DNA from: Crossaster papposus
Lineage: Eukaryota; Echinodermata; Asteroidea; Velatida; Solasteridae
DNA length: 64,000 nucleotides
Reading direction: 5' to 3'
Assembly (NCBI GenBank): GCA_037893245.1
Contig: JBAIAA010000519.1
Coordinates: 682,001-746,000 of the forward strand
This document shows, piece after piece, positions 1 to 64,000 of this stretch. The position numbers and the translations under genes were made by a program. The stretch's first letter is position 1, and the number at the start of each line of letters is the position of its first letter. Under the pieces are notes generated by a model. It saw only the letters and a list, made by a program, of their open reading frames with translations. It was not told the DNA's origin and ran no database searches.

Positions 1-260
1 AAAACACGAAAAACAGCGTTTGTTTTCAACCGGCGTCGAGCAGTTATTCTTATGTTATCTTTGTTTTTTCGCGATCGCCGGACGGCGATCGCGAATTTGT
101 CTTTATAAAAAAAAAAAATTCGGAATAATTACAGGATATCTAGCGCACTCATTTTGCTGGATGCCTAGAATCATTATTTACTTTCAAATGAGTAAGATAT
201 TTCTTAATAATTCGGTAGTAAATATTTTCGATATCTGCAAATGGTGTATCCTACCTTTAA
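1..260 (+). mobile_element. MITE family A (TTAA ends), left end cut by window
   Basis: Right-hand 260 bp of a short non-coding element seen again at 1246-1615, 2344-2894, 17047-17397 and 18376-18721. It keeps the internal GC palindrome around TCGCGATCGCC and ends in the terminal repeat GGTGTATCCTACCTTTAA. Full copies are about 350-370 bp, with inverted ends that start TTAAAGGTAGGATACACCA. The TTAA at both ends suggests a piggyBac-like mobilised element, which is an inference. Nothing in it codes for protein. Confidence 0.75.
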
Positions 261-1245
261 GACATATAGCTCGCCGTCTTTATTATGAAGCCGTCACTTT
301 CAGATTGTGCTAAGGGGGGAAGATGTCACTTTCACCGCTCCATGGAGAAAAAAACACCCCAAAAAACAATCACAATCGCCACCGAAAATTTACCAATCTC
401 GCGACTGAGACGGGTGACCTCGACTATACAATCCCCCAAGTCAAACAGGGTGTCCCTAAAAATGGTGCAAGTGGAACGCATCTTTTTAATAAAAAAGTTT
501 TGAAAATCGCTTTTAAAAAGCTATACACACTTGGCTTTCAAATGATTTTTATTTCATCTGATAGCTCAAATCATCTTGTATTATGTAGTACCACAATTAA
601 TCATAAAATTGTATAGGTTAAGGCAATTATGAAGAAGTTTCAAAGAAAACGTTTATCTTGGAATAAGTACCCTTTGGGAGACCATTTTGCGTAATTTTAA
701 CAACATTAGGGAGACCATGGTCATTAGGGAGACATTTCGAGGTCTCCCTAACGTTCCAACTACAGGAAGGAGATAAATTTTAAAACATTTAACAGTCCAG
801 ATCGATAGAGTATGGTCCAAAATGCATAAATATGAAATTTCGTGGGAAAAAGCTCTAGGTAAAAACGGGTTAGGTTACAATAAAGAATGGGAAATTTTGT
901 GCACGTCATTATGGAGAGGTCTCCCAAATGTACCATTTTCGCTTATTATTATTATGCCCAAACATTCTCACAATCATTCATGTGTAATATTCTGGTATCG
1001 TTTGACACGTTTGTATCCCCTCTCTCGATATTGAATGCTTGTGATTAATCAAACATATCTTTGAATTGACGAAAGCAAATAGGGTAAAACAAACGGCATT
1101 TGAAAGCTAATTTGGTTACACGTGTCCTATCTCGAAGCTCATATACAAACATCAATAGCAAATGCTGAATATTTATTTTCGGGATGAGTAAAGCAAGGTT
1201 CCGAGAACCTGTCTTCCGTCTAGATACGCCAAGTTATAATTGCCC
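261..1245. other. Intergenic, no gene recognised
   Basis: AT-rich sequence with only short unsupported open frames. A small inverted repeat (TTAGGGAGAC and GTCTCCCTAA, about 723-752) follows another copy of the same motif near 706. I see no conserved coding pattern or RNA gene. Confidence 0.5.
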
Positions 1246-1615
1246 TTAAAGGTAGAGTACATAATTGCTTGAATTATCATGAATGGGTGGATTTGGGGGA
1301 GTTGTATTTTATAGTAAATTTCGTTTTAACTGACCTGTCCGAAGTTTTACAATTATGGATGGTGAGAAAATCACGAAAAACTGCGTTTGTTTTCAACTGC
1401 CGTCGGGCAGTTGAATTTTCTTATGTATTATTGTTTTTTTGCGATCGCCGTCCGGGGATCGCGAATTTAGTTTTATAAAATTATATTTTTCGAAATAATT
1501 ACAGGATATCTAGCGCGATCATTTTGCTGGATGCCTAGAATCATAATTTACTTTTAAATGAGTAAGATATTTCTTAATTTTTTCGATATCGGCAAATGGT
1601 GTATCCTACCTTTAA
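1246..1615 (+). mobile_element. MITE family A, full-length copy
   Basis: Starts TTAAAGGTAGAGTAC and ends GTATCCTACCTTTAA. Between the ends lie the family's internal landmarks: ATCATGAATGGGTGGATTTG, TAACTGACCTGTCCGAAG, the TCGCGATCGCC palindrome, and TTTACTTTTAAATGAGTAAG. It is non-coding. The TTAA at each end matches the other copies. Confidence 0.85.
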
Positions 1616-2343
1616 CGCTCCTTGGAAAAATATACGCCAGTGGTTGTTGTAATGCGAAAATCAGACTCTTGTGATAATTGGAAATTTTCCCCCATATTAT
1701 TAGTTAAACCTTCTTACTGATGATGTTGTTAGTAAAACACACTATTTTGCGTGTATGTGCGTAGGCTGTGGTTGGAAACAGTCGTTGGGAGCATAGTTGG
1801 AAACGGATCAACAACCTAATTAAAGAAACTATTTTGCGTGGACGCGTTAGAAAATTTGACAGTACGCCGTGATTGGACGTGGTTGACGTCATTCAGGGCC
1901 AACAATGAAGCCATGGATAATCAGTCTCCGTTTTGGGTTCAACCACAGACATTTTGATTTACCACAGACTACCGTCAGTACAGACTCAAAGGCAATCTAA
2001 AGCCTGAAGTCGTCGTCCGTTATGACATTTCCGAAAGTCTCATCATTATTTCATTCATAATCCCCGTATTCACACGAATTAGGCGCCAAAGGCACCAAAC
2101 TACTGCCTTGTGAAACTAGGAACCAATATGAATATCAAGATTCCTTGCTCCGTTTATTAATCAGCAACGCATGGCGCTCCGGGCTGTGCCGTAGCCTTAA
2201 GCCCGTAGCGTGGGCCTGTATTCAATTCCAAATTTTGCATAAATTCAAGCACATCCCACGGAATATAATAGTCGTATTTTGTTTTCGCCCACCCGTATAT
2301 GCTTAACTATATAAATGCTTCTCTTCAATTCCACGTTCATCCA
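1616..2343. other. Intergenic, no gene recognised
   Basis: No coding pattern. The phrase ACTATTTTGCGTG occurs twice (about 1741 and 1829) next to similar text, perhaps a small diverged duplication. Confidence 0.45.
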
Positions 2344-2894
2344 TTAAAGGTAGGATACATCATTGGTAATTGTTTGGATTATCATGAATGAGTGGATTTG
2401 GGGGATTTTATTTGATAGTAAATATAAGTTAAGAGGGCCTAATATTTCGATCTTAACAAGATCTTCTCTCTGAAGAAGATCTTCTCTCTGAAGAAGATCT
2501 TGTTAAGATCGAAATATTAGGCCCTCTTAACTCATTTGATTTGTATATTTCAGGTCATCCCAGCCAGTAAGCAGTTTGCAGCAGTTTTAATCTTATTCAT
2601 GATAGTAAATATAGTTTAACTGACCTGCTTGAATTTTTCTAATCATGAATGCTGAGAAAAGCAAAACAAAACAACAAACAAACAAACAAAAACTAGCGCG
2701 GCGTCGGGCAGTGGTTCACGTTGTTCTTGTTTTTTCGCGATCGCCGTCCGGCGATTTTTTTTTTTCAATTCGATTTTAGGAACAATTACTAGATATCTAG
2801 CGCAATCGTTTTGCTGGATGTCTAGAATCATTATTTACTTTCAAATAAGTAAGATATTTCTTAATAATTTGGTAGTAAATTTGTCGATATTTGG
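2344..2894 (+). mobile_element. MITE family A copy split by an insertion
   Basis: Begins TTAAAGGTAGGATACAT at 2344 and runs to about 2894, where the right terminal repeat is lost. It is interrupted at about 2426-2598 by foreign sequence flanked by a 14-bp direct repeat, TGATAGTAAATATA. The direct repeat is best read as a target-site duplication. Confidence 0.8.
2426..2598. mobile_element. Insertion with near-perfect palindrome and 14-bp TSD
   Basis: The left part (2426-2532) is a long palindrome: an arm starting AAGTTAAGAGGGCCTAATAT, a centre of GAAGATCTTC blocks separated by TCTCTGAA, and the complementary arm ending ATATTAGGCCCTCTTAACTC. The remaining ~65 bp resembles nothing else in the window. 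The flanking 14-bp direct repeats suggest target-primed or similar insertion, although a palindrome is unusual for a SINE. Confidence 0.65.
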
Positions 2895-4158
2895 GAAAAA
2901 CTCCAGATATAATCACGCCCTCACAATGGGACAAATCACACCCAAACCGCCCGCTTTCAAATCCAGTGGGCACGCCCTTTAATTAAAGGTATATGTGCAC
3001 TATTTAGTGAAGGGGCCAATGTTCTCCCGTCGGTTTTGAACGTTGTTTTTTTGGCAACTTCTTGGGATAAGAGTACAAGTTAAAAAATGATGTTGCAATT
3101 TGTTCGACCATTTTATGGGTGGAGCAATGGCATTACAAAGTTGGGGGCTTCATGTACAAAACACCAATTTCGAAGTTTTATTTTCACATTTGAACAGCTG
3201 ACACAAATACCACACCATGATAGAAAAAAAATCAAGAATTGTGCCTCTTTTTGGGGTGGGGCCACATTTAACAAAAGTGGAGGGTGGACAATTAAAGCAA
3301 AAAGCATTTAAAAGTTGACAAAAATTATCACGCAAAATCATCGGGCAACTCTTTTCATGACATAGGCTCCCCCACTGAGTGGCTTTTGCTGTAATTCTTT
3401 TAATGGATGGGTTAGGGGGTTTAAGCTGGATAAACCAAGAACGTTAATGCTGTAGTCTGGTTCCTTTACTTCCTTTATACGAAACATAGCAATGTATAAA
3501 TCAGGTTTATATGAAACTATAGGTGGCTGGCACCCATTCACGGATGTGTTACAGTATTGCGAATAAACTAGAAATGTGTTTGTGGACAAACACAGAGCTG
3601 TTTCGCGTGTCAAATATGGACTAACTACATTTTAAATAGTCAGCTATTTGATACAAAATTGATACAAATTTTAAATGGTGTTTTAAATTGTTATAGTCAA
3701 GTAAGGTGTTTTATAATAATTCATTATATTTTTTTATGTTTGCAAATTGTGTATACTACCTTTAATGAATAATGCATTAAGGCTGTGCCCATTGTGTAAA
3801 CGACGGGCTTGTATTCCACAAGCGATCTCACACCAGGTTCGATTCGGCTTTCCCCAGGGGCGCGTTCAAGTTCCCGGTGCGCCGCAATTGCGCACCATAT
3901 CCGACTATCTGAAACTCGGGTTTTGGATTTCGATCAACGGGCAAGAAATAAAGACCCAGTGATCCGAAAGAGCCCGAAGCGAACCGTCCATGGCAAACTA
4001 GCCCGAGGGAAAACGAGGACGAAAGGGATATAGATGAAGTTGGTGGCTGGGTTTGGATTTAGAATGCCATAATTAGGACCAGTCAGGCAGCAATTTGGAT
4101 ATCACTCTCATGCGTGAAAGAGTGCGTGATTGATGAACATCACGGATTATTCAGATAC
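2895..4158. other. Intergenic, degraded TTAA-ended repeat at right
   Basis: No gene is supported. Overlapping short frames on both strands at 3087-3613 look random. The segment ending GTATACTACCTTTAA at 3765, with TAGTCTGGTTCC upstream near 3456, looks like a decayed relative of the element at 22508-22943. Confidence 0.4.
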
Positions 4159-4626
4159 TGTATACCCAGCACGATATGTAGCAGAGGGGTACCCCCCTCT
4201 TCTCCCTATACTTTATACACACTCAACACTATACCCAGCACGATATGTGGCAGAGGGGTATTCCCCCTCTTATCCCTATACTTTATACGCACTCAACACT
4301 ATTGTAACCTAACCCATCCCCCTTGAAACCTAAAAGGAATTCCTGAGATTCCGGGAACACAATGGTCAACACAAAAGAGGGGGGAGGGGAGGGGGGGGGG
4401 GGGGGGGGGTGGGGTTCTCTGCCACATATCGCGCTTCATAATGAGATACTGGCTTGTGGCGTAAACGTGGATTTGTGGCATATGAAGCAAGAAATGAGGC
4501 GGATAGGACCCCCTCCCCCACACCTCCTTTGTGGTGGTCAATGTGCTTGCGGCATGTTGTGGTTTCTCAGGATTTTTTTTTTTTTTTTTAGGAGGGTGCG
4601 TTAGGTAACAATAGTCTAGAGAGTGT
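4159..4626. mobile_element. Poly-G inverted-repeat element
   Basis: Two direct copies of a block beginning TATACCCAGCACGATATGT (about 4159 and 4230) are followed by a poly-G run near 4380-4410 and then the block's inverted remains (CTCTGCCACATATCGCGCT). The same modules, including GTGTTCCCGGAATCTCAGGA, recur at 19574-19918. It is non-coding. Confidence 0.6.
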
Positions 4627-4867
4627 ATAGACGATGTGCCTCTGTTTACATCTGTATTCAAAATGTGCCCGGCAATATGCGCACGAATCATGTTTTACAT
4701 AAATTTGGTTAAGAGATGACATCAGAGGTCACATAATTTAAAGGCGATCTGACCTGCGACGTCAGTCTTTAAGCAAATTCTATGTAAAACACGATGGGTG
4801 CGCATACTGCCGGGCACATTTGAATATAGATGTAAACACGTGACGTCAGAGGGCACATCGTCTATAT
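4626..4867. mobile_element. Palindromic MITE family F
   Basis: Long imperfect palindrome. The left arm carries TAGACGATGTGCCTCTGTTT and TGTGCCCGGCAATATGCGCA, and the right arm carries the complements, ending GGGCACATCGTCTATA. A second copy lies at 21646-21884. There is no coding potential. Each arm contains ACGTGACGTCAGAGG or a variant, the same cAMP-element-like palindrome, for which I have no functional evidence. Confidence 0.75.
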
Positions 4868-4969
4868 AGGTACGTATATATGGGGGACTAAGGGGGAAGT
4901 CCCTCGGTCTCGTATCGTGCTAGGTATAATTTGTGGGGGGAAAAGATCACCGATTTTTCAAATTTAGAA

Positions 4970-5310
4970 TGGAATAGAATAGAATAGAATATTTATTGTC
5001 ATTTGTATATAAAGATACATTAAAATTCACTGTAGCCTTGCGAGCATTAAAATTAATCTATTTATAACAATTAACAGCACTTAAACAGATTAAAATTACA
5101 ATAATATTAAATTAATATTATAAAATTAAAATTCCACTTGATCATCATTCAGTAGACGTACTGCTCCTAGATAAAAACTGTTCAGATACGATTCGAATGA
5201 GCTTGGATTGATCTGTACCGCTTTCCGGTTCTCATCAATTCAAATAAATGATTTGCAGGGTGGAATTCATCTAAAATAATTGACCTAGATTTTGTTAGGA
5301 CACGTGACTT
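4970..5310 (-). mobile_element. Probable LINE 3' end with pentanucleotide tail
   Basis: A GGAATAGAATAGAATAGAAT microsatellite lies next to ATTTATTGTCATTTGTATAT. Read on the minus strand this resembles a non-LTR element 3' UTR ending in a (TTCTA)n tail. There is no reverse-transcriptase frame here, so only a 5'-truncated tail is proposed. Confidence 0.4.
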
Positions 5311-5447
5311 ATAAAGTATATCTAATGTGGGTAACTCACAACCAATGAGTCACCATTTTGCTTATAACTAGTGACGATCAAAGATTCATTTTCGAATATG
5401 GAATAGCTCGAGACCTCCCATATGACTAACATATTAAAAGTTGGTCG

Positions 5448-5477
<30 letters not shown>
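5448..5477. repeat. Poly-G tract (~30 G)
   Basis: Uninterrupted G run, one of many long G or C runs in this window (also near 4395, 15250, 21290, 21500, 21900, 38535 and 56003). Exact lengths are likely to be unreliable in the assembly. Confidence 0.9.
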
Positions 5478-5479
<2 letters not shown>

Positions 5480-5639
5480 ACAACAAATTCAACCACGATG
5501 TTTGAAAAACAACAACCTGACAAACAAACAACTAAACCTTGATTTTAGAAAAGTGAATCACAACGTTAAAAACAGATCTACTACGAATTTTTCTTTAGTT
5601 TTAGACCTAACGGTCCCGGGGCGTGGGATTAATCACGTT

Positions 5640-5745
5640 ATTAGGCATGTTTCAAACGCCGCGCTTCTGCCGTGTCGAATACAAAACTTTATGTTAAATT
5701 GTATTCGACACAGCACTTTGATAAGCGCGATGTTTGAAACGGGCC
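5640..5745. repeat. Inverted repeat, possible small foldback element
   Basis: Nested arms: GTTTCAAACGCCGCGCTT (left) with AAGCGCGATGTTTGAAAC (right), and inside them GTGTCGAATACAA with TTGTATTCGACAC. The loop is AT-rich. It is non-coding. Confidence 0.65.
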
Positions 5746-6940
5746 TGATTCCGCCCGTCTTGCCGCTATGTGGTGGTAGGCTATATATTGTCATGGCGAT
5801 TGCAAATTGACAGGTTAATATGGTAATGGAGTGGTTTTAGGGTGCACGGTTGTAAATAGGCCCAAAATTGCTTGCTTGCACCGGGAGTGTGAGCTTCTAA
5901 TTCTGAGCATTTGGAATGAATCTGGGCCTGGAATTGGCACTATACTTGGCTCTTGAGCGAGAGGGTATTTTTTCAAAATGGACGCTCTGCAGATTGGGCT
6001 TCAGCACTAGTTTTAGGGGTGTTCTCCTTTGGAGGGAAATATCACCCAAAAGTTATCAGATGACCCCACAAAAATTGAAAATAAAATAAAAGATGGTGAA
6101 ATAAGCTTCATTTTGGTGTCATAGTTTAGTCACCTTGGAGAGTTGTGAGTATTTTCCCCAATTTTTTGAAGTTGGGGTATTTATCATTGTTGTCTATGGG
6201 ACTTTTTTTAAGATGTGCGCAACCTTTATCATCACGGTTTCGTAGTGAATTGCCCTCAAGCGGCGGCGCGGCCTAATAACAGACACGTATAGTACTTTAC
6301 CCGGATACAACATGCCTATACAGATTAACGAGAGACCTCCATACTCGCATGAGTGAATACAGGATCGGACTGGCACAAATACGTGAAATGATTCCGCTTC
6401 AGATGATATCAGTCAGAAAGAAGAACAAAATAAGTGAAAGTGTTTTAAGCCAGTGTGCCCTTTACAACTATAAATGTCCTTGTTGAGACCTTTACAATAT
6501 GTTGTGTTCTGTATTATACCTGGGTCTCCACAGGGTACCAAATTTAGAATGACATGTACACAAACAAACAGACAGACAGACAGCCCGACAGCCTGACAGA
6601 CAGACAGACAGACCAGTTTCGTTAATCGTTGAGAATATTCTTCATAAACGTTCAAATTTGTTTTCATACATGATATATTCATGTTTTACTCATCCTATGT
6701 TGAATTGAACTGCGTTCGTGCAGTTTGGTAATGGAGATGGAGCCGATGACAACCTAAGCGGGGGTTTGGAAAACGGTCAACAATGAGGTAAAAAGACCGA
6801 ATCTCCACTTTACTATTTCACCATCTCCGTACTATAATGTCTGAGCAAATGTTGTTTGCCGACTACAACTGTCATCATGTCATTCATGTGTTGACTATGG
6901 AAGTCCTTTCGGCAGTCAGTTTTGGTCGTGCTCACCCGCC
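5746..6940. other. Intergenic, GACA microsatellite
   Basis: No gene recognised. A (GACA)n-type microsatellite lies at about 6570-6612 and produces a false cysteine/valine-rich frame on the minus strand. Confidence 0.45.
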
Positions 6941-7145
6941 GCCCATACTGGGCGCTGGGAAGAGCTGACGCGCTTTGAGCTCTGATTACATATAGATTTT
7001 AGTGTGACCTATGAACTGTGGTCACCAGTTCCGTGGGTCAGCTGCGCATGCGTGCAATTGAAAGGTCAAAAGGCCAGGTCATGACTTTCTTTTTAGAATT
7101 ATGAGAAGCTCGATTGGCGTTTCCCAGCGCCCAGTTTGGAACAAG
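6941..7145. mobile_element. Short inverted-repeat element
   Basis: Left end CATACTGGGCGCTGGGAAG (about 6946) is matched by TTCCCAGCGCCCAGTTTGG (about 7121) in inverted orientation, about 175 bp apart. The interior is non-coding. Probably a small MITE; no second copy was noticed. Confidence 0.5.
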
Positions 7146-8471
7146 CGAAGCAGTCGGTAGTAATCCGCTATTTGTCCGGAAGACACGATGTGTTGGTACA
7201 GACCTGTTTAAACAGCTCTGCCGGGAGAGGGCGTTATTTGCCCAGGAATGAGCAAATATTTACTGAGCGAGCACTGATATTTGATCGGCCGAGTCGGGCT
7301 TCCGATTAAAACCCAGTGAGCACAGCCATCATAGAGGCAAACATTTTTTGACAAGTTAGTAAAATAATTAAGGATAGTGTGTGTTTATTTTTCTGTAAAA
7401 ATACATGTAAGACAATAGAACAAAATCTCATAAAATTGAGCATATACGGATACCGACAGACAACAAATAATGGGGTGTATAGACCGTGTAAATCTCGCGC
7501 ACAAAGGTCACGGTTGAACTTCCGGGCACAACCAAACCAAACATGTGCAAACGTCGAAATGTACATTATTATGCGACGACCGCCTTATACTGCATGTAGC
7601 TGCGAATAAAATGACACGGGTGAAAACGTAAAAATAGAATGCCGCGCCAACGTTAACGATTTTACTCGTTCAATAACGACGGTCACTGAAACTTTATTTC
7701 GGCCACTGGGTTAGGCTTCATTTTGTACGATCCTTCTTCAAAATGCAATGAGACATGACTACCTCGAATACGGATTGACGTTTTGGGGGAATTTAAGCCG
7801 TCCATGATCCATCTATTTGTTTAAAGATTGTTAATGTGCTGTAACTTTGCGAGAGCCACTCGTTCACTGCACAGAATGTATGGGGCTGCCATGTGTGTTT
7901 GTATTATTTCATATTCAAGATGCGTACCCTGATAAAGGTCAATGGAATGACGTACGTACGTATGACGTCACTGTGATTTTTGTTCTCCTTTTCTCTAATT
8001 TGATATAGGCCTATCGTTCACATTTTGTAATTGAAATGAAAAATAACATATATTTACGTTTTTATCTACCATTACCAATCAGTAAAAATAACAGCGTAAA
8101 AAAATTAAGTAAGTATTTCAAGAAAACTGCTCGCTTTTACACGTTGAAGCTCCTATTCGATGTGTCCTGAAGTTTGGTTTCTCGTAAAGTCTCGTATATA
8201 TGTTCTCGAAGTCAACTTACACGCTCTATGGGCAATGCATAGGGAACATTCTGGTTGTGTATTTCTCAAATTATTATGTCATATTAATGAAACCCTAGGC
8301 TTTCCGCTATAAATTCCCATCAGGCCAAACTGAAGTTAAACTTGAAGTATATTTTGTCGGTGGAAAAGTTATTTGTTTGATACTGACTTTAAATATATTG
8401 TATATTTTAATTCTGCATACAAGATTTGCTTGAGTTTGACAGCTGTACAGGTGTACGTAGCTTTACATAAA
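7146..8471. other. Intergenic, no gene recognised
   Basis: Only short frames without recognisable domains. The overlapping frames at 7306-7609 sit on opposite strands of the same DNA and show no family resemblance. Confidence 0.45.
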
Positions 8472-8843
8472 AAACACCGTATACGTTTGGTAATAAAAAA
8501 TTACTTGGTAAGAAGTACAGCAGCTTTGGATAGTATAATGCAGTAGAAACTGTTCACTTCGAAGTACTGCGGTTATGGAAAAAAATATCACTTTTTATCC
8601 CCAAAAATTTGAATCTGAGAAGCGTTACTACAGTGACGTTTCTCAGACTGTGTATTCCAATGCAGATTATTCTTCCTGTGTGGACATAACCGCTCCAGAT
8701 TTTCGGCAATATCTCAAAATCGCTACCTTTTGAAGAGAAATTTTTACAGGTTAGGTTTATGGTATATAGGCCTATCTATGAACTATATAGGATTGAAACA
8801 AACAATGGGTTCCATTTACGAAACGTATACACGATCCCTTTAA
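8472..8843 (+). mobile_element. MITE family B (TTAA ends)
   Basis: About 370-bp element with ends related to GGATCGTATACGTTTGGTAA and its complement ACGATCCCTTTAA. The centre is an imperfect palindrome (AATCTGAGAAGCGTTAC, then GACGTTTCTCAGACT). Other copies are at 15573-15963 (opposite orientation) and 23395-23790. The left end here is eroded. Confidence 0.8.
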
Positions 8844-9835
8844 AGTCCCATGCAGTATAAAGGAAACTATAGTATAGAGTACTCTGAATGATGAGGCTTT
8901 TATAAGGCGAGATCCTACCGGCATGTGAAGTTGGACAAAACTTCGACAACTGAAGCTAACAAGTTTGAAAAAAACACCCACACGAGCCACTCAAGACAGT
9001 GCTCACATACAAACTATAACCGAACCCGCGTCGTCATTTCACAGCTCACGTTAATGTGCTTGCCTCCTGTCTATCGCTGTCATTCTGTGTTTGCACACAA
9101 ACAAAAAACACACCAAGCTGTCATTTCGCGGCCGCGCTAGAAAACAAATATTTGCATCGCTCGATTCTCAGGAAAGAAATACACAAATGGAAACACACAC
9201 TGGAAACAAGTCTGTCACAGACTGCCGATCAAACTCACTGACTGAAAATTAGAAGTGCATCCAGAACGAATGCCAGGCTTATACTTAATTCCCTCCAAAG
9301 TTACTGATATACATGGGTATACTTGGACAGAATTATTGCCCTTTTAACAGTGACAGTGTTAGCTTGAGGGTAATGCAAACAAAGTTCAACAACATTCATG
9401 AAAACTGTGGTTGTTTTAAGTGTACTTATCAGCGACGAATACACACACGCTGGCCTTTAATGAATCCCGAGGGAAAGGCAACATACGTGTACAAAACATA
9501 GAGATATTGCTTCAATGTGCTTAGGGCCAGGGGCATACAGGTATATACAGCCAATCATTCTCGCTGTTCGTGTGAATGTCCGAGTCTGCTACTTGACGAG
9601 CGAGATAATCATGTGAATCATGTTCATAATTATGATACACGGAAACCAGACTATACACGTTTACCTATTTTGTACATTATTAACTGATAACTCACCCCAG
9701 AACTTTGATTGAACACTTAACTTGGTGTAGTGTCCGTACAAAATGTGCCTGTTCGGAACGGGCGGATTACAGTGATTAAGCACTTTTTTGGAAAGTTTAA
9801 CGCTATACGCGTGAAAAGAGAACAGCGCCCGTTGT
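8844..9835. other. Intergenic, no gene recognised
   Basis: Short unsupported frames only; no repeats shared with the rest of the window were noticed. Confidence 0.45.
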
Positions 9836-9930
9836 TATATCAGCCGTGCGAAGCAGGCTGATATATTGTATTCGTCGCCTTTCTTTCTTATATCAGCCGT
9901 GCGAAGCAGGCTGATATATTGTATTCGTCG

Positions 9931-10007
<77 letters not shown>

Positions 10008-11071
10008 GGGCAAACGCTTACAAAAAAATCTGCCAAATTTAATATCTGCCAAATTCTTTGACCGATTTCAACTAAATTTGGACAGGATCTTCCTTGACCC
10101 GAGTTCTATCTGTAGTGATCAGCAGGTGTGGTCAAACGTCACCTAGTGGTCACTAGTGGTCATTTCCTTTAAAACTACAAAATGCTACTTCTTCCACAGT
10201 CTTGGTCCAATTATTGTCAAACTTGGCCAGTTACATCTCTGGACCATGCCTCATAAAACTTGTTCACAGAATTTGGCCAGTGGTCACCAGATGGTCAGTA
10301 GGGGTCATTTTCTTTAAAATTACGAAATGCTTCTTCTCCCACAGTCTTGGTCCAATTAATTTGGCCAATGGTCACCTAATGGTCAGTAGGGTCAGAATTT
10401 GACCATTGGTCACCTAATGGTCAGTAGGGGTCATTTTCCTTTCAAAATAACGAAAAGCTTCTCCCACAGCCTTGATTTAATTAACTCGTAAAAGTTGTTC
10501 ACAGAATTTGGCCAGTGGTCACCTATATGGTCAGCAGGGGTCATTTTCTTCAAAATTACGAAATGCTTCTTCTCCCACAGTCTTGGTTTAATTAATTTGG
10601 CCATTGGTCACCTAATGGTCAGTAGGGGTCAAAATCTGGCCATTGGTCACCTATAATGGTCAGTAGGGGTAATTTTCTTTTCAAAATAACGAAATGATTC
10701 TCCCACAGCCTTGTTCTAATTAACTCGTAAAAGTTGTTCACAGAATTTGACCAGTGGTCACCTAATGGTCAGTAGGGGTCATTGTTTGTCAAAATAACGA
10801 AATGCTTCTCCCACAGCCTTGATCTAATTAATTTGGCCACTGGTCAACTAATGGTCAGTAGAGGTCGTTATATTGAAGCATATATCAAATGTATTTTCTT
10901 CTATATTTATAGCCGATTTCAGTCAAACTTGGTTAGATGCTTTTGCAATTTGGGAGTGGTAGTCATCACCAAGTGGTTAGTGCGAGGCGGTTCACACAAG
11001 CCTTACAAAAGACTACTTAGGCTGATATCCGTGCTTCCTGAAGCACATTAGCTCTAGTTTCTTTCTTTTTT

Positions 11072-11104
<33 letters not shown>

Positions 11105-12293
11105 GGGCAAACGCTCACAAAACAATCTGCCAAATTCAATATCTGCCAAATTCTTTGACCGATTTCAACCAAATTTGGACAGGATCTTCCTTGACCCGAG
11201 TTCTATCTGTAGTGATCAGCAGGTGTGGTCAAACGTCACCTAGTGGTCACTAGTGGTCATTTTCTTTAAAACTACAAAATGCTACTTCTTCCACAGTCTT
11301 GGTCCAATTATTGTCAAACTTGGCCAGTTACATCTCTGGACCATGCCTCATAAAACTTGTTCACAGAATTTGGCCAGTGGTCACCAGATGGTCAGTAGGG
11401 GTCATTTTCTTTAAAATTACGAAATGCTTCTTCTCCCACAGTCTTGGTCCAATTAATTTGGCCAATGGTCACCTAATGGTCAGTAGGGTCAGAATTTGAC
11501 CATTGGTCACCTAATGGTCAGTAGGGGTCATTTTCCTTTCAAAATAACGAAAAGCTTCTCCCACAGCCTTGATTTAATTAACTCGTAAAAGTTGTTCACA
11601 GAATTTGGCCAGTGGTCACCTATATGGTCAGCAGGGGTCATTTTCTTCAAAATTACGAAATGCTTCTTCTCCCACAGTCTTGGTTTAATTAATTTGGCCA
11701 TTGGTCACCTAATGGTCAGTAGGGGTCAAAATCTGGCCATTGGTCACCTATAATGGTCAGTAGGGGTAATTTTCTTTTCAAAATAACGAAATGATTCTCC
11801 CACAGCCTTGTTCTAATTAACTCGTAAAAGTTGTTCACAGAATTTGACCAGTGGTCACCTAATGGTCAGTAGGGGTCATTGTTTGTCAAAATAACGAAGC
11901 ATTTCGTAATTTTGAAGAAAATGACCCCTGCTGACCATTAGGTGACCACTGGCCAAATTATGTGAACAACTTTTACGAGTTAATTAAATCAAGGCTGTGG
12001 CAGAAGCATTTCGTTATTTTGAAAGGAAAATGACCACTACTTGATCTAATTAATTTGGCCACTGGTCAACTAATGGTCAGTAGAGGTCATTATATTGAAG
12101 CATATATCAAATGTATTTTCTTCTATATTTATAGCCGATTTCAGTCAAACTTGGTTAGATGCTTTTGCAATTTGGGAGTGGTAGTCATCACCAAGTGGTT
12201 AGTGCGAGGCGGTTCACACAAGCCTTACAAAAGACTACTTAGGCTGATATCCGTGCTTCCTGAAGCACATTAGCTCTAGTTTCTTTCTTTTTT

Positions 12294-12326
<33 letters not shown>

Positions 12327-13312
12327 GGGCAAACGCTCACAAAAAAATCTGCCAAATTCAATATCTGCCAAATTCTTTGACCGATTTCAACCAAATTTGG
12401 ACAGGATCTTCCTTGACCCAAGTTCTATCTGTATTGATCAGCAGGTGTGGTCAAACGTCACCTAGTGGTCACTAGTGGTCATTTTCTTTAAAAGTACAAA
12501 ATGCTACTTCTTCCACAGTCTTGGTCCAATTATTGTCAAACTTGGCCAGTTACATCTCTGGACCATGCCTCATAAAACTTGTTCACAGAATTTGGCCAGT
12601 GGTCACCAGATGGTCAGTAGGGGTCATTTTCTTCGAAATTAGGAAATGCTGCTTCTTCCAAAGTTTTGATCCAATTCATGTCAAACTTGGTCAGTTATAT
12701 CGCTGGACCAAGCCTCATATAGGGTGTACACCGATAATTTGGCCAATGGTCACCTAATGGTCAGCAGGGGTCATTTTCTTTAAAATTACGAAATGCTTCT
12801 TCTCCAACAGTCTTGGTTTAATTAATTTGGCCAATGGTCACCTAATGGTCAGTAGGGTCAGAATTTCGCCATTGGTCACCTAATGCATGGTCAGTAGGGG
12901 TAATTTTATTTTCAAAATAACGAAATGATTCTCCCACAGCCTTGATCTAATTAACTCGTAAAAGTTGTTCACAGAATTTGACCAGTGGTCACCTAATGGT
13001 CAGTAGGGGTCATTTTTTGTCAAAATAACGAAATGCTTCTCCCACAGCCTTGATCTAATTAATTTGGCCACTGGTCAACTAATGGTCAGTAGAGGTCATT
13101 ATATTGAAGCATATCAAATGTATTTTCTTCTGTATTCTTTAGCCGATTTCAGTCAAACTTGGTTAGATGCTTTTGCAATTTGGGAGTGGTAGTCATCACC
13201 AAGTGGTTAGTGCGAGGCGGTTCACACAAGCCTTACAAAAGACTATTTAGGCTGATATCCGTGCTTCCTGAAGCACATTAGCTCCAGTTTGAATCTGTAT
13301 TTATGTCGTCGC
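9836..13312 (+). repeat. Tandem of ~1.1-1.2 kb TTTC-headed repeat units
   Basis: Three tandem units, each headed by a (TTTC)n tract (about 9933-10007, 11061-11103 and 12282-12325), then GGGCAAACGCT..., then many internal ~100-bp subrepeats built on TGGTCACCTAATGGTCAGTA and AAATTACGAAATGCTTCTTC. Each unit closes with GGCTGATATCCGTGCTTCCT. A leading module, TATATCAGCCGTGCGAAGCA, is itself doubled at 9836 and 9890. The 66-codon frames at 10202 and 11299 are identical only because the units are duplicated, so I do not call genes. The type of element is unknown. Confidence 0.8.
11897..12040 (-). repeat. Inverted internal segment inside the second tandem unit
   Basis: The TTTC-element unit runs left to right, but here the text flips: GCATTTCGTAATTTTGAAGA, then GACCATTAGGTGACCACTGG, which is the reverse complement of subrepeats nearby. 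It adds about 120 bp to this unit relative to the first. Confidence 0.75.
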
Positions 13313-13490
13313 ACGGGCTATCACTAAGTCATTTTGTTGCCATTTAACGGCGGGCCCCTAATTTGGTTACGTGATTAACAAATCCTGCCCCATCACTGTC
13401 TGCTTGGGATCCCTGCCGATACCCGTGCCGAATATGAATGCTGTCAGGCCGCCGGTCCGCGAGGAAATGCAGACATACATACACATACAG
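13313..13490. other. Spacer, no feature
   Basis: No recognisable gene. The frames overlapping this region continue into the inverted-repeat element to the right and are not supported. Confidence 0.4.
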
Positions 13491-13682
13491 TCGTGAACCA
13501 CATAACGATCGAGGCTCAATATTGTGTTTTCCTTTATTCCTACGTTATACCCAATCCCCATTGCTTTGCGCTTGCACCGTCGATCGAGGACCGAATTTTT
13601 CCATTCATACCGCCGACCGAGGGGCTTTTGTTTCCTTTGTTCTCCTTTGTGTCTCGCCCCTCGGTCGTTATGTGGTGCCGGA
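13491..13682. mobile_element. Short element with ~17-bp inverted ends
   Basis: Left end CCACATAACGATCGAGG (about 13498) and right end CCTCGGTCGTTATGTGG (about 13660). Two further GATCGAGG or GACCGAGG motifs lie inside. Four overlapping frames here on both strands are side effects of the inverted structure. It resembles the variable element at 40060-40215 and 56860-57020 in having several internal copies of its terminal motif. Confidence 0.5.
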
Positions 13683-15572
13683 ACACACATACAGATGTAT
13701 GCTAAAATGTTCAACGAATTGCTTTATATTGTTAAAAAGACGTTTGGGAAAAGATAAATAAACAATGTTTGCGATGCAGCCGCGCCGTACATTATGACGA
13801 ATAACATTCAATGCCCTAATCTGAAATTGACGGGGTTTATTAGGATGTTCGGATTTATTCGGTTTGTTCGGATTCGGCTGAAACTTGATACGGGATCTCG
13901 CGATCGGCCATTACTCTATGCTTCGCCTCGTGAAATGAAATTTCTATCTGTCACTTCATAAAATTATTCTTACCATTGCACTCATAAACATTGATTTGTT
14001 GTGTATACTAATCAAGGAGCGGCATTAAAAACGACTGAAACCTGATACGGCATCGCGAGCCATTATACTCTCGTTGGGACAAGGCATTTGATGATTGTAT
14101 ACATGATTTAAATGAGTTTGAGAATTATATGTTCTTTCACGACATCAGGGTACAATAATGTTCTTTTAAATATAGGATGGAAAAAGGTGTTTTAAGAAGA
14201 CGTATTATGAACATTAGAGGGTAGAGCGCCACCACGAGTATATGAACTGTTAAAATATTATATTCGATTCGCCATTAGAGCAAAGCTATGGCGAGTACAA
14301 TGCAGATTTTCTGTATGGATAAACTTTCATTTCGGTTTGGGGAAATGTGTACGAGTAAAGAGGATAACTTAAGGACCGCGGACGAAAAAGCAACAAAACG
14401 TAGTCTAAATGGTCTGAAAATACAGTGTTTTACACACATACAACGTCATAACTCGAAAACTCCTCAAAATATTCGTTAGGTTCCTTCGGGATATGTAACT
14501 TCAGTGTATTCAGCTCAAATAAACGTACACATTGTTGTTTGTTTGGCCTTCAAACAAACCTGTCAAAATTCCATTGAATCTTTCTTTTTTTTACATTTCG
14601 TGTGTGTAGCGGCAAGTTTTATACCCATTTTGAGGGTGGTCGCTTTTTGTTTGCTGCTGTAACTCACGAACTACACGTTCTTTTAAAAAGGTTCTTGCAC
14701 GCCTGGAATACTAATAAAATTTCCGTTGTCGTGATGGTACAATGATTTCAATTGGACATTATAATATAGACCTGTCAAACTAAAGATCCAATCAGAGACG
14801 CTGTCAAAGAGTACACATTGAACCTGCACGCTATAGCATGGCCACGTAAAGTTAACCTTGGTAAAGGTCTTAAAGATCGTTTATCTCTGTTCTCCCACAG
14901 ACAATCCGTTACATGGTGGAATTAAGTAGTGCTCTTAGGTTGACATTTCTCACCAAACAAATTGATATGCGTGTTCGAATAACATGTGGCTACGGCCAGG
15001 CCTAACAAGCTCACGCATGTCAGCCGCAGCCACTTCCCATAGACTCATGCATTATATTGCCGCTGTATTATTAATTTTGTCTACAGCCGAAACTCTTTCA
15101 ATCAGTTTTCTCTGCCCATAATGCACAACTGAAGTCTCCTTAAAGTCTACACTCAAGACGCAATGCAGAACATACGAAAATCGATTCACGGCCGGGATCA
15201 GTGTACACAGGTGCCGGCCGTCAGAGACGCGAGGGGGGGGGGGGGGGGGGGGGGGGAGGGGGGGGGGAGGGGGGGGGGGGGGGGTCGGTTGCTGATACAA
15301 GACGCTCGCAGCTCAGACCCGACAGCTCCAAATGACTGCACAACATACAAAACAAAACAAGATAAATGAATACATGAGGACACTTATTTGATTCACGCCA
15401 CAAGTTATAAATGCTTAGGTACACACTTTTTTAACACAATGACATTGTGAAATAAAATGCACACGACGTTTGTGGCGCTATAAAGCAACCAATCAAAAAA
15501 AGAAACAAAAAAACTAGACATCTTTTTGATGGAACGGGGACAAAGTGCCCCACTTAGCCAATCCGCGTCTCC
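13683..15572. other. Intergenic with poly-G tract
   Basis: No gene recognised. A compound G-rich tract at about 15233-15284 (G runs broken by single A) yields false proline- or glycine-rich frames. Confidence 0.5.
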
Positions 15573-15963
15573 AAGGGATCGTATACGTTTGGTAATTTGA
15601 ACCCACTGTTTGTTTCAATCCTATATAGTTATAGATACATACCATAAAACTAACCTGTAAACATTTCATTTCAAAAGGCGGTAGCGATTTTGAGATATTG
15701 CCGAAAATCTGGAGCGGTTATGTCCACGCAGGAAGAATAATCTGCATTGGAATACACGATCTGAGAAACGTCACTGCAGTAACGTTTCTCAGATTCAATA
15801 TTTTTGGGATAAAAAGTGATATCCTTTTCCATAACCGCAATACTTCGACGTGAAAAGTTTCTAAAAATGCATTTACTATCCAAAGCTGCTGTACTTCTTA
15901 CCAAGTGAGTTTTTATTGCCATTAATTGTTGGATTAATTACCAAACGTATACGATCCCTTTAA
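15573..15963 (-). mobile_element. MITE family B, reverse copy
   Basis: Carries the family ends (AAGGGATCGTATACGTTTGG and CGTATACGATCCCTTTAA) with internal landmarks in the opposite order to the copies at 8472 and 23395. The 83-codon minus frame inside it is element sequence, not a gene. Confidence 0.85.
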
Positions 15964-16189
15964 ACATGCCTTTTGAAAGAACTTCTAAGTTGCTTCATAG
16001 ACTTTATTCTTGGCGCTTGCTATGAGTATTTTATTTCATGTTCGAGTTTGTCGCCGTGGGTATACTGATAGAACAAAGCCAGAAGGTTCACAAACTAAAC
16101 TTTACGATTGACAAACGTATATAGGTGTTTCAGAGCAAGGATACTTTTCACTTTTTTTTCTGAGAGAATGGCGTGCATACTTTACATTT

Positions 16190-16610
16190 AATAAAAGAAG
16201 AAGAAGAGGTATCTCTATTAATAATTGAGATATCTCTGTTTCGGACGTACAAAGTTAACATTTAATTCCTGTACTAGAGATGTGGTTATTAATATTAATA
16301 ATACTCGAGATACATCTATTTGTAATAGAGATATCTCTATTTCTATTTCTATTTATGTATATTTTTAATATTTATTTATCAAAGCGAACAAGGACATTGG
16401 CAACGCGGACTCGAACCTGCGACCTCCGTGATAACCGACCGGCGCTCTGTACCAACTGAGCTATCTCGCCCTATTTTGAATACATGTAGAGATTATCTCT
16501 AAAGATATATCTATATTTCTAACAGAGATAATGCATCTCTCTACTTCTAATAGAGATGTATCTTTTCTTAAGTAAAGATATCTATTTTAACATAGTCTCT
16601 TTTCAGTAGA
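16190..16610. repeat. AGAGATATCTCT-type degenerate palindrome ladder
   Basis: A series of short self-complementary motifs (GAGATATCTC, TAGAGATATCTCTATT, AGAGATTATCTCT, GAGATAATGCATCTC) spaced irregularly over about 400 bp and split by a tRNA-like SINE at 16384-16474. It is non-coding. Confidence 0.55.
16384..16474 (-). mobile_element. tRNA-derived SINE head
   Basis: On the minus strand the segment begins GGGCGAGATAGCTCAGTTGG (A box) and contains GGTTCGAGTCC (B box), followed by GCGTTGCCAATGTCC. Length and box spacing fit a tRNA. The T stem does not pair correctly (GCAGG against CCGCG), so it is a tRNA-like pol III promoter remnant rather than a working tRNA gene. Related fragments occur at 60988-61030 and 61251-61337. 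Confidence 0.65.
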
Positions 16611-17046
16611 TTTGCAACATGTATGATTAAATTTCAAGGAACTACGCACGCAACACTGAGACAGACCATTTCTTAGGCTGGAGCCTGTCTCGGCCGTCTG
16701 GAGTCAGACTCCCCATTCATTCCCGTTTACTCGTATTCTAATTTCCACGAGGCTGTTGACAACACGTACAGCCTACACGCCGTCCCGATTTTGAAAGCAT
16801 TCACCAAAAACTGGAAAGGTAATATCGCCCTCCTTGCTGGATCAAATAACCATACGTGGCGGCAAATCCTGGTGGCAGGAATTCACTCGGAGAAGGGGTT
16901 TTTGTTATGATAAATACAAAGCCGAACGGGTTTGAGAGCTCCCCAAAACAAGAAAGGGCGGGAAATTATAACGCTGGACAAAACAAACATGACTTTTGTT
17001 GTGAACATAATTGTCTCTACATAAAAAACAAGCTGGTTTCTATTTG
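16611..17046. other. Intergenic, no gene recognised
   Basis: The short frame at 16856-17050 has no recognisable domain and runs into a MITE. Confidence 0.4.
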
Positions 17047-17397
17047 TTAAAGGTAGGATACACCATTTGCAGATATCGACAATTTTTACTACCGAATTAT
17101 TAGAAAATATCTTACTTATTTGAAAGTAAATAATGATTGTAAGCATCTAGCAAAATGATTGGGATAGATATCCTGTAATTGTTTTTTTTTTTTAACAATT
17201 CCCAAAACAAGAACAACATAAGAACCATTGCCCGACGCCAGTTCAAAACGAACGCATTTGTTTTTGCTTTTCTCAGCATCCATGATTGTAAAAACTTCGG
17301 ACAGGTCAGTTAAACGACATTTACTATAATTATATAACCCCCAAATCCACCCATTCATGATAATTTGAGCAATTACCAATGGTGTATCCTACCTTTA
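17047..17397 (-). mobile_element. MITE family A, full-length reverse copy
   Basis: Best-preserved copy, bounded by TTAAAGGTAGGATACACCAT on the left and GGTGTATCCTACCTTTA on the right. Internal order is reversed relative to 1246-1615. Minus-strand frames of 87 codons here are element sequence. Confidence 0.9.
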
Positions 17398-18375
17398 CAT
17401 ACTTTATCGAAACACCGCGGTCATTTTGAGTTTGTTTTTAACAAGCCTTAGCTAATAGTACGTGCGGTTGTAATAAATGCATTCATTTCTGTCAGCTTTT
17501 TTGCATGACCCGTATTTTTACAACTCATAATCCAAGCATGCAAGTCACGTTTCTGGAATTACTTGGCAGTGGTTTGTTTGGGGGTTAAATATTAATACTT
17601 AAAAAAACACACGTAAAGTGGCGTTGCTGTATTGTCTCGAGTCTTGTAGGTTTCAACGCTTGCAACTAAATGAAAACCGACATTTTTTTTGCAGAGTTAT
17701 CAAATGTGGTGAAATTAGGTTTCGTTCCCCAACAAAAGTTTAAAAGAATCGCACTCCAATCTCCAGCATTATCACAAATGTTAGTCTTTCACAAAACAAT
17801 GCTGAAGATCAGTGTTAAATAAAGTGCGTCAGAATTTATACTGACCAAACAAAATGGCCGTTTGCACATTTAGATTCTAAGTTTTAAAAATTGTATTCTA
17901 AAGAAGGCAACAGTACTATTTTATGTTGACATTCGACGTGTGTTTCTCTTCCCAAACCTGCCAACGGTTGATATAAGCAGTTGTCAGGCATTAATACAAG
18001 AGTCATCATGTGCGAGCACGACCTGGCTTCTCCTAATAATGCAAATGGCGGAATGCAATCGCGCGTACTGCACCTTTCCCCCTCATTCGTTATACTTACG
18101 ATGTGACATGGCGGTGAAATATCGTTAAAAAATAGATATGAAGCACGCCGTTGGTGTATTATTAAAAGATGCCATGATTTCTGACTTGAAGCGATGCTAT
18201 CACTTGCGGGTGAACTGCTCCGACAGAGCCGTTAGGTATACACGTACGTGATCTCCGTATACGATTCTCGCCATGAATACTATCATTATGCAACCTACAT
18301 AATTAATATGCGTTCTCAGAAGCCATTATCATGCAACTATTATGCGCTATGGTATACCATGCTTGTTCCGTCTGT
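17398..18375. other. Intergenic, no gene recognised
   Basis: No domain-bearing frame and no repeat in common with neighbours was noticed. Confidence 0.4.
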
Positions 18376-18721
18376 TTAAAGGTAGTATACACCATTGGTA
18401 ATTGCTTGAATTATCATGAATCGGTGGATTTGGGGGTTGTATTTTATAGTACAATCATGGATGCTGAAAAAAAAGCAAGAAAAAAGGCGTTCGTTTTCAA
18501 CCATCGTTGGGCAGAGGTTCTATGTTGTTTTTGGGGTTTTTTTTCGCGATCGCCGTCCGGCATTTGTGATTTGTTTTAATATAAAATTCAATTGTTCGGA
18601 ACTATCTAGCGCAATAATTTTGCTGGTTGCCTACAATCATTATTTACTTTCAAATAAGTAAGATATTTCCTAATAAGTCTGTAGTAATAATTGTCGATAT
18701 CTGCAAATGGTGTATCCTACC
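18376..18721 (+). mobile_element. MITE family A, right end clipped
   Basis: Starts TTAAAGGTAGTATACACCAT and keeps all family landmarks to GGTGTATCCTACC, where it joins unrelated sequence without the final TTTAA. Confidence 0.85.
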
Positions 18722-18764
18722 CGATGGGACTATTGAGCGATTTTGCAAGTTACCAGACGGCTGT

Positions 18765-20734
18765 TTTGAACCGTTTAGTTATTTAAATCTTGTATAGAGC
18801 ATTCAGTGTTTGTGGGTATAAGCATAGGCCCGTACACTTTTATGTGGACCTAGTAGTTATGGAGACCTATAGTTATGGGGACCTAGTCGTTATGGGGACC
18901 TAGTAGTAGTTATGGGGACCTATAGTTATGGGGACAGTTTCTTTTGTTAAAACAACAGGCTGCCCGAGTTTGGAGACATGTTCCTGTCCGTTTTGGGTCT
19001 CCAGTAAAGGGGTATATAGAGGTAGTTTTGGGAAGGACAGAAATCAGAGAGGAATCCACAAAAGGCTAACGGTGAATATTTTAGATCAAAATCATTTGTG
19101 ACCTGTTCGAACGAAACCCCAGACAAAGTCGCACAATGTGTTTTATTACATTGTTTTTCTTGCTTTTCTCAGCATCCATGATTGTAAAACTTCGGACAGG
19201 TCAGTTAAGCGATATTTACTATAAAATACAAACCCAAAATCCACCCATTTGTGATAATTCAAGCATTTACCAATGGTGTATTTTACCTAAACCCAACCCC
19301 GCAATTGGTGAATATTTTCATTAAAATGTATACGGGGGTAAGACTTGTATACCGTATAAGAAAAATTGCATAAATCCATTTTTTGGGTAAAATTTACTTT
19401 CTCTTAAATCTCTAGACTTATCAAAGTCGTGTTAGTTGTACACATCCTGGTTGCCTACAAAGTACAATCATTATTTACTTTCAAATAAGTAAGATAAGTA
19501 AGTAAGTAAGTCTGTAGTAATAATTGTCGATATCTATTGGGCGATTTTGTTACCAGACGGCTGTAATGAATGTTTATACCCAGCACGATATGTGGCAGAG
19601 GGGTACCCCCCTCTTATCCCTATACCTTATACACACTCAACACTATTGTTACCTAACACACCCCCCTTTAAATAACTAAACGGTTCCCCCATAGCTGACA
19701 ATAGCCTATACCCAGCACGATATGTGGCAGAGAAACCCCCCCCCCCCCCCTCTTTTGTGTTGACCATTGTGTTCCCGGAATCTCAGGAATTCTTTTTAGG
19801 TTTCAAGGGGGATGGGTTAGGTAACAATAAGGTATAGGGATAAGAGGGGGGTACCCCTCTGCCACATATCGTGCTGGGTATAGGCTATTGTCAGCTATGG
19901 GGGAACCGTTTAGTTATTTAAATCTTGTATAGAGCATTCAGTGTTTGTGGGTATATGCATACACCCTTACACCTTGTAGTTATGGGGATCTAGTAGTTAT
20001 GGGGATCTAGTAGTTATGGGGACCTAGTAGTTATGGGGACCTAGTAGTTATGGGGACCTAGTAGTTATGGGGACCTAGTAGTTATGGGGACCTAGTAGTT
20101 ATGGGGACCTAGTAGTTATGGGGACCTATAGTTATGGGGACCTAGTAGTTACGGGGACCTAGTAGTTACGGGGACCTAGTAGTTACGGGGACCTAGTAGT
20201 TATGGGGACCTATAGTTATGGGGACAGTTTGATTTGTTAAAACAAAAGGCTGACCGAGTTTGGAGACATGTTCCTGTCTGTTTTGGGTCTCCAGTAAAGG
20301 GGTATAAAGAGGTATAGTTTTGGGAAGGACAGAAATCAGAAAGGAATACACAATAGGCTAACGGTGAATATTTTAGGTCGAAAACATTTGTGACCTGTTC
20401 GAACGAAACCCCGTACAAAGTCGCACAATGTGTTTCATTACAATGTTTTTCTTGCTTTTCTCAGCATCCATGATTGTAAAACTTCGGACAGGTCAGTTAA
20501 GAGATATTTACTATAAAATACAAACCCAAAATCCACCCATTTGTGATAATTTACCAATGGTGTATTTTACCTATACCCGACCCCGCAATTGGTGAATATT
20601 TTCATTAAAATGTATACGGGGGTAAGACTTGTATACCGTATAAGAAAAATTGCATAAATCCATTTTTTTTGTAAAATTTACTTTCTCTTAAATCTCTAGA
20701 TTTATCAAAGTCGTGTTAGTTGTACACATCCTTA
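18765..20734 (+). repeat. Pair of direct ~0.7-0.8 kb repeats with 17-bp tandem arrays
   Basis: The block starting GAACCGTTTAGTTATTTAAA occurs at 18765-19452 and 19905-20734. Each copy has a 17-bp tandem (TTATGGGGACCTAGTAG), about 5 units in the left copy and about 14 in the right, then a fragment of MITE family A (about 19142-19288 and 20443-20572), and ends GTCGTGTTAGTTGTACACAT. The ~450 bp between them holds the poly-G/C inverted-repeat element. Confidence 0.8.
19574..19918. mobile_element. Inverted-repeat element with poly-C centre
   Basis: Arms of about 60 bp (19674-19733 and 19857-19918, containing AACGGTTCCCCCATAGCTGA, TATACCCAGCACGATATGTG and their complements) flank about 120 bp with a C run. 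It shares modules with 4159-4626. The right arm overlaps the start of the second direct repeat, so the duplication and the inversion are interlinked. Confidence 0.7.
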
Positions 20735-21282
20735 ATTCCTCAGAAAAAGATAGTTTTTTATTTTAACACCGGCTTACATGCAACCAGTGAGGTTATATAA
20801 AGAAATCGCATTTCAGTGACGACACAACCTCAACAAAGAAAATCCGATTATTTTTTAAAGGCCACATTGGAATTCAACATTACGTCGAGTAAAATGCAAT
20901 GTATAATAAAATAAAAAATTATTTAACAAGCTGAAAATTTGATCTCTGGGGAAAAACACTGCATCCTTGAATTCCAAATGAAGCAAAGATAATTATATTG
21001 TACCCACCTGATGCCGCAGATAAAGAATATTTGTGAAAAGTAAAAGGATGTTTACTTCGAAGAAGAAGTATTGGACCTATAGTATATAAGGAGAAGCAAA
21101 TGCTTCAATTCGTTTGAATACAGTTTTACTGTTATACTTTTTTGCATTATTTAACTAACTGAAATAGTAAAGGCTTCATATAATTGCAATCGATTGCACA
21201 GACTAATGGTTTTAAAGTCTCTATTTTGCATACTATTATTTGCTATTAGTTAGCCCCGACCTGACCTTGGGGGGATGGGGGA
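20735..21282. other. Intergenic, no gene recognised
   Basis: AT-rich, no supported frame. Confidence 0.45.
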
Positions 21283-21570
21283 GGGGGGGGGGGGGGTTCC
21301 CTCCATCTCATATCTTGCTTCATATGGGCCACTTAAGTTGGTACTGTGTCCGTGCTTTTAGGAGGTTGCACCCTGAATAATTTATTTTTAAATTAAATTT
21401 GAAACAAAATTGGAATTTGGAATTGGAAGCGTCTCGCTCCTAATTCGAGTAGGGAGGGGGGGGGGGTATGGGGGGGGGGGGGGGGGGGGGGGGGGGTGGG
21501 GGGGGGGGGGGGGGGGGGGGGGGGGTATGGGGGGGGGGGGGGGGTGGGGGGGGGTGGGGGGGGGCGGCTA
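21283..21570. repeat. Complex poly-G region
   Basis: G runs at about 21283-21297 and across 21453-21567, broken by single A, T or TAT. They give false proline-rich minus-strand frames. Potentially G-quadruplex forming; exact sequence and length are doubtful. Confidence 0.85.
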
Positions 21571-21645
21571 GTATAGTATGCGCGAGCTTTTTCGACTGCA
21601 TGCTCAACGCGCGTTTTATTGTATACATTATACAACATGCGTTTT

Positions 21646-21884
21646 AGACCATGCGCCCTCTGTTTACATCTATATTCAAATGGGAATATGCAATATGCGC
21701 ACACATCGTGTTTTGAATAACAAATTTGGTTGAGGAGTGACGCCACAGGTCAGACCATCTTTGAATTATGTGACCTCTGATGTCGCCTCTTAACCAAATT
21801 TATGTAAAACACGATGCGTTGCACATATTGACGGGCACATTTGAATATAGATGTAAACACGTGACGTCAGAGGGCACATGGTCC
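21646..21884. mobile_element. Palindromic MITE family F, second copy
   Basis: Same inverted arms as 4626-4867 (TCTGTTTACATCTATATTCA and its complement, GTTAAGAG-type centre), followed at once by a ~24-bp C run. Ends read ACCATGCGCCCTCTG and CAGAGGGCACATGGTCC. Confidence 0.7.
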
Positions 21885-22149
21885 ATATGCCCCCCCCCCC
21901 CCCCCCCCCCCCCACCAATTAGGAGCGGGACAATCCTCATTCCAAATTCGAATTTATTTAATTAATTACTCGCCGTTGGCCGATTCTTTGGTAGGATGTC
22001 TCATTCGACAGCTCATAAAAAATACAATGCTATAGAAAAAAATCAATTAAATTTAAAACTCGATTTTTTTCAGGGTGCAACCTTTTAAAAGCACGAACAC
22101 ATCAACTTTAATGTGAATACAGGTGTTATTTGTGATTTTGTACTGTCAA

Positions 22150-22345
22150 AGAGTTGTTGACATCGACAATCTATCTCGTAAATCAGAATTAGTATTAATG
22201 TTTAGAATTCCTGTAATATCCTTGTATTTATAATATGTACTGTTATTTTATTTGATGATGTATATGCAGGGCCCCAATGAAAACCAGTTTTAAACTGTTT
22301 GGGCACACCCTGGGTAAAGAAATGGAATAAATAAATAAAATCTCT
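22150..22345 (+). mobile_element. LINE 3' end, 5'-truncated
   Basis: Ends GGGCACACCCTGGGTAAAGA, then AATGGAATAAATAAATAAA, the typical terminal segment plus short-repeat tail of CR1-like non-LTR elements as I recall them. Upstream ~150 bp is non-coding 3' UTR-like sequence. No reverse transcriptase is present. Confidence 0.5.
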
Positions 22346-22507
22346 GCATTTAACCCATTATAGAATTGAAAACAAGTCACGAAACATCAATTGAGGTGTT
22401 TGGTTTTCATTCGGCGCCCCCATATCTACTACTACCAGCACGGCGCATGCATTGCACGTTATCGTCATATTGAATGTTATCCTTATTATTCAGTTTGTTC
22501 TCATACA

Positions 22508-22943
22508 CTTAAAGGTGTGGACAGTATTTGCTTTTGTTGTAACTTTCGGATTTAGTTATAGCAAAACATGTTACACTGACTTGTTTCACGTTTTTGGTTC
22601 GTAGATGCTGGAAAAGTCATGTATTTTTTAGTCTGGTTCCCAGACCCCATTTTTATGAAACAGATACGTTAGGGAATTGTAAGGTTAGGGGGTCAGTCTA
22701 GCTGCCTTGTACCCTTCACAAGGTCAATTGCAAAGAACATGTGGAATAATTTGAACAATTAGTCGGCCGATCAACGCTGGAAATTGATACAAAATACCAC
22801 TTTACCCAAAATGCTAGCACACCAGGAGTTACGAGTTTATAGGATGCTTTAGACTGTCATTCCCCAACAGTCCAGTTTAGTATTTGGTGATAATTTGATA
22901 ATTTAGTTTTTGGATATTTGCAAACGTTGTATTACCTTTAAGC
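22508..22943 (+). mobile_element. MITE family C (TTAAAGGTG ends)
   Basis: Starts TTAAAGGTGTGGACAGTATT and ends GCAAACGTTGTATTACCTTTAA-like text. It has TAGTCTGGTTCC and GACTGTCATTC inside, both of which recur in decayed form near 3456-3765 and 36027-36250. It is non-coding and shows the same TTAA termini as families A and B. Confidence 0.55.
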
Positions 22944-23394
22944 ACAATACGTACTAAAAATGGAACATTAACTCATTTCTTCCAAGTCACGGTTCACTAC
23001 AATACAAACGCGTTCGTCCGGTTGCGAGGTTCGCTAAAAGCAGACAGATTGGAATACCAAGTGCCTCTTTCAACGAGCCGTACTTTCTATCTAATACGTG
23101 CCTAGCCAGACACGAACAAAACGTCAAATGGACAAGGCCGTTTTCCCTTGATGAAAATGACACAGAGCTATGAGAATAGACTCGTGTGTGTACATGTACT
23201 TGGAAACGTAATAAATAATCAAATAACATCTAATTAGCTGAAACCTTTGACGACTATACTACGAGTTCGTAGGAAAGAATTACCCTTTAACCTTACATAT
23301 TCACAGGTATATAGGCAACATGCGACACTAGGTGTCATCGGAATTGTGTGCATGTATATACATGGTATGTATTTCTATAAACCAATCACTTAAA
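22944..23394. other. Intergenic, no gene recognised
   Basis: An 80-codon minus frame at 22987-23229 has no recognisable domain and is not supported. Confidence 0.4.
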
Positions 23395-23790
23395 TTAAAG
23401 GGATCGTATACGTTTGGTAATTACTCCAAATATTAATGGCGATAAAAACTTACTTGGTAAGAAGTACAGCAGCTTTAAATAGTATAATGCATATTTAGAA
23501 ACTGTTCACTTCGAAGTACTGCGGTTATGGGAAAAGATATCACTTTTTATCCCCAAAAATTTGAATCTGAGAAGCGTTACTGTGAGTGACGTTTCTCAGA
23601 CTGTGTATTCCAATGCAGATTATTCTTCCGGCGTGGACATAACCGCTCCAGATATTCGGCAATATCTCAAAATCGCTACCACCTTTTGAAATGAAATCTT
23701 TACAGGTTAGTTTTATGGTATATATCTATAACTAAATAGGATTGAAACAAACAATGGGTTCCAATTACCAAACGTGCACGATCCCTTTAA
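23395..23790 (+). mobile_element. MITE family B, full-length copy
   Basis: Best copy of the family: TTAAAGGGATCGTATACGTT at the left, CGTGCACGATCCCTTTAA at the right, about 396 bp, non-coding, TTAA at each end. Confidence 0.9.
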
Positions 23791-24280
23791 ATAATTTACC
23801 TTTTACAAATGGTTTTTGTTTTACTACATTGCAAACAAAGGGCAAAATGTACCGAACTTGTACCTAAAGATGTCGAATTATTATACCTAATCTTTTAACC
23901 AAAGATGTCGAATTATTAACTACCTAATACACCGTTGGTGTTTTATTACCAGATGGCATTGGGCAACGATGTTTAGTACTTTGTGGGAAAATATATTTAC
24001 TTAACAATATTGTTCAATAGATATCTTTTTGAAAATTGTGTACAACTTAAGAAACAATTTAACTGCAGAGAGGGGTGATCCATCAACTTCGAATGTCGTT
24101 TTCAAGTTTCCCTCCAAAATCGATTCCCTCAAAGGGCAACTGCCTCGAAATACATCACTCGTGTGGAGTGTGTGCACTCACATAACATGATAAGTTAATC
24201 CTTAAACGAAATAAAAAGGGAGCACCAAGTCACAATGAGCGGTGGGTATAGCACTTGCAATTACGTTTTGCACGAATGTA

Positions 24281-24517
24281 ACCATAGAGCTGCTATAAGC
24301 ACACAAATTTGCTTAGCCTAAAAATTTGTCCTTGGCAAAACAAGGTTACAGACCAAATTTTCACGTGATCTTTATTGTTTTCGATTGATAATCAGCTGGA
24401 TTTTGGCTTAGCATGAAAAACCCGTAGAATTTTGGCTGGTAACCTGTTTTTAATGAGCAAGACTTTTCGGTGCTAAGCAAATTGTTGTGCTTAGCAGCTC
24501 TATGAAATTGGCCCCTG
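24281..24517 (+). mobile_element. MITE family D (GGGGCCAATTTCATAGAGC ends)
   Basis: Right end CTATGAAATTGGCCCCTGG is intact; the left end is decayed. Internal GACCAAATTTTCACGTGATC and GGTAACCTGTTTTTAATGAG match the copies at 25510-25756, 43880-44041 and 61552-61800. Confidence 0.8.
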
Positions 24518-24544
24518 GTGTCACTTGAAGAACGTATAGAGAGT

Positions 24545-24960
24545 CACAGTCCGTTTCTTTGATTAATAAAACTCTCCAGACCACATCTCAACCAACTCAG
24601 AAACTTCTTCCTCTCCCCTGAGAATACAAGGAGGTCATCTAGGAGGACTAATCAGTACCCAGAGACTCGTATAGTAAAACAACTTGCTGGCAAAAAGTGC
24701 GGGGCTTCCATACCTGATCAAATTACTGAACAGGTCTGACAGCTGAGACTTTCAAGATCTAGGCTTTTTTACTCGTTATAATATTCAATGTATTTCTAAT
24801 TTGCCTGTTATTTTTTCGTATTTTACTCTGGCTGCTATGGCACTATTTTGTTATTGTATATTAACTAGTTGTGTGTTGTGTAAGCTTTATCTGGACATTT
24901 TTAATATACATTTTAATATTTATATAGGCCTATATCCACTGTAATGTTATAGTATTTACT
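24545..24960 (+). pseudogene. Possible LINE reverse-transcriptase C-terminal remnant
   Basis: One forward frame at about 24560-24790 reads through RNFFLSPENTRR..., QYPETRIVKQLAGKKCGAS and, after one in-frame stop, an RLSRSRLF-like end. Position, basic character and the KQLAGKK block resemble the last ~70 residues of non-LTR reverse transcriptases, which then pass into an AT-rich 3' UTR. It is short, decayed and not certain. Confidence 0.3.
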
Positions 24961-25509
24961 AAAATGTGTGTTTTTTTTTAGTAAATTGTGCTCAATTATA
25001 TTCACGAATGGGCGAATTTAGAATACATGGACTTTATCGTTTTCACGAAAAGTCTAATTTACTACTAACAACAAATTTGATTTCACAAACAGACACTTTT
25101 TTAACCTTTGCTGCATTTCATAAGATTAGTATCTATCATTTCCCCTGATACCTTAATCTTGCATATTCTGCATCTTTTTTTTTCAAACTGTTAAACGATA
25201 AAAGAACTAACTTTACACACGATTTTCTCGAATGATTGTTCAGACCGTGAAAGGCTAAATTCGCCTCTTCGTGAAAACGGTGACGATATGATTTTCTTTC
25301 GTATGACGAGCAGCTTAACTTGTTGCTGCATACATCGGTTTGATGACATTAGTTGAAACAGGGTGGACCGCGTGAAGGTTGTCATCTCCCACCCCAACGA
25401 TATGGTGATAACCCCATAAACCGATATCATTTTGACGTGAAGCGAACAATCGATTATAATACAGGAAAAGTAACGCAAAACAGACAACTATTATAGGCCT
25501 TGTGACCAG

Positions 25510-25756
25510 CTGGGGCCAATTTCATAGAGCTGCTTAAGCATACAATTTTGCTTAAGCACGAAAAAACCTTACTTGGTAAATCAAGTTAGGAGCCGAAATT
25601 CAACGCGATCGTTATGCTAAGATAACAACAGCTAAATACCAATCACAAATAATATACATCTCATGGAGTTGTGGCTGGTAAGCTGGTTTTACTGCAAAAA
25701 ATGTTTTGTGCTTAAGCAATTGTTATGCTTAAGCAGCTCTATGAAATTGGCCCCAG
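25510..25756 (+). mobile_element. MITE family D, full-length copy
   Basis: Near-perfect inverted ends (GGGGCCAATTTCATAGAGCT and AGCTCTATGAAATTGGCCCC), about 245 bp, with GCTTAAGCA motifs just inside each end. It is non-coding. Confidence 0.9.
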
Positions 25757-26622
25757 ATTAGTTTGCGTTACAACAAACTGATAGGGCCTAATGTAGCAAC
25801 CAACGAATAATGTAATTGTAGGGCCTATGGCCCACTAATATGTCATACAAATTGATCGATATATCACACTAACCGATTTATGTAACAACAAAATAATAAC
25901 TGATAGTGTAATAACTGTTACTAAACCCTCGGTCAACTGATGTTACATTATCGGTTAGGATAGATAATGTAATTACAAGTTGACCGATAGTATACATGTA
26001 TAGTACATGTTTAACCATAGAGAAAGGAATGGTTTAACACACAATATGCAGTCTTTTATAATAATACCTGGGTATTCCGGTGATACAATATCGCTCAATT
26101 TGTGCGACATTTTTGGTTAGTGGTTATCCGTTAGTTACTACATAATATCCTCCGTATCAACATCTATCCCTATACATCGGAACCCCAGAAAGGCGAGTCT
26201 TTTTAATAGATATCGCGGGTTGAAATTCGAGCTATGATAAATGACGCCTCGCTTTACAAAGAAATAAACGACCTGTTGGGGCGCGGTACGGATGTACGTA
26301 CGGATACGAAATTAAGTGATTGAAGTGGCTTCTCCGAATTCATTTGCGCGGCAGCAGTTCGTGGAGTGCTGCTCGTCAGTCGTTTGGCATGACTAAGGCA
26401 TGACAGCCATTTTTTAATACCATCCATGCGTAGATTTTGACAGCCTCTTAGCCTAATGCAATATGCTGCATGTACGATGTTCAAATGTATACAGATGGCG
26501 GGAATGGGGGACACACCGCCGCGAGTAGAACGCATGTATAGTGACAAATTGACTTCTCAGCACTGAGGTGATAGATAGATATTGTGTGGATAGATATTTG
26601 TATCAGCCGAAGTAATAATATA
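25757..26622. other. Intergenic, no gene recognised
   Basis: Small diverged inverted motifs (GGTCAACTGATGTTACATTA and complement-like text near 25935-25985). No gene. Confidence 0.4.
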
Positions 26623-26630
26623 CATGCCGC

Positions 26631-26854
26631 CAGGGATGTAGTCGAGTCCATCACAAGTCCCTGCAAGTCCCTGCAAGTCCATCACAAGTCCTACAGTTTC
26701 AATTCAAATCACAAGCTATTCAAATCAGCTTTGACAAAGGCATTCCTTTGTCATTGTTCATCCAGTTACTTGTGACTGGCTTTATGAAGGGACTTGTGAC
26801 TGGCTTCACGAAAGGACTTGTGAAAGGACTTGCAGGGACTCGACTACAACCCTG
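26631..26854. mobile_element. hAT-like MITE with 8-bp TSD, copy 1
   Basis: The 224-bp element starts CAGGGATGTAGTCGAGTCC and ends GGACTCGACTACAACCCTG, terminal inverted repeats of about 19 bp. It is flanked by identical 8-bp repeats CATGCCGC (26623-26630 and 26855-26862). CAGGG-type termini with 8-bp duplications are the hallmark of hAT transposons. The interior has repeated CAAGTCC and ACTTGTGACTGGCTT motifs and no ORF. Confidence 0.9.
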
Positions 26855-26924
26855 CATGCCGCATGATTCTACCTAAATTGAACTAGTTCGTCATCGACTA
26901 CCGTGTACGTTGTTTTAAACTCAA

Positions 26925-27510
26925 TTCATAAATACCTGGGACAGTTTAGGCATTCCTATTGGTCGAGAGCCCGTCACGTGGCCGGTATTAAACGGACGAT
27001 AAAGACATGGCTGGAAGTGTTTAAAACCAGTTGGCAACAAAATACGTCACGCGATGTCGCATTGTACCCGTCCCCAGGGCTCGCTTTATTTTTTTAGTAA
27101 GAACGGGTGGGGTTGGGCGCGTACAGCTCGACGCCCTGGGAACGAGGTTGCCAATGGCAGTAATAGTCTGGTTCCTAGTAAATATGCTTTATTGCATGTA
27201 TTGTGTAGAGCGACAGAGGCGGAAACATGTCATTTGACACGCACAGAATGGCGAAACACCGAAATTTACTTGCGACAATTTTCCCAGATTTTCGGGGCTT
27301 TTTTGGTTGAATTTTACAAAAAATTTATGAATGGGAATAAATGTGTGTTCGGTCGGTATTAATCACTCTATTTAATACCGCTTGGAGTCTGGGTGCTCAT
27401 GATAATTGATAATTACCCTCGCCTTCGGCTCGGGTAATTATCAGCACCCAGACTCCAAGCGGTATTAAACAGAGTGATTAAAACCTCTCGAACACACATT
27501 TATTCCCTTA
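26925..27510. mobile_element. Foldback element family E, copy 1
   Basis: A 586-bp element beginning TTCATAAATACCTGGGACAG and ending ACATTTATTCCCTTA. The right third is a foldback: GGTATTAATCACTC, then AGTCTGGGTGCT, then a hairpin closing on CTCGCCTTCGGCTCGGG (TTCG loop), then the complements. A second copy lies at 39264-39918. Non-coding; the 102-codon frame overlapping it is not supported. Confidence 0.8.
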
Positions 27511-30268
27511 GTGATTACCGCCCTGCGTGGCCGTGGAGTACGACCACATGGTTAGGTGATTTCGCGGTATTCTATTAAAACATCGAAGTGGAAGTAAACA
27601 TCGATAGCGTCGCAGTAAACGGCATAACTTAACAGACAATCATAGTGAATGCTCACTCCATTAATTATAGCGAACCTCGTTCAACAAAGCACACGTGCGG
27701 GTTAATAATTGTGGTATATTATTTATAGAGCACCTCGCGAAAAAAAAAATTAAGAAAAGAATAGTTTAATCTCTTTAATTTTTTTATTGAATGAATATGA
27801 GCGAAGAACTCCATAACCAATTAATTTTAAAATATTTATTGCATTGTCGTCGTTCAAGGCTCCTCAAAGTTGACCAAATTAATATGGCAACAAAGCAACA
27901 ACGAACCCAAAACGGTCATGTGTCAAGAATCAGGATAGCTTATGTTACCCATATGGATTGATGTTTGTAGAACCGATTTGATGAGATAAAAAAGCCCCAT
28001 TCTGCCACCCACACGAGCGGGCTCATCAATTGCACAACTTTCCCCCGTCGAAATCAGCGCAAACATAAGGGAATTAGCCGATCAGGTTGGGCAAAATGGG
28101 CTTTATTCACGAGTCGGCCATATTTAATTGAAAGTGAGATAACATATTCATTTTTGGAACCGTTGCGGATATAAATGACCTAAAGTTAATTACAAATTAA
28201 TACCATTTTTTTTCTTCTGATGAATAGTTACAAATTTGTTATTAAACATACTTAATTTTTTAAGCCACATTAAACACATACAAAATTGAAGGTGAGTCTA
28301 AAATGCAAATATAGTCTGGTACCATCCCATTAAACAGTTCACAATTTATAAAATACGTTCAGGGAACACAACCAAAATGGCTTCCTCGTAAAAGGCCCAT
28401 TGCCCGTGGTGCGTAGACAATTATTATTATATCATGCTTCCCGCGGCAAAACCCTGCCGCACTTCCCAACGAAACCAAATATACGTGGCATGTCTTGAAA
28501 ATCCCGCTTTAATGAGGCGAGAAAAAATGGAGAGACGGGCATAAAACCAAAACAATATAGAAACTCTATACGAATTATTGGGAAATCAATAAAAACATCC
28601 TGGATTTTTGTTAATGAGAACCGAACAGTCTGTTGTCCACATATTATTTCCCTGTTACAGAACTTGGTTTAAACAGTTCACACAGTGTTTGGAGGGAACT
28701 TGAAATAAAAAATAGAACCATTTAGTTTGTTTAATAATTTATTTGGTATATTATATATTTTTACATGGTTCAGGAAATGAAATCCTATTTTTGGTTTTGG
28801 GAAAGGATTGGAAAGAGATGAATCTATAATGGCGAAATGCATTCCACTTGTTTCTTTTTTTGTGAATAGGTAATGTGAAATGCAGATTCAATAAGTGGGG
28901 GCGTGTCCAAGTTGACCAGTATAGACGTCGCTGAGGTGGAATTAATGTGAAATTACTGAGGTGAAATTACTGTGTAAACGACAATGAAATGAATTGCCAG
29001 AAACAAAAGCGACTTCGGCTAATCTAATGTAATGTAATAATATGTTGTAGTAACATACCTGCAAGATACATTTGCTGGATTAAGGAAGTTTTCTGCACAT
29101 ATTTTCCCAGGGTGATCTGACGGTGTTTTACGGCAGGCCGTCTCCCACACGTTGTGCAGATTCTTGCTGGTGCTCATAGTCATAGCGCATTACCGCGTCC
29201 ATCTAGCTAGTCAATTACTATTACATTGTAATTTGACATTCGGATGATAGTAGGCTGTCCTCACGGGAAAAACACTAGTCGCTCAGCTTGGTTCCTTTTT
29301 GTTGATGAGCACGCGCTTGTACTTAATCGGTTCTCCGACCAATGGATTTGACCTTTGGCACCGGAGCGTTGTCCGTGGTAACCGTATCCCGCAACAACCG
29401 CGTGGCAATGATGAGGCGGCGGCGTTTTCTGTTGTAATGTGTCAACATATAGCCTATATACCTGGACGTTATTTTACAGGCATGACAATTGCTATAACAT
29501 TTTTGAGCCTATGTTGAATTTTATGTTGCATACACCATCTTGGCGGCCATTTTGAAATCAACAATGGATCCGGAACCAGCAGGTCGCAAAGCGAAGAAGT
29601 CATGATGAAACATTGTGTGAACGGTACAACCGGGTTAACGGCTTAGCCACTGTACTATTTTATTGTACGGTTATTGCCGAGTTTAGCAATTGAGTACGGG
29701 ACTTTGGGCACTTTGCCAACGAGGGGCGCCGTAAAATTGATTATTTGTTTTCCCTTTTTACAAAGCAATACAATAAATGCATAAAATCTACAATTTGTTA
29801 ACAAAGTTGTGAAAAACGGGATAATTTCAGCATTTTGAAGACAAAACATTCTAGATTATACCCCCCATGCTTTTCAAGGTTTAGTGAACAAATGAAGTAT
29901 TCAAATGTAATGTTTACTTATGTGTTGGTCCACTTTCTTATTCCAATAAAAAGTGAAACAATTTTTCAGCACCTTTTTTCAATAAATGGCAGGTGATGAA
30001 CGACTTACGGTAGGCCTACAGGGCGCCACCAAGAGTTTGCTTCCAAGATGCAAAGGGCGAGGCAATAAATTGCTGGCAGGATGGCAAGCAATGATTTATA
30101 GAAACATTTTTTCTTGAAGAAATAACTTTCTTTTTTACCAGACATGTTATAGTTCGGGGAAAAACTTAAAGGGTACCTGGAATTCAAAACTTTAATATGG
30201 CGAAATATACGTTTTAATAACTCTGAATATTTATACACGTAATTGCAAAAAACTCATATTTGTTATAT
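27511..30268. other. 2.7 kb without a recognised gene
   Basis: No supported frame, RNA gene or shared repeat was noticed. A CTTGCAGGTATGTT match to a splice donor on the minus strand near 29058 is isolated, with no coding frame beside it. Confidence 0.45.
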
Positions 30269-30495
30269 ATGTGACACGATCAAGCCGAATCAGTCGGATG
30301 TCGGCGAATCCCAAAAATGCACTGTATTCTTCGTTGGTGTTCAAACAAATTTACATAACTCGACAACAAAACATCGTATCAACATGGGGTTTTCATTTTA
30401 TAAAATGTCCAGATGCCCTCTTTGAAACTACATGAAAACTCATTTTTGACCAGGGCCGACATCCGACTGATTTCGCTTGATCGTGTCACATATTT
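30269..30495. mobile_element. Inverted-repeat element, single copy
   Basis: Left arm GTGACACGATCAAGCCGAAT plus CAGTCGGATGTCGGC pairs with the right arm CCGACATCCGACTGATTTCG plus CTTGATCGTGTCAC. About 227 bp, non-coding, probably a small DNA transposon derivative. Confidence 0.65.
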
Positions 30496-30706
30496 GCTTA
30501 TTAATCGTGACCCTGAAATGAAAAGCAATATGTGCCGTGCCGCGTCCACAAAAGATGACGTCACGGTAAGAACATAGTGTGGCTATTTCATGCACAGCCT
30601 AGCCGGTTGACGATCGTATAGAGGATACCGAATTTCGGATCGATCGCGACATACTTGTTAGTCTTGGTCAAGACCAAGCTAGCCCGTTCATTTGTTCCGC
30701 GGCGCG

Positions 30707-30802
30707 CCGTCCGTATTATCTGGGCTTTTTTTCCCGCGGAAAAGATCCAGGAATCTGGCGATAATTAAGGGCGCCCTCAATAAGCCCAGATAATACGGAC
30801 GG
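30707..30802. repeat. Stem-loop, 20-bp arms
   Basis: CCGTCCGTATTATCTGGGCT (30707) and its complement AGCCCAGATAATACGGACGG (end 30802) enclose about 55 bp that includes GGGCGCCCTC. Solo copy; origin unknown. Confidence 0.65.
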
Positions 30803-31272
30803 CATGTATGTAATGGGTGTATGTAATGGGTGTTTTGATTTTGTTACACTTAATGAAATTTCTGCCCACAGTCCGGCCTTGTAGCTTGTGGCCGGGATTG
30901 CGATGGAAAGATGAACTGCCATTGTCGAGATTCATCCAAAAATACGGTGTTTTCTTTCGCAAACAAGTTGTTCAATTGGGAAAGAAATAGCGAAATACAA
31001 AAATTATCAGCCCACGTTTAGTCACAAGATTCAAACTACACGTACAATGTATTTGCAACCCACGAGTAGCGAGTTTGTTTTGAAAAAAAAGTAAATGGCT
31101 AATCCACCCAAAATTGAAAAGAAATGGAAGAATCAAGGACTAGACAATTATTTATTTTGTTAGAAACCCCAATGATACCGGCTTGCATGTTATTTGGCCC
31201 TAAACTTTGCAGTTACACTTTTTTTCAATGGGGCTTAAAATTTGTAGTGCAAGATGTAGAGCATGTCTAGAG
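30803..31272. other. Intergenic, no gene recognised
   Basis: Short unsupported frames only. Confidence 0.4.
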
Positions 31273-31500
31273 GGGGTTTCGAAACCTTTGCTTCGTTTCG
31301 GCTTTGCCTCCGAATTTGGAATCACTGAGAAACAAATCAAAATAAAAGCAAACGGAAATATTCGAACTTTGGGGTTTATAACAAAGGATTGAATGTTTCT
31401 GAAGCACAGACACCAGAATGTGGCTGGAGTTTTTGAAGTTGGGAGCTTAAAATACACCCTAAGCCAAAGACGAAACGAAGCTAGGGATTTAAAAAGGCCC
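31273..31500. mobile_element. MITE family G, copy 1
   Basis: Inverted ends built on TTTGCTTCGTTTCGGCTTTG (left) and AAGCCAAAGACGAAACGAAG (right), about 230 bp. Related to 57350-57588, which shares TGCCTCCGAATT/CGCCTCCGAATTCC and ACTGAGAAGCAAAT-like interior text. The 114-codon frame here arises within the element. Confidence 0.65.
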
Positions 31501-32363
31501 AAAGATGCAGAGGCGCTATTCCAACAGCGCCCTCTGCGTCGCATATAGTGGTGGCCTTGCCTGTGCCGTTATTAAATCCTCCGTGGTTCAGACTATGCGG
31601 CCAAAATTCATGTCACACCTCTGGTACATTTTTTGAAAATATCAGGGATTGTTATTGAAACATTTAATTGTCAAACCAAAATCCACTTGATTTTGTTTTT
31701 TACCCCGAGAAGAGTATTTTGATTAGGGTATTGTTTTAAAAAAACAACCAATGGACACAATTATCATATAAAGATGGAATTGGCATCTTGGCCGGGATGC
31801 GAATAATTTATCGTTATCCGAGTTGGGTATATACGCTATGAGACAAATAAAAAGTAGAACCACATTTTTTTAAAATTTCAAACCTAATGAAATTTCGGAC
31901 TTAATTTCCCTTGAAATAATATCCTCCAAAGCCACAAATAAAAAAGCTGCAATAAATAATTGAGTTTTATTGTTTAACTGAGAACTTAAAAGATTTTAGA
32001 CAAATTGGCAAATTCAACAACACAATGATCGAGGCAAGATGAAATGTTTTCAAATCATATCCAAACAAATAAAATATATGGTTTGTAAAACCATGATGTT
32101 AGAATTTCAACGAATCAATAAATAGCTAAACGGTATACATTGTACTAATAAATACAACTTTATAATAAACAATATACAAACTCAAACATGTTTAAAATTC
32201 AAACACATACATTCTACAAATGGCTTTTTAGAAGGTTCATTGTAACTTAGTGTTTTGTGAGATACTGTAACTTCAATTTTCAACAGAGTCTGCATTTTAG
32301 GGAAAATCCAAGTACATTGTCCACTAGTACTTGTAATGCACCATTTGGCACGGTCCTTTGCAT
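31501..32363. other. AT-rich region downstream of SLC34
   Basis: No gene. It could include a longer alternative 3' UTR of the minus-strand SLC34 gene, since polyadenylation-like AATAAA motifs occur on that strand, but nothing proves it. Confidence 0.35.
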
Positions 32364-32371
32364 TTAAAAAC

Positions 32372-32581
32372 CAGGGATGTAGTCGAGTCCATCACAAGTC
32401 CCTGCAAGTCCATCACAAGTCCTTCAGTTCCAATTCAAATCACAAGCTATTCAAAACAGCTTTGACAAAAGCATTCCTTTGTCATTGTTCATCCAGTTGC
32501 GACTGCCTTTATGAAGAGACTTGTGACTGGCTTCACGAAAGGACTTGTGAACGAACTTGCAGGGACTCGACTACAACCCTG
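32372..32581. mobile_element. hAT-like MITE with 8-bp TSD, copy 2
   Basis: Same family as 26631-26854, same ends (CAGGGATGTAGTCGAGTCC and GGACTCGACTACAACCCTG). Flanked by a perfect 8-bp duplication TTAAAAAC (32364-32371 and 32582-32589). It lies less than 100 bp beyond the SLC34 stop codon, just past the candidate poly(A) signal. Confidence 0.92.
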
Positions 32582-32614
32582 TTAAAAACTTATCGAGGCA
32601 CACTTTACTTATAA

Positions 32615-32620
32615 TTTATT
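32615..32620 (-). promoter_or_regulatory. Candidate poly(A) signal of SLC34
   Basis: AATAAA on the minus strand 36 nt after the stop codon at 32656-32658. A 3' UTR this short is possible but unusual; a distal signal may be used instead. Confidence 0.4.
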
Positions 32621-32655
32621 TAACAATATGTACATAATGGCAATCAAAGCATTTG

Positions 32656-35600
32656 TTATACAATTGTGGTTTTCATGAAGGTTATGGGCCTTACAGTTTC
32701 AGTTCTCGTTGCACTGTTTGGTTCGTCATAGTGAACCATCAACGGTCTACCGCTGCTTAAACTTAAGTTCATTGAGCCGGATTGCTTTTTGCAAGGGCAG
32801 CAACTGTGAGAAATCGCGACGATCTTGGTCAAGACTTTGTCGATGGGTTCCAAGGAGTGCATCCACTTGGGAAAGCTTTCCCAAGTCTGCAGCTTCTTCG
32901 GCAGGACGGATTTCCTCTTGTGCTGGAGGACGTTGACGACGACGACGAAGGTCAATAGGAGAAGTAAGGGAATCCCGACGCCGGCCAGGAGCCAGACGCT
33001 GATCAGAGACAACCCAAAGACGAGAAGAGGAAGTGAGAAGAACATCATTACCAGGTAGAAGATAGCAAACCAGCGGTACTTGGCCGTGGTGTTGCCTAGC
33101 ATCTTGGCTAAGTTGATGGGCACCTTGCGCATGAAGGGGAGCGGGTACCAGATGAGGATGCCGCTGATGTTGAAGAAGAGGTGACACAGGGCAATCTGGA
33201 GGCTGTTGTCCAGCTTGTCGCCAGAGCTGGCCAAGGCGGCAAGGATTCCGGTGGCAGTGGTGCCGATGTTAGATCCTAGGGTCAACGGGAACATGCGTTC
33301 CAGCTTGATCACGCCCAGCCCAACCAGAGGCGTCATGGCCGAGGTGAAGACCGAACTGCTCTGAACGATGAACGTGATGCCAGCCCCGACCATGATGGCC
33401 AGGGGGCCAGTGAAGTAGGCGAAGGGACCCGGGAGGTCCGAGTTGATGGTCTTCTGGATGATGTTAGCGATGCGGCCCTTCAGACAGGAATGCAGTAGTT
33501 TGACCATCAAGACCAGGCAGATACAGAGCATGATGAGGGAGAATAGGAGAAGAATGCCCCCCACGGCCCTCTCCGACAGACCAGCATCAGCGATGTATCG
33601 GAACAAATAATTCCCTGCAATGATAAATAGTTAAATCATTTTAAAACAGTACATCGAAAATGCATTAGTGTATTTGTTTTATTGTTTAGTTTCTTTCTTT
33701 GAATGGGCAAATGCAGAATAGTTTCTTCACAGTACCTTTGTACAGAAGGTTTGAAGTATCAAGGTTACAAAATGTAAAAGCTTTCCCAAGTGAAATTAAA
33801 AAAATATACAAAAAATATACAACAGATTTCTATTTATGAACAATTGGGTTTGGAAAGAATGTAGTATCCGATGCCACTTCAGCGGTTGTGTAGAAAATAT
33901 ACGAAGAGTCAAGAACATTTTTAAAGTATTTCCTAACAAAATTGGAAATGTTTCTCAGTCCCAGATTCATGTCTTTTTTAATTTGTTGCACTCATTGACC
34001 TTTATTGAGACGATATATGAAGAAAAAGGTGGCATCAGTTTGCAACATTCTTTCAATTTTCTGTTTAAAAACAATGGAGCTGTCATCTTTTAAAATAAAA
34101 AAATTAAAAAAAGTAAATCTGTGCTCACCTTTCTTCAGTAGCTTGGCATCGGTAGCATTCAACTCTCCCGTAGCGATCTTGCTGACAACTTTGCTGTCAA
34201 TCTGCAGAAATAACAATTTTTTGGGAAAAGGAATAAATTAGTCATAATTAACACCATAATTTTGGGTTGATAATTCATCATCATCAGGATAGTAAATAAA
34301 TGAAATTGAGGATTGATCAGAGTGAAATGTTGACTTACATTAATGATGAGCTTTGAGAAAGGCTTTGTCAACACTTTTAGTAGCTCCACCTTCGTCCCGC
34401 CCGTTCCCTGAATACTGAAGGCTCCAATGATGGCACTGGTCAGGTGGTACAGATAGTGAGTGGTGACTTCTAACGGCAGAAGAACGATGACGGAAAGCCA
34501 GTTGAACATGTCGTGGATGGTTGCACCAGCGAAAGCTCGGCGGAACTCGTTGCGATTGCCAGACTGGGTAAGCGAGACAATGGTGTTGGTGACCGACGTG
34601 CCGATGTTCGCTCCCATTATGATGAAAATGGCTGGCTTGACTTCAAGTACTGCGAAAAATGACATTACAAACGAAGAATTAAAATAAGCACAATTTTCAA
34701 AATTCAACAAGTAACCCTAACCCTTTTTAGGGTTATGTAAAAATGTGTATTTAAATTGATGAATTTGGCACTGTAAGGGTTAAGCATGTGTTGTTGGTGT
34801 TGTTGTTTTTTAAGAAAGTATCCTGATTCCACTTCAGTGGTTGTGTACAAAGTCTATGGACAGTCAAGAAAAAGTATTTCCTAACAAAATTGGAAATGTT
34901 TCTCAGTCCCAGATTAATCTTTGCACCGATTGACATTCACCGAGAGGATATAATATATGAAGAATAAAGTGGCGTCAGGTTGCAAGTTTGCAACATTTTT
35001 TCCCCAAATCAAACTTCAATCTCGAGGAAAGTCGAGGCCAAATTTTGAAAATCTTGAAACTTACTTCCAGCGGCTACGATAGACACAACGATTGAAGTCG
35101 AAGTGCTGGAGCTCTGGACCAGTACGGTGGCCAGGATTCCAATCATCAGGCCACAGATTGGGTTGTTGAGTAGCTCATTCTCACTCAATACTTCCCCTGC
35201 CTCTTTGCCTCCCAGAAGACGGAAAGCAGAGCTCATCACATCTAGGGAGCAGATGAAGAAATAGAGGAGGACCACGATACAGACGGGTTTGAGCAGCCAG
35301 TCTACCAGAACCTGACGAGCCTTGCCGCTGGTTGTCAAATCTGTACACAAATGTTAAGAGAGAAAGAGAAAAAAAAAATCAAGACTGATACTCAAAGTCA
35401 AAAATAAAATTGTAATCATTCTTATACATTTGTTTTACTTGGGATTTTTATAAATTTATGTGTTTTTTTAATAGGCAAATAATTTTTTTTGGAGGCCGCC
35501 TTTTTTTTTTTAGTAAAAAAAAACGGGACAAAAATGATAAAAAATGTTATTATCTTTGTTATTATTTTTTGTACAAATATGATCGTTTTGTTTTTTTGAC

Positions 35601-37816
35601 TTTAGCATCACTGTGTACATGCTTTGGAAATAGTCCATTAGTACGTACGCCTGTTGGAGACCATCTTCAAAAATAGCCTGGCAGGTACGTTGTCTTAAAA
35701 AAAATGTGTCGGGCGGCCATTTAAAAAAGGAAGAAAAAAAAGGGCCTCCTTCCTTTTTTTCTAAAAAGGCAGGACGCTAAACATGTTTTTTTTTTATTTG
35801 GCCTTGCTCTGAGTAAGAAATATTTTTGTTCACCCCTCAAAAAACAATGACATGTTTTGTTTTCCTTTAAAAATAGTTTATACATATAGGGAATATACAG
35901 TACATTTGCTTTTACTGTATTTGACAGAAATAGATGAATTTGGGAGTTTAGTATTTTATAGCAAATATCGTTACACTGACTTGTTTGAAATTGTGTGTTT
36001 GATGCTGAAAAAACAATTATGTTCTTGTAGTCTGGCTCCTTGACTTGACAATGCTGGTCGGCTGACCAGCAATATAAATTTATAGAAAAATAACATATTT
36101 CTTGAAAATGACAGCACACCAAGTCCAATTATTTTACAGGATACTTTAGACTGTCATTCATTATTACTACAGTCTACTGTCTAGTAATGTATTTTATAAT
36201 AATTTTGTAATTTTGTTTTATGGGCTTGCAAATGTTGTATATTCTCTCTAAATGGTCATCTTCATTCTATTTTATTAAATTGAATTGTATTCATGGAGGA
36301 CATCACTAATGATCAATGCTCTGTATTTAATAATTCTAAATCTAAAAACTCGCAATACTACTACAAAGTACTAAACCATCCATCATGCTCAATAATGGTT
36401 TTTTTTGTTCATTTAAATTTCAATGAAAGAAACAAAAACACATCCTGTTTTCTACTTCCCTAAAATTGCTTTCTTTGAAAGCCACTGATTAATAGCGCTG
36501 GTGCTAGCCGGCTTTGATATTTTCCGGTTAATACGGATAATGCATGACGTAGGACATATGAACAGGATGTCTGACTACTGACAAGAATGTGTAGTGTCAA
36601 TTTGACGAGTCTTGTTATCAGACCACTTTTTTTGCGGTTTGGCATGTGAACACCACGCGCCCACGTGGTGATCAGTCTGTGGCGTGATGTGATGTTCACG
36701 AATACATGTACATACAGCAGCTACACATGCACAAAGCCTGGGCAATACACTTTAGGCCGGTTCGCGCTGGAACATGGTTTGGCATTAGGGGGAAATTATT
36801 TTGGATTTTTGGTGAACAAATCATTTGACTAGTTTTTCTTCCTTATCAATAAGGGGACTATACTTAACTAGGCCAATAAAAATCCTGTTATAGGAGCGTT
36901 TTAATTTTGAAAAGATACGACCATGTTTGATGATTGACATCCTTATAGATGATTGATGAACGACGTCTGCATGTTCTTATTTCTCCATGATTTATAGCAA
37001 TTAGCATCACGAAAAAAATGTTAGCATATAAAACATGGCATAAATAGGTGCAGGCCTACCTTTTTAGGCCTGACCCACAGTTAAACTTATGTGAAAATAA
37101 TAAAATAATGTTAGCCTAGTTTAGTAGTTAAACTGTTAAAAAGTGTTAACGTAGAACATTTGTTGGCCGAGCTGTTGAAGAAAAATACAATTTTGCCGAG
37201 CATAAATGATGGACAAGGTTTATAATTTACCTGACCAATTCACCCCAAGTTGCTGAATTTCTGGCGGTTCCCACACATCAATTTCTTCGACCCTTTCATC
37301 CAGATGACCCTTAACTTTGTTTTCCCCCGGCAGTTGACCATCTACCAAAGTCATCTGCGCCCGCGTAGCACCGTCGAATCGATCAAGCCCCGCCAGATCC
37401 CCTCCCTTCTTCGTCTGCTGCCCGAGAACTTCAACCAAGAAGGGGAAGTCAATCTTTGTCTCCAGCGGGGAATGGAGGCAGATATGGCCAGAAATTGGAT
37501 GAACCTAAATGGCGGTGGATGAAATTTCAAGTGAACTTAGTCTCGTGTATACTAGTAATTTTTTTTATAGGCCTAATTATTAAAACATATTTAAACATTA
37601 AACTGTTTTTTTAAGCCGGCTTTTTCAAACCGAATTAATAAGGCGAAGGCGAAATAAAAATTGATGACTTACCGGCGGTACGGGCGGCATGGCTTGGGAA
37701 ACCCAAACGCTCTCCTCTCGTGGGCCAGCTTTGCAAGAATAGACCGGCGGAGGGCCCATGATCGGACTTTGTGGCAGTGGTAGCGTCACAGGTATTTGGC
37801 CGTCAAAACGTGCCAT
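32656..37816 (-). CDS. SLC34A: SLC34 type II sodium/phosphate cotransporter (six coding exons)
   Basis: Exons, read on the minus strand: 37816-37673, 37504-37231, 35340-35065, 34649-34339, 34201-34129 and 33614-32656. All junctions are GT-AG, phases agree, and the total is 678 residues, close to vertebrate SLC34A2 (about 690). The protein should carry phosphate into the cell with Na+ across the apical plasma membrane. Seen in the sequence: both family repeat signatures, QSSSTSTS (about 215) and QSSSVFTSA (about 444); the two G-[AS]-N-I-G-T motifs (about 244 and 473); the [11 protein letters not shown] block, whose Asp (278) I recall as marking electrogenic types; a short Cys-rich tail (SCCPC); and a C-terminal TTIV that fits a class I PDZ ligand. 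The hydrophilic N terminus (about 140 residues) is not conserved. The start follows from MARFDGQ being kept in the duplicate at 55251. Oddity: the extracellular loop after IDSKVVSKI is only about 30 residues, against about 90 in vertebrates. The family call is near certain; which vertebrate paralogue it matches is not. Confidence 0.95.
33836..34030 (+). repeat. Intron repeat shared with 34800-34990
   Basis: About 170 bp in SLC34 intron 5 that recurs in the same orientation in intron 3. Shared stretches include CCTAACAAAATTGGAAATGT, TTTCTCAGTCCCAGATT and ATATATGAAGAA. It is non-coding. Either an interspersed element or a local duplication. Confidence 0.7.
34800..34990 (+). repeat. Intron repeat shared with 33836-34030
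   Basis: Intron 3 copy of the duplicated segment: CCACTTCAGTGGTTGTGTAC, AGTATTTCCTAACAAAATTG and GGTTGCAAGTTTGCAACATT match the intron 5 copy with substitutions and small indels. Confidence 0.7.
35341..37230 (-). other. SLC34 intron 2, with decayed repeat
   Basis: A 1.9-kb intron between the second and third coding exons. Around 35930-36250 it contains decayed text like MITE family C (TAGTCTGGCTCC, GACTGTCATTCATT, GCAAATGTTGTAT). Frames on either strand are unsupported. No further SLC34 exon is needed, since phases match across the intron. Confidence 0.7.
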
Positions 37817-38572
37817 TTCTTATGCTTAATCCTAACCAAATTTGTGAATGGACGACTTCACTCGACTCGTTTCCTTTTGCAAAACTGACGGTTTTCCGAG
37901 AGCGCGTAGTAATTTTCTCCAAATTTGCCAGCCCGTCATGCATGTACGTGTCCAATCAGAACGCATGATTCTGAAACGTCACCGTACTCGGCCCGGAACA
38001 ACGACACGGTTCATTCACAAAACGGGCACATGTTAGGCACATGCACAGCTAGCGCAGCGCGTGTGCCGGGTGTGTGCATGTACGTGTGTTCTAAAAATAA
38101 CCCAATGAGCCTCGCGGCAAGCAGTATCATTTTTTTTAAGGGGTGGCAAATTATAAGTTAAAAATGAAGACTTTTTTGGCGTAGAGTTTCGAACTTTGCT
38201 TGAGTTATACATTCACTAGTAATTCAATCATCTTTAGAAATGGATATTTTCACTATCGTTAAGAATACAGCGGGACCAAAAAGTTGTACGTGGAACTTAT
38301 ATTTGTCACAAAAGTTTTACCTACGCCCAGTAAAATGGGCTGGTCCATAAAGGGGTTCCCTCAAAGTTCCTTCTAAAGTACTAGTATGTAGCTTCATCTA
38401 CAAGATCTGACCAAAAATCTACAATGCTGCAATCTAAGGCAATTTGAGAATAAAAAATAAGGAACATTATTTGAGTCAATTGTTGGCCTCATCATAATTA
38501 TTAGTCCAAGAATAATTAAACAAAAGGGGGGGGGGGGGGGGGGTGTTACAGATACATAATAACCTGTATCCG

Positions 38573-38610
38573 CCCATGGAGGAATAAGAAGGAACTTCTT
38601 ATTCCTCCAT
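38573..38610. repeat. Perfect 17-bp hairpin
   Basis: CATGGAGGAATAAGAAG and CTTCTTATTCCTCCATG with a GAA loop, preserved unchanged in the duplicate at about 56043-56080. It lies just right of the poly-G run. Confidence 0.8.
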
Positions 38611-39263
38611 GATCCGCCACTCTACTTGTGAGCGCCTATACTGGTTAGAGAACGTATAGTGGCTGCGTAGGCCAAGTCGATATGTTTGGTCTGAACAAGA
38701 GAGGATATAGCGGTTATGATTGGCCACTCAGTCGCCTATCTTCCATTTTATAGTTTGTACTAATACATTCGAGGCATAATACCAAAAATATTACTAGTTG
38801 TTCCTTGGGCCGGTAGAGGGGACCGGACCCATCTTCACAACTCCTTAGGTTTATTAATTTAAATAAATTATACAAAATTACTTGGGGCACACGGCCTCCC
38901 TCGTCCTTGGCCCCCCGCAGCTAGCTACCGGTAGTTGAGCCGCGGAACTGGCGACTTCCGTTCACAGCTAATATACTAGCAATAGCATAGAGACTGTTTC
39001 CTTTCTCTATGTTTATAGGTCACACAAAACCTATAGCTCAAATTAAGCGCATCGGCGTTTCCCCTGGCCTATACTGCACTCACTGCCACAAAGGTTGCTT
39101 ATAATTTGTTGGTTAAATTGCTTTTATAAGTTTTCGAGCAATAATTGTTTAAACCAACATAATGTTGAAAATCGCCCGTTGTATTTTTCGAGTATAAAGT
39201 ACGGGTAAGATGATGTTTAATACATTGTACAAACAAAGTTGGGTAACCGCGTTTAATTACACA

Positions 39264-39918
39264 TTCATAAATACCTGGGACAGTTTAGGCATTCCTATTG
39301 GTCGAGAGCCCGTCACGTGGCCGGTATTAAACGGACGATAAAGACATGGCTGGAAGTGTTTAAACATAGCTGGAATCACCATTCCGTCCCCAGGGCTCAC
39401 TTTATTTCCAATCCTGAACCGTACCTCGTCTCCAATAATAAGAGCGGGTAGTGTTGAGCGCGTACAGCTCGACACCTTGGGAACGAGGTTGCCAATGGCA
39501 GTAATAGTCTGGTTCACAGTAAATACGCTTTATTGTATGTATTGTGTAGAGAGCGACAGAGGCGGAAACATGTAATTTGACACAGACAGAATGGCGAAAC
39601 ACCGAAATTTACTTGCGACAATTTTCCGGGATTTTCGGGGCTTTTTGGGCTGAATTTAAAAAAAAAGTATTTATGAATGGGAATAAATGTGTGTTCGGTC
39701 GGTATTAATCACTCTGTTTAATACCGATTGGAGTCTGGGTGCTGATAATTACCCTCGCCTTCGGCTCGGGTAATTATCAGCACCCAGACTCCAATCGGTA
39801 TAGAGTCTGGGTGCTGATAATTACCCTCGCCTTCGGCTCGGGTAATTATCAGCACCCAGACTCCAATCGGTATTAAACAGAGTGATTAAAACCTCTCGAA
39901 CACACATTCATTCCCTTA
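39264..39918. mobile_element. Foldback element family E, copy 2 (polymorphic insertion)
   Basis: A 655-bp insertion absent from the duplicated segment, where TTTAATTACACA runs straight into GTGTTGATCAAAATATG (56708-56735). It has the same ends as 26925-27510 (TTCATAAATACCTGGG and ATTCCCTTA). The internal hairpin with CTCGCCTTCGGCTCGGG is present twice in tandem here and once in the other copy. There is no clear target duplication. Non-autonomous. Confidence 0.9.
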
Positions 39919-40059
39919 GTGTTGATCAAAATATGAACGGCGGGAAAACGTAATTTACAAATTGAGCAAATTCGCAGCACAAATAAAAACTAAAATCTAA
40001 AAACAAAAAAAGCTAAATAATAAAACATGCACCCACAAACGCCCACAAGTGGGTAAATG

Positions 40060-40215
40060 CCGTCAATAGGGGACGGGGCATTGTCCGACCGTCTTCCCTC
40101 TTTTGTTTGTACTCTAACGTTTTCGGATGATCGCCATAGGATTTGCACACGAGTCTGAATCGGGGACCTTTGCGGAATAGGGGACCCCATTGTTCCCTTT
40201 GCCATACGTCCCCTA
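40060..40215. repeat. Short element with three co-varying GGGGAC motifs
   Basis: AATAGGGGAC occurs at about 40067 and 40172, and its complement GTCCCCTATT at about 40208, framing about 150 bp. In copy 2 the same three positions carry a different motif (see 56860-57020). The 71- and 76-codon minus frames here are not preserved in copy 2 and are rejected. Confidence 0.55.
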
Positions 40216-40521
40216 TTTCAATCAAAAACAAACGCACATACATTTAGCAACAAATATAATTTTAAGATGCTGTTTGCACTATGCAAAAAGCTATATGCTG
40301 GTCTTGAACATTTAACACCGTAGATGGCCAGTGGATCAATTTTTTTACATTTAAGTTTTTAAAGTTGTTTTAAACCTTTTAGTATTTATTTTGTTTCACA
40401 TAATTATATATCATTGTATTTGCAGAGTGTGCGATGTTGACGCAAGCGCATAGATGATGAGAAGATGATTGCACAAAACTAGAGAGGGCGCTATGTAGTC
40501 ACTGCGCTGCCAGATGTCATA

Positions 40522-41311
40522 TAGTCTTGGTTCCAAGACCTTCGTGTTGTTTATTTCGCGATCACTGACACAAACCACCGATGTTATAGACTAAGAGGGC
40601 GCTATTTCACGACGAACCCCCACCCGTGAATTGGACCCTGTCGAAGGTCTTGGACAAGTTGGCACATCGTGGGCGTGGTCAGACTATTGTAATATATGCA
40701 GTATTCATATCACGTGATAATGATGGACGGTTAAGCAAATACGTGCAGACCTGAGGGTTATTGTGTCGCGCAAAACATGTCCAGACTCGCCGCGATTGAC
40801 CTGTGTACACGTCCAGACTCGCCGCGATTGACCTGTGTACACATGTACATGTACATTGTACATCGACACAGCAAATCATGGCTGCCCCGGCGTTTATTTG
40901 TGACTGCGGGTGCAGAGGTATTTGTCTTTGGTGTTTAAATTTGTGATGAGTGAAACCACGAAACGAATGATAATGTTTCCTTTGATTTCAGGGAAACGTA
41001 GCCAAAATGACGTACGTTCGACTTCGATCTGTTTCTTTCTCTATGGTTCGATACACTTGTGGAATAAAAAAAAACCCTTCCGTTCTCCGCGGCACCACAT
41101 TACTAACGAGATGCTGCAGCGGGACTCGACAAGATCGGTACGGGTACAATGCGTCCAGGCCGCGCCGGTTGGCGGCTGCAGCTAGCTTGCACTAGTAGCA
41201 GTGCCCCGGAAGATCGGCCACACAATGCTATTAAGTCTGCATATTTCGCGCAGTGCATACTATACGTGCATTGAGTCGCCATCACATACACTGTACATGT
41301 ACACAGACATT
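40522..41311. other. Unique spacer with a 32-bp doublet
   Basis: A doublet at about 40782-40846 repeats GTCCAGACTCGCCGCGATTG plus ACCTGTGTACAC. A short start, ATG at 40878 followed by CDCGCRG-encoding sequence and a GT at 40918, is discussed as a finding; no full gene can be built from it. Confidence 0.4.
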
Positions 41312-41730
41312 ATAGACCACAGGGCATGGCTGCAAAATGTGCTCAGAAATCAATTTCCTTGGCGCACCTCTTGAATCTAAGTGGAATCACTGCAGTCTTT
41401 TAGCTGGGATCATGTGGATCACGAAAAACTAAAATCCCCAATCGCAAGTTCACCAGTTAATTAAATATTTGCATTTTAATCACCTGTGTATAACGGGCGC
41501 CCTCTATTGACTAGGATTGGAAAGCTGTGTACATTTTCAATGGGAAAATATTGCTTATTGCAGTTGCTTGCTCAAAAGGGAATCTACACAGAAAGAATTC
41601 GATTAAAGAGGAATTAGGGTGTGTTTTAATGTCTTAATACAAATTTTCATTTTGTTCATTGCCATAATTTGAACTTTTTAATAGAGTGTCATTTTTGTAT
41701 TGTTATTGTTTGATTTTTGTATTATAAATG

Positions 41731-41763
<33 letters not shown>

Positions 41764-42757
41764 GGGGGGGTTAAAAATCTAAATGTTAATTGTATGAAAA
41801 AAATATATACACGACCAGATTTTTTTTTTAGCTTTAGTCTTTGATTCATGTTTATTCGTGACGGTAAAACTGAAATTTGTCCATGTCTTTAACAATGTAC
41901 ATGTGAGTGGGTGAACAACAACTCGTACCGATTTATATTTAATACACAATTCTGTTATAACAAACATTTTGCCCATTTCCAGCTGAATTTATATTAGAGA
42001 GAGTCAGATGGAAAGCAGACTGTGTGATACAATGTTTCTGTGTTGACAAGATCCTTCCCCTCGATCTGTGAGAGCAGCCACTGATCTTCTTTTTTCCTCG
42101 CTGCTTCCAGAAGCTTCCCTGCAGTTAGCGTCTGGCATTGTGAAAGTTTGTCAAGGACAGTTGTTCGTTTTTTTTGGTCTAAACTCCACCTCTGTTCTAT
42201 TTTTTTAACGGCATATACTCAACTACAATACGTACTGTTGACAATGCGGATTCCTGCGGTACATCAACCAGTGCGTGTACGATTGGAATGCCGATAATGA
42301 TCATCTCCGCTTTTTCGGCGATTTTTGCTTGGGTACATTTTTCCACCTACCGGCACAAGCGTGGAATTTTTTAAAACTCTTTTCAGAGAACAACAAAACC
42401 CTGGAATCTGCATCTGAACCGTGCATAATACACTTTTTTGTGTTCAAATCGCTATCATCTGAGCAGCTCGTGTCAACAGCGCCTACGCTCGCTCTATTTC
42501 ACAACGCCCGCTATTGGTCCATTTTCCCACTATTCGCACAATTACGTGCCGCACCACGACAGAAGGGCCTCGTTGATTGGTCGTTGAAAAACATGAATTT
42601 TAAATTGAGATTTTATCGAGTACTGGTTTGCAGACCGTTTGGGGATTTTATTTGTGAGTTTCCCAACAACTTCCTAAGTAGTTTAAAGTAAAATGTATAT
42701 AGATTCACGATATGCGTCAAGAAGGTGCAAGATAATCGGCCATGCCCTGTGGTCTAT
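41312..42757. mobile_element. Possible DNA transposon remnant with 19-bp inverted ends
   Basis: ATAGACCACAGGGCATGGC at 41312-41330 is matched inverted at 42739-42757 (GCCATGCCCTGTGGTCTAT), with weaker similarity (TACATGT, GTACACA) just outside. The interval holds a ~33-bp T run ending at 41762, a relic coding segment at 42000-42221 (minus) and an unsupported 138-codon plus frame at 42275-42691. Confidence 0.4.
42000..42221 (-). pseudogene. Relic of a transposon-type protein (DL..E..YH..C motif)
   Basis: A stop-bounded minus-strand frame of about 74 codons. It reads IEQRWSLDQKK, then VLDKLSQC, AGKLLEAARKKEDQWLL, SQIEGKDLVNTETLYH and TVCF before a stop. The order (leucine-rich helix, AA, then G-x-DL-x-x-x-E-x-x-YH-x-x-C) matches a region I recall from many uncharacterised transposon-derived animal proteins, usually followed by more sequence that is missing here. 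It has no clear start, no flanking exon and is truncated, so a dead fragment is more likely than a gene. Confidence 0.4.
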
Positions 42758-43879
42758 TACATGTACACTGTGTACACACACCCAGTCATATCCTGTATTT
42801 GTGTATAATGAATAATTCATGATGAGGCTCAAACTCGGTCGCTGATTGGATCCCTCGGAAAAGCGAGGGAGAATCGTCGAAAACTAAGGTTAAAGTTAAC
42901 AATTGCTAGCCAACTAGTGCTAGACCCTTCTGGGAATCCAAAATCATGTACGTTTGTCAAACGTCGGCTCCAGTGCGAACATGGATCCAGCCGCATTTTG
43001 TAAACTACGCATGCGTAAGACCAGAACGCACACGAAGCCGGGATTTGAAAAAGAGACAGCGTTAACGAATCTGCGCGCGTGGTGGGCGCCGAAATAACAC
43101 AAGGGTCTAGGGCTAGACTAGATGTCATAGGGCCTTTTCAAATCTCTGGATTCGTTTCGCAATTCGATATGGCTTAAGGCAATTTTAGATTCTCAACTGC
43201 GAGATCACCAGCCACATTCTGATGCCTGTTGTGCTTAAACCGATTATGATGCCGCCCTAAACTTTGGACAATTTAGAGGATAGAATCCACTGAAGATGCT
43301 ACGTCAAACTCAGTTTCTATGTGTAGTTTCCCGCCAAATGTCGAGGAACTCCAGCACCACATTCAAATGTATTGTAACGTCGAGCGACACATCAGAGCCA
43401 ACACACCCAGCTTGCAAATTGACCTGTAATTTCCAAATCCATTTCGATGCCTCCCTGGGATTTTTACAAATACTAGACGAGGAATAGATTATGACGATTT
43501 TTAAATATCTTTAACTTTCTATGCATAGTTTTCCTAAAATTTATCGTCAAATCACAGCATCAAAATTATTGCCGTGTAACGATTAACGTATACAAACGCA
43601 CGCAGCCTACTATTATTATACAAATAGCACACAACATTAATTTCGCCAGCAAAACGCGGGCTGAAAGAACAACACAAAATCGGACAGACGGCGCTGCCTC
43701 GCGACACTCTGGAGTAGGGTGGCAATGTATATGTTTTTCATTTGATATTTAAACATCGTGAGGAGTTAGCCTTGTGTTTTAAATAAAATTGTCTTGTTTG
43801 GGTAAGATTTGTTCACCATTAGTCCCTGAACACGTGAGAGTTCTAAGTATTTTAATAAGATCGTGAAAGTATGGGCGTT
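42758..43879. other. Intergenic, no gene recognised
   Basis: A 99-codon minus frame at 42829-43128 has no domain I recognise. No RNA gene seen. Confidence 0.4.
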
Positions 43880-44041
43880 TTTTCACGTGATCTTTACTGT
43901 TTTTGATTGATAATCAACTTTTTTTTTGCTTATCATGAAAAACACGTAGATTTTTGGCTGGTAACCTGTTTTTAATGAGCAAGACTTTTTTGTGCTAAGC
44001 AAATTTGTGTGCTTAGCAGCTCCGTGAAATTGGCCCCTGGT
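43880..44041 (+). mobile_element. MITE family D, 3' part
   Basis: Starts within the element (TTCACGTGATCTTTACTGTT) and ends GCTCCGTGAAATTGGCCCC; the left ~80 bp is missing. Confidence 0.8.
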
Positions 44042-44675
44042 CACAACGAACCCACGGCGCATTATTTTGTTCCAAGACACGACATAAAAATTGGGCAAAT
44101 CGTGGGTCATCGGGGGTAGTCGCAAGACAGTCCTACGAAAGTTCGAGCATCGTGGCATCGACGTACGTACATGTGCTTACGGACGGGTAATGACGCCTTG
44201 ACCAAGGCTAAAGAAAACTATGCATAGAAAGTTGAAGAAATTAAAAAATCGTATTAATCTCTATTCCACATCTTGTGAAAGTCCAAGGGTGGCATCGAAA
44301 TGGATTTAGAAATTATAAGTCGATTTGCAAGCTGGGTCCCCTACATTGTACGTTTGCACTTTCACAAACATAGCTACACATCCATACGTGCATCGCTATT
44401 GCACTGCGGCTAATCCGTTTGATTTTGCTGCACAATTGCAAAGCTCGTTTTTTTCACAAGTCCGTTTGCACTTTAAATCACCGTCCGTAAAGTTAATTAA
44501 CAATCGACCATCGTCGTCTGTCCCACTTCAAAATATCAATAGGAAAGTACTCCCAAGGAGAACCGTAGAAGATGACGTCATGTACAATGGTCGATACACT
44601 TATGAGATGGTCGTATATACATGATGGCATATTATTATGTGCATAAACAGGAATTATGTTATTTATTAAGTTTTA
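44042..44675. other. Intergenic, no gene recognised
   Basis: A 99-codon plus frame at 44325-44624 has no recognisable domain and ends next to the minisatellite. Unsupported. Confidence 0.4.
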
Positions 44676-44816
44676 CATATGCGACCACACCGCGCATCTG
44701 TATATGCGACCACCGCGCATCTGTATATGCGACCACACCGCGCATCTGTATATGCGACCACCGCGCATCTATATATGCGACCACCGCGCATCTATATGCG
44801 GCCACCGCGCATCTAT
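44676..44816 (-). repeat. 23-bp minisatellite, reversed left island
   Basis: About six units reading ATGCGACCACCGCGCATCTG, the reverse complement of the main array. Two units contain an extra CA (GACCACACCGCGC) not noticed elsewhere. This island is separated from the main array by the element at 44817-45447. Confidence 0.9.
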
Positions 44817-45447
44817 TATACAAATATTGACTGCTTTGAGTGGTATAGTAAAACTAGCCTCCCGAGGTGATCCATGCATGGAGCATTCTATTTTCCCGAG
44901 GCGAATCCGAGGGAAAATAGAATGCTCCATGGATCACCGAGGGAGGCTCAGTTTTACTATACCGCGAAATAAAGCAGTCAATATTTGTTTTATAACACCT
45001 CACTCACAGATTCTGCACAATTTAAGCTTCCTGAAAGTATAGTAATGACAACAAATCTCCGAATTCAGTGATCAACCTACGTGCAAGCAGTGCGTTGTTT
45101 ACGAAAGAAATGTACGTTAAATTTGCGTTTTGAAAGGGCACCCGACTATTTGTATCTTCGTTCCCTTTTTCTCGATCATACGTGTACTTTGTTACCTTGA
45201 TGAACGGGTGCGAGGGTGATAGAGCAATGTTTACGCAATGCACCGAAACACACGTCTGGGTTTCAGTCACGCTTTCGTTGCTATGCGCATAGTACGTGTT
45301 TTACTATGCACATAGTACTTTTTCAGAACGAGGCTGCGTGGTATAGTCTTTTTGGAGCGCAAGTAAAAAATAGTAAAAATAGCAAGTGACACGTGACGCG
45401 CTCTCGGCCAATCAAGACACAGAATCTGTGAGTGAGGTGTTATAAAG
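44817..45447. mobile_element. Compound foldback/TIR element H, copy 1
   Basis: The left part is a foldback: AATATTGACTGCTTTGAGTG, AAACTAGCCTCCCGAGG and TGGAGCATTCTATTTTCCC, with the complements ending at about 44988. The right part (44992-45444) has 25-bp inverted ends that begin TATAACACCTCACTCACAGA. Copy 2 lies at 54003-54512 in the same orientation. Both are embedded in the minisatellite. Non-coding. Confidence 0.8.
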
Positions 45448-45696
45448 CTATATATGCGACCACCGCGCATCTACATATGCGACCACCGCGCATCTACATT
45501 ATGCGGTGGTCGCATATACAGATGCGCGGTGGTCGCATATACAGATGCGCGGTGGTCGCATATGTAGATGCGCGGTGGTCGCATATACAGATGCGCGGTG
45601 GTCGCATATGTAGGTGCGCGGTGGTCGCATATACAGATGCGCGATGGTCGCATATGTAGATGCGCGGTGGTCGCATATGTAGATGCGCGGTAGTTG

Positions 45697-46016
45697 CATC
45701 ACTGACCTCTATACATGGACAGATCATCATTGTTTCATTTTGAAGTCGGCATGCGGAGAAGTGCAACATGGCGGACCCACGACGTGACTCTGTGAGCCAA
45801 TGAAATGTCCAGGTGTTGGTACGATACGTATTACGTAATGTCTAAAAATACAAAATGTACAGAATAAATCCACTGACCTCTACACCTGGACATTTCATTG
45901 GCTCACAGCAGTGACGTCTCGGGTCCGCCATGTTGCACTTCCAGTTCGCGCCGACTTCAAGTGTTAGCACAGCAGAATATGGACAATGATCCGTCCAGGT
46001 GTAGAGGTCAGTGAGT
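45697..46016. mobile_element. Palindromic insert inside the minisatellite
   Basis: Starts CACTGACCTCTATACATGGA and ends CCAGGTGTAGAGGTCAGTG. The arms contain CATGGCGGACCCACGACGTG and GACGTCTCGGGTCCGCCATG. In its middle, ATGAAATGTCCAGGTGT meets its complement GACCTCTACACCTGGACATT, so two opposed copies or one long foldback are present. About 320 bp, non-coding, with array units on both sides. Confidence 0.8.
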
Positions 46017-47707
46017 TGCATATGTAGATGCGCGGTGGTCGCATATGTAGATGCGCGGTGGTCGCATATATTGATGCGCGGTGGTCGCATATGTAGATGC
46101 GCGGTAGTCGCATATGTAGATGCGCGGTGGTCGCATATGTAGATGCGCGGTGGTTATGTAGATGCGCGGTGGTCGCATATGTAGATGCGCGGTGGTCGCA
46201 TATGTAGATGCGCGGTGGTCGCATATGTAGATGCGCGGTGGTCGCATATGTAGATGCGCGGTAGTCGCATATGTAGATGCGCGGTGGTCGCATATGTAGA
46301 TGCGCGGTGGTCGCATATACAGATGCGCGGTGGTCGCACATGTAGATGCGCGGTGGTCGCATATGTATAGATGCACGGTGGTCTCATATGTAGATGCGCA
46401 GTGGTCGCATATAAGCATGCGCGGTGGTCGCATATACAGATGCGCGATGGTCGCATATACAGATGCGCGGTGGTCGCATATACAGATGCGCGGTGGTCGC
46501 ATATGTAGATGCGCGGTGGTCGCATATATAGATGCGCGGTGGTCGCATATGTAGATGCGCGGTGGTCGCATATAGAGATGCGCGGTGGTCGCATATATAG
46601 ATGCGCGGTGGTCGCATATGTAGGTGCGCGGTGGTCGCATATACAGATGCGCGATGGTCGCATATGTAGATGCGCGGTGGTCGCATATGTAGATGCGCGG
46701 TAGTCGCATATGTAGATGCGCGGTGGTCGCATATGTAGATGCGCGGTGGTCGCATATATTGATGCGCGGTGGTCGCATATAGAGATGCGCGGTGGTCGCA
46801 TATACAGATGCGCGGTGGTCGCATATAGAGATGCGCGGTGGTCGCATATACAGATGCGCGGTGGTCGCATATGTAGATGCGCGGTGGTCGCATATACAGA
46901 TGCGCGATGGTCGCATATGTAGATGCGCGGTGGTCGCATATGTAGATGCGCGGTAGTCGCATATGTAGATGCGCGGTGGTCGCATATGTAGATGCGCGGT
47001 GGTCGCATATATTGATGCGCGGTGGTCGCATATGTAGATGCGCGGTGGTCGCATATGCAGATGCGCGGTGGTCGCATATGTAGATGCGCGGTGGTCGCAT
47101 ATGTAGATGCGCGGTGGTCGCATATGTAGATGCGCGGTGGTTATGTAGATGCGCAGTGGTCGCATATGTAGATGCGCGGTGGTCGCATATGTAGATGCGC
47201 GGTGGTCGCATTATGTAGATGCGCGGTGGTCGCATATGTAGATGCGCGGTGGTCGCATATGTAGATGCGCGGTGGTCGCATATGTAGATGCGCGGTGGTC
47301 GCATGTACAGATGCGCGGTGGTCGCATATACAGATGCGCGGTGGTCGCATATGTAGATGCGCGGTGGTCGCATATATTGATGCGCGGTGGTCGCATATGT
47401 AGATGCGCGGTGGTCGCATATACAGATGCGCGGTGGTCGCATATACAGATGCGCGGTGGTCGCATATGTAGATGCGCGGTGGTCGCATATGTATAGATGC
47501 ACGGTGGTCTCATATGTAGATGCGCGGTGGTCGCATATAATAATGCGCGGTGGTCGCATATACAGATGCGCGGTGGTCGCATAATACAGAAGCGCGGTGG
47601 TCGCATATACAGATGCGCGGTGGTCGCATATGTAGATGCGCGGTGGTCGCATATACAGATGCGCGATGGTCGCATATGTAGATGCGCGGTGGTCGCATAT
47701 ATGTACA

Positions 47708-50220
47708 TGTAGATGCGCGGTGGTCGCATATGTAGATGCGCGGTGGTCGCATATGTAGATGCGCGGTGGTCGCATATATAGATGCGCGGTGGTCGCATAT
47801 GTAGATGCGCGGTGGTCGCATATGTAGATGCGCGGTGGTCGCATATGTAGATGCGCGGTGGTCGCATATGTAGTTGCGCGGTGGTCGCATATGTAGATGC
47901 GCGGTGGTCGCATATGTAGATGCGCGGTGGTCGCATATGTAGATGCGCGGTGGTCGCATATGTAGATGCGCGGTGGTCGCATATGTAGATGCGCGGTGGT
48001 CGCATATGTAGATGCGCGGTGGTCGCATATTGATGCGTGGTCGCATAATTATGTAGATGCGCGGTGGTCGCATATAATGATGTGCGGTGGTCGCATATGT
48101 AGATGCGCGGTGGTCGCATATATAGATGCGCGGTGGTCGCATATGTAGATGCGCGGTGGTCGCATATACAGATGCGCGGTGGTCGCATATAATGATGTGC
48201 GGTGGTCGCATATGTAGATGCGCGGTGGTCGCATATATAGATGCGCGGTGGTCGCATATGTAGATGCGCGGTGGTCGCATATACAGATGCGCGGTGGTCG
48301 CATGTAGATGCGCGGTGGTCGCATATACAGATGCGCGGTGGTCGCATATGTAGATGCGCGGTGGTCGCATAATATTGATGCGCGGTGGTCGCATAATATT
48401 GATGCGCGATGGTCGCATATGTAGATGCGCGGTGGTCGCATATATTGATGCGCGGTGGTCGCATATGTAGATGCGCGGTGGTCGCATATACAGATGCGCG
48501 GTGGTCGCATATACAGATGCGCGGTGGTCGCATATGTAGATGCGCGGTAGTCGCATATGTATAGATGCGCGGTGGTCGCATATAATAATGCGCGGTGGTC
48601 GCATATACAGATGCGCGGTGGTGGCATATACAGATGCGCGGTGGTGGCATATACAGATGCGCGGTGGTGGCATATACAGATGCGCGGTAGTCGCATATGT
48701 AGATGCGCGGTGGTCGCATATAATAATGCGCGGTGGTCGCATATACAGATGCGCGGTGGTCGCATATACAGATGCGCGGTGGTCGCATATACAGATGCGC
48801 GGTGGTCGCATATGTAGATGCGCGGTGGTCGCATATATAGATGCGCGGTGGTCGCATATATAGATGCGCGGTGGTCGCATATGTAGATGCGCGGTGGTCG
48901 CATATGTAGATGCGCGGTGGTCGCATATGTAGATGCGCGGTGGTCGCATATGTAGTTGCGCGGTGGTCGCATATATTGATGCGCGGTGGTCGCATATATG
49001 TACATGTAGATGCGCGGTGGTCGCATATGTAGATGCGCGGTGGTCGCATATGTAGATGCGCGGTGGTCGCATATGTAGATGCGCGGTGGTCGCATATATA
49101 GATGCGCGGTGGTCGCATATGTAGATGCGCGGTGGTCGCATATGTAGATGCGCGGTGGTCGCATATGTAGATGCGCGGTGGTCGCATATGTAGTTGCGCG
49201 GTGGTCGCATATGTAGATGCGCGGTGGTCGCATATGTAGATGCGCGGTGGTCGCATATGTAGATGCGCGGTGGTCGCATATGTAGATGCGCGGTGGTCGC
49301 ATATGTAGATGCGCGGTGGTCGCATATGTAGATGCGCGGTGGTCGCATATTGATGCGTGGTCGCATAATTATGTAGATGCGCGGTGGTCGCATATAATGA
49401 TGTGCGGTGGTCGCATATGTAGATGTGCGGTGGTCGCATATATAGATGCGCGGTGGTCGCATATGTAGATGCGCGGTGGTCGCATATACAGATGCGCGGT
49501 GGTCGCATATAATGATGTGCGGTGGTCGCATATGTAGATGCGCGGTGGTCGCATATATAGATGCGCGGTGGTCGCATATGTAGATGCGCGGTGGTCGCAT
49601 ATACAGATGCGCGGTGGTCGCATGTAGATGCGCGGTGGTCGCATATACAGATGCGCGGTGGTCGCATATGTAGATGCGCGGTGGTCGCATAATATTGATG
49701 CGCGGTGGTCGCATAATATTGATGCGCGATGGTCGCATATGTAGATGCGCGGTGGTCGCATATATTGATGCGCGGTGGTCGCATATGTAGATGCGCGGTG
49801 GTCGCATATACAGATGCGCGGTGGTCGCATATACAGATGCGCGGTGGTCGCATATGTAGATGCGCGGTAGTCGCATATGTATAGATGCGCGGTGGTCGCA
49901 TATAATAATGCGCGGTGGTCGCATATACAGATGCGCGGTGGTGGCATATACAGATGCGCGGTGGTGGCATATACAGATGCGCGGTGGTGGCATATACAGA
50001 TGCGCGGTAGTCGCATATGTAGATGCGCGGTGGTCGCATATAATAATGCGCGGTGGTCGCATATACAGATGCGCGGTGGTCGCATATACAGATGCGCGGT
50101 GGTCGCATATACAGATGCGCGGTGGTCGCATATGTAGATGCGCGGTGGTCGCATATATAGATGCGCGGTGGTCGCATATATAGATGCGCGGTGGTCGCAT
50201 ATGTAGATGCGCGGTGGTCG
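47708..50220 (+). repeat. Higher-order tandem duplication, 1,320-bp offset
   Basis: Text from about 47708 to 48900 recurs from about 49028 to 50220 at an offset of exactly 1,320 bp, including irregular landmarks (TATTGATGCGTGGTCGCATA followed by ATTATGTAG; the run of GTGGTGGCATATACAG units). I noticed a single difference (AGATGCGC at 48105 against AGATGTGC at 49425). A third partial copy lies at about 51060-51480, offset 1,203 from the second. Confidence 0.9.
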
Positions 50221-53200
50221 CTATAGAGATGCGCGGTGGTCGCATATAGAGATGCGCGGTGGTCGCATATACAGATGCGCGGTGGTCGCATATGTAGATG
50301 CGCGGTGGTCGCATATACAGATGCGCGATGGTCGCATATGTAGATGCGCGGTGGTCGCATATGTAGATGCGCGGTAGTCGCATATATTGATGCGCGGTGG
50401 TCGCATATGTAGATGCGCGGTGGTCGCATATGTAGATGCGCGGTGGTCGCATATGTAGATGCGCGGTGGTCGCATATGTAGATGCGCGGTGGTCGCATAT
50501 GTAGATGCGCGGTGGTCGCATATGTAGATGCGCGGAGGTCGCATATGTAGATGCGCGGTGGTCGAATATGTAGATGCGCGGTGGTCGCATATGTAGATGC
50601 GCGGTGGTCGCATATGTAGATGCGCGGTGGTCGCATATGTAGATGCGCGGTGGTCGCATATGTAGATGCGCGGTAGTCGCATATGTAGATGCGCGGTGGT
50701 CGCATATGTAGATGCGCGGTGGTCGCATATAATGATGTGCGGTGGTCGCATATGTAGATGCGCGGTGGTCGCATATATAGATGCGCGGTGGTCGCATATG
50801 TAAATGCGCGGTGGTCGCATATACAGATGCGCGGTGGTCGCATATATTTATGTGCGGTGGTCGCATATGTAGATGCGCGGTGGTCGCATAATATTGATGC
50901 GCGGTGGTCGCATAATATTGATGCGCGATGGTCGCATATGTAGATGCGCGGTGGTCGCATATATTGATGCGCGGTGGTCGCATAATTATGTAGATGCGCG
51001 GTGGTCGCATATACAGATGCGCGGTGGTCGCATATACAGATGCGCGGTGGTCGCATATGTAGATGCGCGGTAGTCGCATATGTATAGATGCGCGGTGGTC
51101 GCATATAATAATGCGCGGTGGTCGCATATACAGATGCGCGGTGGTGGCATATACAGATGCGCGGTGGTGGCATATACAGATGCGCGGTGGTGGCATATAC
51201 AGATGCGCGGTAGTCGCATATGTAGATGCGCGGTGGTCGCATATAATAATGCGCGGTGGTCGCATATACAGATGCGCGGTGGTCGCATATACAGATGCGC
51301 GGTGGTCGCATATACAGATGCGCGGTGGTCGCATATGTAGATGCGCGGTGGTCGCATATATAGATGCGCGGTGGTCGCATATATAGATGCGCGGTGGTCG
51401 CATATGTAGATGCGCGGTGGTCGCTATAGAGATGCGCGGTGGTCGCATATAGAGATGCGCGGTGGTCGCATATACAGATGCGCGGTGGTCGCATATACAG
51501 ATGCGCGGTGGTCGCATATGTAGATGCGCGGTGGTCGCATATACAGATGCGCGATGGTCGCATATGTAGATGCGCGGTGGTCGCATATGTAGATGCGCGG
51601 TGGTCGCATATGTAGATGCGCGGTGGTCGCATATGTAGATGCGCGGTGGTCGAATATGTAGATGCGCGGTGGTCGCATATGTAGATGCGCGGTGGTCGCA
51701 TATGTAGATGCGCGGTGGTCGCATATGTAGATGCGCGGTGGTCGCATATGTAGATGCGCGGTAGTCGCATATGTAGATGCGTGGTGGTCGCATATGTAGA
51801 TGCGCGGTGGTCGCATATAATGATGTGCGGTGGTCGCATATGTAGATGCGCGGTGGTCGCATATATAGATGCGCGGTGGTCGCATATGTAAATGCGCGGT
51901 GGTCGCATATACAGATGCGCGGTGGTCGCATATATTTATGTGCGGTGGTCGCATATGTAGATGCGCGGTGGTCGCATATATAGATGCGCGGTGGTCGCAT
52001 ATGTAGATGCGCGGTGGTCGTATATACAGATGCGCGGTGGTCGCATATACAGATGCGCGGTGGTCGCATATACAGATGCGCGGTGGTCGCATATGTAGAT
52101 GCGCGGTGGTCGCATATAATAATGCGCGGTGGTCGCATATACAGATGCGCGGTGGTCGCATATACAGATGCGCGGTGGTCGCATATGTAGATGCGCGGTG
52201 GTCGCATATATAGATGCGCGGTGGTCGCATATGTAGATGCGCGGTGGTCGCTATCGGAGATGCGCGGTGGTCGCATATAGAGATGCGCGGTGGTCGCATA
52301 TACAGATGCGCGGTGGTCGCATAAACAGATGCGCGGTGGTCGCATAATTTATGTAGATGCGCGGTGGTCGCATATACAGATGCGCGGTGGTCGCATGTAT
52401 TGATGCGCGGTGGTCGCATATGTAGATGCGCGGTGGTCGCATATGTAGATGCGCGGTGGTCGCATATGTAGATGCGCGGTGGTCGCATATGTAGATGCGC
52501 GGTGGTCGCATATGTAGATGCGCGGTGGTCGAATATGTAGATGCGCGGTGGTCGCATATGTAGATGCGCGGTGGTCGCATATGTAGATGCGTGGTGGTCG
52601 CATATGTAGATGCGCGGTGGTCGCATATGTAGATGCGCGGTAGTCGCATATGTAGATGCGCGGTGGTCGCATATGTAGATGCGCGGTGGTCGCATATAAT
52701 GATGTGCGGTGGTCGCATATGTAGATGCGCGGTGGTCGCATATATAGATGCGCGGTGGTCGCATATGTAGATGCGCGGTGGTCGCATATACAGATGCGCG
52801 GTGGTCGCATATAATGATGTGCGGTGGTCGCATATGTAGATGCGCGGTGGTCGCATATATAGATGCGCGGTGGTCGCATATGTAGATGCGCGGTGGTCGC
52901 ATATACAGATGCGCGGTGGTCGCATATACAGATGCGCGGTGGTCGCATATACAGATGCGCGGTGGTCGCATATGTAGATGCGCGGTGGTCGCATAATATT
53001 GATGCGCGATGGTCGCATATGTAGATGCGCGGTGGTCGCATATGTAGATGCGCGGTGGTCGCATATATTGATGCGCGGTGGTCGCATATGGTGAGATGCG
53101 CGGTGGTCGCATATGTAGATGCGCGGTGGTCGCATATGTAGATGCGCGGTGGTCGCATTATGTAGATGCGCGGTGGTCGCATATGTAGATGCGCGGTGGT

Positions 53201-54002
53201 CGCATATGTAGATGCGCGGTGGTCGCATATGTAGATGCGCGGTGGTCGCATATGTAGATGCGCGGTGGTCGAATATGTAGATGCGCGGTGGTCGCATATG
53301 TAGATGCGCGGTGGTCGCATATGTAGATGCGCGGTAGTCGCATATGTAGATGCGCGGTGGTCGCATATGTAGATGCGCGGTAGTCGCATATGTAGATGCG
53401 CGGTGGTCGCATATGTAGATGCGCGGTGGTCGCATATAATGATGTGCGGTGGTCGCATATGTAGATGCGCGGTGGTCGCATATATAGATGCGCGGTGGTC
53501 GCATATGTAGATGCGCGGTGGTCGCATATACAGATGCGCGGTGGTCGCATATACAGATGCGCGGTGGTCGCATATGTAGATGCGCGGTGGTCGCTATAGA
53601 GATGCGCGGTGGTCGCATATAGAGATGCGCGGTGGTCGCATATACAGATGCGCGGTGGTCGCATATACAGATGCGCGGTGGTCGCATATACAGATGCGCG
53701 ATGGTCGCATATGTAGATGCGCGGTGGTCGCATATGTAGTCGCATATGTAGATGCGCGGTAGTCGCATATATTGATGCACGGTGGTCGCATATGTAGATG
53801 CGCGGTGGTCGCATATGTAGATGCGCGGTGGTCGCATATGTAGATGCGCGGTAGTCGCATATGTATAGATGCGCGGTGGTCGCATATAATAATGCGCGGT
53901 GGTCGCATATACAGATGCGCGGTGCGGTGGTGGCATATACAGATGCGCGGTGGTGGCATATACAGATGCGCGGTAGTCGCATATGTAGATGCGCGGTAGT
54001 AT

Positions 54003-54512
54003 ACAAATATTGACTGCTTTGAGTGGTATAGTAAAACTAGCCTCCCGAGGTAATCCATGGAGCATTCTATTTTCCGGAGGCGAAGCCGAGGGAAAATAGA
54101 ATGCTCCATGGATCACCGAGGGAGGCTAGTTTTACTATACCGCGAAATAAAGCAGTCAATATTTGTTTTATAACACCTCACTCACAGATTCTGCACAATT
54201 TAAGCTTCCTGAAAGTATAGTAATGACAAAAAATCTCCGAATTATACGTCTCTCGATCATACGTGTACTTTGTTGCCTTGATGAACGGGTGCGAAGGTGA
54301 TAGCAATGTTTACGCAATGCACCGAAACACACGTCTGGGTTTCAGTCACGCTTTCGTTGCTATGCGCATATTTCGTGTGTTGCTATGCGCATAGTCCTTT
54401 TTGCGTGGTATAGTCTTTTTGGATAGCACAAGTAAAAAATAGTAAAAATAGCAAGTGATACGTGCCGCGCTCTCGGCCAATCAAGACACAGAATCTGTGA
54501 GTGAGGTGTTAT
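54003..54512. mobile_element. Compound element H, copy 2 (internal deletion)
   Basis: Same order and orientation as 44817-45447, but about 110 bp is missing around 54245 (AATTATACGTCTCTCGATCA), with small changes elsewhere. Flanked by minisatellite units on both sides. Confidence 0.85.
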
Positions 54513-54746
54513 AATCGCATATATTGATGCACGGTGGTCGCATATGTAGATGCGCGGTGGTCGCATATGTAGATGCGCGGTGGTCGCATATGTAGATATA
54601 TGCGCGGTGGTCGCATATGTAGATGCGCGGTGGTCGCATAATAGATGCGCGGTGGTCGCATATGTAGATGCGCGGTAGTCGCATATGTAGATGCGCGGTG
54701 GTCGCAATGTAGATGCGCGGTGGTCGCATATGTAGATGCGCGGTGG
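54513..54746 (+). repeat. 23-bp minisatellite, right island
   Basis: About ten units, several irregular (GTAGATATATGCG, CATAATAGATG), ending GCGCGGTGGTC exactly where homology to SLC34 exon 2 begins. Confidence 0.95.
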
Positions 54747-55251
54747 TCTTCGACACTTTCATCCAGATGATCCTTAACTTTGTTTTCCCCCGGCAGTTGA
54801 CCATCTACCAAAGTCATCTGCGCCCGCGTAGCACCGTCAAGCCCCGCCAGATCCCCTCCATTCTTCGTCTGCTGCCCGAGAACTTCAACCAAGAAGGGGA
54901 AGTCAATCTTTGTCTCCAGCGGGGAATGGAGGCAGATATGGCCAGAAATTGGATGAACCTAATGGCGGTGGATGAAATTTCAAGTGAACTTAGTCTCGTG
55001 TAAACTAGTGGTAATTAGTAAAACACTAAACATTAAAGGTCTGTTTTTTTAAGCCGGCTTTTTCAAACCGAATTAAGGCGAAGGCGAAATGAAAAGTGAT
55101 GACTTACCGGCGGTACTGGCGGCATGGCTTGGGAAACCCAAACGCTCTCCTCTCGTGGGCCAGCTTTGCAAGAATAGACCGGCGGAGGGCCCATGATCGG
55201 ACTTTGTGGCAGTGGTAGCGTCACATGTATTTGGCCGTCAAAACGTGCCAT
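54747..55251 (-). pseudogene. Truncated duplicate of SLC34 exons 1 and 2
   Basis: Exon 1 copy 55251-55108 keeps the ATG, all 48 codons and the GT donor. Exon 2 copy starts at 54958 after an intact AG and is cut at 54747 by the minisatellite. Relative to the parent I see P10H, K to N, G to D and R to S changes, and an in-frame 9-bp loss in the LDRFDGAT segment. Exons 3-6 are absent nearby. Spliced, the frame would run through the junction into the array and stop at 54509, giving a hypothetical 197-residue product, about 118 residues SLC34-like and the rest array-encoded. It has no transport domain. Probably a non-functional fragment, although it may keep the promoter. Confidence 0.85.
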
Positions 55252-56859
55252 TTTTGTATGCCTATAAATCCTAACCAAATTTGTGAATGGACGACTTCAC
55301 TCGACTCGTTTCCTTTTGCAAAACTGACGGTTTTCCGAGAGCGCGTAGTATTTTCTCCAAATTTGCCAGCCCGTCATGCATGTACGTGTCAAATCAGAAC
55401 GCATGATTCTGAAACGTCACCGTACTCGGCCCGGAACAACGACACGGTTCATTCACAAAACGGGCACTCACATGTTAGGCACATGATCAGCGCGGCGCGT
55501 GTGCCGGGTGCATGCATGTACGTACGTGTGTTCTAAAAAGAACCCAATGAGCCTCACGGCAAGCAGTATCATTTTTTTTGAAGGGGTGGAAAATTATAAT
55601 TTAAAAATTAAGACTTTTTTGGCGTAGAGTTTCGAACTTTGCTTGAGTAATACAATCAAGAGTAAATCAATCATTTTTAGAAATGTATATTTTCACTACC
55701 GTTAAGAATACAGCGGGACCAAAAAGTGATACGTGGAACTAATAATATTTTCCACAAAAGTTGTATCTACGCCCAGTAAAATGGGCTGGTCCATAAAGGG
55801 GTTCCCTCAAAGTTCCTTCTAAAGTACTAGTACATGTAGTACTAGTAGTAGTACATGTAGCTTCATCTACAAGATCTGACCAAAAATCTACAATGCTGCA
55901 ATCTAAGGCAATTTGAGAATAAAAAATAAGGAACATTATTTGAGTCAATTGTTGGCCTCATCATAATTATTAGTCCAAGAATAATTAAACAAAAGGGGGG
56001 GGGGGGGGGGGTGTTACAGATACATAATAACCTGTATCCGCCCATGGAGGAATAAGAAGGAACTTCTTATTCCTCCATGATCCGCCACTCTACTTGTGAG
56101 CGCCTATACTGGTTAGAGAACGTATAGTGGCTGCGTAGGCCAAGTCGATATGTTTGGTCTGAACAAGAGAGGATATAGCGGTTATGATTGGCCACTCAGT
56201 CGCCTATCTTCCATTTTATAGTTTGTACTAATAAATTCGAGGCATAATACCAAAAATATTACTAGTTGTTCCTTGGGCCGGTAGAGGGGACCGGACCCAT
56301 CTTCACAACTCCTTAGGTTTATTAATTTAAATAAATTATACAAAATTACTTGGGGCACACGGCCTCCCTCGTCCTTGGCCCCCCGCAGCTAGCTACCGGT
56401 AGTTGAGCCGCGGAACTGGCGACTTCCGTTCACACTAGCATAGAGACTGTTTCCTTTCTCTATGTTTATAGGTCACACAAAACCTATAGCTCAAATTAAG
56501 CGCATCGGCGTTTCCCCTGGCCTATACTGCACTCACTGCCACGGTTGCTTATAATTTGTTGGTTAAATTGCTTTTATAAGTTTTCGAGCAATAATTGTTT
56601 AAACCAACATAATGTTGAAAATCGCCCGTTGTAATTTTCGTTGCCTAACGTTGAGTATAAAGTACGGGTAAGATGATGTTTAATACAAACAAAGTTGGGT
56701 AACCGCGTTTAATTACACAGTGTTGATCAAAATATGAACGGCGGGAAAACGTAATTTAAAAATTGAGCAAATTCGCAGCACAAATAAAACTAAAAACTAA
56801 AAACTAAAAACTAAACAATCTAAATAATAAAACATGCACCCACGCACACAAGTGTAAGC

Positions 56860-57020
56860 CTTCGATCGTGGACGGGGCATTGTCCGACCGTAATCCTTCT
56901 TTTGTTTATACTATTTTGTTTTCGGATGATCTCCATAGGATTTGCGCACGAGTTGAGATCGCTGACCTTGTGTCAATCGTGGACAGCATTGTTTCCCCAA
57001 AATTCCTTTGTCCCCCGTCC
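56860..57020. repeat. Counterpart of 40060-40215 with replaced motifs
   Basis: GATCGTGGAC (about 56863) and AATCGTGGAC (about 56975), with CGTCCGCGATCGAC (about 57017), sit where copy 1 has AATAGGGGAC twice and its complement. The intervening sequence is clearly homologous (GTTTTCGGATGATC, CCATAGGATTTGC). Confidence 0.55.
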
Positions 57021-57349
57021 GCGATCGACGGTGTTTACACACGCACAACTACGTATGCAAGACTAACTCACGCCCATCAACCACACCAACACATACACTG
57101 GCCATCTACGGGGTTAAATGTTTAAGGCCAGCATATAGCTTTGTTTTACATTTAAGGTTTTAAAGATGTTTTAGACCTTTTAGTATTTATTTTGTTTCAG
57201 ATAATTATATATCATATCATTGTATGTGCTAGAGTGTGCGATGTTGACGCAAGCGCATAGATGATGAGAAGATGATTATACAAAACTAGAGAGGGCGCTA
57301 TATGTAGTCACTGCGCTCGCTCAGAGAGGGCGCTGCCAGATGTCATAGA

Positions 57350-57588
57350 TCCTTTTCGAAACCGTTGCTTCGTCTTTGGCTTGGGCTTCGCCTCCGAATT
57401 CCGAATTACTGAGAAGCAAATAGAAATGGAAGAAAATTGAAATAGTCTAACTTTTGGGTTTACATAACTTGAGTGAATGTTTCTGAAGCACAACAGGCAC
57501 AGAATATGGCTGGAGATCTTGCAGTTTGGAGTAAAAAATCGCCTTAAGCCAAAGACGAAGACACGAAGCCAGGGATTCGAAAAGGCTC
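57350..57588. mobile_element. MITE family G, copy 2
   Basis: Ends CCTTTTCGAAACCGTTGCTT and GGGATTCGAAAAGG, with CGTCTTTGGCTTGGGCTTCG and AAGCCAAAGACGAAG inside each end. Related to 31273-31500. It marks the right edge of the segmental duplication. Confidence 0.7.
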
Positions 57589-58085
57589 TGTGATTAAACT
57601 CCACCTTTTTTCTCCCGATTTTTTCAGGAACAGAAGGTGGCTTTTGGTGTAAAAGAGCAATGTGTATTACTAACAAGTAAAATGGTAAGAGATTTACGTG
57701 GCAAAGGACCAGGCGTGTTTTATCGTAAAATATATTGTGTTCGAAAAATATAAACATGTTTAAATGATTCACCACGTGACGAATGACAACAAAATGACAA
57801 AATCATTAGCCTCTGTCATGACCTTTCTAAAAGGTCAACGCGAGGAAAATTGTCAAAATGGCGGCGCTTACCAACAGCAACACGTGTGTCGTCGATGTCA
57901 GAACTTTATGGCTTACGACGGAGCTCTAAAGGCTGTGGTTATTTCGAAAGGATAAATCGTAGGCATAAGGCTAAATGTCATCCAAAACCGTAAAATTACG
58001 AAAGAGAAAGAAACAGCGACTGAAAAAATGGTCAGTTTGTGAAAGCGTGCTGCGCTATATCCGTACGTGCGTAGCTAGATGTCAG
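57589..58085. other. Intergenic, no gene confirmed
   Basis: A Kozak-like ATGGCGGCG at 57858 opens a frame of only 23 codons, and the 63-codon frame at 57764-57955 has no recognisable domain. Could be a 5' exon of something, but unproven. Confidence 0.3.
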
Positions 58086-58087
58086 AC

Positions 58088-58222
58088 AAGTCGACCGTTG
58101 AGACAACTCGCCCGTTGAGACAACTCGCCCGTTGAGACAACTCGACCTTTGGGACAACTCGACCTTTGGGACAACTCGACCTTTGGGACAACTCGACCTT
58201 TGGGACAACTCGACCTTTGGGA
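58088..58222 (+). repeat. 17-bp tandem repeat, two variant blocks
   Basis: About eight units of GACAACTCG plus a variable half: three with CCCGTTGA or ACCGTTGA, then about five with ACCTTTGG. Variants are grouped rather than mixed, suggesting stepwise expansion. The minus-strand 99-codon frame is a by-product. Confidence 0.85.
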
Positions 58223-59160
58223 GAGCTATAGCTGTACTTCGACGTTTACATTGTTTATAAACAGTTAATGTTGGGCCGACTTTCCTCATGCAATGTTGCC
58301 ATACTTCTTTGTTGACAAACTGCAAATTCATTGTACCTTTACCATGTTAATGTTATTAATGCTTGCTATTTACCCTCTGTTAACAATTTAGGTGTAAGCT
58401 TAGTCCGAAAAAAACACCAAAACGGTGGCGTCCAGAAATTGTGCACACAATTGACCGAGTGCTCCCTAATTGGTCGTGGCGCAATTGAATAATTCTTGAA
58501 AAATTCAAGTTTAATATTTACGAACTTCTTTTAATGTCAGGTTTCAGTCAATAAAATGGTAAAATATTACTAGATTTCACAGGCGTCTGTACATTTAATG
58601 TGACAGTATTTAAAACTGATTTTTAAATTAACATTGCAGAATTAGGAATGTTGAGATTTAACGTCCATATAGTAATTATGTGAACCAAGTGCTTGTGTGT
58701 AAAGCCCCAAATTTATATTTGATGTCAAAAAATAATTAAAAATACAAAAATAATATTGCTCGTACATGTATCAAGTTGTATGAATTGGCCCCAGAATTTG
58801 TTTACTGTATGGCATTCAAATATGGCTTTCAAATAAAGCTTCAGTTCAGTGCCACTGAATTTTTTGTTTTGTTTAAATGTTAATTGGGCCTAACCGGTTT
58901 TCTAAGGAGCATAAATACACGGCGGGTCTTTTCAAGTGCAGGAAAGAAAATCTAGTTTTATGATTGGCCATTTTTTATTAAGTATTTCCCCGCAATTCAC
59001 TAAATATCTGTTGTCTTTCCTCCATGGTATAGCTACTTACGTTAGTCTTACGCGAGAGCTCGGAAGCCATATTGACAAATTTCCGCAAAACGCCCTCTTC
59101 GGTTGATTTTCGTCATTTCATGACAGAGGCTAATGTCCGCCGCGTCAGATGTAAACAACA
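58223..59160. other. Intergenic, upstream of SLC49A4
   Basis: AT-rich, no gene recognised. The GC-richer part near 59050-59160 may hold the promoter and first exon of the downstream gene. Confidence 0.35.
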
Positions 59161-59168
59161 TACAGCTG

Positions 59169-59576
59169 GTGAGTGATGGTTGTGTTTTTTGTTTTGTTTT
59201 TTTCGTTTCGTCTTTCCTCTGGAACAGTTAAACATTTGGTTAGTTTTCTTTCAACCACACCATTTAAATAATTAAACATTTCAGAAAATGACATTTTCGG
59301 GTATAAAATTCAGGACAATTTTTTAAAATAATATTCCTGACTATGGTTCAATTAACCAAAAAAAACCAAGTTTTTGACACACACACACACGTATACCTGA
59401 TGCTAATTGCCATGTAATTAGACTTAAGAAATTTCCTGATGTCCTCGCTCGCCTATTTCCATGAAAAAAAACCACCTAAAAAGTAATATAATAAGTAATC
59501 GGTACGCGTTCTGTTCCTTGCTCTATGATATGGCTAATCATGTTGGTCCATGCTTTTCTCATTCAGGAGTTGTGTA
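59169..59576 (+). other. Candidate 5' UTR intron of SLC49A4
   Basis: CAGCTG|GTGAGT at 59168/59169 is a strong donor and CTCATTCAG|GAG at 59576/59577 a good acceptor, 76 nt before the ATG. This would give a non-coding first exon ending at 59168. Supported only by splice-site quality and position. Confidence 0.4.
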
Positions 59577-59652
59577 CTTGTAATTGTATGCAATTATGCA
59601 AATAAGTTCAACAGTGACCATATAGCAACGCATCCTCCAGCCTCGCGGCACC

Positions 59653-62600
59653 ATGATGCGGGATCCTGTACAGAATGAGAACTCCTTTCAGCAGGATGCG
59701 GATCTAGAACGATTGCTTGGCTCAAAAGAAATGAGAAATGGAATTGATCCTTCTGGTGATGGTGCTTATGGCTTATTACAAAGTGCAGGTATGGCTATAC
59801 TCACTACACCACTGTTGGGGATGTGGCTATATGTTGCGTGTCATTGACATTCAAGATAAATTGTTCCCTGGTCCCTAAACTTAAAGGCCTTGTCGCATCA
59901 TATGCACTTCCTTAGGAGATCTTACGGCGACCACAAATATTTAATCAATTTAACAATCGCAGCGAGGAAAATCACAATTTTCTGTCTCAAGTGGCCAACA
60001 AATATCTTAAGCTACGCTCATACTGCGCTCATTCCGCATTTACGATGCGCTCAACTCGCTCTGTCAAGCCTATTACTCGATATAGTCGCTGCCGCCGCGC
60101 TGCCGCAGCCCTGCCGCCACGCTGCCGGCATTGTCGCTCGCACTGTCGCTCGCACTGTCGCTCGCACTGCCGCTCGCACTGCCGCTCGCACTGCCGCTCG
60201 CACTGCCGCTCGCACTGCCGCTCGCACTGCCGCTCGCACTGCCGCTCGCACTGCCGCTCGCACTGCCGCTCGCACTGCCGCTCGCACTGCCGCTCGCACT
60301 GCCGCTCGCACTGCCGCTCGCACTGCCGCTCGCACTGCCGCTCGCACTGCCGCTCGCACTGCCGCTCGCACTGCCGCTCGCACTGCCGCTCGCACTGCCG
60401 CTCGCACTGCCGCTCGCACTGCCGCTCGCACTGCCGCTCGCACTGCCGCTCGCACTGCCGCTCGCACTGCCGCTCGCACTGCCGCTCGCACTGCCGCTCG
60501 CACTGCCGCTCGCACTGCCGCTCGCACTGCCGCTCGCACTGCCGCTCGCACTGCCGCTCGCACTGCCGCTCGCACTGCCGCTCGCACTGCCGCTCGCACT
60601 GCCGCTCGCACTGCCGCTCGCACTGCCGCTCGCACTGCCGCTCGCACTGCCGCTCGCACTGCCGCTCGCACTGCCGCTCGCACTGCCGCTCGCACTGCCG
60701 CTCGCACTGCCGCTCGCACTGCCGCTCGCACTGCCGCTCGCACTGCCGCTCGCACTGCCGCTCGCACTGCCGCTCGCACTGCCGCTCGCACTGCCGCTCG
60801 CACTGCCGCTCGCACTGCCGCTCGCACTGCCGCTCGCACTGCGCTTTACTCGATGTTGATACGTCCTATTATAGTAGCTCACGTCGCACTCTCACCAGTA
60901 TAACCAGAATACGCTCACGTATAACGTCACCCTGACAAAACGGGCAATCCGCAGTCCAGTTTCAAATTTGTACAGAGATTGTACGGAATACTGAACCGGC
61001 GCTCTACCAACTGAGCTATTTTGCCCTATGTCGGGGGGTCTTCTAAAATGTCAGCATCTTTGTTCGAGGGCGCTAGTCAGAAGTCATAAACACCATGCGG
61101 TGTGGCCAGGGATCACGCCCAATTTTACGAAACAACCTGGGAAACGATATTGTGGGGATCACTCAATGAGGATAAAACTTTTTATCTTATGATACTCAAA
61201 TAAACCAGAAGGGAAACTGAGTAGGTAAATTTGCATTCAACTTCAAAGTGAACAAGGAAATTGGCAAGGTGGGACTCGAACCTCCTGAGAGGTCGCAGGT
61301 TCGAGTATCGCCTTGCCAATTTCTTTGTTCATTTTGACATTTATGCCAATTTACCTATTCAGTTTCCCTTGTGGTTTATAAATCTTGTTAAAGTATCCAT
61401 CCTGTTTATATTTTTGATTAGGTTCTAGTGGAGCAGAACACATCACCTACTCGAGACGCTGGTATATACTAGCCGTCTTCGCGCTTCTGAATTTGGTGCA
61501 GTGTATTGGCTGGAACACATGGGGACCTATAGCAGACACAAGTAAATGTGACCTGGGGCCGATTTCATAGAGCTGCTAAGCACACAAATTTGCTTAGCAT
61601 GACAATTTGTCCTTGGCAAAAACAAGGTTACAGACCAAATTATCACCTGATCTTTATTGTTCTGGATTGATAATCAGCTGTTATTTTGCTTAGCATGAAA
61701 AACACGTATAATTTTGGATGGTAACCTATTTTTATTGAGCAAGATTTTGTTGTGCTAAGCAATTGTTTGTGCTTAGCAGCTCTATGAAATTGGCCCCTGG
61801 TCCAACGAAACCCGGACAAAAGTTGAACATTTTTGTTTTTTACATTTTTATTTTTAATTCTCTAGGTTCTCAGCTTTAAAAAGTTGTATCATTTACATAT
61901 GTACCCCCACCCTATCTCCACTGGGAAGGATTTTGTGATAAAACCCTGACAACCTAATTATGAGATGAACAGCTTTGAAGTTCAGAAAAGCGTATTATTT
62001 CTATACACAATTGTTTCACAACATCAGGGGAAAAAGAGCACTTCGGGGTGACGGATTATTTACAAATTTAGGGAGATTGTGGATTAATAGTTTGTGATTT
62101 AGGAAAACCTAAAACCTCAAAATGGTAAAATTAACCCAAATGACTTCTCATGTACATTCATTGTATTAAAACACATTGTGCGACTTTGTCCGGGTTTCGT
62201 TGAATCAGGTCACAAATACAGATTATTTCTGGAGGCAAATGAACCCTTTCACCGTTTGTCTTAGTTAACTCTTTGGAATGATTTGTGGGGGTTCATTAAC
62301 CTTAACCCTCCCTCTATGAGGGCAGATCACTGAATGGAAGTGGTATGTGCCAATTCACTCCAGCTCTGATGTGTCCACTAACCCTAACCCTACCTAATGC
62401 TACTTTTTACTACTAGTAGTAAAAAGTAGTATGCAGTACTCTCATTGACTTGTGTGCAATGCCTGTAGTAATTTTTAGTATTGGGTACTTCACCCCTAAT
62501 TGCACTCATAGTACTTTTTATCATTGGGTCCCTCTGCTTGCCAAGTGTGCATGGCCCATGTATGCTATGTAGATTGTTCTAAACTCTACAGCAAAAAATG

Positions 62601-64000
62601 TCACTTGGGACACAGCAATGGGTCAAGGCTGGACTACTGCATTTTTTGCCAGGTAAGTATTACTGACCTGTATTGCCACTATTAGTATTTTGTAGTTGGC
62701 AGTATCTGTACTCTGTCAGTACACACCCAATCATCAGCCAAGGAAAGACCCAGTGCTACAAAATACTAAGTAGTATTATGGGCCGAGTTCGGGCGGTCTG
62801 TTCTTGACACGCGAACTCTGTTCTCGCGCTCGAACGGCGGGAACGCGACCCGTGAACATTGCACTCGGAACAAGAACACACACCACCTATCCACCAGGGT
62901 TTTGCAAGAACAAGTTACACGTGTCAAGAACAGACCGCCCGAACTCGGCCCTGTAGTACGCAGTTCTTTAGCCCAAAGTGAGGCCTAGGGGGTTAGGGTT
63001 AGCTAAAGGATTGGGGGTGCATGCTGGGGGTGCATGTTGAAGTGCGTCGGAAGATAAACTCTTAGAGCAAGGGTTAACTACTTAGTTGCTTTTGCTAAAG
63101 AGAAGACCATATCAGAATTTATATCTGAATGTGCCTAGAGAATGGGCCTAATAATGTGAATTTTTCGTTTACTTCTCCTTTCCCAGGCAAGTTGGTTTTG
63201 AACTGGACCGATGGCGATATTGCTCTGTTGACAAACTGGGGACCGATAACCTATGTTCTGTCTGGCCTGATCTTTTCCTGGATTTTAGACACAAAAGGTA
63301 AACTGTTTTGTTACTTTCATGTTCCATGCTTGATTTGGCTTGTCACTTTTCGATTGAGTAGTTCAACTTACTTTTCTCAATCCCTTAACCCTAACTACCC
63401 CAAACCCATCAAACTCCAACTGCAGCTTTAATTTCGCTAGGTTTTGGCAGGTTTGGTACCAAACCGTAACAACTTGTTGTTAGACTTTGTTTGACTCAGT
63501 ACCAAAGGCCCAGGGAGACCCTGTTGAATTATGTGAGGTTCAGGACAGAAAGGCATGAGACTTGTCAAAATGTTAGAAATTTTGAGAATGCACAGGCATT
63601 TATACGTGAGTGACCCACATTGTCACAGCACAGTTCCTGGTCAACTTTAAGTGTATGTACACTTACACCTTGTATGTGTGTCCCCACTAAAATACATAAT
63701 ACCACCGGCCAGTTATCACTGTTCCAAGTCAATAAAACTTCAACTGTTGGAGTTTGGCAGGTTTAGTACTGTTAGGTTCAGTACAGTGTACCAAAAATTA
63801 CTGAACATGTGTGAGCTGTTGAAGTTTGTTAGGTTTGGTATGCTTCCTAGTGCGAGAGCCTAGGGGGTTAGGGTTAAAAGCATGAAGTCATAATGAGAGA
63901 ATACATGTTTTTATTTTTGTAAATATTTATTGCAGGTTTGAGAGTGTCAGTTGTCATGGCTTCCGTTCTTCTTTTCGCGGGTCTTGGTTTACGTTGCTTA
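59653..64000 (+). CDS. SLC49A4: SLC49A4 (DIRC2)-like MFS transporter, first four coding exons
   Basis: Coding exons 59653-59788, 61422-61541, 63187-63297 and 63936 to beyond the window; all junctions GT-AG and all phase 1. The 143 residues visible cover the cytosolic N terminus and the first three membrane segments of a protein usually near 480. Family matches: RRWYILAVFALLN followed by WNTWGPIAD (first helix and the family WNTWGPI block), DIALLTNWGPI (second), SWILDTKGLR (loop) and GLGLRCL (third). The acidic leader contains DLERLL, a [DE]xxxL[LI] dileucine signal in the same part as the one that sends human DIRC2 to lysosomes. The family is a lysosomal membrane carrier; proton-coupled pyridoxine export has been reported for SLC49A4, as I recall. 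The start is the first ATG of this frame; the next codon is also ATG. Introns hold a 12-bp minisatellite, SINE pieces and nested DNA transposons. The rest of the gene lies to the right. Confidence 0.9.
60131..60842 (+). repeat. 12-bp minisatellite (GCCGCTCGCACT)n in SLC49A4 intron 1
   Basis: About 59 units, all apparently identical except the first three, which read GTC for GCC. The unit length is a multiple of three and free of stops in several frames, giving five overlapping false frames (ART/AAR, CRSH, LALP, RAAV and SGSA repeats). It lies between the donor at 59789 and the acceptor at 61421, so it is intronic. Confidence 0.95.
60988..61030 (-). mobile_element. tRNA-like SINE 5' fragment
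   Basis: Minus strand: AGGGCAAAATAGCTCAGTTG plus GTAGAGCGCCGGTTCAG, the A-box half of the element at 16384-16474. The B-box half is missing here. Confidence 0.6.
61251..61337. mobile_element. Inverted pair of SINE 3' halves
   Basis: GAACAAGGAAATTGGCAAGG plus GGGACTCGAACCT faces its own complement (AGGTTCGAGTATCGCCTTGC plus CAATTTCTTTGTTC), with GAGAGGTCGC between. These are two B-box/tail halves head to head, making a hairpin of about 34-bp arms. Confidence 0.65.
61548..62212. mobile_element. TIR element J, beginning 6 nt past an exon end
   Basis: Left end GTGACCT (61548), interrupted by MITE family D, resumes as TCCAACGAAACCCGGACAAA (61801). The right end is the inverted TTTGTCCGGGTTTCGTTGAA then TCAGGTCAC (about 62212). 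A similar terminus, CGAACGAAACCCCAGACAAA, occurs at about 19109 and 20399. A 4-bp AAAT flanks both ends and may be the target duplication. Confidence 0.55.
61552..61800 (+). mobile_element. MITE family D copy in SLC49A4 intron 2
   Basis: Intact inverted ends (CTGGGGCCGATTTCATAGAG and CTCTATGAAATTGGCCCCTG). It sits 11 nt beyond the exon 2/intron 2 boundary and is nested in TIR element J. Confidence 0.9.
62401..62428. repeat. Perfect 28-bp palindrome
   Basis: TACTTTTTACTACT followed by its exact complement AGTAGTAAAAAGTA, in SLC49A4 intron 2. Partial echoes (AGTAGTA, TACTTTTTA) occur nearby at about 62435-62520 and 62760. Confidence 0.85.
62780..62951. mobile_element. 172-bp element with 32-bp perfect inverted ends
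   Basis: GGGCCGAGTTCGGGCGGTCT, continuing GTTCTTGACACG, is exactly complementary to the right end finishing GAACTCGGCCC at 62951. It is GC-rich inside and non-coding, with no obvious target duplication. It lies in SLC49A4 intron 2. I noticed no other copy in the window. Confidence 0.75.

Follow-up and report, generated by a model that had tools for sequence, protein, structure and literature searches.

The 23-bp array in the 64,000-nt stretch of DNA analyzed here (the window; C519:682001-746000 of a 1.02-Gb assembly in 1,841 contigs) is probably non-coding satellite (minisatellite) DNA that belongs to a family with a short form carried in dispersed MITE-like repeats. The array consists of many head-to-tail tandem units of 23 bp, each composed of the core ATGCGCGGTGGTCGCAT and an AT-rich linker, and ~371 cores fill positions 44677-54752. 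A tolerant count in 44601-54800 gave 371 cores (363 plus, 8 minus), of which 280 were exact, and the exact 20-nt core occurred 249 times in the window; TRF reported 334 copies of period 23 at 46018-53739 and more pieces within 44677-54748. The spacing was 23 in 309 of 343 cases in the main block, and the most frequent variable triplets were GTA, ACA, ATA, ATT and AGA. The GC content and the CpG observed/expected ratio of the main block were 0.55 and 1.91; for the part of the window outside 44601-55000, the values were 0.40 and 0.92. The earlier note on this DNA had described a 20-nt core plus a variable triplet repeated about 350 times, which agrees with our count. The array that it delimited is real, but starts ~770 bp further left, at 44677; it is also interrupted by three non-array inserts, and its leftmost eight cores are in the opposite orientation (Table 1). 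For the insert nearest the right end, a search gave 1,599 candidates, and among the best 40, which were scored, the other full-length copies listed were 98-99% identical.

Table 1. Features of the array and its surroundings in the window
Feature	Positions	Strand	Basis
SLC34-type Na/Pi cotransporter exons	32656..35353	-	PF02690 in three frames; PDB SLC34A2a
Other copy of the duplicated segment; exon reaches a splice-donor-like site	37284..40508	-	
Dispersed repeat cut by the left end of the array	44036..44674	.	C238 and C162 copies continue
First array piece, ~6 units	44677..44816	-	TRF and tolerant core count
MITE-like insert, same family as the 54000-54514 insert	44817..45447 (approximate ends)	.	
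Array piece; orientation switch at its right end	45448..45497	-	TRF
Array piece	45498..45699	+	TRF and tolerant core count
Second MITE-like insert; relative inside the C313 array (L012)	45700..46016 (approximate)	.	
Main 23-bp array, 344 cores	46017..53999	+	TRF and tolerant count
Open frame of 1,565 codons, not considered a gene	47211..51908	-	
Open frame of 1,611 codons, not considered a gene	47510..52345	-	
1,195-bp block, second copy 1,320 bp further on (one mismatch)	47707..48901	+	
MITE-like insert, high-copy family	54000..54514	.	
Last array piece, ending at a duplication breakpoint	54515..54751	+	TRF
Partial duplicate of 37284-40508, cut in an exon by the right end of the array	54747..57317	-	

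The core was searched against the whole assembly, as the earlier note had proposed. We found 2,875 exact copies of the 20-nt core and 0 of its backward control, which is more than chance would give, and 4,759 exact copies of a 15-nt core, with 1 of its backward control. A 601-bp array query yielded at least 169 matches (36 of 44 candidates scored); those listed lay on C564, C313, C277, C908, C196, C483, C929, C642, C519, C255, C425 and C845, the window's own array being absent from the list. To judge from the shared core, we assign the window array with high confidence to a genome-wide family. The long arrays of this family have a spacing of 23, along with 21, 24 or 25, and at other loci the commonest spacing was 17 (L040, L041, L047 and L050), 20 (L046), 17 and 21 (L048) or 17 and 23 (L045); L040 and L041, which belong to a single duplicated segment (98.6% over 3.9 kb), were counted once. 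The 20-nt core had 0 matches in viral_contigs and genome_contigs. The earlier suggestion of an undescribed family stands only in the sense that four core strings had no match in the papers searched, a search that strings broken across lines would escape; as far as searched, the family is new as a sequence and known as a kind. Near the 17-bp arrays, a 13-bp minisatellite was also noticed from matches shifted by 13 (L040:1217-1738, L041:3710-3930, L045:906-1569 and L047:3007-3427), and beside the 17/21-bp array, at L048:3900-4130, there are 20-bp units ATGCGCGGCGTCTGGCGCAT in which the hairpin arms are kept and the loop is different.

The 17-bp arrays are built of the same 17-nt core without the linker, and this short form resides at the junction of two dispersed repeats. 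The flanks of several 17-bp arrays resemble one another, and one flank is a repeat termed segment B here. A search with segment B gave 610 first-look candidates, the best 40 of which were scored and listed, and we read 111 bp beside 20 of these 40 copies. The core lay directly upstream of segment B at nearly the same junction in five of the 20 copies (C279, C313, C1003, C724 and C410), that is, at a shared position in the repeat; because the copies had been listed in order of their similarity to the C196 copy, which bears an array, 5/20 is not a genome-wide rate. The core was absent beside the other 15 sampled copies, with the usual repeat start in 14 of them, and the core-free copies L086, L089 and L090 have a common flank. 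Four more of the 40 copies lie ~15 bp from an array; of these four, the copy on C196 and one on C90 were seen in sequence, and another on C90 and one on C157 by coordinates only. The junction at the C196 copy differs from the shared one. Segment B begins after TTAA in most sampled copies. The second repeat ends where the 17-bp array begins at C279, C1003 and one C90 copy, as seen in sequence, and by coordinates at the second C90 copy. A search with this repeat gave 1,057 candidates, the best 40 of which were scored, with at least 53 matches; the core was found in none of 17 other copies sampled, whose flanks comprised 12 that differed and five, from C728 and C105, that were shared. Unit number varies among the copies, from two at C279 and about four at C1003 to dozens, by 15-mer places, at C196, and at C1003 a hybrid unit consists of the last nine bases of the second repeat plus ATAATGCGC. 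Many copies of the second repeat are clustered within 45 kb at C728:550946-595470.

We further considered how such seeds might be related to the long arrays. The long arrays share the core with the 17-bp arrays and carry in addition a linker that is mostly 6 nt, and they contain recent long internal duplications and orientation switches. In the window, the 1,195-bp block is a recent internal duplication, its single mismatch being derived from the alignment score, and other near-identical blocks recur at lags of 1,203, 879 and more; together with the lag of 1,320, this is the pattern of homogenisation by exchange within an array. A head-to-head pattern was seen in ten matches at seven places (C196, C313, C519 and C908). 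What connects the seeds with the long arrays is their common 17-nt core and the mixed 17/23 array L045. A search with both carrier pieces found neither seed repeat flanking the window array, so that its own link to the seeds rests on the shared core; as it does not lie in a carrier, we file it as satellite DNA that is related to the carrier but outside it. We infer that the seeds spread with the dispersed repeats, that they would have grown into long 23-bp arrays by slippage, helped by the short inverted repeats of the unit, and that unequal exchange would have enlarged and homogenised these arrays. In the window, break repair may then have joined the array to the cut repeat on the left and to the cut gene duplicate on the right.

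Both flanks of the window array are interrupted sequences. The left flank (42760-44676) had at least 145 matches (best 40 of 5,781 candidates), and the C238 and C162 copies reach the position corresponding to window 44674 and then continue differently from the window array. Matches to this flank recur every ~3.4 kb at C1038:1220-18713 and C552:724053-731430, where a larger tandem repeat therefore contains the dispersed repeat. On the right, positions 54747-56719 are 92% identical to 37284-39263 and, beyond an alignment gap of ~650 bp, 56719-57317 are 76% identical to 39918-40508. The exon is cut at the array edge, and the broken gene copy that the earlier note had placed next to the array is confirmed. 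A genome search with 54750-56000 gave eight matches, namely the two long copies and six of at most 77 bp. Among three nearby frames with PF02690, two were above the cut-off and one below, and the PDB match of a nearby frame was SLC34A2a; the 5' exon is taken by us to resemble SLC34 N-termini. At the right junction only TC is common with the other copy, which fits end joining and may be chance. The frame of the cut SLC34-type exon runs on into array units, giving an open frame of 149 codons at 54509-54958 on the minus strand.

Satellites of transposon-related origin, which are of the same kind, are described in PMC4079207, PMC6947457, PMC12628747 and PMC5139131. MITE-linked satellites being known, the present family is a new member and not a new kind. 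In Xenopus, miDNA4 is a Tc1/mariner MITE that contains a satellite (Scalvenzi and Pollet, cited after PMC12628747). It resembles the present case in that a dispersed element holds tandem units, whose number ranges from one or a few up to many, and in that there are also long arrays without the element ends; the short array described here, however, is found where two different repeats meet. According to PMC4079207, Tetris/TIR-220 of Drosophila virilis carries 220-bp units within foldback inverted repeats, and these internal tandem repeats likewise also form kilobase satellite-like arrays, whereas the 17-23-bp units described here are at a junction and, as far as seen, outside terminal inverted repeats. 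The occurrence together of a MITE form, a tandem array form and a composite form recalls Xstir of Xenopus; according to PMC12628747, the Xstir unit comes from internal MITE sequence, while here only the C1003 hybrid unit gives a hint of a MITE end. In bivalves, Pearl-type modular MITEs and BIV160-type satellites (PMC5139131) also have short satellite-like arrays in modular elements, abrupt array ends and palindromes in some units; their units differ in length and sequence.

The order from seed to satellite is held with moderate confidence. The lack of the core in all 17 other sampled copies of the second repeat counts against it. In the reverse order, a free-standing 23-bp satellite would be older, and the dispersed repeats would have joined it and carried off small linker-less pieces. 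The 23-bp array on C908 contains a complete copy of segment B and the C929 array contains pieces of it, so that the repeat also enters or joins existing arrays, as the reverse order would have it; in addition, 14 of the 15 core-free segment B copies start normally, which indicates that the tandem repeat is no original part of segment B, and capture of an existing tandem repeat is the view that PMC12628747 reports for miDNA4. Nevertheless, we regard an older satellite as rather unlikely: the seed junction is kept in no 23-bp array tested, the simplest arrays, of two to few units, are found at the two-repeat junction, and 17- and 20-bp arrays also occur at other loci. It is very improbable that the length of the window array is an assembly artefact. 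The recurrence of the 1,195-bp block with one mismatch would fit such an error, but the array lies inside a 1.64-Mb contig with distinct flanks, holds many unit variants and separate inserts, and has counterparts on 12 contigs among the matches listed.

We also weighed the possibility that the minus-strand frames encode a translated repeat protein, with the SLC34-type exon perhaps as its start. Both frames that the earlier note had reported, of 1,565 and 1,611 codons, were found, and its statement that the unit lacks a minus-strand stop was borne out: the consensus unit and four other common variants are stop-free in every register, and each frame passes through all three registers because 23 is not a multiple of three. 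The frame of the cut exon extends into array units (149 codons in total), and Pfam scores for the whole proteins exceed the cut-offs. For the 1,611-aa frame, the matches were MazE-like (E = 1.5e-20), SIS (4.9e-12), Ig_SIBA-E_2nd (2e-6) and NPB13-l_MII_rpt (0.00091), the first three being above the whole-protein cut-offs, and MazE-like was also matched by the 1,565-aa frame. However, no single stretch of either frame passes a Pfam cut-off alone, and we read these scores as sums over repeats. Shuffled units are equally stop-free in 45% of cases on the minus strand and 57% on either strand; for random 23-mers and one given strand, the proportion is 29%. Moreover, among 34 non-23 spacings in the main block, the difference from 23 is divisible by three in only 1, which is not how the indels of a protein-coding repeat gene would behave, and an insert separates the fused frame from the main array. 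Translation of these frames is therefore hardly credible. The giant frames are best explained as a by-product of the letters of the unit, and such signs in the sequence point to a non-coding window array, a reading held with high confidence; the 45% openness of shuffled units and the 1/34 of frame-keeping spacings support the earlier reading as non-coding satellite DNA. Rfam and tRNA searches gave 0 matches each.

A more specific and distinctly speculative proposal, to which we give little credence, is that short inverted repeats (arms ATGCG/CGCAT) alternate along the unit in a chain and that the satellite diversifies by loop inversion, having been born at a MITE-like junction and seeded genome-wide with both repeats. 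The shared arms would let either loop turn round during replication, which, if true, would explain both the linker centres and the switches in orientation of whole units. The central dinucleotide of the linker in 12 array samples (n = 976) was GT in 486 units, AC in 229, GG in 104 and AT in 99, the rarer centres being AG (46), GC (5), CT (5) and AA (2); since GT is the reverse complement of AC, this suggests loop inversion, although the same outcome would follow from two ordinary transitions via AT. Single-stranded units fold weakly (-4.4 and -4.5 kcal/mol; z -1.9 and -2.8). In the L038 array (C483:58015-61615), which differs in this from the other samples, 105 units were counted and the linker centre was GG in 104.

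Several further ideas were considered and set aside. Cleavage at the loop was suggested by some array ends that fall between GGTGG and T, inside the predicted hairpin loop, but other ends are spread over the unit, many in or near the linker; the survey covered 191 ends on the right and 181 on the left, which fell to 49 and 55 once similar flanks had been removed, and several of the entries were only diverged units. The linker was more variable than the core in nine of ten array samples, the exception being L038, but the excess is mainly at two positions common to most samples and the units were chosen by their core, and constraint on the core, of a CENP-B-box-like kind, is not claimed. As to a location at chromosome ends, no TTAGGG array was found at the 13 contig ends read; by hand, a long array was placed within about a tenth of the contig end in 5 of the 9 contigs bearing long arrays.

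Other repeats and contigs were encountered along with this family. In the window, a 12-bp array at 60089-60842 (63 copies of CTGCCGCTCGCA) has open frames on both strands, with a plus frame of up to 337 codons that has no Pfam match; an unrelated 17-bp array with the unit ACCTAGTAGTTATGGGG occupies 18840-18935 and 19971-20225; and 9961-13290 contains a tandemly repeated block (841 bp, 99.3% identity, ~1.1 kb apart). Elsewhere, C1841 carries COX1 with 13 TGA and is probably mitochondrial, and C8:2872001-5210009, on a contig of >5 Mb, has COX1 matches without TGA codons and is perhaps a bacterial contig in the assembly.

In the window array, giant proteins would be predicted by gene finders, and the present analysis gives a reason to mask such frames. 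One genome holds seeds of two units, arrays of middle size and arrays of ten kilobases, all with one core, which makes the path from a transposon-borne repeat to a satellite directly testable in relatives, and the same setting allows one to test how satellite ends come to lie at duplication breakpoints.
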